Shown in pieces: positions 1-64,000 of a stretch of DNA of 64,000 bases. Origin of the DNA: an uncultured Pelagibacteraceae bacterium. GTDB lineage: Bacteria > Pseudomonadota > Alphaproteobacteria > Pelagibacterales > Pelagibacteraceae. Position 1 is the first letter of the stretch. Each line of letters opens with the position of its first letter. The stretch lies in contig CACDWM010000002.1 in the NCBI GenBank assembly GCA_902556505.1, positions 1 through 64,000 of the forward strand. The letters are read 5' to 3'. The position numbers and the translations under genes were made by a program. The notes under the pieces were generated by a model. It had not been told where the DNA came from, made no database searches, and saw only the letters and a list, made by a program, of their open reading frames with translations.

Positions 1-1344
<1,344 letters not shown>

Positions 1345-1347
1345 AAT

Positions 1348-1443
1348 TTATCCAAACATCCTATAAAGTGTACTAAGTATTCCATAACCTGAAAATTCGA
1401 TAGCAACAATTACAATAATAATTAAGATTAATTTTTTATTCAT
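1348..1443 (-). CDS. Possible 31-residue single-span membrane protein
   Basis: A short minus-strand frame encodes a product starting MNKKLILIIIVIVAIEFSGY: two lysines, then a run of about 12 hydrophobic residues, a short polar tail and a stop one codon-width from the end of the convergent GST gene. A basic N-terminus followed by one hydrophobic helix is typical of bacterial small membrane proteins. There is no recognisable family and no strong ribosome-binding site. It sits in the 214-base gap between the GST gene and dksA, which otherwise shows nothing obvious. Only conservation in relatives or expression data would make it secure. Confidence 0.35.
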   Translation of the reverse strand: MNKKLILIIIVIVAIEFSGYGILSTLYRMFG

Positions 1444-1558
1444 TTTAAAAATAAATATAACAACAACACAATCCAGAAGAAAGGATAGTAAAAATAAATA
1501 TATTTCTTTGCAAAAAGAAAGGATATTGAGTTTTGTTTAGATGATTTTTTTCTCATTA

Positions 1559-2074
1559 CTAATCATCTGCATGAACTTTTTCCTCTTTTTCATGCTTTTC
1601 TTGTGCCGCAATAGTGTATTTAGCAACAGGTCTTGCCATTAATCTTTTTAATCCAATTGGCTCTGCTGTATCTAAACAATAGCCATATGTATCTTCTCTA
1701 ATTCTTCTCAAAGCTTTATCAATTTCTGATATTAACTTAATTTGTCTATTGATTGCTTTCATTTCTACATTGCTATCAATATATGAGTTAGCCTGGTCAA
1801 CAATGTCAGCAGAAATATTATTGTCATCCATCCCACCATTATAAAGTGCTTCATTATTAGCTTTGATCAGTTCCTTCTTCCATTCTGTTAGTCTCATTCT
1901 GAAATAAACTTTATGTTTTTCACACATATATTTTTCAGTATCTTTTGGAACATAAGTTTTTGAAATTTTTACAGGACCTTTAGATGCAACCTTAGCCGTA
2001 GTTGGTTTTGATTTACTTACAACTTTAGTTTTTGGTTTTGATACTTTTTTCTTTGCTTTTGCAGTCTTTGGCAT
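1559..2074 (-). CDS. dksA: DksA/TraR-family RNA polymerase-binding regulator
   Basis: The product has 171 residues. A Lys/Ala/Ser-rich basic tail of about 40 residues precedes a DksA core that begins near YMCEKHKVYFRMRLTEWKKEL. The coiled coil has acidic tip residues (ADIVDQAN), followed by the C-terminal finger GYCLDTAEPIGLKRLMARP and YTIAAQEKHE. DksA enters the RNA polymerase secondary channel and works with ppGpp to adjust rRNA and amino-acid promoters. Only one of the four zinc-ligand cysteines of the E. coli protein remains (GYC), so this is the zinc-independent type also seen in other Alphaproteobacteria. The long basic tail is unusual against the roughly 140-residue family norm. It is transcribed alone and diverges from the glycosyltransferase gene. 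Confidence 0.88.
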   Translation of the reverse strand: MPKTAKAKKKVSKPKTKVVSKSKPTTAKVASKGPVKISKTYVPKDTEKYMCEKHKVYFRMRLTEWKKELIKANNEALYNGGMDDNNISADIVDQANSYIDSNVEMKAINRQIKLISEIDKALRRIREDTYGYCLDTAEPIGLKRLMARPVAKYTIAAQEKHEKEEKVHADD

Positions 2075-2152
2075 AGCTTAAATTTAATCGCTCGCAGTAT
2101 ATTCAGCAAATTAGGGGTGTCAAGCAAGCTTAATTGATATAAATATTTATAA

Positions 2153-3475
2153 ATGACCATTAGTAACAAAAATATTAACAATGTTTTTTATATTTTTGTC
2201 TTAGCTCATCTAATTTTTTGGACTTTGATTCCATCAATTACAAATCATAATTTACCATTGGATACAATTGAAGCTTTAGCATGGGGAAGTAATTTAGATT
2301 GGGGATTTAACAAACATCCACCGATGAGTGCTTTTGTTCTAGAAATATTTTTTCAAATTTTTGGATCACAAGATTGGGTATATTATTTATTAAGTCAAAT
2401 TTTTTTAATTATTTCTTTTTATTATGTTTTTAAATTTTCAAATGAAATATTTAACAATAAATTATTAGGTTTAATTTCTGTATTATTGATTGAAGCAATT
2501 TACTTTTATAATTTCACCACACCAGAGTTTAATGTAAATGTATGCCAATTACCTTTCTGGTCTTTAACAGTTTATTATTCCTGGAAAATATATAGTGGCA
2601 AAGAAATAAAATTTTTAGATTGTTTTCTAGTAGGTCTTTTTGCTGCTTTTGGTTTTTTATCAAAATATCTGTTTCTTTATTTGCTACTTTCTATCGATCT
2701 ACTATTTATTTATTTAATTTTTTTTAAAAAAGAGAGGAAATTTGATTTTAAATATCTAATTACTATTGAAGTTTTTGTAGTAGTTTTAGTTCCACATTTA
2801 ATTTGGTTAAATAACAATGAATTCATTACCATTACATATGGTTTAGCTAGAACTGGATTAGAACAATCTAGTTTAATTGATCATATTAAATTTCCAATAA
2901 TCTTTTTATTAAAACAATTAGGAATAATAACTCCATTTTTAATATTATGTAGTTTATTGGTTAAAAAAATTAAATTGAATTTAAATTTTAAGGATAAAAA
3001 ATTACTATTTTTATTAACAATTAATTTTTTGCCTATTGTTTTAATGCTTTTAACCTCACTAATTACTGGATCAAAAATTAGAACTATGTGGATGATGCCT
3101 TTTTATTTGTTTTTTGGCACACTGTTTGTCTATTTGTTGAAAGCTCAGGTTAATCTTAAAAAGTTAAAACCATTCATGATTGGATTTATTTTCTTTTTCT
3201 TTTTATCACCAGGACTTTACGCCTATGTTTCAATTTCAAAAGACTATAAGAGAACAGATTATCCAGGTAAAGAAATTGCAATAAAAACTCAGTATGCTTG
3301 GAACCAACAATTCAGTTCTACTATAAATGTAGTTTTAGGTGATGAATGGAATGCTGGAAATCTTTCGTATCATTTAAAATCAAGACCAATTTGGGAAGGT
3401 GTTGTTGAAAGAGAAAAGCTTGATCAATTGAAAGATTATATGTGTCTTGATAATATTTGTGTAGGATCAAGATAG
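2153..3475 (+). CDS. GT39-type polyprenyl-phosphate-sugar glycosyltransferase, membrane
   Basis: This 440-residue protein has about 10-12 hydrophobic helices. Near the N-terminus it has acidic residues after the first helix (LPLDTIEALAWG) and a WGFNKHPPMSAF motif, the typical loop of ArnT/PMT-like (DUF2029/GT39) glycosyltransferases, where an Asp or Glu in the first periplasmic loop is catalytic. Such enzymes transfer sugars from lipid-linked donors on the outer face of the inner membrane, for example to lipid A or proteins. The acceptor cannot be read from sequence. Its stop is followed directly by the ATG of a GT2 gene that could make the lipid-linked donor, the usual arrangement for this pathway. 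The divergent gene is dksA. Confidence 0.75.
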   Translation: MTISNKNINNVFYIFVLAHLIFWTLIPSITNHNLPLDTIEALAWGSNLDWGFNKHPPMSAFVLEIFFQIFGSQDWVYYLLSQIFLIISFYYVFKFSNEIFNNKLLGLISVLLIEAIYFYNFTTPEFNVNVCQLPFWSLTVYYSWKIYSGKEIKFLDCFLVGLFAAFGFLSKYLFLYLLLSIDLLFIYLIFFKKERKFDFKYLITIEVFVVVLVPHLIWLNNNEFITITYGLARTGLEQSSLIDHIKFPIIFLLKQLGIITPFLILCSLLVKKIKLNLNFKDKKLLFLLTINFLPIVLMLLTSLITGSKIRTMWMMPFYLFFGTLFVYLLKAQVNLKKLKPFMIGFIFFFFLSPGLYAYVSISKDYKRTDYPGKEIAIKTQYAWNQQFSSTINVVLGDEWNAGNLSYHLKSRPIWEGVVEREKLDQLKDYMCLDNICVGSR

Positions 3476-4345
3476 ATGAAATATGTAATTTTAATTCCAA
3501 TTTATAACGATAGAGAGTCATTAAAATTACTGATTGAAAATATAAATAATGAAGTAAAAGGTTTAAATCATGAGGTATCAATTGTAGTCATTAATGATGC
3601 TTCTTCTCAACAGATAATAGACAACTATCCAAATATTGAAAATATTCAATCTATTGAAATTGTTAATATGAAAGAGAATAGAGGACATACAAGATGTATT
3701 GCATCTGGCTTAAAGTATATTTTTGAAAAAAAAGAATTTGATTATGTAATTCCTATGGATGGAGATGGAGAGGACAGACCTGAGGAAATTAAAAATTTTA
3801 TTGAGCTTTCTAAAGAAGTAGGCGAAAAGTCTATTGTAGGTGAAAGAGTTAAAAGATCTGAGGGTATAATTTTTAAAGTTTTTTATCACTTTCATAAATT
3901 TTTAACTTTAGCTTTTACAGGGCAATCAATTAAATTTGGAAACTTTACCTGCCTCTCTAAGTTAACAGTTAAAATGATGCTAGATGAAAAAGCTACCTGG
4001 AATAGTTTTTCTGGTTCACTTAAAAAAGTAGAGAAAAAACTTATTTCAATGCCATCTATTAGAGGAAAAAGATATTTTGGCCCATCTCAAATGAGTTTTT
4101 TTAATTTATTAAAGCATTCGCTTTCAATTATTAGTGTTTTTCGAAAAACAGTTTTAATTCGTTCAGCTTTATTTATTATTTTTTACATATTGCTTATCAA
4201 AAGCTACGCTTCAGCAATTACTTCATTGCCATTAGTTTTGTTATTGATAATGATTTATTCAATTTCTAGTTTAGCTTTAAGAGAAAATATTGAAGAATTT
4301 AATAATTCCTTAACAAACATACACGATATTGATAAAATAAAATAA
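3476..4345 (+). CDS. GT2-family glycosyltransferase, polyprenyl-phosphate-sugar synthase type
   Basis: The product has 289 residues. An N-terminal GT-A domain shows ILIPIYNDRESL, VVINDASS, RGHTRCIASGL and the metal-binding region MDGDGEDRPEEI (a DxD-like cluster). About two hydrophobic helices near the C-terminus (RSALFIIFYILLI and LPLVLLLIMIYSI) would anchor it to the membrane. Family members such as dolichol- or undecaprenyl-phosphate mannose synthases and ArnC move a nucleotide-sugar residue onto a polyprenyl phosphate at the cytoplasmic face. Zero-base spacing after the GT39 gene suggests this enzyme supplies its donor. The sugar identity is unknown. Confidence 0.8.
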   Translation: MKYVILIPIYNDRESLKLLIENINNEVKGLNHEVSIVVINDASSQQIIDNYPNIENIQSIEIVNMKENRGHTRCIASGLKYIFEKKEFDYVIPMDGDGEDRPEEIKNFIELSKEVGEKSIVGERVKRSEGIIFKVFYHFHKFLTLAFTGQSIKFGNFTCLSKLTVKMMLDEKATWNSFSGSLKKVEKKLISMPSIRGKRYFGPSQMSFFNLLKHSLSIISVFRKTVLIRSALFIIFYILLIKSYASAITSLPLVLLLIMIYSISSLALRENIEEFNNSLTNIHDIDKIK

Positions 4346-4348
4346 TTT

Positions 4349-5785
4349 ATGAAAAACTTTTTTAGAAAAGTTGCTTTTGGTGTTGGACCCAGTGAGAAAG
4401 CTCCCTCTGATCCTTTGAAGTGGGCTCTTGATCAAGTAAATGATGTGCCAGAATTATCTTGGAAAGGTAAAATATATTCTGAAAAAGAATTAAGAAAACA
4501 TTATAGAGATTGGGTTTATGGTGACAGAAAAGTATTAAGAAAAAAGTATAAAGATAACAAAACACTTTACAAAACTCATAAAGATATACTTAGGCACAAA
4601 ACTGGACAAAAGTTTTGGGAATCATTAGAAATTTCCATTAGACATAATGAAGGAATTAAGAGCAGTAGTCCAGTTTTAGCCAAACTATGGATGTTTTGGG
4701 GAAATTTTTTTGCTATCAGTGAAAAAGATTTCTTAGCAAATTATTCAACAGGTGCATATCAAAGAGAAATTATTAGACCAAATCTAAATCAATCATTTGA
4801 AAAAATGGTTTATGATGTAACGACTTCTTGGGCTATGATTCATCATCTAGATAATAGTGAGAGTGCTGGCCCTAAAAGTGTTACAGCGAGTGAGGATTGG
4901 AGAATAAGAAAAAAAGAGCCTGCAACAATCAATGAAAACCATGCAAGAGAACTTTTAGAGCTTCATACTGTTTCACCAAAAGCTGGCTATACCCAAGAAG
5001 ATGTAATTCAACTAGCATATATTATGACTGGCTGGCAACATAGATGGAGCAAAAAAAATTTAGAAACAGGTAATATCTGGTTTAACTCTGATTATCATCA
5101 AATAGGCAAAAAAAATGTTTTGGGGAAAGAATATAAAAAAGGTAAAAAAGCATTAGCTGTTGTAATCAAAGATTTAGTTAATCATCCAAATTGTAGAGAA
5201 TTTGTTGCAGAAAGACTTTGTAGATTTTTAATCACAGATGAACCTACAAAAGAAATGAAGCAGCCAATTATTGATGCCTTCAAAAAATCTGATGGGTTTA
5301 TTCCCGAAATTCATAAAGCAGCAATTAAAGTTGCTTTTGAATACAATGATAAGTACAAAAAATTTCAGACGCCTGAAAATTGGCTTATTCAAGTTGCTAA
5401 AATTGCAGATTTAAATTGGCCGCCATCGCCGGATCTGATGGATAAATATGAGTTAGGTCAAAAACCATTCGATTCACAACGAGAACCTCAATGGCTATTA
5501 CAAAATATTGGTCATCATCCTTATAGGGCAAAACAACCAAATGGTTGGTCAGACCATTCTGCTGATTGGATTTCTCCAGAATTATTAATTAGAAGACTGG
5601 TGTACGCAAAAGCAAGTTATAATTTTGCTAAAATGGAAAATAATAAAAATTCAGAATATTATGTGAAAATGGTTGAAAATAATTTTGATAACCCAAGTAA
5701 AATAATGAAATACTTAAATCAAAAAAATAGATCTGTTGAGAAACATACTCTACTTTTTAACCACCCGGAGTTTTTAAAAGCATGA
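4349..5785 (+). CDS. DUF1800 family protein
   Basis: The 478-residue product matches the DUF1800 pattern: an N-terminal helix-rich region, LAKLWMFWGNFFAIS (usually W.NHF in relatives), YDVTTSWAMIHHLDN, then NENHARELLELHTV with YTQEDVIQLAYIMTGW, and a late region with RQPNGW-like AKQPNGWSDHSADWISPE. The biochemical function is unknown. DUF1800 genes nearly always precede a DUF1501 gene, as here, where the stop overlaps the DUF1501 start in an ATGA. The pair is thought to act in the envelope. I see no clear signal peptide at this start, so if it is exported it may travel with its Tat-signal-bearing partner; that is speculation. Confidence 0.85.
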   Translation: MKNFFRKVAFGVGPSEKAPSDPLKWALDQVNDVPELSWKGKIYSEKELRKHYRDWVYGDRKVLRKKYKDNKTLYKTHKDILRHKTGQKFWESLEISIRHNEGIKSSSPVLAKLWMFWGNFFAISEKDFLANYSTGAYQREIIRPNLNQSFEKMVYDVTTSWAMIHHLDNSESAGPKSVTASEDWRIRKKEPATINENHARELLELHTVSPKAGYTQEDVIQLAYIMTGWQHRWSKKNLETGNIWFNSDYHQIGKKNVLGKEYKKGKKALAVVIKDLVNHPNCREFVAERLCRFLITDEPTKEMKQPIIDAFKKSDGFIPEIHKAAIKVAFEYNDKYKKFQTPENWLIQVAKIADLNWPPSPDLMDKYELGQKPFDSQREPQWLLQNIGHHPYRAKQPNGWSDHSADWISPELLIRRLVYAKASYNFAKMENNKNSEYYVKMVENNFDNPSKIMKYLNQKNRSVEKHTLLFNHPEFLKA

Positions 5786-6933
5786 AGATATCAAGAAGAG
5801 ATTTTTTAAAAACTACAGCTTTAACCTCACTATATTTTGCTGGTTTCAGTGCTCATAGTTATGCAAATTCAGGCAAAAAGAAAAATTTGGTAATTATAAT
5901 GTTACGTGGAGGAATGGATGGTCTTTGTGCTATTCCAGTTAAAGGTGATAAAAATTTTGAAAAACTAAGAAGTAAAATAAATCTTGATAGAACTTTAAAA
6001 TTAACATCAGATTTTGATTTACACCCAGCATTAAAAACATTTAAAAGTCTTTGGGATCAAAATTTAAGTGCTGCAGTTCATGCAACAAACATTCCATACA
6101 CAGGTAGATCACATTTTGATGGTCAAAATTTAATGGAGTCGGGTGGTAAAATACCTTACCAAGAAAAAACAGGTTGGCTTGGAAGAGGAATGAAATCAGC
6201 TGGTTTAACAGGGCAAGGATTAGCTTTGGCTCTCCCTATGCCTCTATTAATCAGAGGTGTTCCAATGAATAATAATTATTTTCCTGTAGGTCGTAGCTTG
6301 CCATATCCTGCTACTCTAGAATTAATAAAACAAGCATATAAAGAGCACGATGAAAAATTATTAAGTGACAATTTAGAAATAATTTTAACAAGAGATTTTA
6401 ACAATAGATCAAGAGATGATGCTTGGATTTTAGCTTCAAGTGCTGGAACAGAGTTATCAAAACCAAATGGTCCAAAAGTTGCAGTTTTTGAAGTTGATGG
6501 TTTTGACACGCATGCTGCACAAGGAGCAACTGATGGCGCTCATGCAGATTGTTTATCAGATTATGATAACATTGTTAGATCTTTAAAATCTTCAATGTCT
6601 GAGGAGGCATTTAATAATACTTTAGTTTTAACACTTACAGAGTTTGGAAGAACAATTAAACAAAACAGTAGTAATGGAACAGAGCATGGTTACGGTTCAG
6701 CTATCTTAATGGCAGGAGGACTTGTTAAAAAAGCGCAAGTACATACAGATTGGCCAGGATTAAAGAAAAAAGAATTATTTGAAGGAAGAGACTTGAATTC
6801 TACAATAGACTCAAGAGCAATTTATGCCTCTGCAATGTCTACAGTTTTTGATGTAGATTTCAAAAAAATTACTAAAGAAGTTTTTTGGGGAGAAAATTTA
6901 CCAAATTTATCTGATAAACTTTTTAAAATTTAA
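5782..6933 (+). CDS. DUF1501 family protein with Tat signal
   Basis: The 383-residue product starts with a twin-arginine signal (SRRDFLKTTALTSLYFAGF, then SYA before the mature part), so it is likely exported folded to the periplasm. The body has VIIMLRGGMDGL, RSHFDGQNLMESG, FEVDGFDTHAAQG and LTLTEFGRTIKQN, matching DUF1501, a member of the alkaline-phosphatase/sulfatase-like superfamily. DGLDTH-type and EFGRT motifs are where metal ligands sit in that fold. Substrate and reaction are unknown. It is translationally coupled to the upstream DUF1800 gene by a four-base overlap and followed closely by a secreted lyase-fold protein gene. Confidence 0.88.
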   Translation: MKISRRDFLKTTALTSLYFAGFSAHSYANSGKKKNLVIIMLRGGMDGLCAIPVKGDKNFEKLRSKINLDRTLKLTSDFDLHPALKTFKSLWDQNLSAAVHATNIPYTGRSHFDGQNLMESGGKIPYQEKTGWLGRGMKSAGLTGQGLALALPMPLLIRGVPMNNNYFPVGRSLPYPATLELIKQAYKEHDEKLLSDNLEIILTRDFNNRSRDDAWILASSAGTELSKPNGPKVAVFEVDGFDTHAAQGATDGAHADCLSDYDNIVRSLKSSMSEEAFNNTLVLTLTEFGRTIKQNSSNGTEHGYGSAILMAGGLVKKAQVHTDWPGLKKKELFEGRDLNSTIDSRAIYASAMSTVFDVDFKKITKEVFWGENLPNLSDKLFKI

Positions 6934-6947
6934 ATAAGATCAATCAT

Positions 6948-7958
6948 ATGAAAAAAATTTTATCACTATTTATTATAATTTTAATTTTCGTTCCATCAAT
7001 CTCATATGCAAACAAATGGCATATAAAAATGAAGAAGCAAGAGAAGAAAGACTTTGCTCATTATGTGCTTAAAGCACAGTCAGATAATAAGATGGTATTT
7101 AACCTTCGAAATATCAAAAATTCTAACATCTATAAATTTTTTGATAAGTTTGAGGATCGTATGGGGGTTACTGAAAAAGGAGTTGAGTTTAATTTAAAAT
7201 ATTCGTTTGAAGGTCATAAACAAGATTGGTCTAGGTGGGGAAAACCTGGCCATGCACAAAGATTCCAGATAATGGAACCTTATAAGGAAACTACCAAAAA
7301 AAATAAAACAAAATGGTACAGGGTAGGTTATTTTTTCCCTGCAGACGTAAAGATTGAAAAGCATACAATATCTTTATTTGATTTTAAAAAATTATATGGC
7401 AAAGGTGAAAAAACTCACGATGCAGCACTCAATATAATTAATAATAGATTTAATTGGGTATTTAATTCACCAAATTATACCTCACATAAAAATGAGACAG
7501 GAGAGGAATATTTATACTTCGATACTTATTTTGTTAATCTTGATGATTATTTTTCTCCATTAAAAGGTAAATGGGTAAATGTTTTAGTAAACGCAAAGTG
7601 GGCAGAAGATGGATTTTTACATTTGTGGATAGATGGAAAACTCAGATCAAGCTATTATGGTGATACTTTGGGCGGTGCTTCAAGTGTTAGATTTAAATTT
7701 GGACCTTATAGACACCATATGAATCAAGCAACTGATACTGGTGTTAAAATACCTGATATAAAAATTAAATATTCAAATGTTGGTAAAGCCGATAATTGTG
7801 ATGATTTATGGAGTGGCTGTTCAGAAATTGTAAGTCAATTAAATGGAGAAACCCAGCTTAATGGAGTAAGCATGATTGCATTTTGTAAAACAGCTCCTCA
7901 ATCAGATGGATCATCTTGTAAGAATTTGGGTTATCCTAACAACCCTAAGCCTTTTTAA
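6948..7958 (+). CDS. Secreted heparin-lyase-fold protein (Polysacc_lyase-like)
   Basis: The 336-residue product has a Sec signal (KKILSLFIIILIFVPSISYA). The mature part is a predicted jelly-roll: QRFQIMEPY, WYRVGYFFPADV, KGKWVNVLVNAKWAEDGFLHLWIDGK and VRFKFGPYRHH resemble the polysaccharide-lyase family of heparin-lyase-I/PL20-like proteins. A Cys-rich C-terminus (NCDDLWSGCS, ending SCKNLGYPNNPKPF) suggests disulfides. Relatives cleave uronic-acid polysaccharides, but catalysis is not proven by these motifs. A second, diverged protein with the same fold lies on the far side of the urease operon. It follows the DUF1501 gene by 14 bases, so it may be co-transcribed with it. Confidence 0.55.
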   Translation: MKKILSLFIIILIFVPSISYANKWHIKMKKQEKKDFAHYVLKAQSDNKMVFNLRNIKNSNIYKFFDKFEDRMGVTEKGVEFNLKYSFEGHKQDWSRWGKPGHAQRFQIMEPYKETTKKNKTKWYRVGYFFPADVKIEKHTISLFDFKKLYGKGEKTHDAALNIINNRFNWVFNSPNYTSHKNETGEEYLYFDTYFVNLDDYFSPLKGKWVNVLVNAKWAEDGFLHLWIDGKLRSSYYGDTLGGASSVRFKFGPYRHHMNQATDTGVKIPDIKIKYSNVGKADNCDDLWSGCSEIVSQLNGETQLNGVSMIAFCKTAPQSDGSSCKNLGYPNNPKPF

Positions 7959-7959
7959 T

Positions 7960-8181
7960 TTAGCAACAGCTACAGCTTTTCTTACTAGCCTTTTGTTGAT
8001 CGTCAGCTTTTCTAGTTTCTAATTCTTTTTGCTCTTCCTCAAGAACTTTTTGTTTCTTTGAAATCTTGTCTTCAAAATAATCGTAAAGAGAAGCAAATCC
8101 TAATTTAGAGGCTCTTTTTTCCTCATAATTTTTTCGCCCTTTAAGGTTTTCAATTATTTTGACTATTTCTTGGTTTTGCAT
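7960..8181 (-). CDS. Small charged coiled-coil protein with Cys-rich tail
   Basis: I do not recognise this 73-residue protein. It is mostly charged and helical, with a central heptad-like stretch (KISKKQKVLEEEQKELETRK), and ends in SKKSCSCC, a compact Cys cluster at the extreme C-terminus that could bind a metal or be lipid- or redox-modified. No signal peptide is visible. It converges on the lyase-fold gene with a one-base gap and diverges from the urease operon across about 85 bases. Because urease maturation depends on nickel, a metal-binding role is tempting, but nothing in the sequence demonstrates it. Confidence 0.55.
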   Translation of the reverse strand: MQNQEIVKIIENLKGRKNYEEKRASKLGFASLYDYFEDKISKKQKVLEEEQKELETRKADDQQKASKKSCSCC

Positions 8182-8267
8182 TCTCTCTTTGTATTTAAAA
8201 AGGCAAATAATTCAAGCTGTAAAAATTGGTAAATTATAAACAGGTTTTTTTATGTTAAGATAACGTG

Positions 8268-9077
8268 ATGAATACAAGTCAAAAAAAACTTGAAAAATCT
8301 AAAGGCAGATTAGAAATAAAAATAAAAGATCAAAATTTAGAAAAACTTTATCAACAAGGATCTTCAAAAGCTTTAATGCCAGATTTTCATGAAAATTTAA
8401 AACAATTAATGCTTATTAATACTGCTGGTGGAATTACTAGTGGAGATGAATATGACTTCAAATTTGAAATTGATAGTTCAAACCTTTGTATTTCAAATCA
8501 AGCAGCAGAAAAAATTTATAGTGGTTTTGGTAATCCTGCCAATTTAGAAATTAATGTAAATTTGTTAAACAATTCAAATTTATTTTGGCTACCTAAAGAG
8601 TTAATTTTATTTAATAATTGTAACTTAAAAAGAAAAATTAATTTTAATTTATCTAAAGATTCAAATTTACTTCTTTGTGAAAATATTATTTTTGGACGAA
8701 CCTCTATGAAGGAGGAGTTTGAAAAGGGATATTTTTCAGATTTTTGGAATATTAATATTGATAAAAAGTTAATTTATACAGAAGCTATAAATACAGGTTT
8801 ATTTGAGAAAAAATATTTGAATAGTTTTTCGACATTAAATAAAAATTCTGCAGTTGCGACAATTATTATTGTAGGAAATAAGTTTTTGAATAATGTTAAT
8901 AATCTATCTGAAACTTTAACCAACAATGAAAATACAACTTCAAATTATTCTCAATGGGATAATAAATTGATCCTAAGACTTTTATCTAAAGATAGTTATC
9001 ATCTTAAATTTGCAATTGATAAAATTTTGTCTTATTTTTTTGAAGATTCAAAGATACCAAAAGTATGGAATATATAA
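8268..9077 (+). CDS. ureD: Urease accessory protein UreD (UreH)
   Basis: First gene of a complete urease operon. The 269-residue product has the UreD signature region LMLINTAGGITSGDEYDF and SNQAAEKIYSG, with LPKELILFNNCNL and ENIIFGRTSM. UreD forms the UreD-UreF-UreG scaffold that delivers nickel to apo-urease and contains an internal metal tunnel. I prefer the ATG at 8268 over the GTG at 8265 directly before it. The stop is followed immediately by ureA. A promoter presumably lies in the 80 AT-rich bases upstream, where an AAGATAA stretch precedes the start, but no NtrC-type operator is evident. Confidence 0.9.
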   Translation: MNTSQKKLEKSKGRLEIKIKDQNLEKLYQQGSSKALMPDFHENLKQLMLINTAGGITSGDEYDFKFEIDSSNLCISNQAAEKIYSGFGNPANLEINVNLLNNSNLFWLPKELILFNNCNLKRKINFNLSKDSNLLLCENIIFGRTSMKEEFEKGYFSDFWNINIDKKLIYTEAINTGLFEKKYLNSFSTLNKNSAVATIIIVGNKFLNNVNNLSETLTNNENTTSNYSQWDNKLILRLLSKDSYHLKFAIDKILSYFFEDSKIPKVWNI

Positions 9078-9380
9078 ATGAAACTTACTCCTAGAGAAAA
9101 AGATAAACTTTTAATAAGCCTTGCAGCGCTTGTCGCTAAAAATAGATTATCAAAAGGTATAAAATTGAATTATCCAGAGGCTATTGCTTTAATAACAGAT
9201 TTTGTAGTAGAGGGAGCTAGAGAGGGAAAAAGTGTTGCAGAATTAATGGAAGCAGGAGCTCACGTTATTAAAAAAAAAGATTGTATGGACGGTATTCCAG
9301 ATATGGTCAAGGAAGTTCAAGTAGAAGCTACTTTTCCAGATGGAACTAAATTAGTAACTGTGCACAAACCTATAAGGTAA
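9078..9380 (+). CDS. ureA: Urease gamma subunit
   Basis: The 100-residue protein begins [20 protein letters not shown] and contains [28 protein letters not shown] and [24 protein letters not shown], near-consensus for the urease gamma chain throughout, at the normal length. Gamma packs with beta and alpha in the (UreABC)3 trimer that hydrolyses urea to ammonia and carbamate in the cytoplasm. It starts right after ureD without a gap and is followed eight bases later by ureB, so subunit synthesis is coupled. Confidence 0.97.
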
Positions 9381-9388
9381 TAATTATT

Positions 9389-9694
9389 ATGAAGCCAGGT
9401 GAAGTAATTACAAAAAAAGAGGAAATTAACCTAAATAAAGACTCCAAAATTACCAAAATTAAAATTTCTAATTCCGGAGATAGACCTGTGCAAGTTGGAA
9501 GCCATTATCATTTTTTTGAAACTAACGAGCATTTAGTTTTTGATCGAAAATTAGCATATGGAAAGAGATTAAATATACCTTCTGGAACTGCTGTAAGATT
9601 TGAGCCAGGTCAATCTAAAGATGTTGAGCTAATAGAAATAAATGGATTAAAAAAAATATATGGTTTCAATCAGAAAGTTATGGGCAATTTATAA
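9389..9694 (+). CDS. ureB: Urease beta subunit
   Basis: A 101-residue product of normal length, starting [13 protein letters not shown] and containing [40 protein letters not shown] and [14 protein letters not shown], all urease beta hallmarks. Beta bridges gamma and alpha in the holoenzyme and has no catalytic residues. Its stop shares a base with the ureC start (TAATG). Subunits are separate, as in most bacteria, not fused as in Helicobacter or plants. Confidence 0.97.
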
Positions 9695-11400
9695 TGGCTA
9701 AAATTTCTAGAGCAGCTTATGCAGATATGTATGGGCCTACAACAGGAGATAAAGTAAGGCTCGCAGATACTGAACTATTTATTGAGGTTGAAAATGATCT
9801 AACCATTTATGGTGAAGAAGTAAAGTTTGGTGGTGGAAAAGTAATAAGAGATGGTATGGGCCAATCTCAAATCAGTAGAGAAAAAGGAGCAGCTGATACA
9901 GTTATTACCAATGCTTTAATAGTTGATGTAAATGGAATTTATAAAGCTGATGTAGGTTTAAAGGATGGAAAAATATTTGAAATTGGTAAAGCTGGTAATC
10001 CAGATACTCAATCTAAAGTAAATATAATTATTGGTCCAGGAACAGAAATAATTGCTGGTGAAGGAAAAATTTTAACAGCAGGGGGTTTTGATAGTCACAT
10101 TCATTATATATGTCCCCAACAAATTGATGATGCATTGCACTCAGGCATTACAACTATGCTTGGAGGAGGAACTGGACCGGCTCATGGAACACTTGCAACA
10201 ACGTGTACACCCGGACCATGGCACATACAAAGAATGATTCAATCTGCTGATGGTTTTTCTATGAATTTAGCTTTTGCAGGAAAAGGAAATTCTTCATTGC
10301 CAGAAGGTCTTGAGGAACAAATTCTAGCAGGAGCTTCAGCTTTAAAATTACATGAGGATTGGGGAACCACTCCTGGAGCAATTGACAATTGTTTAAATAT
10401 TGCTGACAAAAACGATGTGCAAGTAATGATTCACACAGACACTTTAAATGAAAGTGGGTTTGTAGAAAATACTATCAAAGCAATTAACAAAAGAACTATA
10501 CATGCTTTTCATACAGAGGGTGCTGGTGGCGGACACGCGCCAGATATAATCAAAGTTTGTGGAGAAGAGTATGTTATTCCTTCTTCAACAAATCCAACCA
10601 GACCATATACCATCAATACGATAGAGGAACATTTGGATATGCTAATGGTGTGTCACCATCTCGATAAATCCATTCCAGAGGATGTTGCATTTGCTGAAAG
10701 TAGAATAAGAAGAGAAACAATAGCAGCAGAAGATATTCTCCATGACATGGGAGCCTTTTCAATTATTGCATCAGATAGTCAGGCAATGGGTAGAGTTGGA
10801 GAAGTTATAATTAGAACTTGGCAAACTGCACACAAAATGAAAGTTCAAAGAGGTAGTTTGCCTGAGGAAAAAGGAGACAATGATAACTTTAGAGTTAAAA
10901 GATATCTAGCAAAATACACAATTAATCCTGCAATAGCTCATGGAATTTCAAAACATATTGGTAGTATTGAAAAAAATAAACGTGCGGATTTAGTTTTATG
11001 GGATCCAGCATTCTTTGGTGCAAAGCCAGAAATGATATTGATAGGAGGTAGTATAGCTTGTGCGCAAATGGGAGACCCGAATGCATCAATTCCAACTCCT
11101 CAACCAGTATACACTAGACCAATGTTTTCATCATTTGGGACGTCGTTAGAGAAATCTTCAGTAATTTTCACAAGCAAACTAGCTCTTGAAAAGAATTCAT
11201 TAAAAGATGCAAGTATTAGAAAAGACTTATTACCTGTAGAAAATACAAGAGCTATTTCTAAAAAAGATATGATTTTAAATAACAAGTGTCCAAAGATTGA
11301 GGTTAATCCAGAGACATATGAAGTAAAAGCTGATGGTGAAATAATTACCTGTGAACCAGCCAAAGAACTTCCTTTGGCACAAAGATATTTTATGTTTTAG
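9694..11400 (+). CDS. ureC: Urease alpha subunit, catalytic
   Basis: The 568-residue amidohydrolase has every visible active-site element: [12 protein letters not shown] (first nickel His pair near residues 135-137), ALKLHEDWG (the Lys carbamylated to bridge two nickels), [27 protein letters not shown] (further nickel ligands), [19 protein letters not shown] (mobile flap with the catalytic His) and [14 protein letters not shown] (Asp ligand). It should be an active di-nickel urease. Tight coupling to ureB and to the ureE maturation gene (three-base gap) keeps the set in one transcript. There is no urea permease gene nearby. Confidence 0.98.
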
Positions 11401-11403
11401 CTT

Positions 11404-11847
11404 ATGGATAATTGTTTTTTAATAGTTAATAAAATAGCCAAAAATAAAGCAAAAGATCACATATCTTTATCTTATGATGAGCGATTTTTAAGAAGAAAAA
11501 AACTTGTTTCAGATAATGGTTTTGAATTTTTAGTCAATTTACCAGAGACAAAATCACTGTCAGAAAATCAAGCGTTTAGACTTCAAAGTGGAAATTTGAT
11601 TTTAATTAAAAACAAAAAAGAAAGTTTACTAGAAATAAAAGGAAAAAATTTAATGCAACTTATATGGCATATTGGAAACAGGCATATGCCATGTCAAATT
11701 GAAAAAGATAGAATTTTTATTCAGTATGACGAAGTAATAAAAAAGATGATATTAAAATTAGGAGGAAAGGTTAAGAAAGTTTTAAGACCTTTTAAACCAG
11801 AGGGAGGAGCATATGGAATTGGTAGAACCCATAGCCATAGACACTAA
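11404..11847 (+). CDS. ureE: Urease accessory protein UreE, nickel metallochaperone
   Basis: The 147-residue protein has the UreE N-terminal domain (LSYDERFLRRKKL, ETKSLSENQAFRLQSGN) and the nickel-binding domain GNRHMPCQIEKDRIFI, whose His is the conserved interface ligand. It ends with [10 protein letters not shown], a short His tail able to hold extra nickel, much shorter than the His-rich tail of Klebsiella UreE. UreE hands nickel to UreG during urease activation. The last 35 bases also encode the start of ureF in another frame. Confidence 0.93.
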   Translation: MDNCFLIVNKIAKNKAKDHISLSYDERFLRRKKLVSDNGFEFLVNLPETKSLSENQAFRLQSGNLILIKNKKESLLEIKGKNLMQLIWHIGNRHMPCQIEKDRIFIQYDEVIKKMILKLGGKVKKVLRPFKPEGGAYGIGRTHSHRH

Positions 11848-12493
11848 AATAAAAGGTAAAAAGGATTTAAAAGAATCGTTACAAATTCTTCAAACTTGGT
11901 TTTCACCATCATTTCCTGTAGGAAGTTTTTCATATTCTCATGGTTTAGAGGCAATGATTAATGATAATTTTATTAGGTCAAAAGAGGATATTTTGGATTA
12001 TTTAAAATGTATCTTAAAACATGGAACTGGTAAAAATGATGTAATTTTAATTAAACATACTTATCAAGGAGAAGAGTTAAATGAACTGGCTCTATCTCTT
12101 TGCCCATCCAAAGAAAGAAAAATTGAGTCTATTGAAATGGGTAATGCTTTTAGAAAAGTGTTAGCTGATAGTTGGGATTTTAAAATTCTTGAAAATACTG
12201 CTTATCCAATTGCAGTTGCTAAAGCAGCTAAACATTTTGATATACCACTTAACTTAACAATTGTATCTTATCTACAATCCTTTGTATCAAATCTAATAAA
12301 TGTTTGTATTAAACATATACCAATTGGGCAAAAAATTGGGCAGGACTGTATTATTAAAACGTATGAATTAATAAGAGAAATAGAAAAAGAAAGTGAAAAT
12401 TTAAATTTAGAAGACTTAGGTGGAATTTGTTTTAATAGTGATATCTACAGTATTAAGCATGAAAATTTGAAAACACGAATTTATAAGACATGA
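11813..12493 (+). CDS. ureF: Urease accessory protein UreF
   Basis: The 226-residue product has the UreF signature [19 protein letters not shown] and the helical core typical of the family, with [12 protein letters not shown] and [12 protein letters not shown] towards the end. UreF bridges UreD and UreG and gates GTP hydrolysis. The start at 11813 lies inside ureE and is preceded by a good GGAGG-like ribosome-binding site, which supports it despite a 35-base overlap. The N-terminal 30 residues before the conserved part are variable. The stop overlaps ureG as ATGA. Confidence 0.93.
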
Positions 12494-13101
12494 AAAATAT
12501 AAATGGACCTTTAAAAGTTGGAATAGGTGGACCTGTTGGTGCAGGGAAGACAAGTTTAACAGCTGAATTGTGTAAATTTTTATCAAAGAAAATTTCTATG
12601 GCTGTAATATCAAACGATATTTATACAAAAGAGGATGCTGAATTTTTAATGAAAGTTCAAGCTTTACCTCTTGAGAGAATTAAAGGAGTTGAAACAGGAG
12701 GATGCCCACATACAGCAATACGGGAAGATGCTTCAATTAATATGCTTGCTGTAGAAAATATGAAAAAAAAATTTCCTGATCTTGATTTGATTTTAATTGA
12801 GTCTGGTGGAGATAATTTAGCTGCAACTTTTAGTCCAGAATTAGTTGATTTATCTATTTATGTTATTGATGTTGGTATGGGTGGAGATATCCCTAGAAAA
12901 GGCGGCCCTGCCATTCAAAAATCAGACTTGTTAATTATTAACAAGACAGATTTAGCTCCTCATGTAGAAGTTAATCTGGAAACTATGAAAGATGATGTGA
13001 AAAAGGCTCGAAATGGTTTGCCTTATGTTTTTTGCCAAATGAAAAAGCAAATTGGCGTTGAAGACGTTGCTAAATTTTTATATTCATCAGGAGGTTTATA
13101 A
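12490..13101 (+). CDS. ureG: Urease accessory GTPase UreG
   Basis: The 203-residue SIMIBI-class GTPase has a P-loop ([13 protein letters not shown]), [14 protein letters not shown], the metal-binding [13 protein letters not shown] (CPH motif binding nickel at the dimer interface), [15 protein letters not shown] and the guanine-specificity [12 protein letters not shown]-bound dimeric UreG carries nickel into the UreD-UreF-urease complex. It ends the urease operon; the next gene follows after 27 bases and may or may not be co-transcribed. No terminator hairpin is visible. Confidence 0.97.
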
Positions 13102-13128
13102 TCAATTTATATATAATAAAGTGTTTTT

Positions 13129-14202
13129 ATGAAAAAAATATTAATTACTCTTATTGTATTAGCATTTGCAAATAATGTTTATGCAAATAAAAAAGATATA
13201 ACTAATATAAATTTCAAACCATCTGTTCACAAAGGAAAAATAGGAAAGGCTTACGAAATAGTCAAAGCAGAATCAGGAGAGCCTGTTATAGGTAAAAGTG
13301 CGTATAAATTTGTTGCAATTCCTTTTGATTGTGGAAACGATGGAGCTAAACATACTGATTGCGGTGACTTTAAAAGAAATAAAAATACCTTTACATCAAA
13401 AGGAGATAGAGTTCGTAGTGAGCTTGGAGGATGGGATAGTACCTTCAAGGGTGAACAATGGCTGACATTTAGTATTTATATTCCAAATAATTATAAAACT
13501 ATTTCTCCAACCATAACTTCATTCTATCAAATTTATGAAAAACCCAGTCTTGGGCCCGCATTAAAAATAGAGGATTATTATGGAGTTATGGTTGCTAATA
13601 TTATGATTAGAGGAAAGTCAATTTCTTCAAAAAAACTTTTAGAAATTGAAAAAATGAGAGGCAAGTGGACTCATATCGTTATGAACAATAATTACTCTAA
13701 AAATAAAGAAAAAGGTTTTTATAACATATGGGTGAATTCAGAATATAAAGCATCTTATAGCGGACAAACTAATGGTGGAGCTCCAAATGGCATGTATGTT
13801 AAAGCTGGAATTTATCAATCCTTTATAAGTAGATACCTTAAGACAATTGGTATGAACCCCAATTGGCAAAAAGGTCAAGTTGCTGGAGAATTTCCAACTC
13901 AAATTATTTTTATGGATAATATTTTTAAAGCTAAATCAAAAGAAAAATTAAAAAAAACAATAGCAAAAGTTTATAAAAATATGGAAATACCAAAAGCATT
14001 TGATTTAGATAATTTGAGAGTTGAAAGTATTTCTGATGAAAATAAAGGAAAATTTTTTGCTATCGTTCTATCAAAATCTAACCCTGCAACTGAATTTAAA
14101 GCATTTGATGAAGACAAAGGTAAAGCAAAAGTAAAAGCTATGAGAAAGTGCTTTGAAAAACATGATGATTGTTCGATTAAATCATCAGGTGTAGTTAAAT
14201 AA
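13129..14202 (+). CDS. Secreted heparin-lyase-fold protein (second copy)
   Basis: The 357-residue product has a signal peptide (MKKILITLIVLAFANNVYA) and a jelly-roll lyase-like body: DRVRSELGGW, EQWLTFSIYIPNNY, ITSFYQIYEKP, MRGKWTHIVMNNNYS and FYNIWVNSEYKASYSG align in order with the family that includes heparin-lyase-I-like polysaccharide lyases. The RxEL and Q-x-Y elements are the more conserved points. A C-terminal extension (about residues 290-357, Lys-rich with two Cys) is of unknown role. It shares fold and export signal with the protein at 6948-7958 but is only distantly similar, so this is probably not a recent duplication. Substrate unknown; a binding-only role is possible. Confidence 0.55.
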   Translation: MKKILITLIVLAFANNVYANKKDITNINFKPSVHKGKIGKAYEIVKAESGEPVIGKSAYKFVAIPFDCGNDGAKHTDCGDFKRNKNTFTSKGDRVRSELGGWDSTFKGEQWLTFSIYIPNNYKTISPTITSFYQIYEKPSLGPALKIEDYYGVMVANIMIRGKSISSKKLLEIEKMRGKWTHIVMNNNYSKNKEKGFYNIWVNSEYKASYSGQTNGGAPNGMYVKAGIYQSFISRYLKTIGMNPNWQKGQVAGEFPTQIIFMDNIFKAKSKEKLKKTIAKVYKNMEIPKAFDLDNLRVESISDENKGKFFAIVLSKSNPATEFKAFDEDKGKAKVKAMRKCFEKHDDCSIKSSGVVK

Positions 14203-14210
14203 AGATTAAA

Positions 14211-15488
14211 TTAAGCTCTAATCGTTGGTAAACAATAAAAATCAGCCGTATCAATTTTAGAAGAATACTGTCTTCTCATATTCCATTTTTTATGAACTCC
14301 AGCACTTGCAACACTTAAAGTTGATCTTCCATATCGATGGTTAGTGTTATCAATGGATCTCATTAAACTATTTATCTTTTCATCTTTTTCAGAAGTAAAT
14401 AAATTTGTTTTATCACTAGCATTAGAAAGTCCTGTTAGCATGACACCTGCTTTTTGATAACGGTAACCATTTTTAAATATACTCTCAAGTATTGAAACTG
14501 CTGTCTTAACTGTTTCAATACTGTTGTTTGTTGCAATTGGAAAATCAACTGTCTTTGCGTTTGAATAATATCCAAAGTTTCTTTGAAAGGGACTAGTCCT
14601 AACAAATACAGTAATTGCTTTTGCAACTAAAGACTCTGATCTAATTTTTTCAGAGGCATTTAAGCAATAATTTGCAACTGCTTCTTTTAACTCTTGGAAC
14701 GTTTCAATTCTTTTTCCAAATGATCTTGAAACAACACAGCTTTTTCTTTTAGTAGTAGTCGTCTCTAATCCAATACAAGAAACTCCTCTAAGCTCCATTG
14801 CAGTTCTTGAGCTTAAAACATTTGAAGATTTTTTGATCCAAGTATTAGACTTATTTTTTAATTGCTTAGCATTGTAAATTCCATGTTTTTGATAAAACTT
14901 AGTTAGCTGTCTTCCAACACCCCAGACATCATTGATTTCAACTTTTTCTAAAATAGGATCTAAATTTTCTATCCCAATTAAACTTGTCACCCCTGATTGT
15001 TTTTTCTTTGCAATATGATTTGCAACTTTGCTTAAAGTTTTTGTATTGGCTATTCCAATACTGGTTGGAATACCGGTCCACTGCAAAACAGTTTCTCTAA
15101 TTTCTTTTCCAACTTTTTCTACTTCAGTATCAGGAAAGTTTGATAAATCTAAAAAAGCTTCATCAATGGAGTAAACTTCTATTTCTGAATTAAATCTTTT
15201 AAGAGTTCGCATCACTCTTCTAGATAAATCTCCGTATAAAGAATAATTAGATGAGAAAACTTCAACTTTATTTCTAATAATAATATCTTTTGCTTTAAAA
15301 TAAGGTTCCCCCATCTTAATTCCCAAAGCTTTTGCTTCATTCGATCTTGAAATAATACAGCCATCATTATTAGATAAAACGACAACTGGTTTTCTTCTTA
15401 TTTTTGGATTAAATAATCTTTCACAAGAAACATAAAAAGAATTACAATCAATTAATGCTATTTTTTTAGTACGTTGAATGGATGACAT
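14211..15488 (-). CDS. umuC: Y-family translesion DNA polymerase UmuC
   Basis: The roughly 425-residue protein has [19 protein letters not shown] (catalytic Asp), [33 protein letters not shown] (catalytic D-E) and [20 protein letters not shown], followed by the UmuC-specific little-finger and C-terminal region ([32 protein letters not shown]). UmuC with two UmuD' makes polymerase V, an SOS-induced error-prone bypass polymerase. I use the ATG at 15488, which has a GGGGGG tract upstream; the TTG three codons earlier is less likely. It overlaps umuD by 23 bases, so the two are translationally coupled. Confidence 0.92.
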
Positions 15489-15861
15489 AGGTAACAACCC
15501 CCCAAATAAAAATATCTTGTTCTTCGTTAATTAAAATTCTGTCAGAAAACTCTTTAGATCCAGAAGTTAAAAATTTTTTATCTCGTTCTTGAACTAAAGT
15601 TTTAACTACAAGTTCATCATGAACATTAGCAATCACTGTTGAAAAGTTTTTTGGCTTTAAACTTTTATCGACAACCAATAAATCACCATCATTAATTCCA
15701 ACATCAACCATGGATTTACCTTGAACTCTGATGATGAAAGTTGCTGGAACATTTCTTATTAAATGCATGTTTAGATCAATATCTTCTTCGATATAATCAG
15801 TAGCAGGGGAAGGAAAGCCAGCGCCTGCTTTATGTAGATAATAAGGGATTGTTAGTTTCAT
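15466..15861 (-). CDS. umuD: UmuD, RecA-activated self-cleaving S24 protein
   Basis: The roughly 131-residue product starts [19 protein letters not shown], aligning with the E. coli UmuD start and its cleavage region (here G-F after KAGA). The Ser of [19 protein letters not shown] and the Lys of ELVVKTL form the Ser-Lys dyad. RecA filaments trigger cleavage to UmuD', which joins UmuC. An upstream ATG at 15891 is in frame but would place the promoter -10 element and SOS operator inside the coding region, so I choose 15861. The operator ends directly at this start codon, leaving a very short leader. Confidence 0.9.
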
Positions 15862-15908
15862 GTTCTTGTTTTGTTCTAATTTATAGACCATTTATACAAT
15901 ACACTCAA
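15862..15908 (-). promoter_or_regulatory. SOS promoter/operator of umuDC
   Basis: Read on the minus strand there is a TTGAGT (15903-15908), a 17-base spacer and TATAAA (15880-15885). The direct repeat GAAC-N7-GAAC follows at 15862-15876 (GTTC-N7-GTTC on the plus strand). That repeat is the established LexA operator of Alphaproteobacteria, here a perfect match. It would cover the transcription start and touches the umuD ATG, so LexA would block initiation and the mRNA leader must be only a few bases long. Promoter elements are read by eye. Confidence 0.75.
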
Positions 15909-16045
15909 GAGGTTGTATTTTGAGTCCGTAATTGAATCAAAAGTGAATCAAAACGTGAACATCGAAACTACATTTTGTGTGCTTGTGGATAACTCCAACC
16001 AAGGATAGTTTAAAATTCTAGTTTAATTATAAAAGGAGAAAAATA

Positions 16046-16396
16046 ATGAGTTCAATTGAAGTCAAAACTTTTGACAATCCAGACGAAAGTAACACTAATT
16101 TTAAAAATGCCAAAATAGATATTGTGAAAGTAGGAGATCAAAGAGTTATGAGATTAGTTTTACAACCAGGTTGGAAATGGTCACAAGACATTAAGCCAAC
16201 AGTTGGCACAGATAGCTGCAAAGCAAAACATCTTGGCGTAATTGTTTCAGGGGCAGTTTGCGCAAAACATGATGATGGAACTGAATTAACTTATAAAGCT
16301 GGTGATGCATATTCAATTGAACCAGGTCATGATGGTTGGGTAGTAGGCGATAAACCTGCGGTAGTTTATGAGTTTCATGGAAAATGGGGAGAATAG
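16046..16396 (+). CDS. Small cupin-domain protein
   Basis: The 116-residue single-domain cupin has the two weakly conserved motif regions around CKAKHLGVIVSGAVCAKHDDG and YKAGDAYSIEPGHDGWVVGD. The pattern G(x)nH...G and PGHDGW leaves some potential metal ligands (His, Glu). Small cupins of this sort bind metals or small carboxylates and often act as sensors or enzymes; the substrate is not evident. It has a good AAGGAG site before the ATG and heads a tight plus-strand run with a VOC protein, a GFA-type protein and a kinase. It diverges from umuD. Confidence 0.7.
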   Translation: MSSIEVKTFDNPDESNTNFKNAKIDIVKVGDQRVMRLVLQPGWKWSQDIKPTVGTDSCKAKHLGVIVSGAVCAKHDDGTELTYKAGDAYSIEPGHDGWVVGDKPAVVYEFHGKWGE

Positions 16397-16412
16397 TAAA
16401 TAAATATAAATC

Positions 16413-16796
16413 ATGAATATTTTAGATTTTGTAATGGTTGGTTCTAATGATTATAAAAAATCTAGTGAGTTCTATGATGCTATTTTAGAGCCATTAAAAT
16501 TAAAAAAAACTGTAATAACAGAAAAATATATTGGTTACTCTCATTCAAGTGATCCTGACAAAACTCTATTCTATGTAACAAACCCAGTGAATGGTGAACC
16601 AGCAACTTTCGGTAATGGAACACAAATAACTTTACTAGCAGACTCCAAAGAATCAGTAGAAAAATTTTATGAAATTGCAATGTCAAAAGGAGCTACTGAC
16701 GAAGGAGGTCCAGGAGTAAGAAGTGATGGAAATTATTATGCTTATATCCGTGATTTAGATGGAAATAAGATTGCAGCTAAAAGAAATTTAAAATAA
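16413..16796 (+). CDS. VOC-family (glyoxalase/bleomycin-resistance fold) protein
   Basis: The 127-residue product starts MNILDFVMVGSNDYKKSSEFYDAIL and ends YYAYIRDLDGNKIAAKRN, with GNGTQITLLADS in the middle, giving the paired beta-alpha-beta-beta-beta modules of vicinal-oxygen-chelate proteins. Members include glyoxalase I and extradiol dioxygenases. The usual first metal-binding His is replaced (FVMVGS), so metal chemistry of the glyoxalase type is doubtful. It sits 16 bases after the cupin gene and 13 before the GFA-type gene, suggesting one transcript. Confidence 0.8.
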   Translation: MNILDFVMVGSNDYKKSSEFYDAILEPLKLKKTVITEKYIGYSHSSDPDKTLFYVTNPVNGEPATFGNGTQITLLADSKESVEKFYEIAMSKGATDEGGPGVRSDGNYYAYIRDLDGNKIAAKRNLK

Positions 16797-16809
16797 AAAA
16801 AGGAGATAT

Positions 16810-17175
16810 ATGAAATTAAATTGTCATTGTGGAGCTGTTGAAGCAGAAATTAATGCTACAATTAATGAATTAGCAAAAATTGTAAGATGTAATTGTTCAA
16901 TATGTAAAAGAAAAAATGCAACAATGGGAATGGTTAAAAACGAAGATTTTAAAGTTACTAAAGGACAAGATAAATTAAAACTTTATCAGTACCATACTAA
17001 AGTTGCTAACCATTACTTTTGTACTGATTGTGGAATTTATACTCATCACAATCCAAGAAGTGCACCAGCCATGACTGGTTTTAATTTAGGATGTGTCGAT
17101 GAAGTTAAAGTAGAAGATTTAAAAGAAGTAGCAAACTTCGATGGTTTAAACCATCCGATGGATCAAGAAAAATAA
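16810..17175 (+). CDS. GFA-family (glutathione-dependent formaldehyde-activating-like) protein
   Basis: The 121-residue product begins MKLNCHCGAVEAEI and carries the zinc-binding cysteines of the Gfa/DUF636 family: CHCG, CNCSICKRK and CTDCGIYTHH. The founding member, Paracoccus Gfa, was proposed to help form S-hydroxymethylglutathione from formaldehyde and glutathione, though many homologues have no proven role. Formaldehyde is expected if methylated amines such as sarcosine are oxidised, so the context fits but does not prove that function. The gene has a strong AAGGAGAT ribosome-binding site and lies eight bases before the glycerate kinase gene. Confidence 0.85.
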   Translation: MKLNCHCGAVEAEINATINELAKIVRCNCSICKRKNATMGMVKNEDFKVTKGQDKLKLYQYHTKVANHYFCTDCGIYTHHNPRSAPAMTGFNLGCVDEVKVEDLKEVANFDGLNHPMDQEK

Positions 17176-17182
17176 AAGTCTA

Positions 17183-18112
17183 ATGAAATTATCTGAAGAG
17201 TGTTTTAAGAAAGTTAAAAAGGATTGTTTTAAATTTATTAAATCACAGGAAACATCAACAGAAAAGTTTGGCAACAAACAGGGGATGATCAAAGATTATT
17301 TAATCCCAATATGTTTTTGGATTGCAAAAAAATCAGATAACAAAAAACCTTACCTTGTTGGACTAGCTGGCGGTCAAGGAACCGGGAAAACAACTATAAG
17401 CTCAATAATTAAGATAATTTTAGAAAAATATTTTAAATTAAAAGTATTTAAGATTTCTATTGATGATTTTTATAAAACTAGAAAAGAAAGAATGGCTTTA
17501 TCAAAAAAAATACATCCAATGTTATTAACTAGAGGTGTTCCAGGTACACATGATATTAATATGATGCTAGATTTCTTTAAAAAATCTAAAGCAAAAAAAT
17601 TTAAAAGTATGAAATTACCAAATTTTAATAAGGCGATTGATGACAGATTTCCTAAAAACAAATGGAACAAAGTTAATATAAGACCAGATATTATTATTTT
17701 TGAAGGTTGGTGTGTTGGAGCAAGAGCGGAAGCTAACAAGACGTTAAAAAAATCTATTAACTCAATGGAAAAAGCTAATGACCATAAATTAGTTTGGAGA
17801 AAATATGTTAATCAACAATTAAAAACTAAATATAAAGAGCTATATTCCCAATTAAATTGTATGATTTACTTAAAAGCAAAAAACTTTAGTTTATTACAAA
17901 AGTGGAGATTAAAGCAGGAACAAAAACTATGGTTAAAAACAAAGAAAAAAGGTGGTCATAAAATAATGAGTAAAGGGGACGTAATAAATTTTATGCAAAC
18001 TTACCAAAGAATTACTCAAAATATGTTTAAAAATATGTCCAAATACGCATCTATAATTTTAAATTTAAACAGTAACCATCAAATTAAAACTGCTGTATAT
18101 AAATCAAAATGA
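17183..18112 (+). CDS. D-glycerate 3-kinase-like P-loop kinase
   Basis: The 309-residue protein has a Walker A (GLAGGQGTGKTT), SIDDFYKTRKERMALS, the family-defining LLTRGVPGTHDINMM, LPNFNKAIDDRFP and FEGWCVGARA. This set matches plant glycerate kinase (GLYK), yeast Tda10 and E. coli YggC. GLYK phosphorylates D-glycerate to 3-phosphoglycerate, returning serine- or glyoxylate-derived carbon to glycolysis, and that is the best guess here. The start follows a short leader after the GFA-type gene, and the stop overlaps the tolC start (ATGA). A uridine-kinase-like role cannot be excluded. Confidence 0.75.
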   Translation: MKLSEECFKKVKKDCFKFIKSQETSTEKFGNKQGMIKDYLIPICFWIAKKSDNKKPYLVGLAGGQGTGKTTISSIIKIILEKYFKLKVFKISIDDFYKTRKERMALSKKIHPMLLTRGVPGTHDINMMLDFFKKSKAKKFKSMKLPNFNKAIDDRFPKNKWNKVNIRPDIIIFEGWCVGARAEANKTLKKSINSMEKANDHKLVWRKYVNQQLKTKYKELYSQLNCMIYLKAKNFSLLQKWRLKQEQKLWLKTKKKGGHKIMSKGDVINFMQTYQRITQNMFKNMSKYASIILNLNSNHQIKTAVYKSK

Positions 18113-19401
18113 AAAAAATATTTATAATAGTAATTGCATCAATATTTTATTTTAGTAGCGCTTTTGCAGTTACTCTTCTTGATGCATTAAATCATACTTA
18201 TCAAAATAATATTCAGCTTAATGCGGAAAGAGAAAATATTAAAGTTTCACAAGAAGATGTAAACATTTCAAAGTCTGATTACAAACCTTCTCTAACTATA
18301 AAAGGATCAAAAAGTTTTGAGAATACAAACAAACTAACTAATCAAAGTGGTGGTGATGCAAGTGTCAGCGATGTAGACCCGTTTACAACTTCAATTAAAT
18401 TAGAACAAACATTGTTAGATTATGGAAGAGATCTTACACTTGAAAAAAATATTACTGCTTTAGACTTAGCTAAAGCAAATTTAATTAAAAAAGAACAAGA
18501 AATTTTACATAAAGCAATCGATGCTTTTACAAATCTAATTTTAGCCAGAGAAACTTTAGATATTAACAGAAAAAATTTAAATCTTTTAATTAGACAAGTT
18601 GAAAATGATAAAATTAGAAGAGATAGAGGTCAAATTACAAATACTGATTTGGCACAATCGGAGTCATCACTTGCAGGTGCTCAAGCACAATTTGCTAAAG
18701 CAAAAAGTGATTTATTAATCAGCAAACTAAATTATGAGAATATAATTGGTAAAATCAGTGATCCAAATCAATTACAAAAAAACTCAAATGCGATAGTCAG
18801 TATTCCAAAATCTTTAAATGATGCAATTAATCTTTCAAAACAAAATAACCCTGATATCCAGATTGCAAAATTAGATTTATCAAAAGCAGAAAAAGAATTA
18901 GCAATTTCAGAGTCAGACTTGAAACCAACTGCTTCTTTATCTGTAGAAAGATCATATACGGATGACCTAAGTTCTACTTATGCTGAAAGAGAAAAAGATA
19001 TTTTAAAAGCAGAGATTAGTTGGCCTTTTTATTCAGGAGGAAAAAAGAGATCAACTATTTCCAAAAATTCAAATTTAACTACAAGAAAAAGATTATTTTT
19101 AGATGATGCTATAAAATCAAACGAAACAAATGTTGCAAGTGCTTGGTCAAGTTTACAATCATCTGAAAGTTTTTTGAACTCAGTTAGAGTTCAAGTAAAA
19201 GCAGCTGAAATAGCTAATGAAGGAATAGCAGCAGAATACGAAAGAGGATCTAGAACTACTTTAGATGTTATTCAATCAAATGCTTTATTACTATCTGCCC
19301 AAATTTCTCTAGCAAGTTCTGAGAAAAACTATCTAATGGCCCAATACAATCTGCTTAAAGCAGTAGGCTTGCTTAATAGCCAATATCTAAAACTTAAGTA
19401 A
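18109..19401 (+). CDS. tolC: TolC-family outer-membrane channel protein
   Basis: The 430-residue product has a signal peptide (KKIFIIVIASIFYFSSAFA), then LLDALNHTYQNNIQLNAERENI. The long helical repeats show an internal duplication (QNNIQLNAE in the first half and QNNPDIQIAK in the second), typical of TolC trimers. Also typical are KLEQTLLDYGR and the later YERGSRTTLDVIQSNALL. TolC makes the outer-membrane duct used by type I secretion systems and tripartite efflux pumps; no partner genes lie beside it. It overlaps the kinase gene by four bases, although expression from its own promoter is possible. Confidence 0.9.
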   Translation: MKKIFIIVIASIFYFSSAFAVTLLDALNHTYQNNIQLNAERENIKVSQEDVNISKSDYKPSLTIKGSKSFENTNKLTNQSGGDASVSDVDPFTTSIKLEQTLLDYGRDLTLEKNITALDLAKANLIKKEQEILHKAIDAFTNLILARETLDINRKNLNLLIRQVENDKIRRDRGQITNTDLAQSESSLAGAQAQFAKAKSDLLISKLNYENIIGKISDPNQLQKNSNAIVSIPKSLNDAINLSKQNNPDIQIAKLDLSKAEKELAISESDLKPTASLSVERSYTDDLSSTYAEREKDILKAEISWPFYSGGKKRSTISKNSNLTTRKRLFLDDAIKSNETNVASAWSSLQSSESFLNSVRVQVKAAEIANEGIAAEYERGSRTTLDVIQSNALLLSAQISLASSEKNYLMAQYNLLKAVGLLNSQYLKLK

Positions 19402-19444
19402 TTATTTGATTTTTAGGGGTAAAAAATAAATATATTGCCAATGA

Positions 19445-19473
19445 GAACAAAATGTGTACATTTATTTTATGAT
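19445..19473 (+). promoter_or_regulatory. Probable SOS operator and promoter of recA
   Basis: GAAC-N7-GTAC at 19445-19459 is one base from the alphaproteobacterial GAAC-N7-GAAC LexA site, which is present in perfect form at umuD. A good -10 hexamer, TATGAT, lies at 19468-19473, so the near-operator would cover its -35 region. The recA start follows 36 bases later behind an AAGAGG ribosome-binding site. The assignment rests on position plus a 7/8 core match. Confidence 0.55.
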
Positions 19474-19508
19474 TCGAGTGTTAAAAAATTTAAAAAAAGA
19501 GGCAAAAA

Positions 19509-20663
19509 ATGACGAAAAATAACCTAAAAGTAGTTAAATCTACCAAAGATCAAGAAATGGATGTTAAAGAAAAGAACAAAGCGTTAGACGCTGCGATAGC
19601 TCAAATTACAGATAATTTTGGAAAAGGCTCTGTAATGAAGCTTGGTGAAAAGAGAGCGATGGATATCGAGTCTGTTTCAACAGGTTCTTTAAGTCTTGAT
19701 TTAGCTTTAGGTATTGGTGGATTACCAAAAGGAAGAATTATTGAAGTTTATGGACCAGAGTCATCTGGAAAAACAACATTAGCATTACAAGTTGTTGCTG
19801 AAGCTCAAAAATCTGGAGGCATTTGTGCATTTGTTGATGCAGAGCATGCATTAGATCCAGTTTATGCAAAAAAATTAGGTGTAAATACTGAAGAACTTTT
19901 AATTTCTCAGCCAGATACTGGTGAACAAGCTTTAGAAATCGCTGATACACTAGTAAAATCAGGCTCTATTTCAGTAATCGTAATCGACTCTGTTGCAGCT
20001 TTAACTCCTAAAGCTGAAATTGAAGGTGAGATGGGAGATCATCACGTTGGTCTTCAATCAAGATTAATGAGTCAGGCTTTAAGAAAATTAACTGGTTCAA
20101 TATCAAACACAAACACAATGATGATTTTCATAAACCAAATTAGAATGAAAATTGGAGTTATGTTTGGAAGTCCAGAGACAACATCGGGTGGTAATGCACT
20201 TAAGTTTTACTCATCTGTAAGAATGGATATTAGAAGAATTGGTGCGATCAAAGATAAGGATGAGATAATTGGTAACTCTACAAGAGTGAAGGTAGTTAAA
20301 AATAAAGTAGCGCCACCATTTAAAGTTGTCGAGTTCGATTTGATGTATGGAAGAGGAATTAGCAAGATGGGTGAACTAGTCGATCTTGGTTCTAAAGCAG
20401 ATATAATTGAAAAATCAGGTGCATGGTATGCTTACAAGGGTGAGAAGATTGGTCAAGGTAGAGAGAATGCTAAGACTTATCTAGCTCAAAATCCTAAAGT
20501 TGCTGCAGAAATTGAAATGGCAATTAGAGAAAAAGCAGGTGTGATTTCTAAGAAAATAGAAGGAAATCCAATCGATCCTGAAAAATTGGAAAAAGAAAAG
20601 AAAGTAGCTGAAAAAGAAGAAGCTGAAAAAGCAGAAGCTACTCCTCCATCTAAAAAGAATTAA
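19509..20663 (+). CDS. recA: Recombinase RecA
   Basis: The 384-residue product has Walker [32 protein letters not shown], the L1/L2 region ([50 protein letters not shown]) and the RecA core throughout. RecA polymerises on single-stranded DNA, performs strand exchange and stimulates LexA and UmuD self-cleavage. About 20 variable residues precede the core ([20 protein letters not shown]), and the C-terminus is a Lys/Glu/Ala-rich acidic tail. It is monocistronic, with its own promoter and a strong terminator. Confidence 0.98.
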
Positions 20664-20681
20664 TAAGTCATCTTTATTAAT

Positions 20682-20710
20682 AAAAGGCGCTTAATTTAAG
20701 CGCCTTTTTT
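20682..20710 (+). terminator. Rho-independent terminator of recA
   Basis: AAAAGGCGCTT (20682-20692) pairs perfectly with AAGCGCCTTTT (20698-20708) around a five-base AATTT loop, followed by more T. The GC core (GGCGC/GCGCC) stands out in this AT-rich DNA. It sits 19 bases after the recA stop. The symmetric A/T flanks could let it work on both strands, which would also serve the convergent gene ending at 20812. Confidence 0.92.
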
Positions 20711-20811
20711 CCCAGTTAATGGATAAGAATGCTATAATTTATTCAAAGACAATATAATTTGAATAATATATATAACTTTTAAAGTTTAAAGAGATCTTCT
20801 GAATCTAATTT

Positions 20812-22704
20812 TTATTTCTTTTGACACCAAAATTGATACATCCCAGAGAAAGACTTAGGATTGTTATTCTCGTACTGATGCCAAAGAGCAAGATCACAAA
20901 TATCTTTGTCTTTTCTATGAAACTCTCTAAAACTCAACATTTGTTTTTTATTTGTAAATCCACAGAACTTTAACCCCAATTTATCAAGACATTTTTTAAT
21001 CTGTAAGAGTGTAAATCTATGTTCTTGAACATGAAAAATTAAATCCCTCAACATACTTAAACTATAAAATTCACTCGACTTAGTTAATTGCTTATGATCC
21101 TCCTTATTAGATTCTGCTATATATTGTCTGAAATTTTTAATTTCAATTTTAGACGTTCCTATTTTCATTGATTTAATTTCATTTCGTATCTTTAAAATAT
21201 GTTGTCGACCTATTTCACTATACAAACCTATCTTCATTAAGCCTCCAGGCCTCAGAAGCTTAGTGAGAATTTCCCATCCTAACATTGGATCATCCATATG
21301 ATGAAGAACACCCACACTTTCAATAATATCAAATTTTTTTTGCAGCTGATCTAAGTTTAAGATATCTGCTTGTAAATATTTTAAGTTGGTAATTCCAAGT
21401 TCGGTCGTTTTCCTTTTAGCGTAAGAAATACTGGCAAGACTTAGATCTACAGCAGTAATTTGGCAATTAGAGAAATGAGAAGCTGCAACTATAGAGTGTT
21501 GTCCTGTACCACATCCAGCAATTAGTATTTCTGGAGCAATTATGTTTTTTATACTTTTTGAATGAAGATTAAGATTTGCCTCAAAACAAATATCAGAGAT
21601 TGATTTAGTTGTCGTTGGTATTCCTGTTTTAACCCATCTTGGATATGGGTTTTCTTCATACTGAGCTCTTACTTTTTGAGATACATCGTCTGATACTTCT
21701 TTCAGTTTAGGAATTTCTTTAACAATTGCTTTTTCAGTATAAGGTTCTTCGATCAATCTTGATTTTACTTCCTGTAAGTTATTTAGTGTATCTAATTTTT
21801 GACACCAATTGTATTTATGTAATGAACGATAAGATGCTAGACATAGTATCTTTTTGGTTTTAGGTTGTTCTGATTTTTCTAAGGTTTGAAAAATTTCATT
21901 TTCTAATTTTTTTACTAATTCAGTCTCTTTACTTTTCTCAATATAGATATACTCATTAGTAAAACAATGAATAGAAAGTGTAGATAAAAAATAGATTAAC
22001 TCAGGAGACTCCTCAATATCATCTAAGTTTGTAAGTAGGAAACTTCGCAAAGCTTTAAAGTATCTTTCAAATTGAAGGTCAGGAAGAGGACACAGACGCA
22101 TAAGAAGATGAAGAAGCTTGAGTTTATGTAAATTACCAATTGTAGAATTTATCCCTTTAATGCTAGTAGGAAAATTTTTCTCAAGTAGTAAATTCTTGAT
22201 CAAAGGATCATGCTTTAGGAGACTTACAATACTATTAGCAACGTCGTTAGGGCGCACAAAATTTCCATTACTTAACATTTTAATTAAAGGTGTATAAAGA
22301 TTAATATTTGATGAATTAAATCTCACGTCCTTAATAACAATACTAAGATTTGTATAAGCATTATTAAAGTTTGGATTTAAATTAATTGCTTGAAAAAAAG
22401 CAGAACAAGATTCGCCTAATCTTCCTAAATCTCTGAGTAGTACACCTAAATTACTATGAACTTCAGCATCTTGTGGAAATAACTTTACAGTTTTTTGACA
22501 AATGATTAATGCTTCATTTATTTTTCCATTTTGTCTAAGAGCAGCAGTAAGTAGTTTTAAAGTAAAATGATGCTGAGGAAATTCTTGAGTAATAGATAAC
22601 GCCAGTTTTTCAGCATCTAAGTATTTTCCAGTTTTATAAAGTTCTAAAAGATTAACCAATTGTTGCTTAGGTGGTTTTAATAAATTATTATGGCTATTGT
22701 TCAT
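20812..22704 (-). CDS. TPR-repeat protein with C-terminal SAM methyltransferase domain
   Basis: The 630-residue protein starts with three to four tetratricopeptide repeats (residues about 10-125, for example AEVHSNLGVLLRDLGRLGESCSAFFQAINLNP and following). A long linker comes next, then a class I methyltransferase from about residue 395: ILIAGCGTGQHSIVAAS (SAM-binding GxGxG), ITAVDLSLASISYAK and ESVGVLHHMDDP. The end (residues about 540-630) is a helical extension. TPR-methyltransferase fusions occur in many marine bacteria; the substrate is unknown but may be a protein bound by the TPRs. It is transcribed alone, converging on recA and diverging from alaS. Confidence 0.8.
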   Translation of the reverse strand: MNNSHNNLLKPPKQQLVNLLELYKTGKYLDAEKLALSITQEFPQHHFTLKLLTAALRQNGKINEALIICQKTVKLFPQDAEVHSNLGVLLRDLGRLGESCSAFFQAINLNPNFNNAYTNLSIVIKDVRFNSSNINLYTPLIKMLSNGNFVRPNDVANSIVSLLKHDPLIKNLLLEKNFPTSIKGINSTIGNLHKLKLLHLLMRLCPLPDLQFERYFKALRSFLLTNLDDIEESPELIYFLSTLSIHCFTNEYIYIEKSKETELVKKLENEIFQTLEKSEQPKTKKILCLASYRSLHKYNWCQKLDTLNNLQEVKSRLIEEPYTEKAIVKEIPKLKEVSDDVSQKVRAQYEENPYPRWVKTGIPTTTKSISDICFEANLNLHSKSIKNIIAPEILIAGCGTGQHSIVAASHFSNCQITAVDLSLASISYAKRKTTELGITNLKYLQADILNLDQLQKKFDIIESVGVLHHMDDPMLGWEILTKLLRPGGLMKIGLYSEIGRQHILKIRNEIKSMKIGTSKIEIKNFRQYIAESNKEDHKQLTKSSEFYSLSMLRDLIFHVQEHRFTLLQIKKCLDKLGLKFCGFTNKKQMLSFREFHRKDKDICDLALWHQYENNNPKSFSGMYQFWCQKK

Positions 22705-22793
22705 AAAGAATATCTTACAAAACCTCTTCCTAGCAGTCTAGCAAATCTAATTAGCTTACTAGACATAGTATAAAAAAACTGTATTTTAAAATT

Positions 22794-25460
22794 ATGGCTC
22801 AAAAAACTTTAAATCAAATAAGAGAAACATTCTTAAAATATTTTGAAAAAAATGATCATAAGATTGTTGAGTCTAGCAATCTAGTTCCCAATAATGATCC
22901 TACTTTGATGTTTGCCAACTCTGGAATGGTTCAGTTTAAAAATGTTTTTACTGGATTAGAAAAAAGAGAATATGTAAGAGCTACAACATCACAAAAATGT
23001 GTAAGGGCAGGTGGTAAGCATAACGATTTAGAAAATGTTGGTTACACTCCAAGACACCATACATTTTTTGAAATGTTGGGAAACTTTTCTTTTGGTGATT
23101 ACTTCAAAGAACAAGCAATTCATTATGCTTGGAATTTAATAACGAAAGATTTTGGAATAGATAAAAACAGACTATATGTAACTGTATTTCATGAGGATGA
23201 TGAAGCCTTCAATTTTTGGAAGAAAATAGCGGGTTTTAGCGATGATAGAATTATTAGAATAGCAACCTCAGATAATTTTTGGTCAATGGGTGAGACAGGG
23301 CCCTGTGGCCCTTGTTCTGAAATATTCTTTGATCATGGTAATCATTTACCAGGTGGATTGCCTGGAACAAAAGATGAGGACGGAGATAGATTTATTGAAA
23401 TTTGGAATTTGGTCTTTATGCAATTTGAACAAGTTACAAAAGATAAAAGAATAAATCTTCCAAAACCATCTGTTGATACCGGTATGGGACTTGAGAGAAT
23501 TGCAGCCTTACTACAAGGTACTCATGATAACTATGAAACAGATCATTTTAAAAAAATAATTAATTCTGCCTCAGAAATTGTAAAAGTTAAATCAGATAAA
23601 TCTAATCTTTCAAGTTTTAGAGTTATTGCTGATCACTTGAGAGCTAGTTCATTTTTAATTGCTGAAGGTGTTTTACCTTCAAACGAAGGAAGAGGATATG
23701 TTCTTCGAAGAATTATGAGAAGAGGGATGAGACATTCTCATTTACTTGGATCTAAAGAACCAGTTTTTTATAATTTGTTTGACACTCTTAAAAACGAAAT
23801 GTCAGGAAACTATCCAGAATTAGTTAGAGCAGAATCTTTAATTAAAGAAACTTTAAAAATGGAAGAGGAAAAATTCTTAGTTCTATTAGATAGAGGAATA
23901 AAAATTTTAAATGATGAAATATCTAAAATAGATAAAGTATTACCCGGTGAAGTAGCTTTCAAATTATATGATACCTATGGTTTCCCATTAGATCTTACTG
24001 AAGATATTTTAAGAAATAAATCAATGTCAATTGATACTGAAAAGTTTCAATCTTTAATGAAGGAAAGTAGAGAACTTGCTAAGAAAAATTGGAAAGGTTC
24101 TGGTGATGCAGCTGTTGAAGATATTTGGTTTAGAATAAAAGATAAAATTGAGCCAACTGAATTCTTAGGATACGAAACTAATCAAGCAGAAGGTGTTGTA
24201 TTATCTCTTTTAAAAGATAACAAAGAAGTAGATCAATTAAAAGAAAATGATGAAGGGATTGTTATAGTAAATCAAACCCCTTTCTATGGTGAGTCCGGTG
24301 GACAAGTTGGTGATACTGGTGAAATAGTATCAAATGATTTTAAATTTGAAGTAACTGATGTTCAAAAAAAACTGGGAGATTTATTTGTCCATTATGGAAA
24401 GGTTAAGAGTGGATCTATAAAATTGCAGGAAAACGTAGAGTTAAAAATTAATGTGGAAAGAAGAGACAATACTCGTGCATATCATTCAGCAACCCATTTA
24501 TTGCACGAGTCTTTACGAAGAGTTCTTGGCACGCATGTCACTCAAAAAGGATCTTTAGTAGAGCCAAGTAGATTAAGATTTGATTTTAGTCATATGAAGC
24601 CAATTTTGAATGAAGAAATTGACAAAATAGAGGAATTTGTAAACAAAATGGTGTCTAAAAAATCTGATGTAAAAACCAGATTAATGACACCTGATGAGGC
24701 AGTTGAAAATGGTGCTTTAGCATTATTTGGAGAAAAATACGGCGATGAAGTAAGAGTTCTTTCGATGGGGGATGAGGATGGTAAGTATTTTTCTACTGAA
24801 TTATGTGGTGGAACGCACGTAAAAAACACTGGTGATATTGGTAAATTTAAGATTGTAAGCCAATCGTCAATTGCTGCAGGGGTTAGAAGGATTGAGGCTT
24901 TGAGAGATAAGCAATTAGAGGAATATTTAAAAAATAAAGAAAAATTATCAAATCTATCTGCGGAAAAAGATGAAGAGACAATCAAAGATTTAAGTCAGCA
25001 AATTATTAAATTGGGAGGAAAACCAAGTTTAGAAGAAGCTGACCAAAAAACTTTAATAAAAAATTTAACTAAACAATTAGAGACTATCTCAGTAAATGCA
25101 ATTTTAGAGGATAAATCAAAAAATATTATTAAAGATGAAGAAATTAATGGAGTTAAGTTAAGACTTCAAAAAATAGATGGATTGCCATCAAAAGAATTGA
25201 GAAAACTTGTAGATAAAGGTAAAAAGGATTTAGGCGAAGGTATTGTGGTTGTGTTTGCAAATAAAGATGACAAGGTTGGGTTAGCTGTTGGAATAACAAA
25301 CAATTTAACAAATAAGTTTGATGCAGTTCAATTTGTTAAAGTTGGATCTGAAATAATTGGTGGTAAAGGTGGTGGAGGAAGAAAGGACTTTGCTCAAGCT
25401 GGTGGGCAAGATCAATCAAAAATTGAGGAGGCTTTCGAAAAGCTTAAGAGTTTAGTTTAA
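22794..25460 (+). CDS. alaS: Alanyl-tRNA synthetase
   Basis: The full-length 888-residue protein begins [21 protein letters not shown]. It has class II motifs ([34 protein letters not shown]), the editing domain zinc residues ([18 protein letters not shown] and [15 protein letters not shown]) and the C-Ala/DHHA1 tail [16 protein letters not shown]. It charges tRNA-Ala and clears mis-acylated Ser and Gly. Its last nine bases overlap the end of the convergent icd gene. Confidence 0.98.
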
Positions 25461-26666
25461 TTTCTTTTTTAAATTAATATCAATTTCATCTAAAAATTGA
25501 TTTGTAGTTAAGAATTTACTATTTGGACCAACAAGAATTGCCAAATCTTTTGTCATTGATCCACTTTCCACACATTCAATACAAACTTTTTCCAAAGTTT
25601 GTGCAAATTTGATTAGTTCTTCATTGCTGTCTAATTTGCCTCTGTGAGCTAATCCTCTTGTCCAAGCAAAAATAGATGCAATAGGGTTTGTAGAAGTTTC
25701 TTTTCCTTGTTGATGCATCCTGTAGTGTCTAGTTACTGTTCCATGTGCAGCTTCTGCTTCCATTACTTTTCCATCTGGAGTTAGCAATGTACTTGTCATT
25801 AATCCTAAAGATCCATAACCTTGAGCCATAGTATCTGATTGTACATCTCCATCATAGTTTTTACACGCCCAAATATACTTACCACTCCACTTCATTGCAC
25901 ATGCAACCATGTCATCAATTAACCTATGTTCGTAAGTCAAATTATTTTTTTCAAATTCACTTTTATATTCATTGTCAAAAATTTCTTGGAAAATATCTTT
26001 AAACCTTCCATCGTATTGCTTTAGAATTGTATTTTTTGTAGACATATAAACAGGCCATTTTTTAATCAATCCATAGCTAAAACAAGATCTTGCAAAGTCT
26101 TCAATAGACTTATCTAAATTATACATTGATAAAGCCACACCAGGACCTGTAAAATTAAATACTTCATATTTAATTTCATCTTTTCCATCTTCTGATGTCC
26201 ACTTCACTTCCATTTTTCCTTTTCCAGGAACTTTAAAATCTGTTGCTCTATATTGATCACCAAATGCATGTCTTCCAATAATCACTGGATCAGTCCAAGA
26301 AGGAACAAGTTTTGGAATATTTTTACAAATAATTGGTTCTCTAAATACTGTTCCACCAATTATATTTCTTATGGTTCCGTTTGGAGATCTCCACATTTTT
26401 TTTAAATCAAATTCTTCTACTCTTGCTTCATCAGGTGTAATCGTTGCACACTTAATTCCAACACCAATTTTTTTAATCGCATTTGCAGAGTCGATTGTAA
26501 TCTGATCATCAGTATTGTCTCTGCTTTTCATACCTAAATCGTAATACTCGATACCAAGATCTAAATATGGGAGGATTAATTTATTTTTGATGAACTCCCA
26601 TATAATACGAGTCATCTCATCGCCATCCAGCTCTACAACTGGGTTTTTTACCTTGATTTTGCTCAT
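25452..26666 (-). CDS. icd: NADP-dependent isocitrate dehydrogenase
   Basis: The 404-residue product begins with [21 protein letters not shown] and has [59 protein letters not shown] and [11 protein letters not shown]. This is the subfamily shared with eukaryotic cytosolic and mitochondrial NADP-IDH and common in Alphaproteobacteria, rather than the E. coli type. It converts isocitrate to 2-oxoglutarate and CO2 in the TCA cycle and yields NADPH. It has a separate upstream region of about 75 bases shared with the divergent psd gene. Confidence 0.97.
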
Positions 26667-26742
26667 TAAATAAAAATTATCTTAATAATTGAATTTGATC
26701 ATTTTATATACATATTAATCGAAAATTAGCAAATAGAAGAAT

Positions 26743-27390
26743 ATGTTTAGTAAGATATTTCCAAAGATTCATACAGAAGGATACAAGTTTATAGTTATAG
26801 CTGTTTTCATAACTATCATTTTTTTAATTATTAATAATTTTTTAGGGTTAATAGGAATTTTACTAACTGTCTGGGTTTATTATTTTTTTAGAGATCCAGA
26901 AAGAACAATTATAGGAGACGATAGTTATCTTGTAAGTCCTGCAGATGGAGAAGTAATTAAAGTTGAAGACGTGGATGGACCTAAAGAACTTGGACTAGAA
27001 AATAAAAAATTTAAAAAAATAAGTATTTTTATGAATGTCTTTGATTGTCATGTAAATAGAACACCGTGCTCAGGTATTGTTCAAGAAATTTTATATAAAC
27101 CAGGCAAATTTTTAAATGCATCTTTAGATAAAGCAAGCGAAGATAATGAGAGAAATTATTATAAAATTAAAGATAAGCATGGGAATGATATTGTAGTTGT
27201 TCAAATTGCAGGATTAGTTGCAAGAAGAATAGTTTGCGAAACAAATAAAAATCAAGAATTAAATCAAGGTGATAGAATTGGGATGATTAGATTTGGTAGT
27301 AGAGCAGACGTTTATTATGAAAATTATGAACCACTAGTTAAAGTTGGTCAAACAGCAATTTCAGGAGAAACACTGCTGGCAAAAAATTAA
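26743..27390 (+). CDS. psd: Phosphatidylserine decarboxylase, short form
   Basis: The 215-residue proenzyme has an N-terminal membrane segment (residues about 15-45), FFRDPERTI, LVSPADGEVIKV, FMNVFDCHVNRTPCSG and GMIRFGSRADVYY. The Gly-Ser within the last motif is the self-cleavage point that makes the pyruvoyl cofactor. It converts phosphatidylserine to phosphatidylethanolamine at the inner membrane. It is followed after three bases by pssA, which makes its substrate, so the two steps are co-expressed. Confidence 0.95.
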   Translation: MFSKIFPKIHTEGYKFIVIAVFITIIFLIINNFLGLIGILLTVWVYYFFRDPERTIIGDDSYLVSPADGEVIKVEDVDGPKELGLENKKFKKISIFMNVFDCHVNRTPCSGIVQEILYKPGKFLNASLDKASEDNERNYYKIKDKHGNDIVVVQIAGLVARRIVCETNKNQELNQGDRIGMIRFGSRADVYYENYEPLVKVGQTAISGETLLAKN

Positions 27391-27393
27391 TTT

Positions 27394-28203
27394 ATGGAAC
27401 AACCAAAAAACAATTTAAAAATTGTTACAGATAAAAAAACCAACGCAAGAGTGATTTTACCTAACATGTTAACTCTTATTGGGGTTTGTATAGGTTTATC
27501 ATCTATAAGGTTTGCTTTGGATGGAAAATTTGAATTTGCAATTATAGCAATTATGTTTGCTGCTCTTATTGATGGATTAGATGGAAGAATAGCAAGATTA
27601 ATTAAAGGGACATCAAAAGTTGGTAAAGAACTAGATTCTTTAACAGATATGATAAGTTTTGGAGTAGCCCCAGCATTTATTATGTATTTTTGGAAACTAA
27701 ATACATTAGGAAGATTTGGATGGTTGTTATGTTTAATTTATGTAATTTGTGTTGCATTACGTTTAGCTCGTTTCAACGTAAATACAGGTCAAGCACCTTC
27801 TTGGAGAGATAATTTTTTTGAAGGGGTTCCATCTCCAGCAGGAGGCATCTTGGTTCTAACTCCATTAATTTTTAGTCTTACAAGCTTCGATTTTGTAAAT
27901 ATAAATTATAATATCGTTGTTCCAGTTTTTTTTATTGCAACTTCTTTATTGCTGATCAGTAAATTTCCAAGCTATTCATTTAAAAAAATTGTAATCCAAA
28001 GAAAAGCAACTATTTTTTTACTATTTGGAATAGTTTTATTTTTTGGATTACTTCTAATATACCCATTTAACGTTATATCAATTAGTGCAATTATATACTT
28101 AGGTATGCTCCCAATAAGTTTTTTTCATTATCAAAAGTTAAAAAAACAAAATGAGGATCAAAACTTTAAAGATGATGAAGATGATCTTGAAGATGTACTC
28201 TAA
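27394..28203 (+). CDS. pssA: CDP-diacylglycerol-serine O-phosphatidyltransferase
   Basis: The 269-residue membrane enzyme has the CDP-alcohol phosphotransferase motif in DGLDGRIARLIKGTSKVGK followed by ELDSLTDMISFGVAPA (D-G-x2-A-R-x8-G-x3-D-x3-D), and several membrane helices. The C-terminal tail is acidic and ends in DDEDDLEDVL-type residues. It joins CDP-diacylglycerol and serine to give phosphatidylserine. The alphaproteobacterial psd-pssA gene order is kept. Its last base is shared with the ATG of the next gene (TAATG). Confidence 0.95.
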   Translation: MEQPKNNLKIVTDKKTNARVILPNMLTLIGVCIGLSSIRFALDGKFEFAIIAIMFAALIDGLDGRIARLIKGTSKVGKELDSLTDMISFGVAPAFIMYFWKLNTLGRFGWLLCLIYVICVALRLARFNVNTGQAPSWRDNFFEGVPSPAGGILVLTPLIFSLTSFDFVNINYNIVVPVFFIATSLLLISKFPSYSFKKIVIQRKATIFLLFGIVLFFGLLLIYPFNVISISAIIYLGMLPISFFHYQKLKKQNEDQNFKDDEDDLEDVL

Positions 28204-29102
28204 TGAAAGAAAATGTAATTATATCTTTAGCAGATTCTAATTATTACGATTTATTAGATGAATTAATTGACTCTGTTAAACGTTTTAAAGAGAGTGAAAA
28301 TACTGCTATTTGTATTTTAGATGCCGGATTAAAAGATGATCAAAAACAAAAACTTTCAAAAAAAGTAGATGATATAAAATTTGCTGATTGGGATATTGAT
28401 GTTCCAGATTTCAAGGTTAGAGGAAGGGAATGGCTTAAAAGCCAGGTATCAAGAGCCTTTTTGCCAAAATATTTTCCTGGCTATAAAAAATATTTATGGA
28501 TTGATGCAGATGCGTGGGTTAACTCCTGGAGTTCAATTAATTTGTATTTTAAAGGATGTGAAAATAACAAACTTTCAATTGCTACTTCAGCAGATAGAGC
28601 TTATGGAAGAGTTTTAAGAGCTGAATGGGTGTTTGGTAGTTTTGCTAGAATTAAGTCCCAGAATTATAAACATGCTAAGTCCTCAGGTTTTTCTGAAAGA
28701 ATAGCAAGAGAAGTAGCCTTAAAACCTCACCTTAATATAGGAGTATTTGCTCTTGAAGCAAACGCATCTCATTGGGAGGTTTGGCAAAAAAATTTAAGAA
28801 CTGCATTAAAATCTGGAAAGATTTGGGGTTCTGAGCAAATAGCAATGAATATTTCAATTTATCATGATGGCTTAGGTGTAGAGATATTGCCAGCTTATTG
28901 TAACTGGACTTTAATTGAGGCATTAAGATTTGATAAAGTAAGAAATACCTTAGTTGAACCTTATCTTCCAAACCATCAAATAGGTATTGTGCATTTTGCT
29001 GGAAAAAATAATGATCAAATAAGAAATAACAAAGATTTTATTTCAAAAGTAAAAACTACTGAAGGTGATTTAATTGAAATGAAACTTAGGTTTGATAAAT
29101 AA
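28203..29102 (+). CDS. Putative GT8-like glycosyltransferase
   Basis: This 299-residue cytoplasmic protein starts NVIISLADSNYYDLLDELIDS and has KKYLWIDADAWVNSW, where D-A-D resembles the metal-binding DxD of GT-A glycosyltransferases. It also has KPHLNIGVFALEANASHWEVWQ, GSEQIAMNISIYHDGL and GIVHFAGKN, which recall the DxD, later acceptor loop and terminal H-x-x-G-x-x-K of the GT8 (glycogenin/LgtC-like) family. Sugar and acceptor are unknown. It is wedged between pssA and rlmE with no spacing, so it is expressed with phospholipid and ribosome-modification genes, an arrangement that may be only operon packing. Confidence 0.6.
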   Translation: MKENVIISLADSNYYDLLDELIDSVKRFKESENTAICILDAGLKDDQKQKLSKKVDDIKFADWDIDVPDFKVRGREWLKSQVSRAFLPKYFPGYKKYLWIDADAWVNSWSSINLYFKGCENNKLSIATSADRAYGRVLRAEWVFGSFARIKSQNYKHAKSSGFSERIAREVALKPHLNIGVFALEANASHWEVWQKNLRTALKSGKIWGSEQIAMNISIYHDGLGVEILPAYCNWTLIEALRFDKVRNTLVEPYLPNHQIGIVHFAGKNNDQIRNNKDFISKVKTTEGDLIEMKLRFDK

Positions 29103-29714
29103 TTGAAAAAAAATAAAATCTCTAAAAATTGGGTAAATAAACAACGTAGAGATATCTATGTTAGACAATCAAAAGTGGATGGCTATAGAGCCAGATCAGC
29201 TTATAAATTAATTGAAATTGATGAAAAATTTAAAATTTTTAAAGGTGGTTTATCTATAATTGATATTGGTGCAGCTCCAGGAAGTTGGTCACAATATGCT
29301 ATTAAAGCATCGAAAAGTGGAAAATTGATATCTATAGACTTAAAAAAAATGGAACCTATAGGTAGTAGTGTTCAAATCCAAGGTGATTTTACTGCAGAGA
29401 AAACTCAGGAGGAAATAAAAAAGAATATAAATGGCAAAGTTGACGTTGTAATGTCTGATATGGCTGTAGACACAACTGGTATTAAAAATATCGACTCAAT
29501 TCAAACTGGAGAGCTGTGTAAAGAAGCAATGTTTTTTGCTAAGGATTTAATGAAAGATAATGGATATTTTATTTCAAAAATTTTCATGGGAGGAACATTC
29601 AACGAAATCGTCGCAGAGGGAAAAAAATTTTTTAAAGAAGTTAAGGTTTTTAAACCAAAATCTAGCAGAAAAGATTCAAAAGAGAGTTTTATAATTTGTA
29701 GAAAAATCCGATAG
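29103..29714 (+). CDS. rlmE: 23S rRNA 2'-O-ribose U2552 methyltransferase RlmE
   Basis: The 203-residue product has YRARSAYKLIEIDEKF, IIDIGAAPGSWSQYA (SAM motif), VVMSDMAVDTTG and KPKSSRKDSKESFIIC, carrying the K-D-K-E catalytic tetrad pattern of FtsJ/RrmJ. It methylates U2552 of the ribosomal A-loop late in 50S assembly. The start is a TTG placed right after the stop of the previous gene; no ATG fits the conserved N-terminus (WVNKQRRDIYVRQSK). It precedes guaB by 37 bases. Confidence 0.93.
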   Translation: MKKNKISKNWVNKQRRDIYVRQSKVDGYRARSAYKLIEIDEKFKIFKGGLSIIDIGAAPGSWSQYAIKASKSGKLISIDLKKMEPIGSSVQIQGDFTAEKTQEEIKKNINGKVDVVMSDMAVDTTGIKNIDSIQTGELCKEAMFFAKDLMKDNGYFISKIFMGGTFNEIVAEGKKFFKEVKVFKPKSSRKDSKESFIICRKIR

Positions 29715-29751
29715 GGACTTTTAATTTAAAAGGAATCGTATATAAAAGATT

Positions 29752-30828
29752 ATGGTTCCCATAAAAGAAGCACTTACCTTTGACGATGTTACATTAGCTC
29801 CAAAGTACTCAGAAATATTACCTTCTGATACAGACACTAGTATATCTTTAACAAAGCATTTGAGACTTAAAATTCCACTTTTATCATCTGCAATGGATAC
29901 TGTCACAGAGAGTAAAATGGCAATAGCTATAGCTAAAGCTGGCGGTATTGGAGTAATTCACAGAAACCTTGATATTAAAAAACAATTATCAGAGATAAAA
30001 AAAGTTAAAAAACAAAAACTAATTGTTGGAGCAGCTGTAGGTGCAGCACCAAATGAATTTGTCAGAGCTAAAGAAATAATTAAAGAAGGTGTAGATTTAA
30101 TCGTAGTAGATACAGCACATGGCCATACTAAGAAAGTTGCAGAAATAATCAAATATATTAAAAAATTAAAAACCAAAAAAATTGCATTATGTGCAGGAAA
30201 TATTGCAACTCCAGAAGCTGCAAAATTCCTAATAAAATTAGGAGTAGATATAATTAAAATCGGTATAGGACCAGGTTCTATTTGCACAACAAGATTAGTT
30301 GCTGGAATAGGAGTTCCTCAATTAAGCGCAATTTTAGCTGTAAGAAGTGGTTTAAAGAATAAAAATATTAAAATAATTTCAGATGGGGGAATAAAATATT
30401 CTGGTGATTTAGCAAAAGCTTTTGCTGCAGGAGCTGATGCTGTAATGATTGGTTCGTTATTTGCGGGTACAAACGAAACTCCAGGTAAATTAATTAAGAA
30501 AAATGGACAGCTTTTTAAAAGTTTTAGAGGCATGGGGTCTGTTGGAGCTATGAACAAAGGGTCAGCTGATAGATACTTTCAGAAAAAACAAAAAGACTCC
30601 TCAAAATATGTGCCTGAGGGTGTTGAAGGTTTTGTAAAATATAAAGGAGATGTGGGGAGTATTATTTATAAATTAATTGGTGGATTAAAATCTTCCATGG
30701 GTTATCTTGGATCAAAAACAATCATTAAATTAAGAAATAAACCACAATTTGTGAAAATTACAAAAGCTGGATTTTACGAAAGTATGGTTCATAATGTAGA
30801 TGTGGTAAAAAAAGATAGTAAATATTGA
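29752..30828 (+). CDS. guaB: Inosine-5'-monophosphate dehydrogenase lacking CBS domains
   Basis: The 358-residue protein has the IMPDH barrel: [48 protein letters not shown], the catalytic loop [45 protein letters not shown] and [13 protein letters not shown]. It oxidises IMP to XMP for guanine synthesis. Typical IMPDHs are about 485 residues with two CBS (Bateman) domains inserted near residue 90. Here the barrel goes straight from [15 protein letters not shown] to LIVGAAVG, so the whole Bateman module is missing without any frame break. Nucleotide control through that module should therefore be lost. guaA lies just downstream. Confidence 0.95.
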
Positions 30829-31268
30829 TGAGCAAATTTTTCAAATTAATAGTATTAATACTTTTAACTGTTTCTTTTAAAAGCACGTCTTTTAGTAAAG
30901 AAAATTTTTTTAATGAAGCTTTAAAATTGTTTAAAAAAGAAAAGTATGAAGATGCACGTTTTTTATTTGAGAGAAATATAGTTTTTAACCCAAAAGATGC
31001 AAACTCATATTTATATCTAGCGAAAATTTATAACCAAGAAGAAAATCAAAGAAAGGAAGAATACAATTTAGAAACAACACTTTTAATTGAGCCTGATAAC
31101 GAGGAAGCTTTATTAATGTTAATGAAAATTGCTTTAGAAAAATCCAACTATGAAAAAGTTAAAGATCTTTCAGATAAATTTGTGAAAGTTTGTCAAAATT
31201 TATGTGATGAAAACAAAGATATTCAAGAGTCATTAAAAAATATAGAACCTGAAAATAATGAGTCTTGA
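30828..31268 (+). CDS. Exported TPR-like protein
   Basis: The 146-residue product has a signal peptide (residues 1-23, [19 protein letters not shown]) and two to three degenerate tetratricopeptide repeats, including [39 protein letters not shown] and [20 protein letters not shown]. It probably acts in the periplasm as a binding scaffold; the partner is unknown. I choose the ATG at 30828, which overlaps the guaB stop (TGATG), over the TTG three bases earlier. The 3' end overlaps guaA by 11 bases, so it sits inside the guanine-synthesis operon with no obvious link to it. Confidence 0.7.
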
Positions 31269-32820
31269 TCAAAATCTTAAGAAAATCTTAATAATAGATT
31301 TTGGTTCTCAATTTACTCAATTAATTGCAAGAAGAGTAAGAGAATTAGGAGTTTTTTCAGAAATAGTTAGTCACAAAAAAATAAAACTTAAAGACATTAA
31401 TCACAGTATTAAAGGAATAGTATTATCTGGTGGTCCACTAAATGTTTATCAAATAAACAAATATTCATTTGATAAAAAAATTTTACAACTTGATGTACCA
31501 GTTCTTGGAATATGTTTTGGACATCAAATTTTATCAAAACTTAACGGTGGAAGGGTTAAACAATCAAAACATAGAGAGTTTGGTTTAGCTAATGTTTATA
31601 AAAAGAATAACAGTCTTTTAACAAATAATTTTTTTGGAAATAAAAAATCAAAACAAGTTTGGATGAGTCATGCTGATCAAGTTTCAAAACTTCCTAAGAA
31701 TTTTAAAATTGTTGCATCAAGTACTAATTCAAAATTTGCAATTGTTGAAAATAAAATTAAAAAATATTACGGTGTACAATTTCATCCTGAAGTAACTCAC
31801 ACAGAGAACGGAAAAAAATTATTAAGGAATTTTATTTTTTTAATTTGTAAAATTAAAAGGAACTGGTCCTCTAAGGATCAAAAAAATCAGCTTATTAAAG
31901 ATGTTAGAAAACAAGTTGGAAATAGTAAAGTTATTTGTGCTTTATCGGGAGGCGTGGATAGCAGTGTTGTCGCTCAATTATTTAATAAAGCTATTGGTAA
32001 AAAACTTTATTGTATTTTTGTAAACACTGGTCTTCTAAGAAAAAATGAGGAAGCACAAGTAGTTCAAACTTTTAAGAAGCGTTTAAAAATGAATTTAATT
32101 TATGTAAATGCTGAAAAAGAATTTTTAAAAAGATTAAAAAATGTTTCTGATCCAGAGAAAAAAAGAAAAATAATCGGTAATTTGTTTATCAAAATATTTG
32201 AGAGATACGCCAAGAAAATTAAAAATGTTAAATTTTTAGCTCAAGGTACCCTTTATCCAGACTTAATTGAGAGCAAATCTGTTACTGGTAGCCAAACTTC
32301 TAAAATTAAATCACATCATAATGTTGGTGGGTTACCAAAAAAAATGAATTTAAAATTAGTAGAGCCATTAAAATTCTTATTTAAGGATGAGGTAAGAAAA
32401 TTAGGATTAGAGTTAAATTTAAGTAAAGAAATTATTTCAAGACATCCTTTTCCTGGACCAGGCTTAGCTATTAGAATGCCAGGTATTATAACTAATGAAA
32501 AAATTAAAATTTTAAAAGAAGCTGATTATTATTTTATTAAAGCTTTAAGAGATTATGGTCTTTATAATAAGATTTGGCAAGCTTATGCAGCATTGCTGCC
32601 TGTTAAAACTGTTGGGGTAATGGGAGATAATCGTACTTATGAGTATTTATGTTTATTGAGAGCAATTACGTCAGAAGATGGAATGACAGCAGATTATTTT
32701 GAATTTAAAAAATCATTTATGCAAACTATATCAAATAAAATAGTTAACAGTATAAGGGGTATAAATAGAGTAGTGTATGATGTTACTTCAAAACCACCTA
32801 GCACTATTGAATTAGAGTAG
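31258..32820 (+). CDS. guaA: GMP synthase (glutamine-hydrolysing)
   Basis: The 520-residue two-domain enzyme has a glutamine amidotransferase half with [31 protein letters not shown] (catalytic Cys) and [12 protein letters not shown] (catalytic His). It also has an ATP-pyrophosphatase half with [46 protein letters not shown] and a C-terminus ending [17 protein letters not shown]. It aminates XMP to GMP and completes the pathway begun by guaB, with one small gene between them. Confidence 0.98.
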
Positions 32821-32842
32821 TTTTTAATTATAAGTTAATATT

Positions 32843-33262
32843 ATGAAATATTTACACACAATGATTAGAATTAAAGATGTAGATGAGTCTCTAAGATTTT
32901 TCTGCGAAGGTCTTGGTTTAAAAGAAACAAGAAGAATGGAAAATGAAAAAGGAAGATTTACATTAATTTTTCTTGCGGCACCTAATGATGAAAAAGCAGA
33001 AATAGAATTAACTTATAATTGGGATGGTGATGAACTTGGCGAAGGTTCAAGAAATTTTGGCCATCTTGCCTATAGAGTAGATAATATTTATGAAACATGT
33101 CAAAGATTAATGGACATGGGTTATATTATTAATAGACCACCAAGAGATGGTCATATGGCTTTTGTTAGATCACCAGACAAAATCTCAATTGAAATTCTTC
33201 AAGAAGGAAATTTAGAACCCAAAGAGCCTTGGGCCTCAATGGAGAATACTGGTACCTGGTAA
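32843..33262 (+). CDS. gloA: Lactoylglutathione lyase (glyoxalase I)
   Basis: The 139-residue product begins YLHTMIRIKDVDESLRFFCEGLGLKETRR, with His5 as first metal ligand. It then has LIFLAAPNDEKAEIELTYNW (Glu ligand), GSRNFGHLAYRVDNIYETC (His ligand) and FVRSPDKISIEILQE (Glu ligand). All four ligands of the nickel-type glyoxalase I are visible. It isomerises the hemithioacetal of methylglyoxal and glutathione to S-lactoylglutathione. It is followed 10 bases later by the MGMT-like gene. Confidence 0.9.
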   Translation: MKYLHTMIRIKDVDESLRFFCEGLGLKETRRMENEKGRFTLIFLAAPNDEKAEIELTYNWDGDELGEGSRNFGHLAYRVDNIYETCQRLMDMGYIINRPPRDGHMAFVRSPDKISIEILQEGNLEPKEPWASMENTGTW

Positions 33263-33272
33263 TATTTTTCTA

Positions 33273-33674
33273 ATGTGGATTGCTAAGTTTAACAAACCAT
33301 ATAAGGAAAAAATTAAAAAATTAACTTTTAATTTTGCAGATATTAAGAAAGGTGAAACGATGCTAGTTTCATCCCCAAGTTCAATAGCAAAATATATTCA
33401 TAAAATTCCTAAAGGTAAAAAAAAGACAGTTATTGAAATGAGAGAAGCTTTAGCTAAAAAAGCCAAAGCTAACAAAACGTGCCCAGTATCTACAGGGATT
33501 TTTTTAAGAATTGCTATAGAGGCATCATTAGAGGAACAAATTAAAAAAAAAACTAAAAAACCAAAACTTCCTTTTTGGAGAATTATTGACGAAAAATCTC
33601 CTATTGCAAAGAAACTATCTATATCTAAAAAGCTTTTGAAAGCTTATAAGAACCAAGAATTTATAAATGAGTAA
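33273..33674 (+). CDS. Conserved protein with possible MGMT/ATL-like DNA-binding fold
   Basis: The 133-residue protein has MLVSSPSSIAKYIHKIPKGK, TVIEMREALAKKAKANKTCPVSTGIF and KLPFWRIIDEKSPIAKK. The order (helix pair, CPxxTG, then P-F/Y-W-R near the end) matches a widespread small family I associate with methylguanine-DNA-methyltransferase-like proteins, where the W/F-W-R-x-I stretch resembles the DNA-binding end of MGMT. The canonical P-C-H-R alkyl-acceptor motif is absent. I recognise the family pattern but not a tested function. It overlaps panB by eight bases. Confidence 0.5.
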   Translation: MWIAKFNKPYKEKIKKLTFNFADIKKGETMLVSSPSSIAKYIHKIPKGKKKTVIEMREALAKKAKANKTCPVSTGIFLRIAIEASLEEQIKKKTKKPKLPFWRIIDEKSPIAKKLSISKKLLKAYKNQEFINE

Positions 33675-34437
33675 AATTAAAAAATTTATTGCAAAAAAAA
33701 ATAAGTCAAAAATAGTTAGTCTAACTGCCTATTCAAAAAATATTGCTTCTATATTAGATAATTATTGTGATTTAATTTTAGTAGGAGACTCACTTGGTTC
33801 GGTTTTATACAATTATAAATCTACAAGAGAAGTAAATTTGAGCACTATGATTGAACACTCTAAAAGTGTGAGAATGGGTATAAAAAAAAGTTTAATGATT
33901 GTTGATATGCCACATAAAACCTATCGAACTCCTAAAGAAGCTTTAAAAAATGCAAAACTAATAATGAAAAAAACTAAATGTGATGGTGTAAAATTGGAAG
34001 GTGGAAAAAAAATTTACGAAACAATTAAAACTTTAGTTAAAAATAAAATTCCAGTTATGGGGCATTTAGGGCTACTTCCTCAGTCAGATAAAAGTTTTAA
34101 ATTTAAAGGCAAAAAAAAGCTAGAGAGAGATCACATCTTAAGAGACTCGCAATTGTTAGAAAAAGCTGGAGTATTTTCTATTGTTTTAGAATGTGTTGAG
34201 ACTTCTTTAGCAAAACTTGTAAGTCAAAATATTACAGTTCCAACAATAGGGATTGGAGCTTCTAAATATTGCGATGGTCAAATATTAGTTTTTGATGATT
34301 TAATTGGCTTAAATCCAATGAATTATAAGTTTGTAAAAAAATATGCTAATATTAGAAATTTCATTTCTAAAGCTGTTTCAAATTATTCAAAAGAAGTAAG
34401 AAAAATTAAATTTCCTAATAAAAAAAATTCTTTTTAA
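33667..34437 (+). CDS. panB: 3-methyl-2-oxobutanoate hydroxymethyltransferase
   Basis: The 256-residue protein has KIVSLTAYSKNIASIL, LVGDSLGSVLYNYKSTREV (metal Asp), MIVDMPHKTY, GVKLEGG, IPVMGHLGLLPQS and TIGIGASKYCDGQILVFDDLIGL, all PanB motifs. It uses methylene-THF to hydroxymethylate 2-oxoisovalerate to ketopantoate, the first step to pantothenate and CoA. No panC, panD or panE lies in the window. The stop touches the end of the convergent TerC gene. It is a consumer of the one-carbon units made by the glycine cleavage system. Confidence 0.93.
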   Translation: MSKIKKFIAKKNKSKIVSLTAYSKNIASILDNYCDLILVGDSLGSVLYNYKSTREVNLSTMIEHSKSVRMGIKKSLMIVDMPHKTYRTPKEALKNAKLIMKKTKCDGVKLEGGKKIYETIKTLVKNKIPVMGHLGLLPQSDKSFKFKGKKKLERDHILRDSQLLEKAGVFSIVLECVETSLAKLVSQNITVPTIGIGASKYCDGQILVFDDLIGLNPMNYKFVKKYANIRNFISKAVSNYSKEVRKIKFPNKKNSF

Positions 34438-35049
34438 TTAAAAGTATTTTTTAAATTCTTCATTAATATTTAATATTTCAAGATCAACCAATCCACCAAT
34501 TACTAATTGCAGACCAACGATTAAGATAAATACTAATCCTATATAAGCTATCCAAATATGTCTTTGAATATAATTAGCCATATATGTCGCTAAAGCGCCA
34601 GTTAAAACAACTGACAACATTAGTCCAAATATCATAAATCCAAAATATCCTTTTGCTGCTGCAACTACACCAATGACATTATCAAAACTAATCATGATAT
34701 CTGCAAATAAGACTTTTCCAATACTACTAATGTATGAAGGCTCTTTCCCTTTTTTAATTGTGGGTTTTACTTTTTTTATGTCTAGTAAATCTTTTCTTAA
34801 ATCATTTACAATCCAAATTAATAATAAACCACCTAAAATTTTTATAAAATAAAATTCAAATAAAAAAGTTGCAAAAATTGCAAAAAAAATTTTAAAAACA
34901 AAGGCTCCAATTACACCCCAAAGAATTATTTGTTTTCTATTTTTTGGAACAAAATTTGAAGCAATAGATCCAACTATCACTGCGTTATCTGCTGTTAATA
35001 TAATTGTGATAAAAATTATATTGGTTAATATTATGAGCTCTTCAATCAA
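34438..35049 (-). CDS. TerC/YjbE-family integral membrane protein
   Basis: The 203-residue protein has six to seven hydrophobic helices. Two related motifs, ILTADNAVIVGSIA near the N-terminus and MISFDNVIGVVAAA in the middle, have acidic D-N pairs within the membrane, the signature of TerC-family proteins. These are linked to metal (notably manganese) export and metalation of secreted proteins, and to tellurite resistance in some hosts. The start appears to be TTG (35047-35049); no in-frame ATG fits. It converges on panB and diverges from dctP. Confidence 0.85.
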   Translation of the reverse strand: MIEELIILTNIIFITIILTADNAVIVGSIASNFVPKNRKQIILWGVIGAFVFKIFFAIFATFLFEFYFIKILGGLLLIWIVNDLRKDLLDIKKVKPTIKKGKEPSYISSIGKVLFADIMISFDNVIGVVAAAKGYFGFMIFGLMLSVVLTGALATYMANYIQRHIWIAYIGLVFILIVGLQLVIGGLVDLEILNINEEFKKYF

Positions 35050-35160
35050 GATAACATTATAATAGTATAATCTGACAATTTTTCAATGAGGCCATAATGA
35101 TAATTTTATTGATTTAACCTCTAAGAGATAATTAAATGTTAATTTTAAAAAGGAGGATAG

Positions 35161-36132
35161 ATGAAATTATTCAAATTATTTATATCTATAATTACTTCAG
35201 TATTACTATTTGCAAACGTTTCTTTAGCTGAAAAATGGGATATGGCACTAGCTTATGGTGCTGGGAACTTTCATTCTGCTAATGCAACAGAATTTGCAAA
35301 GAATGTAACTGAAAAAAGTGGTGGAAAACTTACAATTGTTACTCACCCAGGTGGTTCATTATTTAAAGGTGGTGAAATTTTCAGAGCTGTCAGAACAGGT
35401 CAAGCACCTATTGGTGAAAGATTTATGTCTGCTCTTGGAAAAGAAGATCCTTTATATGAAATTGATTCATTACCTTTCTTAGCAACTACTTATGATGATG
35501 CTATGAAATTATATGAAGCTTCAAAGCCATATATTGTTAAGAGTCTTGATGAAAAAGGACTGGTATTTCTTTATGCAGTACCATGGCCTGCACAAGGACT
35601 TTACAGTAAAAAGCAAATTAAAAAAGTTGGTGATCTAAATGGATTAAAATTTAGAGCATACAACTCTGCAACAATTAGAATTGCTGAGTTAACAGGAATG
35701 GCGCCAACTAAAATTGAAGCAGCTGAAATTAGCCAAGCTTTTTCTACAGGTGCAGTGGAAAGTATGATTACTTCTCCTACAACTGGAAAAAATAGTAAGA
35801 TTTGGGAAAATGGTGTTAAATACTTTTATGATATAGCAGCATGGTTTCCAAAAAATATGATCATAGCTAATAAAGCTGCTTGGAATAAACTTGATAAAGC
35901 AACTCAAGATCTTGTCATGAACCAAGCAGCAATTGCAGAAGAAAAGGGTTGGGAATTATCTAAACAAGGTAATACTGGAGACAAGAAAGCTTTAGCAGAT
36001 GCCGGAATGGAAGTAGGCGAAGTTAATTCAGCTTTGAAAAAACATTTTGAAAAAGTTGGAGCAACAATGTCTGAAGAATGGAAAGCAAAAGCTGGAGACA
36101 GAGGTGCTGCAGTTTTATCTGCTTATAAATAA
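35161..36132 (+). CDS. dctP: TRAP transporter substrate-binding protein DctP
   Basis: The 323-residue periplasmic protein has a signal peptide (residues 1-23, ending VSLA) and the DctP-family body: GGKLTIVTHPGGSLFKGGEIFRAV, IDSLPFLATTYDDAMKLYEA, GLKFRAYNSATIRIAELTGM (the Arg that usually clamps the ligand carboxylate) and EISQAFSTGAVESMITSP. It binds a small organic acid or related solute for the DctQM permease. A very strong AAAAAGGAGG ribosome-binding site fits high expression. The ligand is unknown; the nearby 5-oxoprolinase genes make pyroglutamate a candidate. Confidence 0.92.
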   Translation: MKLFKLFISIITSVLLFANVSLAEKWDMALAYGAGNFHSANATEFAKNVTEKSGGKLTIVTHPGGSLFKGGEIFRAVRTGQAPIGERFMSALGKEDPLYEIDSLPFLATTYDDAMKLYEASKPYIVKSLDEKGLVFLYAVPWPAQGLYSKKQIKKVGDLNGLKFRAYNSATIRIAELTGMAPTKIEAAEISQAFSTGAVESMITSPTTGKNSKIWENGVKYFYDIAAWFPKNMIIANKAAWNKLDKATQDLVMNQAAIAEEKGWELSKQGNTGDKKALADAGMEVGEVNSALKKHFEKVGATMSEEWKAKAGDRGAAVLSAYK

Positions 36133-36143
36133 ATAGTCTTAAA

Positions 36144-36176
36144 AAAAAGGCCAACTTGTAGTAAGTTGGCCTTTTT
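36144..36176 (+). terminator. Strong hairpin between dctP and dctQ
   Basis: AAAAGGCCAACTT (36145-36157) pairs with AAGTTGGCCTTTT (36163-36175) around a GTAGT loop, with a T-run to 36176. It is a textbook intrinsic terminator shape placed 12 bases after the dctP stop and only six before dctQ. In such a position it would stop most transcripts after dctP, or protect the 3' end of dctP mRNA, giving more binding protein than permease. Confidence 0.88.
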
Positions 36177-36181
36177 ACTAA

Positions 36182-36670
36182 ATGTTTCAATCAATAAATA
36201 ATAATTTAAATAAACTCTATAAATTTTCAGGATATTTAGCTGCTTTTTTTTTAATTCTTGTCGCAGTTTTTATTTTAATTGGAATTTCCTCAAGGATATT
36301 TGGTTTTTACATAAGAGGTTTAGCTGAGTACTCAGGTTACTGCATGGCTGCAGCTTCCTTTTATGCTTTAGCATTTACTTTTGTTGAAGGTGGACATATT
36401 CGAATTACTCTTTTTTTAGAAAAAGCCTCTTCATCTTATAAGAGATTTTTAGAAATATGGTGTCTGATCGTAGCAACAATTTTTTCAGGTTATTTGTCTT
36501 TTTACCTATGGAAAATGTTATTAATCTCATATGATTTTCAAGAGAGAAGCGAAGGTGCAGATGAGATCTTAATTTGGATACCTCAAACTAGTGTTGCTAT
36601 CGGATCTTTAATTTTTTTTATAGCTGTTTTACATAAATTTATTTTAACAATTTTAAGCAAGAATGACTGA
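36182..36670 (+). CDS. dctQ: TRAP transporter small permease DctQ
   Basis: The 162-residue protein has four membrane helices. The pattern GLAEYSGYCMAAASFYALAFTFVEGGHIRITLFLE is typical of DctQ (often ....A.....R.G.HI.v), with a last helix starting IPQTSVAIGSLIFFIAVLH. DctQ is the small subunit pairing with DctM to drive sodium-linked uptake of the solute caught by DctP. There is no good ribosome-binding site and a terminator-like hairpin directly upstream, so its expression should be low. It overlaps dctM by eight bases. Confidence 0.9.
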   Translation: MFQSINNNLNKLYKFSGYLAAFFLILVAVFILIGISSRIFGFYIRGLAEYSGYCMAAASFYALAFTFVEGGHIRITLFLEKASSSYKRFLEIWCLIVATIFSGYLSFYLWKMLLISYDFQERSEGADEILIWIPQTSVAIGSLIFFIAVLHKFILTILSKND

Positions 36671-37973
36671 AATATTTCTCATAATATTTTTTATAAGTGT
36701 ACTTTTATTTTTTCTTGGATCTGGCATCTGGGTAGCAATAAGCATGATAGGAGTTTCAACAATTGGGATGATGTTATTTACTTCAAGACCAGTTGGGGAT
36801 GCCATGGCAACTACGATATGGGGAACGTCATCATCATGGACATTAACAGCTTTACCATTGTTTGTTTGGATGGGTGAAATATTATTTAGGACCAAATTAT
36901 CTGAAAATTTATTTGCTGGCCTATCACCATGGATGCAAAAATTACCCGGTGGATTAATTCATGTAAATGTTGTTGGTTGTGCACTTTTTGCAGCAATATC
37001 GGGCTCTTCAGCAGCTACTGTTGCAACAGTAGGTAAGATGTCTATCCCGGAACTAAGAAAAAGAAAATATCCAGAAAAAATTTTGTTAGGTAGTCTAGCA
37101 GGCTCAGGAACTTTAGGGCTTCTTATTCCTCCTTCAATAATATTAATAATTTATGGAGTAACTGTTCAAGAGTCTATAGCAAAGCTATTTATCGCAGGAA
37201 TTATTCCAGGGATAATGATTGCACTTATATTTATGTCTTACGTGATTATCTGGTCTTTAATAAATAAAAAAAGCATGCCAAAATATGTTGAAAATTTTTC
37301 CTTTCTAGAAAAAATAAGAAAATCAAAACAATTACTACCAGTAATTATTTTAATATCAGCTGTGATAGGATCAATATACACTGGAGTTGCAACAGCAACT
37401 GAGGCTGCCTCTTTAGGTGTAGTAGGGGCTTTAATTTTATCTTACTTTCAAAAGAGCTTAACTATTGAAACATTTAAACAATCTTTGTTAGGAGCAACTA
37501 AAACATCCTGTATGATTGCTTTTATTTTAGCTGGCTCTACATTTTTATCATTAGCCATGGGATTTACTGGTCTTCCAAGAAATTTAGCTATTTGGATACA
37601 AAACATGGAACTATCTCCTTATGTACTAATTTTTGTTTTAATGATTTTTTATATTATTCTTGGAATGTTTCTTGATGGAATTTCAGCAGTAGTACTTACA
37701 ATGGCAATTATTGAGCCAATGATTAGACAAGCTGGTTTTGATATGATTTGGTTTGGTATATTTTTAGTTATAGTAGTTGAAATGGCTCAAATCACACCAC
37801 CTGTAGGATTTAATTTATTCGTATTACAAGGAATGGCTAACAAAGATATGGGATTTATTGCAAGGAGCGCATTCCCATTGTTTATGTTAATGATCCTTGC
37901 AGTAATTCTTGTTGTTATTTTTCCAGAGATAGCTTTATGGATGCCACAACAAATGGTTCAAAATATTAATTAA
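36663..37973 (+). CDS. dctM: TRAP transporter large permease DctM
   Basis: The 436-residue protein has about 12 membrane helices with DctM signatures: TALPLFVWMGEILFRTKLSENLF, PGGLIHVNVVGCALFAAISGSSAATVATVG, LLGSLAGSGTLGLLIPPSI, TEAASLGVVGALIL, GMFLDGISAVVLTMAII and ITPPVGFNLFVLQGM. It is the transport core of the TRAP system. Its stop codon overlaps the stop of the convergent TPR gene by four bases. Confidence 0.95.
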   Translation: MTEIFLIIFFISVLLFFLGSGIWVAISMIGVSTIGMMLFTSRPVGDAMATTIWGTSSSWTLTALPLFVWMGEILFRTKLSENLFAGLSPWMQKLPGGLIHVNVVGCALFAAISGSSAATVATVGKMSIPELRKRKYPEKILLGSLAGSGTLGLLIPPSIILIIYGVTVQESIAKLFIAGIIPGIMIALIFMSYVIIWSLINKKSMPKYVENFSFLEKIRKSKQLLPVIILISAVIGSIYTGVATATEAASLGVVGALILSYFQKSLTIETFKQSLLGATKTSCMIAFILAGSTFLSLAMGFTGLPRNLAIWIQNMELSPYVLIFVLMIFYIILGMFLDGISAVVLTMAIIEPMIRQAGFDMIWFGIFLVIVVEMAQITPPVGFNLFVLQGMANKDMGFIARSAFPLFMLMILAVILVVIFPEIALWMPQQMVQNIN

Positions 37974-38455
37974 TATTTTGATTTTTTTGTACCATCAATA
38001 ATTTGTTTTAATTCTGTATATTCTTCACAATTACAGTTTTCTAATATTTTTAATCTCTCTTTGGCTAAATCTAATCTGTTTGTCGCAACATATAATTCAC
38101 CCAAATATTCATTTATACCTATATGATTAGGTTCAATTGCTAGACCCTGTAAATAATACTTTTCGCCATTCTCGTAATCACCAAGTTTTCGAGTAGTAAA
38201 ACCTAAATAATTCAAAGTATCTGCTTTGTTAGGTTTTTCTGAATTAGACTTCAAAAGTAATTTTTGAGCTTTTGCATATCTTTTTTTTGCTTTCTCAAGC
38301 TTCCCCTTTGCTTCATATTTTTTTGCAAATTTTATTGATTGTACTGCCTTATCATAATTAGATTTTACTTTTGTAGAAGTAGAGTCTGATCCCGCAGAAA
38401 AAGAGTTTGTTGCAAATAACGTCAAAATCAAAAATACAAATATTTTTTTAATCAT
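37970..38455 (-). CDS. Exported TPR protein
   Basis: The 161-residue protein has a signal peptide (KKIFVFLILTLFATNSFSAG) and two to three tetratricopeptide repeats: YDKAVQSIKFAKKYEAKGKLEKAKKRYAKAQ, DTLNYLGFTTRKLGDYENGEKYYLQGL and IGINEYLGELYVATNRLDLAKERLKIL. A pair of cysteines (NCNCEEY) lies near the C-terminus. It is probably periplasmic; function unknown. It is downstream of pxpA with an eight-base overlap, so co-transcribed, and converges on dctM. Confidence 0.75.
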   Translation of the reverse strand: MIKKIFVFLILTLFATNSFSAGSDSTSTKVKSNYDKAVQSIKFAKKYEAKGKLEKAKKRYAKAQKLLLKSNSEKPNKADTLNYLGFTTRKLGDYENGEKYYLQGLAIEPNHIGINEYLGELYVATNRLDLAKERLKILENCNCEEYTELKQIIDGTKKSKY

Positions 38456-39227
38456 TTAAAAATTTCTCCATTTTATTTAAAGGTTTTAGTTTTAATCCGT
38501 TCTCTATCAGGTTTTTTCTAATTGATATTGCTGTAGATAACGAACTTTCGTTATCTCCATGTATGCATACCGAGTCTATTTCACAAGGTATCTGCTTTCC
38601 ACTGTGACAATTAAGTGACTGATTTTTAACCATATTTAATACGTGTTTTTTGGCTTCTTCTGGATCAGTAATAAGAGCATGTGGTTTTTTTCTAGAAACC
38701 AAATTGCCATCGTCCTCATAATTTCTATCTGCAAAAATCTCACAAGCAATACGCATGTTTATTTTTTTGGCCGCTTCTTCCATTTTAGATCCTGTAGGAA
38801 CCAGATAAATTAAATCTTTACTAATCTCGTTTATGACTTTTGCCAAAGTAGTAGCTAAGTCAATATCCTCACATGCCATATTGTTTAAAGCACCGTGGGG
38901 TTTTATATGAGTAACATTCTCTCCATGATCTTGAGCAATTTTTTGAAGAATTTCATATTGATCTATAATCAATTGTCTTACTTCAGTAGGCGAAAGATTT
39001 ATTCTCTGTCTTCCAAAATTTTCAGGATCATTAAATGAAGGGTGGGCTCCAATACTAACACCATTTTTTTTTGAAATTTGAACTACTTGATTCATGGATT
39101 CTTCATCACCTGCATGATAACCACATGCGACATTTGCAGAATTAACTATTTCTAGTAAGTCTGGATCATACTTATTTGAATGATGTTTTGATTTTTCACC
39201 TAAATCACAATTTATATTAATTTCCAT
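38448..39227 (-). CDS. pxpA: 5-oxoprolinase subunit A (LamB/YcsF family)
   Basis: The roughly 259-residue product begins MEININCDLGE and has SANVACGYHAGDEESMNQV, SIGAHPSFNDPENFGR, VTHIKPHGALNNMA, EIFADRNYEDDGNLVSR and DSVCIHGDN, all PxpA signatures. With PxpB and PxpC it opens 5-oxo-L-proline to glutamate at the expense of ATP, removing a damage product of glutamine and glutathione. I use the ATG at 39227; the in-frame ATG at 39251 adds eight unconserved residues and overlaps a TATACT that may be the -10 element. It is head to head with pxpB with only 27 bases between the starts. Confidence 0.9.
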   Translation of the reverse strand: MEININCDLGEKSKHHSNKYDPDLLEIVNSANVACGYHAGDEESMNQVVQISKKNGVSIGAHPSFNDPENFGRQRINLSPTEVRQLIIDQYEILQKIAQDHGENVTHIKPHGALNNMACEDIDLATTLAKVINEISKDLIYLVPTGSKMEEAAKKINMRIACEIFADRNYEDDGNLVSRKKPHALITDPEEAKKHVLNMVKNQSLNCHSGKQIPCEIDSVCIHGDNESSLSTAISIRKNLIENGLKLKPLNKMEKFLND

Positions 39228-39254
39228 AGTGTCCAATGTTAAGTATAACATGTC

Positions 39255-39929
39255 ATGATAAAAAATATATCAAATCTTGGTGACGCAGCTTTGTACTGTG
39301 ATTTTGGTGATGAAGTAAATAAATCAATTAATTCACAAGTAATAAAATATTTTAAAACTATTAAAGAAAAAAAATTTGAAGGGATAAATAATTTAACACC
39401 TTCTTATAATAAATTAATTATTTCTTATGATCTAAAAAAAACAAATTTTAAAGAAGTTAAAAATTATGTTGAGAATATAAATGCTGAAGAGTCAATAGAT
39501 ATAAATTCTAAAAAATTAGAAATACCAGTTTGTTGTCATGAAAATTTTTCAATGGACATTAAAAGATTAGAAGAAATATTAAAATTAAGTAGAGAAAAAA
39601 TTTTAGAGAATTTTTTAAATAAGGAATATTTTTGTTACATGACAGGCTTTATTGCTGGCATGCCTTTTCTTGGTGACTTAGATGAAAATATGCGAGCTCA
39701 ACGTTTGGAAACTCCAAGAGTAAAAGTGCCCAAGGGATCTGTTGCATTAACTGAGCAATTTGCAAACATTTATACATTTGAAAGTCCAGGTGGATGGAAT
39801 ATTTTAGGAAATACCCCTTTGGATGTTTTTGATAGCTCAAAAGAAGATAAACCAAATCTAATTAACCCTGGAGATACAGTAATTTTCAAGGAAATTACTT
39901 TAGATCAGTATAAAAATTATAATGAGTAG
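39255..39929 (+). CDS. pxpB: 5-oxoprolinase subunit B (KipI-like)
   Basis: The 224-residue protein starts MIKNISNLGDAALYCDFGDEV and has NLTPSYNKLIISYDL, the PxpB/KipI core PVCCHENFSMDIKRL, TGFIAGMPFLGDLDE, RLETPRVKVPKGSVALTEQF and TYTFESPGGWNILG-type motif YTFESPGGWNILGNTPL. It partners pxpC, with an eight-base overlap, to form the ATP-using half of bacterial 5-oxoprolinase. B. subtilis homologues were first named as a kinase inhibitor pair, so old annotations can mislead. Confidence 0.9.
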   Translation: MIKNISNLGDAALYCDFGDEVNKSINSQVIKYFKTIKEKKFEGINNLTPSYNKLIISYDLKKTNFKEVKNYVENINAEESIDINSKKLEIPVCCHENFSMDIKRLEEILKLSREKILENFLNKEYFCYMTGFIAGMPFLGDLDENMRAQRLETPRVKVPKGSVALTEQFANIYTFESPGGWNILGNTPLDVFDSSKEDKPNLINPGDTVIFKEITLDQYKNYNE

Positions 39930-40866
39930 CAATTATTTAGAAATAATTAGACCTGGAATTAATACCACCTTTCAAGATAAAGGTAGGGATCATCTTTATC
40001 ATATTGGCATTCCGTTTAGTGGCGCTATGGATAATAGAAATTATCTTATAGCTAATAAACTTGTTAATAATAATTTAGACTCTGCAGTGATAGAGTTTGC
40101 ATATCAAGGTCCCCATATAAAATATTCAGGAGAAAAAATTAATTGTGCCATCACTGGAGATGTAATTTTTTCAATTAAAAAAAAAGATACTGAAATTGAG
40201 GGAAATTGTTACGAAAGTTATCAAATTGAAAATGGAGATGAGATAAATATCATATCTACAAATAAATCAGTTTATGGATATTTAGCATTAGGTGGAGAGT
40301 TCGATTTAAAATTTCAATGGAATAGTTGCTCTATAAATACAAAAGCAAATATTGGATCTAATGATGGAAAAAAATTAGATGTAGGTCAAAGAATTAATTT
40401 AAAAAAAATAAATTCAAATAAGGATATTAAAAAAACTAATTACATTAATACCAAAATAGAAAACATAAGGGTGATCAAAGGCACTAATTTTGATTACTTT
40501 TCTGAAGAAGGTAAAAAAATATTTTATGAAAAGGAATTCACAGTATCCAAACTTTCAGACAGAATGGGTATGAGACTAGAGGGACCTAAAATTGATAATA
40601 TAGTGAATACCAACATAAAATCAGAGGGTTTGATTAAAGGTGTAATCCAAGTACCGGCAGACGGAAATCCAATTATAATGCTTTCAGATCATGGTACTAT
40701 TGGCGGTTATCCAAAAATTGGAGTTGTGGCTAGTGTCGATTATGACCGATTAGTACAGATGTCTCCTGGTTCAAAAATAAAATTTAAAGAGATTAATTTA
40801 TCTGATGCAGAGACTTTATTTAAGTTATATGAAATGGAAACTCAAAATTTACTTTCACAAATTTAA
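39922..40866 (+). CDS. pxpC: 5-oxoprolinase subunit C (KipA-like)
   Basis: The 314-residue protein has LEIIRPGINTTFQDKGRD, IPFSGAMDNRNYLIANKLV, AVIEFAYQGPHIKY, YLALGGEF, SKLSDRMGMRLEGP and GVIQVPADGNPIIMLSDHGTIGGYPKIG, the biotin-dependent-carboxylase-like/AHS2 domain of PxpC. It works with PxpB in ATP-dependent 5-oxoproline hydrolysis. The middle section, where relatives have a few more residues after GGFDV, is somewhat shortened. Its last base is the first of the next gene, an EamA carrier. Confidence 0.9.
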   Translation: MSSNYLEIIRPGINTTFQDKGRDHLYHIGIPFSGAMDNRNYLIANKLVNNNLDSAVIEFAYQGPHIKYSGEKINCAITGDVIFSIKKKDTEIEGNCYESYQIENGDEINIISTNKSVYGYLALGGEFDLKFQWNSCSINTKANIGSNDGKKLDVGQRINLKKINSNKDIKKTNYINTKIENIRVIKGTNFDYFSEEGKKIFYEKEFTVSKLSDRMGMRLEGPKIDNIVNTNIKSEGLIKGVIQVPADGNPIIMLSDHGTIGGYPKIGVVASVDYDRLVQMSPGSKIKFKEINLSDAETLFKLYEMETQNLLSQI

Positions 40867-41738
40867 TGAACTTTTTATCAAAAATACCAGGCCCTTTTTT
40901 AGTTTTTTTGGGAGCATGTGCACTAAGTTTTGGTGGTCTAATAGTAAAATCTTTTGAAGGATCTACCCTTTGGCAAATATTATTTTGGAGATCACTTTTC
41001 TTTATTGGAGTAATTACAATTTTTTTAATATTTAGCTACAAAGGAAAAGTTTTCAGTGCTCTTTATAAATCTGGAGTTCCAGGTTTAATTGGAGGTATAA
41101 TTTTATCCATTGGATTTGCTAGCTACGTATTTGCTATGTACGAAACAACAGTAGCTAACGCAAACTTTATAATACAAACTCAAGCTTTGTTCTTAGCAAT
41201 ATTTGGTTATGTTTTTTTAAAAGAAAAAATTTCAAAAGTTACATTAACCTGTATTATTACAGCGGTAGTTGGCATCATTTTAATGTTGGGAAGTTCACTA
41301 ACAACAGGTCAAATGACTGGAAATTTAGTTGCATTCATTATGCCGATATCATTTGCGATCTTAATTTTAATTGTTAGAAAATATCCTAAAGTCGACATGA
41401 TACCTTTACAACTAGTAGCTGGAATTTTTGCAACATTAATAGGTTTGTTCATGTCGCCAAGTGTTATTGTTTCAACAAACGATATTTTTTTAGGTTTTAT
41501 AGCAGGATTTTTTCAAGTTGGACTTGGTTTTATACTTATAACAATTGGAGCAAGATCAACTCCCTCAGCATTTGTTGGAATAATTATGTTAACTGAAGCT
41601 GTGCTAGGACCTATGTGGGCATGGATGTTTGCAAATGAAAACCCACCACTTACTGTACTTTTTGGGGGAGCCGTAGTTATTACTGCAGTAGTTATACAAT
41701 TTTTATCTCCATTACTTGTCAAAAAGGTCGCTAAATAA
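40866..41738 (+). CDS. EamA-family (DMT) transporter
   Basis: The 290-residue protein has about ten membrane helices arranged as two EamA repeats. Repeat ends show ANANFIIQTQALFLAIFGYVFLKEKIS and STPSAFVGIIMLTEAVLGPMWAWMFANENP, where the E-K and E-x-P positions are typical. DMT carriers export or import amino acids and other metabolites; direction and substrate are unknown. The link to pxpBC (one-base overlap) suggests an amino-acid-related solute. It is the last gene before the glycine riboswitch. Confidence 0.85.
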   Translation: MNFLSKIPGPFLVFLGACALSFGGLIVKSFEGSTLWQILFWRSLFFIGVITIFLIFSYKGKVFSALYKSGVPGLIGGIILSIGFASYVFAMYETTVANANFIIQTQALFLAIFGYVFLKEKISKVTLTCIITAVVGIILMLGSSLTTGQMTGNLVAFIMPISFAILILIVRKYPKVDMIPLQLVAGIFATLIGLFMSPSVIVSTNDIFLGFIAGFFQVGLGFILITIGARSTPSAFVGIIMLTEAVLGPMWAWMFANENPPLTVLFGGAVVITAVVIQFLSPLLVKKVAK

Positions 41739-41740
41739 AT

Positions 41741-41770
41741 TTCACATAAACATTTTAAATGTGCTATATA
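41741..41770 (+). promoter_or_regulatory. Likely promoter of the gcv operon
   Basis: TTCACA (41741-41746) and TATATA (41765-41770), 18 bases apart, with TG-like bases ahead of the second (TGTGCTATAT), resemble a sigma-70 promoter just upstream of the glycine riboswitch. Transcription would start near 41777, right where the first aptamer begins. Read by eye. Confidence 0.5.
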
Positions 41771-41777
41771 TTTACTC

Positions 41778-41930
41778 ACGGGAGAGACTACTTTTGTAGC
41801 GCCGAAGGAGCAACCACCCCGGAAACTCTCAGGCAAAAGGACCGTACATATTAACTCTGGAAAGAGAATTATTCTCGCCGAAGGAGCAAATCTCTCAGGC
41901 ACCAAGACAGAGGGGGCAAAGAAGAGTTAA
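41778..41930 (+). promoter_or_regulatory. Tandem glycine riboswitch (two aptamers) of gcvT
   Basis: Two glycine aptamers lie in tandem. The first (about 41780-41845) has GCGCCGAAGGAGCAACC and AACTCTCAGGCAAAAGGACC. The second (about 41853-41918) has TCGCCGAAGGAGCAA and ATCTCTCAGGCACCAAGACA. These are the near-invariant core sequences of the gcvT RNA motif. The leader ends two bases before the gcvT ATG. The ribosome-binding site GAAGAG (41921-41926) lies in AGAGTTAA (41923-41930), which is exactly complementary to TTAACTCT (41851-41858) at the start of aptamer two. That pairing competes with the aptamer P1 helix CTCTG/CAGAG (41855-41859 with 41908-41912), consistent with a translational on-switch. 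Confidence 0.95.
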
Positions 41931-41931
41931 T

Positions 41932-43035
41932 ATGGAAATTAAAAAAACATCGCTAAACAAACTTCATCAAAGTAACAACGCTAAGTTTGTTGAATTTGCG
42001 GGATACGAAATGCCCATTCAGTATAGCAAAGGTATTATTGAAGAGCATAAATTCACAAGATCGAATTCTGGAATATTTGATGTATCTCATATGGGTCAAT
42101 TATTTATATATGGCGATGAAAGCTTGACAGAAGAATTAGAAAAGATTTTTCCATTAGATTTAAAAAATCTTAAACAAAACTGCTCAAAGTATAGTTTTTT
42201 AATGAACGAGGATGCTGGAATTTATGATGATTTAATTATTACTAAAATAGAGGAGGGGTATTTAATTATCTTAAATGCTGCATGCAAAGATAAAGATTTT
42301 GAGATTTTATCTAATTTACTAGGTTCAAAATTTAAAATGAATTTAGATAACAATAGATCTTTAATAGCAATTCAAGGACCTAAATCTGTTGAAATTTTAA
42401 ACTCAATTATAAATGGGGTTGATCAACTAAATTTTATGACAGGAAATTGGTTTGATTCTGATAATCAAAAATTATTTGTCACAAGATCAGGTTATACAGG
42501 GGAAGATGGATTTGAAATTTCAATTTCTAACGATAAAGCTGAAAAATTCGTTGAAAATTTAATAGAAAAGGGAGCACAACTTATAGGACTTGGGGCAAGA
42601 GATACCTTGAGATTAGAAGCTGGATTATGTTTGTATGGTCACGAATTAGATATTAACAAAACACCAGTTGAGGCAAACCTTAGATGGGCAATCTCAAAAT
42701 CTAGATTATCAAAAGGAGGTTTTATTGGATCGAAAAAAATTATGAACCAAATGCAAGATGGAGCAAGTCAAATAAGAGTAGGGATTAAACCCGAGGGTAG
42801 ATTGATTGCTAGAGAAAAAACTAAAATATTTGATGATACAGATACACAAATCGGTGAGATAACTAGTGGCACGTTTGGACCAAGTGTAAATGGTCCTATA
42901 GCGATGGGTTATGTTAATAAAAAGTTTTCAAAAGTTGATACTAAAATTTTGCTTGAGGTAAGAGGGAAAAAACATCCAGCAAATGTTTGCGCATTACCAT
43001 TTTATAAAAAAAATTACGTGAAAGGAGTAAATTAA
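41932..43035 (+). CDS. gcvT: Glycine cleavage system T protein (aminomethyltransferase)
   Basis: The 367-residue protein has [96 protein letters not shown] and [12 protein letters not shown]. It transfers the methylene group from the aminomethyl-lipoyl H protein to tetrahydrofolate, releasing ammonia. It is the first gene of gcvTHP and is directly controlled by the riboswitch. The GcvT family also contains dimethylglycine- and DMSP-demethylating proteins, but the length, the riboswitch and the gcvH/gcvP neighbours argue for true GcvT. Confidence 0.95.
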
Positions 43036-43415
43036 TGAGTGAGGTAAAATTTTCAAAAGAACATGAGTGGATCACTTTAGAGGGAGATGTAGCCACAATA
43101 GGAATTACAAAACATGCAACAGAAATGCTTGGCGACATCGTTTTTGCAGAACTTCCTGAAAAAGGATCTAATGTTGAAAAAGATGGTACCGCAGGAGTAG
43201 TAGAGTCTACGAAAGCTGCTAGTGATGTTTATACTCCAGTTAGTGGTGAAGTAGTAGATACTAATCAAGCTATTGTAGATGATCCATCTAAAATAAATGA
43301 AGATCCAGAGGGTTCAGCATGGTTTTTTAAACTTAAAATGAAAGATCAATCTGAATTGGATAGTCTTATGAACAAAGAAGAATACGATAAATTTGCAAAG
43401 GAGAGTGCTAGCTAA
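43035..43415 (+). CDS. gcvH: Glycine cleavage system H protein
   Basis: The 126-residue lipoyl carrier has [39 protein letters not shown], the lipoylation site [21 protein letters not shown] (Lys in ESTKA) and WFFKLKMKD. It shuttles the aminomethyl group from P to T protein. It is joined to gcvT by a one-base overlap (TAATG) and to gcvP in the same way. The lipoate-attachment and L-protein genes are not in the window. Confidence 0.97.
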
Positions 43416-46285
43416 TGTTACATAATTCTCAAAAAGATTTTTTAAAAAGACACATTGGACCTTCAGATGAAGATCAAAATAAAATGCTTAAGGAACTTAA
43501 TTACAAATCACTAGATGATTTAATCAAAAGTACAGTTCCAGAAAAGATCCAATTGAAAGATGAATTAAATATTGGTGAGTCTAATTCAGAATATGAAGCA
43601 TTAAGAAAATTAAAAGCAATTTCTAAGAAAAATCAAATTTACTCTAACTTTATAGGGATGGGTTATTATGGCACTTATACGCCATATGTAATTTTAAGAA
43701 ATATTTTAGAAAATCCAGGTTGGTACACTTCTTATACACCCTACCAACCCGAGGTAGCTCAAGGAAGATTGGAAATGCTGCTTAATTTTCAACAAATGAT
43801 AGTTGATTTCACAGGAATGGATATTGCAAATGCATCTTTATTGGATGAAGGAACAGCAGCTGCAGAAGCAATGGGATTAAGTCATAGATTAAATAAAAAG
43901 GATAGCAATTTAGTCTTTGTCTCAGAAAATTGTCACCCACAAACAATTGATGTAATCCAAACAAGAGCAGAACCAATGGGATTAAAAGTACTTGTTGGTA
44001 ATGAAGATAAAGTATTAGATCAATTGAAAGAAGATTTAGTTTGTGGCATATTGCAATATCCGGGAACATTAGGAGATATAAAAGATCCTAGCGAAGCAAT
44101 AAGTAAAATTCATAAAAAAAATGGTAAATCAATTTTAGCTTGTGATTTATTAGCACTTGCTAAGTTAAAAACACCAAGAGAACTAGGAGCAGATATTGCT
44201 GTAGGAAGCTCTCAAAGATTTGGAATACCAATGGGCTACGGTGGACCTCATGCAGCCTTCTTTGCAACTAAAGACGAATATAAAAGATCTATGCCAGGAA
44301 GAATTGTCGGTGTCTCTGTTGATAGACATGGAAACAAAGCATACAGATTATCATTACAAACTAGGGAACAACATATAAGAAGAGATAAGGCTACAAGTAA
44401 TATTTGTACTGCCCAAGCCTTATTAGCAATTGTGTCAGCAGCATATGCTATTTATCATGGTCCAGAGGGTATCCGGACTATTTCTGAGAGAGTTTCTCAA
44501 TTAGCTAAAAACTTTGCAGATAAATTAAAACAATCAGGATATGAAATTTATTCAGATCATTTCTTTGATACGGTTACAATCGTCACTAAAGATAAAACTG
44601 ATCAAATCTACAAAAATGCTTTGGATCAAAAGGTAAACATTAGAAGAGTAAATTCTGAAATGTTGGCAGTTTCTTTTGATGAAAAGAAAAATGTTTATAG
44701 AGTAAATCAATTGTTGAAAATTTTTAATGCAGCTGAATCGATTAAAAAAGAAGATCCAACTGTAAGTTTACCTAATTTACCAAAAAATTTATTAAGAACT
44801 TCAAAATATTTAGAACATCCTGTTTTTAATTCATATCACTCAGAAACTGAGATGCTTAGATATTTAAAAAAGTTAGAAGATAAAGATATAGCTCTGAATA
44901 GAACTATGATTGCACTTGGTTCATGTACTATGAAATTAAATGCTACCGCAGAAATGATACCTATTTCGTGGAGAGAATTAGCAGAGCCTCATCCATTTGT
45001 ACCTATTGAGCAGATGGAAGGATATAGAGATTTATTCACTGATCTTAAAAATTGGCTTAGATCAATTACTGGTTTTTCTGGTGTTTCACTTCAACCAAAT
45101 GCAGGCGCCCAAGGCGAATATGCGGGATTAATGGTTATTAGAAAATATCATTTAGATAGAGGTGAGGAAAATAGAAATATATGTTTAATACCAAGTTCAG
45201 CACATGGAACCAATCCTGCTAGTGCACAAATGGTTGGAATGAAAGTTGTCGTTGTCGATTGTGATAAAGAAGGAAATGTTGATTTTGAAGATTTAAAGAA
45301 AAAAGCAGAAATGCATTCTGAAAATCTTGGAGCATTAATGGTCACTTATCCGTCTACTCATGGAGTATTTGAGGAAAAAATTACAGATATATGTGAATTA
45401 ATTCATAAACACGGTGGCCAAGTTTATATGGATGGTGCAAATTTAAATGCGCTTGTTGGTATAGCAAGACCTGGAAATTTTGGTCCAGATGTTTGTCACA
45501 TAAACTTACACAAAACATTTTGTATTCCACATGGTGGCGGAGGACCAGGAATGGGACCAATTGCATGTAAAAGACATTTACAAGTTTATTTGCCTAATCA
45601 TCCAGTTGTTAAGGACTGTGGACCTGCTACAGGAATAGGAGCAGTTTCAGCAGCACCTTGGGGAAGTTCAAGTATTTTATCAATTTCCTGGATGTATATT
45701 AAAATGATGGGTTCTGAAGGTTTAAAATTAGCTACTCAAATTGCAATATTAAATGCAAATTATATAGCTCATAGACTTAAAGATCATTACCCAATTCTTT
45801 ATAAAGGTTCAAACGGTAATGTAGCTCATGAATGTATTATTGACATTCGATCTATTAAAACTGAAACAGGGATTACTGAAGAAGATATAGCTAAAAGATT
45901 GATCGATTATGGTTTTCATGCACCAACAATGTCATGGCCAGTAGCAGGCACAATGATGATTGAACCAACTGAAAGTGAAAGCTTGTCCGAACTAGATAGA
46001 TTTTGTGATACTTTGATTAGCATTAAATCAGAAATAGATATGATCAATTCAGGAAAATTTGATAAAGTTGATAATCCAATTAAAAATGCACCTCATACAG
46101 ATATTGAATTAGCTTCAGATGAATGGAATCATAAATATTCAAGAGAGCAAGCCGCGTATCCTGCAAAATTCTTAAAAGCAAATAAATTTTGGCCTCCGGT
46201 TGCAAGAGTTGATAACGTATACGGAGATAAAAATATTTTTTGTACTTGTCCAAGTATGGATGAGTTTAAAGAAGATGCAGCATAA
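43415..46285 (+). CDS. gcvP: Glycine dehydrogenase (decarboxylating), P protein
   Basis: The 956-residue single-chain P protein begins DFLKRHIGPSDEDQNKML and contains GMGYYGTYTPYVILRNILENPGW-type motifs, FVSENCHPQTIDVIQTRA, the PLP site CHINLHKTFCIPHGGGGPG (Lys in LHKTF), FHAPTMSWPVAGTMMIEPTESES and a C-terminus with REQAAYPAKFL. It decarboxylates glycine and loads the aminomethyl group onto H. Some Alphaproteobacteria use this fused form rather than two subunits. Confidence 0.97.
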   Translation: MLHNSQKDFLKRHIGPSDEDQNKMLKELNYKSLDDLIKSTVPEKIQLKDELNIGESNSEYEALRKLKAISKKNQIYSNFIGMGYYGTYTPYVILRNILENPGWYTSYTPYQPEVAQGRLEMLLNFQQMIVDFTGMDIANASLLDEGTAAAEAMGLSHRLNKKDSNLVFVSENCHPQTIDVIQTRAEPMGLKVLVGNEDKVLDQLKEDLVCGILQYPGTLGDIKDPSEAISKIHKKNGKSILACDLLALAKLKTPRELGADIAVGSSQRFGIPMGYGGPHAAFFATKDEYKRSMPGRIVGVSVDRHGNKAYRLSLQTREQHIRRDKATSNICTAQALLAIVSAAYAIYHGPEGIRTISERVSQLAKNFADKLKQSGYEIYSDHFFDTVTIVTKDKTDQIYKNALDQKVNIRRVNSEMLAVSFDEKKNVYRVNQLLKIFNAAESIKKEDPTVSLPNLPKNLLRTSKYLEHPVFNSYHSETEMLRYLKKLEDKDIALNRTMIALGSCTMKLNATAEMIPISWRELAEPHPFVPIEQMEGYRDLFTDLKNWLRSITGFSGVSLQPNAGAQGEYAGLMVIRKYHLDRGEENRNICLIPSSAHGTNPASAQMVGMKVVVVDCDKEGNVDFEDLKKKAEMHSENLGALMVTYPSTHGVFEEKITDICELIHKHGGQVYMDGANLNALVGIARPGNFGPDVCHINLHKTFCIPHGGGGPGMGPIACKRHLQVYLPNHPVVKDCGPATGIGAVSAAPWGSSSILSISWMYIKMMGSEGLKLATQIAILNANYIAHRLKDHYPILYKGSNGNVAHECIIDIRSIKTETGITEEDIAKRLIDYGFHAPTMSWPVAGTMMIEPTESESLSELDRFCDTLISIKSEIDMINSGKFDKVDNPIKNAPHTDIELASDEWNHKYSREQAAYPAKFLKANKFWPPVARVDNVYGDKNIFCTCPSMDEFKEDAA

Positions 46286-46291
46286 TAATTA

Positions 46292-47530
46292 ATGAAAATT
46301 GCTGTTGTTGGCTCAGGTATTTCCGGATTAAGTGCTGCTTATTATTTATCTAAAAAACACCATGTAGATCTTTTTGAGCGAGAAGATCATTTTGGTGGAC
46401 ACTCACATACAATAGATATTTTTTTTGATGAAAAAAAAGTTTCTGTAGATATTGGTTTCATTGTTTTTAATTTTCAAACTTATCCAAATTTAATTAATTT
46501 TTTTAAGGAAAATGATATTCAAATTGAAAAAAGCAATATGTCATTTTCAGTTTCAGTAGATAATACAAACTTTGAATATTGTGGAAAAGGATTAAGTGGA
46601 ATTTTCTCAAATAAATCAAATTTATTAAACATAGACTTTTTAAAAATGTTTTTTGACATAATTAAATTTTATAAAAAAAGTGATCAAGCAAATATATCTA
46701 ATGATAAAATTACACTAGGTGAATACTTAAAAATCAACAAATTATCCAAAACATTTGTTGATTATCATATAATACCAATGGTATCTGCAATTTGGTCTAT
46801 GCCTCCTTATGAAGCGAGCAAAATGCCAATTAGTTTTTTTCTTAGATTTTTTCAAAATCATGGTTTATTTAAATTAAAAAACAGACCACAGTGGTACACG
46901 GTAACTAATAGAAGCAGAACTTATGTAAATAAAATACTTTCTCAAATAAGTGGTGAACATTATAAAAATTATAAAGTGACAAGAGTTAAAAGAAAATCAT
47001 CAGGATTAGATTTATATTATGGTGGAGAAAGTGAATTTTTCGATTATGAAAAAGTAGTTCTGGCGACACATGCTGATGAAGCCTTAAAGCTAATTGAAAA
47101 TCCAACTGATGATGAGAAAAATATTCTATCGAATTTTAGCTACAAAGAAAATATAGCTTATATACATACAGATCAGCGGGCTATGCCTAAAAACAAAAAA
47201 GTCTGGTCCTCTTGGAATTCTTCAATAGATAATAAGAATTTAGAGAAAAATTCAATTACATATTGGTTAAATTTATTACAAAATTTAAATTGTGATGAAA
47301 ATATTTTCTTAACATTAAATCCTTACTTCAAAATTGATGAGAAAAAAATATTGAGAAAAATAAAATTTACACATCCTTATTATGATCAAAAAGCATTAGA
47401 TGCACAATCAGAGCTTATTAAAATACAAAATCAAAAAGATTTACTTTTTTGTGGCAGTTATTTTGGTTACGGATTTCATGAAGATGGAATAAAATCATCT
47501 ATTGAAATGCTGAAAAACCTTAATGATTAA
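46292..47530 (+). CDS. FAD-dependent amine-oxidase-like flavoprotein of the DUF1365/CFA cluster
   Basis: The 412-residue protein starts with a Rossmann dinucleotide motif IAVVGSGISGLSAAYYLSKKH, then FEREDHFGGHSHTIDI and VDIGFIVFNFQTYPNL, MPISFFLRFFQNHGLF, VVLATHADEAL and a terminal FCGSYFGYGFHEDGIKSS that closes the FAD fold. This belongs to the NAD(P)/FAD-binding protoporphyrinogen-oxidase-like family, which is regularly found next to DUF1365 and cyclopropane-synthase-like genes, as here. I infer a role in oxidising or desaturating a methylated membrane fatty acid. It overlaps the DUF1365 gene by eight bases. Confidence 0.85.
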   Translation: MKIAVVGSGISGLSAAYYLSKKHHVDLFEREDHFGGHSHTIDIFFDEKKVSVDIGFIVFNFQTYPNLINFFKENDIQIEKSNMSFSVSVDNTNFEYCGKGLSGIFSNKSNLLNIDFLKMFFDIIKFYKKSDQANISNDKITLGEYLKINKLSKTFVDYHIIPMVSAIWSMPPYEASKMPISFFLRFFQNHGLFKLKNRPQWYTVTNRSRTYVNKILSQISGEHYKNYKVTRVKRKSSGLDLYYGGESEFFDYEKVVLATHADEALKLIENPTDDEKNILSNFSYKENIAYIHTDQRAMPKNKKVWSSWNSSIDNKNLEKNSITYWLNLLQNLNCDENIFLTLNPYFKIDEKKILRKIKFTHPYYDQKALDAQSELIKIQNQKDLLFCGSYFGYGFHEDGIKSSIEMLKNLND

Positions 47531-48287
47531 TTCTTGTATATATAATGGAAATGTAATCCATAAGAGATTTAAACCGAAAGAACATTTTTTTAAATATAAA
47601 GTATTTTCATTATTTATAGATCTATCAGAGCTAAATGAGCTTAATGATAAATTAAAATTTTTTTCATTAAATAAATTTAATCTTATTAGTTTTTATGAGA
47701 AAGATCATGGAGATCGTGATGGGTCATCTCTTTTTGAATGGGTAAAAAAAAATCTAATTAATAATGAAATCAGTACAGACAATATAAAAGTTAAACTTTT
47801 ATGCTATCCAAGAATATTTGGTTATGTTTTTAATCCACTAAGTATTTTTTTTGTATATGATAGAAATGATAATTTAATTTCTATTTTATATGAAGTTAAG
47901 AATACATTTGGTGAGCAACACACATATGTTTTTAAAGTAGAGGGACAAAATAAATTAATTCAAAATAATTGCTCGAAGAAATTTCATGTCTCACCATTTA
48001 TTGAAATGGATTGTAATTATTTTTTTAGGATATTAAATCCAGAGCAGAAGTTGTCAGTTGTAATAGATCAATACGATCAAGAAGGAAAAATTCTTTTTGC
48101 ATCTCAAGATGGTGAAAGATCTGATTTGACAAGTAAAAACTTAATGAATTCTTATCTTAAACACCCTTTAATGACATTTAAAATTATCTCTGCGATACAT
48201 TTTGAAGCGTTTAAATTGTGGATTAAAGGAATTAAATTTATTAAGAAAAAATTTAAAACAAAAAATAATATAACAGTAGAAAATTAA
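47523..48287 (+). CDS. DUF1365 family protein
   Basis: The 254-residue protein begins NSCIYNGNVIHKRFKPKEHFFKYKVFSLFIDL and has YEKDHGDRDGSSLFEWV, LLCYPRIFGYVFNPLSIFFVY, ILYEVKNTFGEQHTYVFKVE, KKFHVSPFIEMDCNYFF and HPLMTFKIISAIHFEAFKLWIKG, matching DUF1365 along its length. The molecular function is unassigned. It always travels with the flavoprotein before it and the CFA-type methyltransferase after it, pointing to a shared lipid-modification task. It shares one base with the next gene. Confidence 0.9.
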   Translation: MINSCIYNGNVIHKRFKPKEHFFKYKVFSLFIDLSELNELNDKLKFFSLNKFNLISFYEKDHGDRDGSSLFEWVKKNLINNEISTDNIKVKLLCYPRIFGYVFNPLSIFFVYDRNDNLISILYEVKNTFGEQHTYVFKVEGQNKLIQNNCSKKFHVSPFIEMDCNYFFRILNPEQKLSVVIDQYDQEGKILFASQDGERSDLTSKNLMNSYLKHPLMTFKIISAIHFEAFKLWIKGIKFIKKKFKTKNNITVEN

Positions 48288-49465
48288 TGTTTTTAGATAA
48301 CGCTGCAGATAAATTAGTTTTTAAATTTCTTAATAAAATAAATCATGGTTATCTAGAGCTAACTACACATAATGGAAAAGTTTTAAAGTTTGGAAATCCA
48401 AATGAAAAATTGCATGCAAGTATTTCAATCAAAAAACCAGATTTTAACTATAATTTAATTAGAGGAGGTAGCATTGGATTTGCTGAGAGCTACATGAGAG
48501 GTGAATTTGAGACTGATAATTTATCAAATTTAATTGAATTAACTGCAAGAAATATAGAAGTTATATATAAATTCTCAGGCCTTCTTGATTTTCCAATAAT
48601 TAATTTTGTAAAAAATAAAATAATAAAAAATACAAAAAGTAGAAGCAAAGAAAATATTGCTAAACATTATGATCTTGGGAATGATTTTTTTTCTCTTTGG
48701 TTAGATGACACACTTACTTACTCTAGCGCTATTTTTGATTATAAATCGAAAAATCTTTCTGACGCTCAAAATAATAAATATCAAAAATTAATTGACCTAA
48801 TTAAACCAAATAATGGTGACAAAGTTTTAGAAATAGGATGTGGTTGGGGAGGTTTTGCTGAGTATTTAGGTAAAAAATACGATGTTAAACTAGACTGTAT
48901 AACAATATCAAAAAAACAATTTGAATACGCAAAAGAAAGAATTTTTAATTGTGGTTTAAACGAAAAAGTAAATATTGAAATAAAAGATTACAGAGATCTT
49001 AAAGGCAAATACAATTCAATTGCCTCTATAGAGATGATTGAGGCAGTTGGTCAAAATTATTTAGAGGGTTATTTTAAAACTATTAAAACTAACTTATCTG
49101 ATGGTGGTAACGCAGCTATTCAAGCAATTACTATCGATGATAGGTTGTTTGATAGATACAAAAACAAACAAGATTTTATTCAAAAATATATTTTTCCTGG
49201 TGGTTTTTTACCAAATAAAAATAGTATTAATCGTTATGTTTCTGATAATGGCTTAACTATAAATTCATACATTTCTTATGCTGACCATTATGCAAATACA
49301 TTGGCTATATGGAGAAATGAGTTTTTAAAAAAATGGGATTTGATAAAAAATCAAGGTTTTGATTTAACATTTAAAAGAATGTGGGAGTTTTACCTTTCTT
49401 ATTGTGAAGCTGGATTTAAGTCAAAAAATATTGATCTGATACAATTTTCAATGCAAAACAAATAA
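48287..49465 (+). CDS. Cyclopropane-fatty-acid-synthase-family lipid methyltransferase
   Basis: The 392-residue protein has RGGSIGFAESYMRGEFETDNL, RSKENIAKHYDLGNDFFSLWLDDTLTYSSAIF, VLEIGCGWGGFAEYLG (SAM site), SIEMIEAVGQNYLEGYF, QAITIDDRLFDRY, FIQKYIFPGGFLP and YLSYCEAGFKSKNIDLIQFS. This fits the Cfa/UfaM group that uses SAM to methylate or cyclopropanate double bonds of membrane phospholipid acyl chains. Conserved residues of classical Cfa are present, so cyclopropanation and plain methylation cannot be separated by eye. The neighbours favour the photo-oxidative-stress type seen in Rhodobacter. Confidence 0.88.
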   Translation: MFLDNAADKLVFKFLNKINHGYLELTTHNGKVLKFGNPNEKLHASISIKKPDFNYNLIRGGSIGFAESYMRGEFETDNLSNLIELTARNIEVIYKFSGLLDFPIINFVKNKIIKNTKSRSKENIAKHYDLGNDFFSLWLDDTLTYSSAIFDYKSKNLSDAQNNKYQKLIDLIKPNNGDKVLEIGCGWGGFAEYLGKKYDVKLDCITISKKQFEYAKERIFNCGLNEKVNIEIKDYRDLKGKYNSIASIEMIEAVGQNYLEGYFKTIKTNLSDGGNAAIQAITIDDRLFDRYKNKQDFIQKYIFPGGFLPNKNSINRYVSDNGLTINSYISYADHYANTLAIWRNEFLKKWDLIKNQGFDLTFKRMWEFYLSYCEAGFKSKNIDLIQFSMQNK

Positions 49466-49482
49466 AAATAATGGAGATATTT

Positions 49483-50031
49483 ATGCGACATATAAAAATA
49501 ATTAAGTCAATTTCATTGATAATTTCATTATTCTTAATTACAAGTTGCTCAAATAATAGCGCTATGAAACCAGAAGACTTTAAAAACAAAGAACCAAGAT
49601 TAATTATTGAGGAATACTTATCTGGAAATGTTAAGGCTTGGGGCGTTCTACAAAATAGATCAGGAAAAGTTACAAGACAATTTTCTGCAGATTTAAATGG
49701 AACCTGGGATGGAAAGCAATTAATTCTTAAAGAAAAATTTAATTGGGACGACGGTGAAGTTCAAGACCGTGAATGGACAATAAATAAAATTGATGAGCAT
49801 AATTATGAAGGAACAGCAGGAGATGTTGTAGGTAAAGCAATAGGATATTCTTACGGACCAGCGTTTAAATTTGAATATGTTTTATTAGTTCCAGTTAAAG
49901 GCAAAGAATTAAAAATAACTTTCGATGATTGGATTTTTAAACAAGATGATAGAGTTGCAATTAATAGAGCAACAATGACTAAATTTGGTTTTAAAGTAGC
50001 TGAATTGACAGTTGTATTTGTAAAAGATTAA
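49483..50031 (+). CDS. DUF3833 lipoprotein
   Basis: The 182-residue product has a lipoprotein signal (IKSISLIISLFLITSC; lipobox LITSC) and a beta-rich body: IEEYLSGNVKAWGVLQNRSGKVTRQF, DGEVQDREWTINKID, GTAGDVVGKAIGYSYGPAFKFEY and FDDWIFKQDDRVAINRATMTKFGF, matching DUF3833. I take the ATG at 49483 because GGAG lies at the right distance before it; the ATG at 49471 overlaps that site. Family genes occur at the end of CFA/DUF1365 clusters, so it is probably an envelope partner of that system. Function unknown. Confidence 0.85.
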   Translation: MRHIKIIKSISLIISLFLITSCSNNSAMKPEDFKNKEPRLIIEEYLSGNVKAWGVLQNRSGKVTRQFSADLNGTWDGKQLILKEKFNWDDGEVQDREWTINKIDEHNYEGTAGDVVGKAIGYSYGPAFKFEYVLLVPVKGKELKITFDDWIFKQDDRVAINRATMTKFGFKVAELTVVFVKD

Positions 50032-50790
50032 CTATTTTTTTTGATATTTAGTTAGTTTTCCGACTAAACCAAAATAAATTTTACTCGGTAAAAAACTCAA
50101 TAGTTTTAATGTAATTGTAAGTGATTTTGGAAAATGTATTTCAAATATATTTTTGTTAACTAAACCTTCATAAATTTGATCTGCAGCATACTCAGGAGTT
50201 TTTAAAAAAGGCATTTTAAAATCATTTTTATCTGTCATTGGTGTTTTAATAAATCCAGGAGATACTAAACAAACACGTACGTTGTATCTTTTAAAATCAA
50301 AGTACAAACTTTCAGCTAAGTTATTTAATGCAGATTTAGATGGTCCATAGCCAGTTGAATTAGGTAACCCCCTATATCCTGCAATTGACGAAACAATAGT
50401 AATTATACCGTTTTTTTTATCTCTAAAATATTGTTCAACTGCTTTGATGCTATTCACAGTTCCAAAAAAATTTACTTTAAAGACATCTTCCATTTGTTCG
50501 ACATCTATATCTTTTTCTTTTTTGGGATCCCATGTTCCAGTTGAAAAAAAACAAATATCTATATTTTCATATTTGTTTTTAATTTCATTAAATACTCCTT
50601 TGCATTTTTCCTTATCTGTTACATCTAAAGGAAAACTTGAAATATTTTCATAAGAATTTGAAAGTTCATTTAGTAATTCAGCTCTTCTCGCAGATATAGC
50701 AACGTTCCATCCCTTACTTGCAAATTTAATTGCTAAAGCTTTTCCAATACCAGTGCTACCGCCAGTAATCCAAATAGTTTTTTCACTCAT
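50032..50790 (-). CDS. Short-chain dehydrogenase/reductase (SDR)
   Basis: The 252-residue protein has the cofactor motif WITGGSTGIGKALAIKFA, the Asn-x-Ala-Gly-equivalent region CFFSTGTWDP, and the catalytic SSIAGYRGLPNSTGYGPSKSAL (Ser, Tyr, Lys). The later VRVCLVSPGFIKTPMTDKN completes a classical SDR. Substrate unknown. Similar SDR genes belong to the Rhodobacter-type CFA cluster. Here it sits on the opposite strand, ending next to the DUF3833 stop and starting just 8-23 bases from tspO. Confidence 0.85.
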   Translation of the reverse strand: MSEKTIWITGGSTGIGKALAIKFASKGWNVAISARRAELLNELSNSYENISSFPLDVTDKEKCKGVFNEIKNKYENIDICFFSTGTWDPKKEKDIDVEQMEDVFKVNFFGTVNSIKAVEQYFRDKKNGIITIVSSIAGYRGLPNSTGYGPSKSALNNLAESLYFDFKRYNVRVCLVSPGFIKTPMTDKNDFKMPFLKTPEYAADQIYEGLVNKNIFEIHFPKSLTITLKLLSFLPSKIYFGLVGKLTKYQKK

Positions 50791-50798
50791 TTTTTGTT

Positions 50799-51281
50799 AT
50801 GTATATATCTAACATGTTTAAAAATAAATTTTTAACATTTATATTGTTTCTTGCTATTACATTCTCTGCTTCATTGATTGGCGGTTTAGCTACTGTTACT
50901 TTTAAAGAGCCATGGTACTCATTACTAAATAAACCATCATTTAATCCACCGGATTGGATATTCGGACCTGTTTGGACGACCTTGTATACATTGATGACAG
51001 TTGCAATATGGCTTTATTGGCATACAAAAAATAGAGATATGAATACTGTTTATATTTATTTTATACATTTAGTATTCAATACAACTTGGAGTGTAGTTTT
51101 TTTTGTTTTTCACAATATGGTTTTGGCTTTTTTAGTATTAATCATACTTATAGCATTGATAATTAATCTTATTTTAAGGTTTAAACGCGTCAAGATGTTG
51201 AGCGCCTATCTAATGATTCCATATTTACTTTGGTGCAGCTTTGCACTAATTCTGAATACAAGCTTAATTTTGTTAAATTAG
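50799..51281 (+). CDS. tspO: TspO/MBR family protein
   Basis: The roughly 160-residue protein has five membrane helices and TspO motifs ASLIGGLATVTFKEPWYSLLNKPSFNPPDWIFGPVWTTL split over the first loop, then WLYWHTKN, FNTTWSVVFFVFHN and LMIPYLLWCSFALILN. TspO binds porphyrins and in Rhodobacter sphaeroides damps photosynthesis-gene expression in response to oxygen and light. The first ATG (50799) leaves only eight bases to the divergent SDR start; the ATG at 50814 (MFKNKF) is an equally good choice. Placement beside a photo-oxidative-type lipid cluster fits a light or tetrapyrrole stress role. Confidence 0.9.
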   Translation: MYISNMFKNKFLTFILFLAITFSASLIGGLATVTFKEPWYSLLNKPSFNPPDWIFGPVWTTLYTLMTVAIWLYWHTKNRDMNTVYIYFIHLVFNTTWSVVFFVFHNMVLAFLVLIILIALIINLILRFKRVKMLSAYLMIPYLLWCSFALILNTSLILLN

Positions 51282-51283
51282 AT

Positions 51284-52387
51284 ATGGATGATGTTGTAGT
51301 AATTGGTGGTGGAATAATAGGGACGGCAACTGCTTATTTTTTATCCAAAGAGGGCAGAAAAGTTAAAGTTATTGAAAGGGATCCTACTTATAAAACAGCT
51401 TCATTCCCATTATCTCTAGGTGGTTTTAGAAGGCAATTTTTCCAAAAAGAAAATATTTTATTAGGAAAATTTGCAAGAGAATTTATTTTCCAAATACCAG
51501 AATTATTAAAAACAGAAAAAAACCCTAACCCAACAGCCAGTATGGTAACCAATGGATATCTTTTAATGTTTGGTCCTGAACATGCTCAAGAACAATATAG
51601 AGCATTAGAAAATCATAAAGTATGTGATGCAGGAACAAAAAATATTAAAGGGTCAGAATTATCTAAGGTTTTCCCTTATGTGAATAGCGAAGGGATAGAG
51701 ACAGCAACTTTTACGGATAATCAAAGTGAAGGATGGATTGATCCATTTATGTTTCATAGCGCTCTTAAAAGTAAAGCAATAGAGCTTGGAGCAGAATTTA
51801 TTAAAGGTGAAGTTAAAAGTATTTCTGAAATAAATGCTAAAACAATAGTTTCCGCAGCTGGTTGTTGGACAAAGGAATTGTTAGAAGATATTCCTGTTGT
51901 TCCTCAAAAGCACACTGTGTTTAGAGTAAAATGTCCAACATATATAAAGGAGATGCCACTCAGTGGAGACTTAACAACTGGCGTTTATTGGAGACCAGAA
52001 GGAGGGGAATATTTAGCAGGATCACCTATTTCTGTATTTGATGCAGATGATTTGGAACCAGCTTGGAATGATTTTGAGGAATTAGTTTGGCCAGCTCTTG
52101 CTAAGAGAATACCTGCCTTTGAAGAATTAAAGTTAACTGGTGGATGGGCAGGTTACTATGATTGTAATAGATTAGATAATAATGCAGTTGTTGGTAAGCA
52201 TCCAAAATATGACAATGTTTACATGGCTTCTGGATTTACGGGCCGGGGATTAATGCAAGCACCAGGTATCGGTAGAGCCTTAACTGAATTAATTACAACA
52301 GGATCATACCAAACAATTGATATAAGTGATTTTGCAGTTGAGAGAGTTTTGGATAAAACTGCTAGGCCAGAGCCCTACGTTCTATAA
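51284..52387 (+). CDS. DAO-family FAD-dependent oxidoreductase
   Basis: The 367-residue protein starts MDDVVVIGGGIIGTATAYFL, then VKVIERDPTYKTASFPLSLGG. It has the D-amino-acid/sarcosine-oxidase fold: EGWIDPFMFHSALKSKAIELG, TIVSAAGCWT, GVYWRPEGGEYLAGSP, GWAGYYDCNRLDNNAVVGKHP and MASGFTGRGLMQAPGIGRALTELI. Relatives include FOXRED1, sarcosine oxidases and dimethylglycine or D-amino-acid dehydrogenases. The oxidised substrate cannot be assigned; sarcosine is attractive given creatinase and gcvTHP nearby. The start is the ATG three bases after the tspO stop; a longer frame from 51230 would overlap tspO and adds unconserved residues. Confidence 0.85.
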   Translation: MDDVVVIGGGIIGTATAYFLSKEGRKVKVIERDPTYKTASFPLSLGGFRRQFFQKENILLGKFAREFIFQIPELLKTEKNPNPTASMVTNGYLLMFGPEHAQEQYRALENHKVCDAGTKNIKGSELSKVFPYVNSEGIETATFTDNQSEGWIDPFMFHSALKSKAIELGAEFIKGEVKSISEINAKTIVSAAGCWTKELLEDIPVVPQKHTVFRVKCPTYIKEMPLSGDLTTGVYWRPEGGEYLAGSPISVFDADDLEPAWNDFEELVWPALAKRIPAFEELKLTGGWAGYYDCNRLDNNAVVGKHPKYDNVYMASGFTGRGLMQAPGIGRALTELITTGSYQTIDISDFAVERVLDKTARPEPYVL

Positions 52388-52388
52388 A

Positions 52389-53834
52389 TTAAGTTCCACA
52401 AAAAGTTTGATATTTTTTGTTGCTTGATGGAGCAGGTGCTTGATATTCCTCAATATTATTCTGATTGTCATAAGGATTTTTTAAAATATCTAATAACTTT
52501 TTCATTTTATCTAAACTTCCTTTGTCAGCTTCAGCTAAAGCTTCTTCTACTTTATGATTTCTAGGAATTACAATTGGATTATTTGATTTCATAAGTTTGC
52601 TTTGTTTTTCCTTAGTTGAATTATTTAACTCAGATCTTTTTTTCCATTCATTTTTCCAATTGATAAAATCATTATTTTTATAAATTTCATCAGAATTGAT
52701 ATCCATTAGATTACAAAAAGTATTTGTGTAATCTGCTTTATTTTTCTCCATCCAATTAAACAAATCATTAATTAATTTTTTATCATTTTTATCCTCACCA
52801 AATAGACCAAGTTTATCTCTCATCATATTTAACCATTTGTCTTCATAAATATTTTGGAAATTATCTATTAAATCTGTTGCTAATTTAATTGCAGTATCCT
52901 CATTTTTATCAATTAGAGGGATTAAACATTCTGCAAATCTTGCTAAATTCCACTTTGTAATTGGTGGTTGATTAGAAAAGGCATATCTCCCAAATTTATC
53001 TATTGAGCTAAATACAGTTTTTGGATCATAATGATCCATAAATGCACATGGACCATAATCAATGGTTTCACCTGAAATTGCCATGTTGTCAGTATTCATT
53101 ACTCCATGAATAAATCCAACTCTCATCCAATTGATTACTAGCTGGCATTGTTTTTCCATTACAAGATTTAACAAGTCTAATCCTTTTGAATTTGATGTTT
53201 TAATTTCTGGATAATGTCTGTTTATTGTGTAGTCGACTAAAGTATTTAAATTTTCAATGTTTTGAGTTGCAGCTATATATTGAAAAGTTCCAACCCGAAG
53301 ATGACTTGATGCAACTCTTGTTAATATAGAGCCCTGTAAAAGATTTTCTCTTACAACTTTTTCTCCTGTTTTAACAACAGCAAGGCTTCTTGTAGTTGGA
53401 ATATTTAATGAATGTATCGCTTCACTGATAATATATTCTCTAAGCATAGGTCCTAGTGCAGCTCTTCCATCACCACCCCTAGAAAAAGAAGTTCTTCCTG
53501 AACCTTTAAATTGAATGTCAAAACGATTGTCATTGTCTACTAAATGCTCACCCAATAAAACTGCTCTACCATCTCCCAACATAGTAAAGTGTCCAAATTG
53601 ATGACCTGCATATGCTTGTGCAATGGTATTGGTTTCCTCTGGTATGGAGTTTCCAGAAAATATTTCTGCTAATTTTTTTTTGTCTGTTTTTGAAAAATCT
53701 AAATTTAAAGTAGAGGCTAGTTCCTCATTTAAAATTACTAATTCAGGATCATGAACAGGAGTTGGTTTAATATTTTCTTTAAAAGTATTTGATAACTTTG
53801 AATACGTATTATCAAAATGCCAACCAATGGTCAT
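52389..53834 (-). CDS. selO: Protein adenylyltransferase SelO (YdiU)
   Basis: The 481-residue pseudokinase-fold enzyme has AQAYAGHQFGHFTMLGDGRAVLLGE, DIQFKGSGRTSFSRGGDGRAALG, MLREYIISEAIHSLNIPTTRSL, GVMNTDNMAISGETIDYGPCAFMD and the C-terminal YQTFCGT, where eukaryotic SelO has selenocysteine. SelO transfers AMP to Ser, Thr or Tyr of target proteins and is linked to redox stress. It lies five bases after fdhA on the same strand, so it appears to be the last gene of the formate dehydrogenase operon. It is somewhat shorter than E. coli YdiU. Confidence 0.95.
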   Translation of the reverse strand: MTIGWHFDNTYSKLSNTFKENIKPTPVHDPELVILNEELASTLNLDFSKTDKKKLAEIFSGNSIPEETNTIAQAYAGHQFGHFTMLGDGRAVLLGEHLVDNDNRFDIQFKGSGRTSFSRGGDGRAALGPMLREYIISEAIHSLNIPTTRSLAVVKTGEKVVRENLLQGSILTRVASSHLRVGTFQYIAATQNIENLNTLVDYTINRHYPEIKTSNSKGLDLLNLVMEKQCQLVINWMRVGFIHGVMNTDNMAISGETIDYGPCAFMDHYDPKTVFSSIDKFGRYAFSNQPPITKWNLARFAECLIPLIDKNEDTAIKLATDLIDNFQNIYEDKWLNMMRDKLGLFGEDKNDKKLINDLFNWMEKNKADYTNTFCNLMDINSDEIYKNNDFINWKNEWKKRSELNNSTKEKQSKLMKSNNPIVIPRNHKVEEALAEADKGSLDKMKKLLDILKNPYDNQNNIEEYQAPAPSSNKKYQTFCGT

Positions 53835-53839
53835 TTTAA

Positions 53840-56608
53840 TTAACTAACTTCAGCTTGATTTTCTTTTGGTTTTACTTCTGTTTTAAATTGATTAGAGATT
53901 TTTTGCACTTCAACAGAAGATACTTTGTATTCTGCACACATTGTTTCTTCATCTTTACCATGACCTGTAACCATATTAACCATATGTTCTGGGAAATGGA
54001 ACGTAGTAAACACAATTCCTTCTTTAACTTTATCTGTAACTTCAACTTTAAGTGCAACCTCACCTCTGCCAGAATAAAGTCTTCCGATATCACCAGTATT
54101 TAGATCTCTATAAGCTGCATCTTTAGGATGAATTAATAAAACATCTTCATCAACAATATTTATATTCTTTGTTCTTCTAGTCATTGTTGCTGCATTGTAA
54201 TGTTGTAAAACTCTACTAGTTGTTAAAATCAAAGGATAGTCTTTTTGATTAGCTTCTATTTCTGATGATTCTTTCCAATCAAAGTTTTTTAGTCGACCTT
54301 TACCTAATTTAAATGTTTCTGTATGTAAAATTTTTGTATCAGTTCCATCTTCTTGGACTGGCCACTGTAATCCTAATTTTCCGAGTCTCTCTCTAGTAAC
54401 TCCCTTAAAGAAAGGAACGATATCAGCAATTTCAGCTAGAACTTGATCTGCATCATAAGTTGGCTGATCAAATCCTAATTTCTGCATCATCTCGGTTACA
54501 ATTAATCCATCAGGTTTAGTGCCTGGTAGAGGAGGTACAGCTCTGTTTACTCTTTGAATTCTTCTCTCAGTGTTTGTAAAAGTTCCATCTTTTTCTAAGA
54601 ACGTTGTACCTGGCAGAACAACAGTTGCTAATTTTGCTGTTTCACTCATAAATATTTCTTGAACAACTAAAAGTTCTAAAGAGTTCATAGCTTCAATTAC
54701 ATGAGCACTATTAGGATCTGTTTGAACAATATCTTCTCCAATGATCCATAAACCTTTTAATTCCTTGTTTATTGCAGCTTCAAACATTTGAGGAATTTTT
54801 AATCCTGGCTTAGTTGGGTGAGTTACCCCGTATTTTTGTGTGTAGAATTCTTGATGTTTTTCATCAGCTACAGGAAAATAACCAGCACCTTGGTGAGGCT
54901 GACATCCCATATCTGCTGCACCTTGAACATTGTTTTGACCTCTTAAAGGATTAACCCCAACTCCTTTTCTTCCAATGTTTCCAGTGATCATTGCTAGATC
55001 TGCAATTAACATTACTGTTTTAGATCCTTGTTCGTGTTCAGTAACTCCTAAACCATGGAACTCCATTGAATTTCTTGCAGTAGCATATGCAATTGCTGCT
55101 TCTTTAACTAATTGTTTATCTACACCAGCTACTTTTGCTAAATGATCAACATCTTGTCTTTCAATTTCTTTTAAGAAATTATCAAAACCTTCAGTTCTAT
55201 CTCTAACAAAATCTGCATTATAAAGTTTTGATTTGATAATAAAGTGCAACATCATATTTAGAACTGCAACATTAGTTCCTGGTCTTAGTTTAATATGATA
55301 ATCAGCAAGTTTCGCTAGTTCAGTTGTAACTGGATCAAGCACGATTAATTTTTTACCTTTCATCACTTGCTGTTTTATTTTTGCACCTGTTACAGGATGA
55401 GCATTAGTTGGATTAGCTCCAATTACCAAAAATAAATCTGCATGATAAATATCTTCTGTAGAGTTAGTTGCTGCCCCAGTCCCAAAAGTTTGTTGCATTC
55501 CCCAAGCTGTTGGTGAATGACAAATTCTTGCACAACAATCTACGCTGTTAGTTCCCACAGCAGCTCTAATCATTTTTTGAAAAACATAATTTTCTTCATT
55601 AGTACATCTTGCAGAAGAAATTCCAGCAAAGGCATCTGGACCATTATCTTTTGTAATTCTATTCATTTCTTTTTTAATGAATTCATAAGCTTCATCCCAC
55701 GAAGCTTCTTCAAACTTTCCATCTCTTTTAATCAAAGGTGTTTTTAATCTGTCCGGATGATCATAAAAACTAAATGCATATCTTCCTTTAATACAAGTAT
55801 GACCAGCATTTACCTCAGTTTGTTTTGGAGTATCTATTGCAACAACTTTATCATCTTTTATTGATGCTTCTAAATTACATCCAACACCACAGTATGAACA
55901 AGTTGTTCTAACTTTTTTATCTACAGCTGCAGATTTAGATTGAAAAACATCTGAAATTGCATCTGTTGGGCATGTATGTGCACATGCACCGCAAGATACA
56001 CATGAACTATCTCCAAACATCATATCATTATCAGTTGTTATTCTAGATTCAAAACCTCTTCCGCTCATTGTTAGTACAAATGAACCTTGAATTTCATCAC
56101 AAGCTCTGACACATCTTCCACAATTAATACAATTGTCTAAATTCATTCTCATGTAATCGTGAGAAGTATCTCTTGGTATACCTTTGTGCTGTTTAGGACT
56201 GTTGTATCTGTGATCAGCAACTCCTAAATCGTTTGCTACTGTTTGTAATTCACAATTATTATTTACCTCACAAGTATCACATTCCATTGGATGGTCAGTT
56301 AAAACCAATTCAACAATATTTTTTCTTAGATTTGTTAAAGCTTCATTTGAAGTAAAGATATGTTGGTTTTCAGCAACTGGAGTATGACAAGATGCGACCA
56401 CTCTTGTTGGACCATCTTTTTCTAAAGCAACTTCTACAGAGCAAACTCTGCAAGCACCATAAGGAGCTAGGTTTGGATCATCACATAATGTAGGTACTTT
56501 TTTTTCACCTACATAGCTTTTTACAAATTTTAAAATAGACGTGTGTTTAGGACCAATTTCGTATGGTTTTCCATCAATATAAGCAATTTTTCTTTTTTCA
56601 GAGCTCAT
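53840..56608 (-). CDS. fdsA: NAD-linked formate dehydrogenase, molybdenum catalytic subunit
   Basis: In order, the 922-residue protein has an N-terminal [2Fe-2S] domain (LAPYGACRVCSVEV), a His/Cys-ligated cluster region (HPMECDTCEVNNNCELQ), two ferredoxin clusters (NCINCGRCVRACDEIQ, SCVSCGACAHTCPTDAI), the domain-I cluster CSYCGVGCNLE and the catalytic NSVDCCARICHSPTAWG. In the last motif Cys (the one before HSPT) replaces the selenocysteine of E. coli FdhF. A C-terminal molybdopterin-dinucleotide domain follows (RVLQHYNAATMTRRTKN). It oxidises formate to CO2 in the cytoplasm and passes electrons to the NADH-forming subunit encoded upstream, with which it shares one base. Confidence 0.94.
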   Translation of the reverse strand: MSSEKRKIAYIDGKPYEIGPKHTSILKFVKSYVGEKKVPTLCDDPNLAPYGACRVCSVEVALEKDGPTRVVASCHTPVAENQHIFTSNEALTNLRKNIVELVLTDHPMECDTCEVNNNCELQTVANDLGVADHRYNSPKQHKGIPRDTSHDYMRMNLDNCINCGRCVRACDEIQGSFVLTMSGRGFESRITTDNDMMFGDSSCVSCGACAHTCPTDAISDVFQSKSAAVDKKVRTTCSYCGVGCNLEASIKDDKVVAIDTPKQTEVNAGHTCIKGRYAFSFYDHPDRLKTPLIKRDGKFEEASWDEAYEFIKKEMNRITKDNGPDAFAGISSARCTNEENYVFQKMIRAAVGTNSVDCCARICHSPTAWGMQQTFGTGAATNSTEDIYHADLFLVIGANPTNAHPVTGAKIKQQVMKGKKLIVLDPVTTELAKLADYHIKLRPGTNVAVLNMMLHFIIKSKLYNADFVRDRTEGFDNFLKEIERQDVDHLAKVAGVDKQLVKEAAIAYATARNSMEFHGLGVTEHEQGSKTVMLIADLAMITGNIGRKGVGVNPLRGQNNVQGAADMGCQPHQGAGYFPVADEKHQEFYTQKYGVTHPTKPGLKIPQMFEAAINKELKGLWIIGEDIVQTDPNSAHVIEAMNSLELLVVQEIFMSETAKLATVVLPGTTFLEKDGTFTNTERRIQRVNRAVPPLPGTKPDGLIVTEMMQKLGFDQPTYDADQVLAEIADIVPFFKGVTRERLGKLGLQWPVQEDGTDTKILHTETFKLGKGRLKNFDWKESSEIEANQKDYPLILTTSRVLQHYNAATMTRRTKNINIVDEDVLLIHPKDAAYRDLNTGDIGRLYSGRGEVALKVEVTDKVKEGIVFTTFHFPEHMVNMVTGHGKDEETMCAEYKVSSVEVQKISNQFKTEVKPKENQAEVS

Positions 56609-58263
56609 TAATTATCTTTCACCATATCATTTTTCATTTCATCACCAAAGTATTTTAGGATGTTCTGAATTGGCGTTGGGATTGCTCCACAAAGAGCACA
56701 TAAGCATCCTTTTTGCATAGTAACCAACAATTCTTCAAGTAATTTTAAAGGAATTTTAGCTGTTTTCTTCTTAGCTTGATCAAACATCTCTTTACCTCTG
56801 TAAGATCCAAGTCTTCCTGGGAAGCATTTTCCACATGATTCTTCAGCTGAGAATTCAAACAAGTGATGGATATATTCAGCCATTGGAAAATCTTTTGGAA
56901 TACTTACTACACTTGCGTGACCTAACATAAAACCTTTTGCTGTGAACTCTTGAAAATCTAAATTTAAATTTTCTATTTCACTTAAAGGAACAACGCCTCC
57001 TAATGGACCTCCTATTTGAAAAGCTTTAACAGGTTCTTTGTATCCACCACCAATTTCATTAAATATTTTTTTCATTGGTGTACCCATATCAATTTCATAA
57101 ACACCTGGATTGTTAAAGAAACTATCTAAGCAAACTAATTTTGTTCCAGCTGATTTTTTATTTCCAACTGAAGAAAATTTTTCTGATCCATTTAATAAAA
57201 TTCCAGTTGCAGCAGCTAATGTTTCAACATTATTAACTACAGTTGGTTTTTTATACAACCCTTCAGTAACAGGGAAGGGAGGTCTTACATCCACTTCAGC
57301 TCTTCTTCCTTCAATAGATGCAATCAAAGCTGTTTCTTCACCACAAATATAAGCACCTTGTCCTATACAAATTCCAAGATCAAAAGAAAAATTGGTTCCT
57401 AAAATATTTTCACCTAGTAAATTTAATTTTTTAAGTTCATTGATGCAGCCATTAATTGCTTCAATAGATTTAGGATATTCACCTCTAATGTATAAAACCC
57501 CTTCATTACTTCCTATCACATAACCACAAATTACCATTCCAAAAATAACTTTTAAAGGTTGGTCCTCTAATAAGTATCTGTCTGAGAAAGCACCAGAGTC
57601 ACCCTCATCCGCATTACAGATAACATATTTTTTATCTCCTTTTGCTTTACTACAAAAATCCCATTTCATTCCTGTTGGAAAACCTGCGCCACCCCTTCCT
57701 GTTAAATTTGAATCTAATAATGATTTTACTATTTCTTTTTTATCTATTTTTAAAAATTTACTTAATTGCTCATTGAATTGATCTGTTGAGGATAACTTGT
57801 CATCCATTAAAAAACTTGTTGTAGCATAACTCTTAGAGAAAAACTTATCTTGTTTAATTTCTTCACCCTTTAAAATTTGATCTATTTTTTCAATATCTTT
57901 ACCAGCATAATTTTCTCCATCATAATGGAAAGCATGATTTTCATAACAATGACCTAAGCAGAACATTTCTCCAACTTTATCGTCACCTAGTTTTTCCTTT
58001 AGTTTATCTTTTAATTTGTCTTGAGTACCCGCACACATGCATGCACTACCATTACAAACAAAAGCTTTTTTTTCTCTATGAGAAGGTCTTAAAAATTCAT
58101 AAAAAGACTCTGCGCCATGTAGAGTTGAAACACCGAGGTTATGTTTTTTGGCAATTTCTTTAATATCTTGTGGATTATCGCTTAAGGTATTTTCTGAGAT
58201 TTGCTTAAATAGGTTATCTTTTAAGCCTATTCTGCCTGATAGATTGCTTATATTTTTTGACAC
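56608..58263 (-). CDS. fdsB: Formate dehydrogenase diaphorase subunit, fused NuoE/NuoF-type (FdsG-FdsB)
   Basis: The 551-residue protein combines two units. Residues about 1-135 are NuoE-like: a helical LHGAESFYEFL region, then C-x4-C in VCNGSACMCAG and C-x3-C in MFCLGHCYEN, the four ligands of a [2Fe-2S] cluster. Residues about 140-551 are NuoF-like: GLRGRGGAGFPTG-equivalent TGRGGAGFPTGMKWDFC, NADEGDSGAFSDRYLLE, YIRGEYP, GAYICGEETALIASIEGR, RPPFPVTEGLY and ESCGKCFPGR with a distal Cys ([4Fe-4S]). It binds FMN and reduces NAD+. No separate fdsG gene is present, so the fusion replaces it. Confidence 0.92.
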   Translation of the reverse strand: MSKNISNLSGRIGLKDNLFKQISENTLSDNPQDIKEIAKKHNLGVSTLHGAESFYEFLRPSHREKKAFVCNGSACMCAGTQDKLKDKLKEKLGDDKVGEMFCLGHCYENHAFHYDGENYAGKDIEKIDQILKGEEIKQDKFFSKSYATTSFLMDDKLSSTDQFNEQLSKFLKIDKKEIVKSLLDSNLTGRGGAGFPTGMKWDFCSKAKGDKKYVICNADEGDSGAFSDRYLLEDQPLKVIFGMVICGYVIGSNEGVLYIRGEYPKSIEAINGCINELKKLNLLGENILGTNFSFDLGICIGQGAYICGEETALIASIEGRRAEVDVRPPFPVTEGLYKKPTVVNNVETLAAATGILLNGSEKFSSVGNKKSAGTKLVCLDSFFNNPGVYEIDMGTPMKKIFNEIGGGYKEPVKAFQIGGPLGGVVPLSEIENLNLDFQEFTAKGFMLGHASVVSIPKDFPMAEYIHHLFEFSAEESCGKCFPGRLGSYRGKEMFDQAKKKTAKIPLKLLEELLVTMQKGCLCALCGAIPTPIQNILKYFGDEMKNDMVKDN

Positions 58264-58281
58264 AAATACCCTTTTATTAAT

Positions 58282-59121
58282 TTAGTCCACAATAACTTTT
58301 TTGTTATTTGTGTAAATATTAAAACTGTCCCTCTTTACGAAACCAACAAGGGTAATGTCAAATTTATTCGCTAAATCGATAGCAAGACTAGTTGGCGCAC
58401 CAACGCCTATCATTATACCTATATCGGTCATCAAAACCTTTTGAACCAATTCAAAATTAAGTCTGCCTGAGCATGTTATAAATTGGTTTTTAGGATCGAT
58501 TTGATTGTTCTTTAATGCACAACCAATAAGTTTATCTAGAGCATTATGTCTTCCCACATCCTCTCTAACAGTAACCAGCTCCCCATTGCCAGTAAAAAGA
58601 CCACTTGCATGAATTCCACCGGTTTTACCGAATTCTGACTGGCCTTCTCTCAATGTATCTGGTGATTTAACAATTACCTCTTTTTTGATTTTGGGCTCTG
58701 ATGGATTTGTTTTATCTTTTTTAATTATTTCTAGAGCATCAAGTGAAGATTTTCCACATACACCACAGGATGAATTAGTTAAAAAGTCTCTTTTTATTTT
58801 TGAAATATTTATATTTTTAGAATTATTTAAAGTTACTAAAATTTTGTTTTGAATATTGTATTGACCAACTTTATCTCCATAACTTTCTATTGAATCAATA
58901 TCACTAATATTTGTTATAATTTGTTCATTATATAAAAATCCTCTTACAAGATCTTCATCATCACCAGGAGTTCTCATTGTAATAGATAAACTTTGATTTA
59001 TCCATTTATCAGTTTCTTTATACTTTAATGAAATCTCTAATGGTTCTTCAATTGAAATTAAATCATCTATATTTTCAAACTTGTTAGATGAATATTTTAA
59101 AATTTTGTATTTAGAATTCAT
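58282..59121 (-). CDS. fdhD: Formate dehydrogenase accessory sulfurtransferase FdhD
   Basis: The 279-residue protein has SITMRTPGDDEDLVRGFLYNE, SSCGVCGKSSLDAL (the CxxC loop that takes sulfur from a cysteine desulfurase), GGIHASGLFTGNGELVTVREDVGRHNALDKLIG and FITCSGRLNFELVQKVLM. FdhD places the essential sulfido ligand on the molybdenum of formate dehydrogenase. It lies 18 bases upstream of the diaphorase gene and is co-transcribed with the enzyme it activates. Confidence 0.95.
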   Translation of the reverse strand: MNSKYKILKYSSNKFENIDDLISIEEPLEISLKYKETDKWINQSLSITMRTPGDDEDLVRGFLYNEQIITNISDIDSIESYGDKVGQYNIQNKILVTLNNSKNINISKIKRDFLTNSSCGVCGKSSLDALEIIKKDKTNPSEPKIKKEVIVKSPDTLREGQSEFGKTGGIHASGLFTGNGELVTVREDVGRHNALDKLIGCALKNNQIDPKNQFITCSGRLNFELVQKVLMTDIGIMIGVGAPTSLAIDLANKFDITLVGFVKRDSFNIYTNNKKVIVD

Positions 59122-59125
59122 TAAA

Positions 59126-59602
59126 TTATTTTAGAGGATAGTTTTTTTTTAATAAATATTTGTTAATTATAATTGCTAATAACAATATAATTATACAACC
59201 AAAAATTATTGGATTAATTAAATAATCATAAGAGGCACTACCAATAATAACTATGATTGGATTTCCACCAGCAGGTGGGTGAACAATATTAAATACAATC
59301 ATTAAAAAAACTCCAGCTCCAACAGCGATTGCAATACTGATATAAATAGGGAGCGGAATATAGTTTACAAAAATTACTCCTACTAAAGCGGTAACTAAAT
59401 GTCCAAAAAAAACATTCTTTGGTTGTGCAAATGGACTTTCAGGAAAACCAAATAGTAAAACCATTGAAGAACCGAAAGAGGCCGCAATAAAATATCCGAG
59501 TGCACTTTTATAAGTAAGGACTGTTAGCACGCCAATTGTAAATGCTGAAAGAAAACCTGCAATTAATGCTTTTTGTAATAATGGTTTTGTAATTTTGATC
59601 AT
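59126..59602 (-). CDS. HPP-family membrane protein
   Basis: The 158-residue protein has four hydrophobic helices, with the family-naming motif in FNIVHPPAGGNPIIV and earlier AASFGSSMVLLFGFPESPFAQP. HPP proteins are small membrane proteins; plant chloroplast and cyanobacterial members have been reported to take part in nitrite transport. Here it is in the formate dehydrogenase operon, four bases before fdhD and one base after the NifU-like gene. Formate and nitrite are similar anions, so a formate-transport role is a reasonable guess but unproven. Confidence 0.85.
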   Translation of the reverse strand: MIKITKPLLQKALIAGFLSAFTIGVLTVLTYKSALGYFIAASFGSSMVLLFGFPESPFAQPKNVFFGHLVTALVGVIFVNYIPLPIYISIAIAVGAGVFLMIVFNIVHPPAGGNPIIVIIGSASYDYLINPIIFGCIIILLLAIIINKYLLKKNYPLK

Positions 59603-60001
59603 TTATATTTTTAATGCTTTCGCAATAGTTCTTAAAGGTAAAAGCAAACACTCTTTCCTTGAAAGATTTTTTTTATCTAAAATTTCTTTAAAATCTTTCC
59701 AATGTTTTTCCATACTTACTTTTGCGTCCTCAAAAAGTTGCTCACCAACTTTTATAAATTTTTTAACATCATCAACTTTTTTTTCCTTAATTTTTCTTGA
59801 TAATAGACTGACTGATGCCTGACAATAAACACACGATTTACACTGATAACCCATATCTTTTACAACATCTTCTTTGACAATTAAGCTTATTTCCATCTCA
59901 TCACCACATAATGGATTTTTGTGTTTTGACTTATGAGTATAGTTTTCAACAACTTTATTATTTTCAGTATGTGCTGCTATTTCTAAAATTCTTAAATCCA
60001 T
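59603..60001 (-). CDS. NifU/IscU-like iron-sulfur scaffold protein
   Basis: The 132-residue protein has the IscU-fold cysteines: KNPLCGDEMEI, QCKSCVYCQASVSLL and SRKECLLLPLRTI, matching the NPxCGD, C-x-A-S and KC positions of IscU/SufU. It starts MDLRILEIAAHTENNKVVENY. It probably assembles Fe-S clusters for formate dehydrogenase, which needs about seven. It is the first gene of the fdh operon; the 42 bases to divergent mobA must hold both promoters. A dedicated scaffold inside an fdh operon is notable because SAR11-type genomes also carry a general SUF system (known biology, not in this window). Confidence 0.88.
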   Translation of the reverse strand: MDLRILEIAAHTENNKVVENYTHKSKHKNPLCGDEMEISLIVKEDVVKDMGYQCKSCVYCQASVSLLSRKIKEKKVDDVKKFIKVGEQLFEDAKVSMEKHWKDFKEILDKKNLSRKECLLLPLRTIAKALKI

Positions 60002-60043
60002 TTAATTTCTTTAATTCAACTTTGAATGTTTTATATTTTATAG

Positions 60044-60652
60044 ATGGATCATAACAATATTTTAGGCACTGTGCTAGCAGGCGGTAAGTCACAAAGGTTT
60101 GGAGAAGATAAATCCCAAGTAAAGTTAGCTGGTAAATTGTTAATTGATCATATGTTGACTGAAATTATTGATGAATTCAAAGAACTCTTAATAGTATCAA
60201 ATAAAAAAATTAGTTTTCATAACTCAAAAAAAATTTCAATAATCGAAGATTATGAAAAAGGTCTTGGTCCGTTAGGTGGAGTTTTATCAGCTATGAAATG
60301 GATAAAAGAAAATCAAAAAGACTACAAATGGATAGCAACTTTCCCTGTTGATACACCTTTTTTTAAGAGACAAATGCTTAAAGACTTTATTCAAAATATT
60401 AATTTCAATGAAAGCGATTTATTTTTTATTAAGTCAAACAATACACGACACAATATATTTGGCTTATGGTCGATTAATTTACTAGATAAGTTAGAGAAGG
60501 ATATAAACAATGGAGAAAGAAAAGTAGAGTTGTGGGCTAATAATACTGGGGTTAAAATAATTAATATGGAGTTTTCAAATAATGATCCTTTCTTTAATAT
60601 AAATACAAAAGAAGATTTAGAAAAGGCTGAAGAAATACTCAAAAATGATTAG
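60044..60652 (+). CDS. mobA: Molybdenum cofactor guanylyltransferase MobA
   Basis: The 202-residue protein has LGTVLAGGKSQRFGEDKSQV (nucleotidyltransferase L-A-G-G-x-S-x-R-x-G-x-D-K), LGPLGGVLSAMKWI, FPVDTPFFKRQ (metal Asp) and FNINTKEDLEKAEEIL. It adds GMP to molybdopterin to form the bis-MGD cofactor required by the divergently encoded formate dehydrogenase. It overlaps moeA by eight bases. Confidence 0.93.
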   Translation: MDHNNILGTVLAGGKSQRFGEDKSQVKLAGKLLIDHMLTEIIDEFKELLIVSNKKISFHNSKKISIIEDYEKGLGPLGGVLSAMKWIKENQKDYKWIATFPVDTPFFKRQMLKDFIQNINFNESDLFFIKSNNTRHNIFGLWSINLLDKLEKDINNGERKVELWANNTGVKIINMEFSNNDPFFNINTKEDLEKAEEILKND

Positions 60653-61889
60653 TTACGAAAAATCAAAGACAATTTTAAAAAAAGCCAAAATTAAAATTAA
60701 AGAGGAAACCATAAAGAGTATAAATTCTTTGAATAGAGTAGTTTCTAACAATATTCATTCTAATATAAATTATCCAGCAGGGAATAATGCAGCATTTGAT
60801 GGGTACGCAATTAATTCAAAAGATACTAATGGATTAAAAAAAAAATTTCCAAAAAAATTTAAAATTATTAGTTCAATTGCTGCAGGTATGAAACCATTTA
60901 ATAAAAAGATAAAAAAATTTGATACTGCAGAAATAATGACTGGAGGAATTATTCCAAAGGGTTTTGACACAATTATTCCTATAGAACAAATAATTTTTGC
61001 ACCTAATAAAAAATATATTTTAATCGACCAGAAAATAAAAAAATTTGATCACGTTAGGTTTGCAGGTTCAGATTATAAAAAAGGGGAGATTGTAATAAAA
61101 AAAAATACAATTGTTCAACCAAATCATATTTTAGCTTTTAAAAGTTTAGGTATTAAACAAATTAAAGTTAAAAAAAAGATTAATATATTATTTTTTTCAA
61201 CTGGAAACGAAATATCAAACAAAGACAATATTCCAAATTGGATGGTAAGAAATTCTAACACACACTATATAAAAAACTTAAATCAAAATTTTTTATTTAA
61301 TTTTAAAAGTGGAAGTATATTAAGAGACAATCATCAAAATATTTTTAAACAAAAAATAAATAAATTAATTAAATCTAAAGATGATATTATTATTACGTCA
61401 GGTGCAGTCTCTGCAGGTAAGTTTGATTTTATACCTGGTGTTGTTAAAAAATTTAAGTTATCAAGCTACTTTAAAAGTGCTGCAATAAGGCCTGGAAAAC
61501 CAATAATGTTTGCAAAAATTAAAGGGAAAGAAAAGGCAATATTCGGACTCCCTGGAAATCCAATTTCTTCAGCTGCATGTTTTAGATTTTTTGTAATTCC
61601 ATATATTTTAAATGCCTTAGGATTATCTGAAGAAAAATCAATTAAAGCTATTTTGACGAATGGTTTTGATAAAAAAAAGAATTTCACAAGATTTGTAAAG
61701 AGCCAATTAAGCACAACTAAAAATGGAAAACTAAATGTTGAAATTTTAAAAGGTCAAGAGTCTTTTAGAATTAAATCATTTGTAAAATCAAATATTTGGG
61801 TTTTGTTACCAGCGGGTAAATCAAAATTTAAAAAGGGAGATATCGTAGATTGCTTTTTCCCCAACCTTTCAAATCAAAATTTAGTTTAG
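60645..61889 (+). CDS. moeA: Molybdopterin molybdenumtransferase MoeA
   Basis: The 414-residue protein has GNNAAFDGYAINSKD, AAGMKPFNKKI, AEIMTGGIIPKGFDTIIPIEQ, FFSTGNEIS, TSGAVSAGKFDFIPGVV, RPGKPIMFAKIKGKEKAIFGLPGNPISS and a C-terminal beta domain. It inserts molybdate into adenylated molybdopterin. It is richer in lysine than usual, consistent with very AT-rich coding. It forms a two-gene unit with mobA, placing both late steps of cofactor synthesis next to the main enzyme that uses it. Confidence 0.94.
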   Translation: MISYEKSKTILKKAKIKIKEETIKSINSLNRVVSNNIHSNINYPAGNNAAFDGYAINSKDTNGLKKKFPKKFKIISSIAAGMKPFNKKIKKFDTAEIMTGGIIPKGFDTIIPIEQIIFAPNKKYILIDQKIKKFDHVRFAGSDYKKGEIVIKKNTIVQPNHILAFKSLGIKQIKVKKKINILFFSTGNEISNKDNIPNWMVRNSNTHYIKNLNQNFLFNFKSGSILRDNHQNIFKQKINKLIKSKDDIIITSGAVSAGKFDFIPGVVKKFKLSSYFKSAAIRPGKPIMFAKIKGKEKAIFGLPGNPISSAACFRFFVIPYILNALGLSEEKSIKAILTNGFDKKKNFTRFVKSQLSTTKNGKLNVEILKGQESFRIKSFVKSNIWVLLPAGKSKFKKGDIVDCFFPNLSNQNLV

Positions 61890-61938
61890 AAACGTATTTT
61901 TGTTGTAGAAAATTCTATTTACAATTAGATTTCTCATT

Positions 61939-62844
61939 ATGTTAGAGTTAAGAAATCCAAGAATAGCCATTCCTGTTGTACTTTTTGCCGGTCTATTATG
62001 GTCGTTTGGCCCATTAGTAGTTCGATACATGGATAATCCTCAAATGGTACCTTGGCAGTATATTTTTGGTAGAGGTTTAACAATTTTCATCTTATTAAAC
62101 CTTTATTTATTTTTCGAGGAAGGAAAAAATTTTTACAAAAACTATTATAAAATAGGTTTATCTGGAGTAATCGGTGGATCTGGATTGGGGATCGCTATGA
62201 TTACATTTATTTATTCAATTACAAATACTAGCGCTGCAGTTACTTTGCTTTGTTTGGCAGCAATGCCATTTTTTACAGCATTATTGGCATTTTTATTTTT
62301 AAAAGAAAAAATTTCTCTTAATGTGTGGATATCAATAATAATTGCAACAGTTGGTATTATTATTATGGCACTAGGAAACACCGGTGAAAAATCACTAATT
62401 GGTTTCGTATTTGGTTTAACTTCTTCAATTGGTTTCTCAGTTTTTTCTGTAACTCTAAGATGGAGAAAAGAAACACCAAAATTCACAACTGTAGCTTTTG
62501 CAGGTTTCTTTTGTTTTGTGTTTGCAACAATTATGATTTTATCAAACAATTTAGTTTTTTTTTCATCTAGCTATAACGGAGCTTTGTTTTCTTTGCACGG
62601 GACACTAGTTTGTTTTGGTTTGATTTTATATTCAATAGGATCTAAAGCGATACCAGCAGCAGAATTGACTTTATTATCTTTAACTGAAGTTGTAGGAGGA
62701 ATTTTTTGGGTTTGGCTGCCATTATTTGGAATTAATGAAGCACCATCCACAAATACTATAATAGGCGGTTTTTTTCTTTTCGTATCTATATTTTATTACA
62801 GTTTGATAATGAGATGGAACAAAAGATACATAGCATTAAATTAA
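61939..62844 (+). CDS. EamA-family (DMT) transporter next to creatinase
   Basis: The 301-residue protein has about ten membrane helices in two EamA repeats, with GLLWSFGPLVVRYMDNPQ at the start and SAAVTLLCLAAMPFFTALLAFLFLKEKIS and PAAELTLLSLTEVVGGIFWVWLPLFGINEAP ending the repeats. It is a secondary carrier for an unknown metabolite. The stop is one base from the creatinase ATG, so the two genes are almost certainly one transcript and the carrier may move creatine, sarcosine or a related compound. It starts 49 bases after moeA. Confidence 0.85.
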   Translation: MLELRNPRIAIPVVLFAGLLWSFGPLVVRYMDNPQMVPWQYIFGRGLTIFILLNLYLFFEEGKNFYKNYYKIGLSGVIGGSGLGIAMITFIYSITNTSAAVTLLCLAAMPFFTALLAFLFLKEKISLNVWISIIIATVGIIIMALGNTGEKSLIGFVFGLTSSIGFSVFSVTLRWRKETPKFTTVAFAGFFCFVFATIMILSNNLVFFSSSYNGALFSLHGTLVCFGLILYSIGSKAIPAAELTLLSLTEVVGGIFWVWLPLFGINEAPSTNTIIGGFFLFVSIFYYSLIMRWNKRYIALN

Positions 62845-62845
62845 T

Positions 62846-64000
62846 ATGGAACGACCAGATTTTTTTGAACTTAAAAATGGTGAGAAAGTAAAATTACCTT
62901 TCACAGATAAAGAGTATAATGATCGAGTAAGTAAACTTAGATCAGCGATGGATCAAAATGGTCTTGATATGGTTATCCTAACCTCAATGCATAACGTTGC
63001 ATATTACACAGGTTTTATTTATTGTTCTTTTGGAAGACCATACGGATGTGTGATCACTCAAAATAAAATCTCAACAATTTCAGCTAATATTGATGCAAGC
63101 CAGCCATGGCGTAGATCTCATTGTGATAACGTTATTTACACTGATTGGAAAAGAGATAATTTTTTAAGAGCCATTGTTTCAATTATTGGGAGAGATGAAC
63201 CTCCAAAAAAAATTGGAATAGAAAATGATCATGTCACTTTAGATATGCGAGAAAAAATAGGGTCTATTTTTACTTTCTCTGTGTTTAGCGATGTTTCAAA
63301 AGATCTAATGAAACTTAGAATGATTAAATCAAACGAAGAAATTGAGATCATTACAAATGGTGCAAGAATTGCAGACATTGGTGGTGAAGAAATAGTTAAA
63401 AATATAAGAGAAGATAATACAGAGATCGAAGTAGCAATAGCAGCAAGAGATAGAATGGAAAGAGAGATTGTTAAAAGCTATCCAGGCGCAGAGTACATGG
63501 ATACTTGGGTATGGTTTCAATCTGGTATCAATACAGATGGAGCTCACAATCCAAAGACTAATAGAAAATTAGTTAAAGGAGATATTTTATCTTTAAATAC
63601 TTTTCCAATGATCTCAGGATACTACACTGCACTAGAGCGAACTTTATTTTTAGATCATGCTGATGATGCTTCACTTAAAGCTTGGGAAGCAAATGTTAAA
63701 GTTCATAAACGTGGATTAGAATTGATTAAACCAGGTGTTAAATGTTCAGACATTTGTCATGAGCTAAATGAATTATTTGCTGAACTTGGTTATCTTCAGT
63801 ACCGAACTTTTGGCTACGGTCATTCATTTGGTATGCTTTCACACTTTTATGGAAGAGAAGCAAGTTTAGAATTAAGAGAAGATATTGATACTGTTCTTGA
63901 GGAAAATATGGTCGTGTCGATGGAGCCAATGATAATGATCCCAGAGGGTAATCCTGGTGCAGGTGGATATAGAGAACACGATATTTTGGTGATTGGTAAA
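62846..64000 (+). CDS. Creatinase (creatine amidinohydrolase), 3'-truncated by window edge
   Basis: At least 385 residues are encoded; the frame is open at the window end. The start is LKNGEKVKLPFTDKEYNDR, followed by NVAYYTGFIYCSFGRPYGCV, QPWRRSHCDNVIYTDWKRDN, IKSNEEIEIITNGARIADIGG, DTWVWFQSGINTDGAHNP (catalytic His), YYTALERTLFLDH (Glu), RTFGYGHSFGMLSH, VVSMEPMIMIPEG (Glu) and GGYREHDI. These follow Pseudomonas creatinase nearly block by block, including the INTDGAHNP loop and the other residues that bind creatine. The enzyme has the metallopeptidase M24 fold but needs no metal, and splits creatine into sarcosine and urea. Xaa-Pro peptidase or DddP-like identity is less likely because their metal-ligand pattern is absent. 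Confidence 0.87.
   Translation, partial: MERPDFFELKNGEKVKLPFTDKEYNDRVSKLRSAMDQNGLDMVILTSMHNVAYYTGFIYCSFGRPYGCVITQNKISTISANIDASQPWRRSHCDNVIYTDWKRDNFLRAIVSIIGRDEPPKKIGIENDHVTLDMREKIGSIFTFSVFSDVSKDLMKLRMIKSNEEIEIITNGARIADIGGEEIVKNIREDNTEIEVAIAARDRMEREIVKSYPGAEYMDTWVWFQSGINTDGAHNPKTNRKLVKGDILSLNTFPMISGYYTALERTLFLDHADDASLKAWEANVKVHKRGLELIKPGVKCSDICHELNELFAELGYLQYRTFGYGHSFGMLSHFYGREASLELREDIDTVLEENMVVSMEPMIMIPEGNPGAGGYREHDILVIGK

Follow-up and report, generated by a model that had tools for sequence, protein, structure and literature searches.

A creatinase and an amidinotransferase homologue exchange places in SAR11 gene clusters that may salvage guanidino compounds

The DNA analysed here (the window) is a 64,000-nt stretch from an uncultured Pelagibacteraceae bacterium, and it ends inside what appears to be the middle gene of a SAR11 operon consisting of an EamA carrier, a creatinase and an amidinotransferase (AGAT) homologue. 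The steady gene partner of creatinase is this AGAT homologue, not urease, and creatinase and AGAT can replace each other in one operon slot. With a probability of roughly 0.4, AGAT serves as an alternative enzyme to creatinase that forms no urea and passes the amidino group to ornithine, with the EamA-creatinase-AGAT operon and an EutA-EutD-transporter unit as its genetic setting.

Results

Genomes and loci compared

Genomes were sampled at the level of the family (118 genomes), the genus (201) and the class (190), and many of them were incomplete. The source genome of the window, G000, comprises 1.05 Mb in 43 contigs and was 73.6% complete. The named loci were the best 80 of 579 confirmed matches, 91-100% identical, and represent close relatives only. 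Neighbouring genes in G+C-rich loci (e.g., the AGAT of L142 and the creatinase of L127) were read by tblastn.

The gene at the window end is almost certainly a creatinase

The three genes of the apparent operon are as follows.
61939..62844, plus strand: EamA-family carrier that opens the apparent operon (Pfam EamA, 64 bits)
62846..64000, plus strand, running past the window end (complete frame G000:C2:62846-64063): creatinase (creatine amidinohydrolase), 405 aa
G000:C2:64069-65184, plus strand, outside the window: AGAT homologue, 371 aa

The call of a creatinase, made in the initial annotation from the sequence alone, was borne out. In a phmmer search of the PDB, the frame matched the creatinases 1chm, 7yto and 1kp0 over its full length (498, 491 and 454 bits, respectively), and the runner-up enzyme was a prolidase with 85 bits. 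Identity to the Pseudomonas creatinase 1CHM was 57.5% over 381 aligned positions. All nine residues of what we take to be the active-site list (F62, R64, H232, Y258, E262, H324, R335, E358 and H376; 1CHM numbering), which presumably includes those that hold the carboxylate and the guanidinium of creatine, were identical in 21 of 21 aligned creatinase rows, the window gene included. At the five positions that we assume to be the M24 metal ligands, two Asp and one Glu are replaced; when aligned with prolidase 1wy2, the window protein was found to have Asn, Ala and His at these three places, as does 1chm. Searches of the frame against NCBIfam returned ten other M24 families, all below cut-off, with no creatinase model among the hits. 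Based on the profile scores, PDB scores and active-site residues, we rejected an ectoine hydrolase, a peptidase or another M24 enzyme as the identity of this gene. Creatinase converts creatine and water to sarcosine and urea, and the strong homology and intact active site lead us to infer this reaction for the window protein. The gene thus resembles the known creatinases of EC 3.5.3.3 (1CHM, 7YTO and 1KP0) in its full-length match, its active-site residues and its loss of M24 ligands, and is unlike them in having EamA and AGAT as operon partners and in being known here from sequence.

An AGAT homologue is the steady partner of creatinase

A single base lies between the end of the EamA-type carrier gene and the creatinase start, and the AGAT homologue starts five bases after the creatinase stop, 69 bases beyond the window. 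Among the best 80 of 579 matches, EamA was found immediately 5′ of creatinase in all 80 loci and AGAT immediately 3′ in 77; two of the three exceptions lie at a contig edge, and the third (L075) has a 561-aa TPR-like gene in between. In the family sample, creatinase and AGAT were side by side in 12 of the 12 genomes having both, and in the genus sample AGAT was present in every one of the 68 creatinase genomes and in 165 of 201 genomes overall. AGAT also occurred in 97 of the 133 genus genomes that had no creatinase match, and must therefore serve some purpose independent of creatinase. An EamA-family gene adjoined AGAT in all eight creatinase-free genomes examined (of nine) that belong to the window's genus in the family sample, which makes creatinase a presence/absence gene between EamA and AGAT. 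Median dN/dS values of 0.040 for creatinase (80 loci), 0.026 for AGAT (73 loci) and 0.034 for EamA (77 loci) showed that the three genes are under purifying selection, which is strong for creatinase and AGAT.

The AGAT homologue scored 296 bits with human AGAT, as compared to 223 with SxtG, 209 with HsvA and 178 with the inosamine-phosphate type, and was 42.8% identical to the human enzyme over 367 positions. It shares with human GATM (1JDW) all eight catalytic and arginine-binding residues (Asp170, Asp254, His303, Asp305, Arg322, Ser354, Ser355 and Cys407). The acceptor flap is different: it reads DPYPI, with Tyr and Ile in place of human Asn300 and Met302, versus DPNPM in human AGAT, DMHPM in AmtA and DIFPS in CyrA. 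Because this flap departs from that of the glycine-using human enzyme, we name the protein an AGAT homologue, not AGAT (the short form is kept for the gene), and its acceptor or donor may differ. CyrA accepts glycine despite having Phe and Ser at the flap positions (PMC3684758, PMC4887976), so a DPYPI flap would be compatible with glycine. Unlike human GATM and the bacterial relatives CyrA/AoaA, AmtA, HsvA, SxtG and StrB1, the SAR11 homologue adjoins a creatine-degrading enzyme and carriers and is not part of a cluster for synthesis.

Second AGAT copies were observed in G083 and G088 (L089 and L099, respectively). In these, Tyr replaces Ser354 and the neighbours are GMC-oxidoreductase-, TauD- and EamA-like genes; they probably act on another substrate.

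Creatinase and AGAT replace each other before EutA

In other SAR11 genera, the gene order consisted of a slot gene followed by an EutA-like gene, an EutD-like gene (ectoine-hydrolase family) and a polyamine-type ABC transporter. The slot before EutA, seen in 13 loci, held creatinase in five (G068, G077, G087, G096 and G104), AGAT in seven (G002, G008, G016, G050, G092, G112 and G116, the last on a contig that ends inside EutA) and both in one (G010, in the order AGAT, creatinase, EutA). A luciferase-like gene and three more genes, at most one gene away from the slot, made up the left flank both in creatinase loci (G068 and G104) and in AGAT loci (G002, G112, G116 and G057, where the contig ends just past AGAT). 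Likewise, a periplasmic-binding-protein gene lies left of the slot in G050 (AGAT) and, with an offset of one gene, in G087 and G042 (creatinase). Neither creatinase nor AGAT was found in the EutA slot of the EutD genomes G014 and G102. In G068, a 578-aa gene adjoins creatinase.

Phylogenetic analysis placed the SAR11 creatinases in one clade (99/98) that contains a clade of EutA-locus genes (100/99). The creatinases do not divide cleanly by locus type, because the creatinase of G010 stands beside EutA and groups with the EamA-locus genes. The AGAT tree did not resolve the order of the locus types.

The association with EutD extends beyond the slot itself. With EutD counted as present at E values up to 1e-100, the 118 family genomes comprised 38 with EutD and 39 with creatinase or AGAT; 36 had both and 77 had neither (Fisher 2e-24, uncorrected for kinship). 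Five genomes were discordant, two having EutD without either gene and three having creatinase or AGAT without EutD, namely G010 and G042, whose contigs end there, and G038, which is 65% complete. When the window's genus was left out, 17 genomes had both, 3 + 2 were discordant and 77 had neither (Fisher 3e-14, likewise uncorrected for kinship). The window's genus, like G006, G011, G020 and G046, has the EutD locus apart from the creatinase/AGAT locus, so this association reflects more than physical linkage. Among same-genus genomes of the family sample, EutD was present in 19 of 19 and creatinase in 10.

EutD-like genes scored 451 and 463 of 613 bits with the EutD model and an EutA-like gene 201 of 318 bits with the EutA model, all below cut-off; DoeA 6twk was matched with 345 bits. 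The score of 451 bits, short of the NCBIfam equivalog cut-off, is that of the M24 gene at G000:C3:125238 in the source genome, whose best solved relative is DoeA, and the binding protein beside EutD there matched the polyamine (spermidine/putrescine)-binding protein 8jv1 with 581 bits. The SAR11 genes are therefore similar to the eutA and eutD/doeA genes of ectoine utilisation in matching the EutA and EutD models and DoeA 6twk, and unlike them in their sub-cut-off scores and their pairing with creatinase or AGAT. In the source genome, EutA-EutD lies directly 5′ of a polyamine-type ABC transporter at L006:5493-11978 (G000:C3).

Outside SAR11, an EutA-like gene was found near creatinase in four of eight other alphaproteobacterial loci (G270, G139, G158 and G292) and a four-gene ABC set in three of the eight (G270, G139 and G151). 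Three members of the family to which G270 and G139 belong carry AGATs with the same flap, at 79-81% identity. In G514, AGAT is beside the ABC set and EutA and follows a ureohydrolase gene that scores above the agmatinase cut-off; the AGAT loci of G497 and G472 had no EutA or ABC neighbour within about 9 kb. Downstream of its AGAT, G277 has an EutA-like, an EutB-like and a cyclodeaminase-like gene, of which the cyclodeaminase-like one exceeds the PRK08291 cut-off, and a SoxB-like gene further on.

Urease is a variable island

The initial annotation had joined creatinase, a urease operon, a sarcosine-oxidising DAO gene, a formaldehyde-handling GFA gene, glycine-induced gcvTHP and a formate dehydrogenase into an almost complete route from creatine to ammonia. 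The features concerned are as follows.
8265..13101, plus strand: urease cluster ureDABCEFG (NCBIfam UreA, UreB, UreC and UreG; Pfam UreD and UreF)
16810-17175: GFA-type gene (Pfam GFA, 57 bits)
41769-41854, plus strand: glycine riboswitch (Rfam, 63.5 bits)
41932-46285, plus strand: gcvT-gcvH-gcvP (NCBIfam)
51284..52387, plus strand: DAO-fold oxidoreductase (Pfam DAO, 171 bits)
53840-56608, minus strand: formate dehydrogenase alpha subunit (NCBIfam)

The urease operon is indeed there: UreA, UreB, UreC and UreG scored above the NCBIfam cut-offs and UreD and UreF above those of Pfam, and UreE matched UreE models below cut-off (best, 173 of 237 bits). The alpha subunit of formate dehydrogenase was confirmed, as were gcvT, gcvH and gcvP with the riboswitch upstream; gcvTHP is a general glycine-cleavage unit that would act on glycine of any origin. 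For two further genes, the family was confirmed and the proposed role was not supported by the curated models. The DAO gene scored 57.1 of 479.65 bits with soxA_mon, 38.5 of 529.45 with soxB and at best 78.9 of 250.8 with ThiO, and was rejected as a sarcosine oxidase. The GFA-type gene belongs to the Pfam GFA family and scored 22 of 249 bits with the NCBIfam formaldehyde-activating model, by which we rejected it as a formaldehyde handler. Relatives of the DAO gene were found in near-locus stretches of four creatinase-free genomes (L087, L088, L091 and L093) and of one with creatinase (L075).

In the family sample (n = 118), creatinase was found in 22 genomes and urease in two, both of which have creatinase. 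The corresponding counts were 68, 15 and 11 (both) for the genus (n = 201) and 17, 53 and nine (both) for the class (n = 190). The co-occurrence of creatinase and urease expected by the initial annotation was seen as a mild enrichment: creatinase occurred in 11 of 15 urease genomes of the genus versus 57 of 186 others (one-sided Fisher 0.0014, uncorrected for kinship and genome size), in four of four versus five of 25 among genus genomes at least 90% complete (Fisher 0.005, uncorrected for both), and the class without G000 gave 8/16 versus 44/173 (Fisher 0.039, uncorrected for both). Against it, 57 of the 68 creatinase genomes of the genus had no urease match. Six of the 11 genus genomes that have both carry creatinase and urease on a single contig, 48-51 kb apart, so one missing stretch can remove both. 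On one flank the urease genes adjoin DUF1800, DUF1501 and lyase-like genes, and on the other umuCD (window positions 4349-15891), and this site is empty in the single-contig relatives G063, G017 and G035. Urease is therefore a variable island about 50 kb from creatinase; as a conserved partner it was rejected on the grounds of its distribution and the three empty sites. The genes of the route from creatine to ammonia exist, yet they do not form a genomic unit, and the route by way of urease is weakly supported. G000 itself can use urea, and its urease may process urea derived from creatine.

UreC was 97-99% identical among the 15 urease genomes of the genus, whereas the creatinase of one of them, G693, was 90% identical, which suggests a recent horizontal spread of the urease island. 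G277, a 1.6-Mb genome of another family of the class, encodes a UreC (G277:C3:142659-144362) that is 87% identical to that of the window and an AGAT that is 61% identical; it is a possible exchange partner.

Discussion

SAR11 ranks with the most abundant cell types of the ocean, and the rarity of urease in the genomes sampled (2/118 of the family, 15/201 of the genus) makes their use of guanidino nitrogen a real question. The AGAT enzyme family is known from the synthesis of creatine and of natural products, and a role in salvage, if true, would be a breakdown use of that family. The slot exchange suggests a role for AGAT, a gene found in 165 of 201 genus genomes, and leads to a specific, testable prediction of how SAR11 cells would obtain nitrogen and glycine from guanidino compounds.

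Creatine as a SAR11 substrate, and its conversion to glycine, was proposed in 2013 (PMC3686209), and the use of creatine, sarcosine and urea has been proposed for Ca. Indicimonas of AEGEAN169 (PMC11366302). Creatine use by SAR11 is thus already known as a proposal, and what merits further work is the creatinase/AGAT module. The 2013 paper resembles our account in naming a SAR11 gene cluster creatinase, with creatine as the substrate. It differs in that the excerpted account of its creatinase cluster contains no amidinotransferase and describes the cluster as core to subgroup 1a, whereas the window-type creatinase was present in only 10 of 19 same-genus genomes; as the EutD-like M24 gene was present in all 19, the cluster reported in 2013 may represent a different M24 gene. 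Within the open-access papers searched, no paper pairing an amidinotransferase with SAR11 was found. In one metabolite survey, creatine per carbon was higher in field samples than in any culture (PMC8269262).

The gene identities, their order, the slot exchange, the co-occurrence and the purifying selection are as observed above, and from them we infer which substrates are used, in which direction AGAT works and what EamA, EutA, EutD and the ABC transporter do. That creatinase and AGAT alternate in a single slot, beside a transporter, speaks for AGAT acting on the same imported compound or a similar one. In the mechanism that we propose, creatinase would split imported creatine to sarcosine and urea. 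The AGAT cysteine would remove the amidino group from guanidinoacetate (or possibly creatine) and pass it to ornithine, which would form arginine and either glycine or sarcosine without any release of urea. EutA, EutD and the polyamine-type ABC transporter would form an uptake and processing unit. Amidinotransfer is reversible; AmtA makes arginine from homoarginine and ornithine, and guanidinoacetate is a stated amidino donor for human AGAT and CyrA, although AmtA refuses it (PMC4887976). No report of creatine as an amidino donor was found in the literature excerpts, so guanidinoacetate is the likelier donor. A urea-free AGAT route would fit the observation that agmatine slows urease-less SAR11 strains, for which the authors suspect urea (PMC8437039), as well as the common glycine/serine auxotrophy in the family (PMC12636525). 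Several points count against salvage. The DPYPI flap may go with another acceptor or donor, AmtA refuses guanidinoacetate, and AGAT is also present in 97 genus genomes that lack a creatinase match; the EutD-side binding protein of G000 matches a polyamine binder, not a known creatine binder; and, of the three AGAT genomes from the other alphaproteobacterial family, G497 and G472 showed no EutA or ABC neighbour within about 9 kb. The wider claim that the SAR11 AGAT homologue is catabolic, moving the amidino groups of imported guanidino compounds (guanidinoacetate, creatine or a relative) to ornithine with their nitrogen kept, and that creatinase and AGAT stand in for each other within a single widespread guanidino-salvage module with EutA, EutD and a Pot-like or EamA carrier, is a shade more tentative than the mechanism itself.

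The route of the initial annotation, in which urease splits the urea released by creatinase, sarcosine gives glycine and a C1 unit, and AGAT is unrelated, may well carry part of a creatine-urea flow in G000, where creatinase and urease are both present. It also agrees with the over-representation of creatinase among urease genomes and with the sarcosine-oxidising genes reported in SAR11 subgroup Ia (PMC3160333). As a general explanation we nevertheless consider it somewhat unlikely, given the 57 of 68 creatinase genomes without a urease match, the distance and empty sites of the urease island, the DAO and GFA genes that miss their cut-offs, and a recent survey that connects purine breakdown with the urease found in one SAR11 genus (PMC12636525). 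The AGAT homologue could also work in the textbook direction, converting arginine and glycine (or another amine) to ornithine and guanidinoacetate (or another guanidino compound) that creatinase or a neighbour would then hydrolyse, in arginine breakdown or in the synthesis of a guanidino solute. Its closeness to the human enzyme of creatine synthesis, the cyclodeaminase-like gene near AGAT in G277, which could use ornithine, and the ureohydrolase that precedes AGAT in G514 are in keeping with that direction. It would, however, spend glycine, which is commonly needed in the family (PMC12636525), and creatinase and AGAT are mutually exclusive in 12 of 13 slot loci, a poor fit to consecutive steps; we regard this direction as improbable.

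It is also unlikely, in our judgement, that creatine and guanidinoacetate go unused and that the cells instead live on some other compound (guanidino, amidine or polyamine) that the Pot-like transporter imports and on which EutD and AGAT act. Such a substrate would be consistent with the co-occurrence of EutD-like and Pot-like genes with creatinase or AGAT, the match to a spermidine/putrescine-binding protein and an AGAT flap unlike the known ones, but creatinase keeps all nine active-site residues, presumed creatine carboxylate and guanidinium holders included, and AGAT scores higher with the human enzyme (296 bits) than with HsvA of the polyamine type (209 bits). Finally, the EutA slot and the place after EamA might be variable sites that gather unrelated genes, with the creatinase/AGAT pattern arising from chance and kinship. 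Other genes do vary there (the 561-aa TPR-like gene of L075 and the 578-aa gene of G068), and the EutA slots of G014 and G102 lack both creatinase and AGAT. Recurrence of the same gene pair at two loci (EamA and EutA), the presence of creatinase and AGAT near a similar transporter in another alphaproteobacterial family and the strong purifying selection on both genes make this very unlikely, and the salvage mechanism with AGAT as the urea-free alternative remains our preferred reading.

Additional observations

Two weakly related polysaccharide-lyase-like genes flank the urease island. Rfam searches yielded a 5′ ureB sRNA match of 86 bits at 9851-10124 on the minus strand, opposite the ureC coding strand; we set this candidate aside, because it lies on the ureC coding sequence and probably reflects coding conservation. 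A match to the SAR11_0636 sRNA was found at 15911-16000 on the plus strand, with 115.5 bits.
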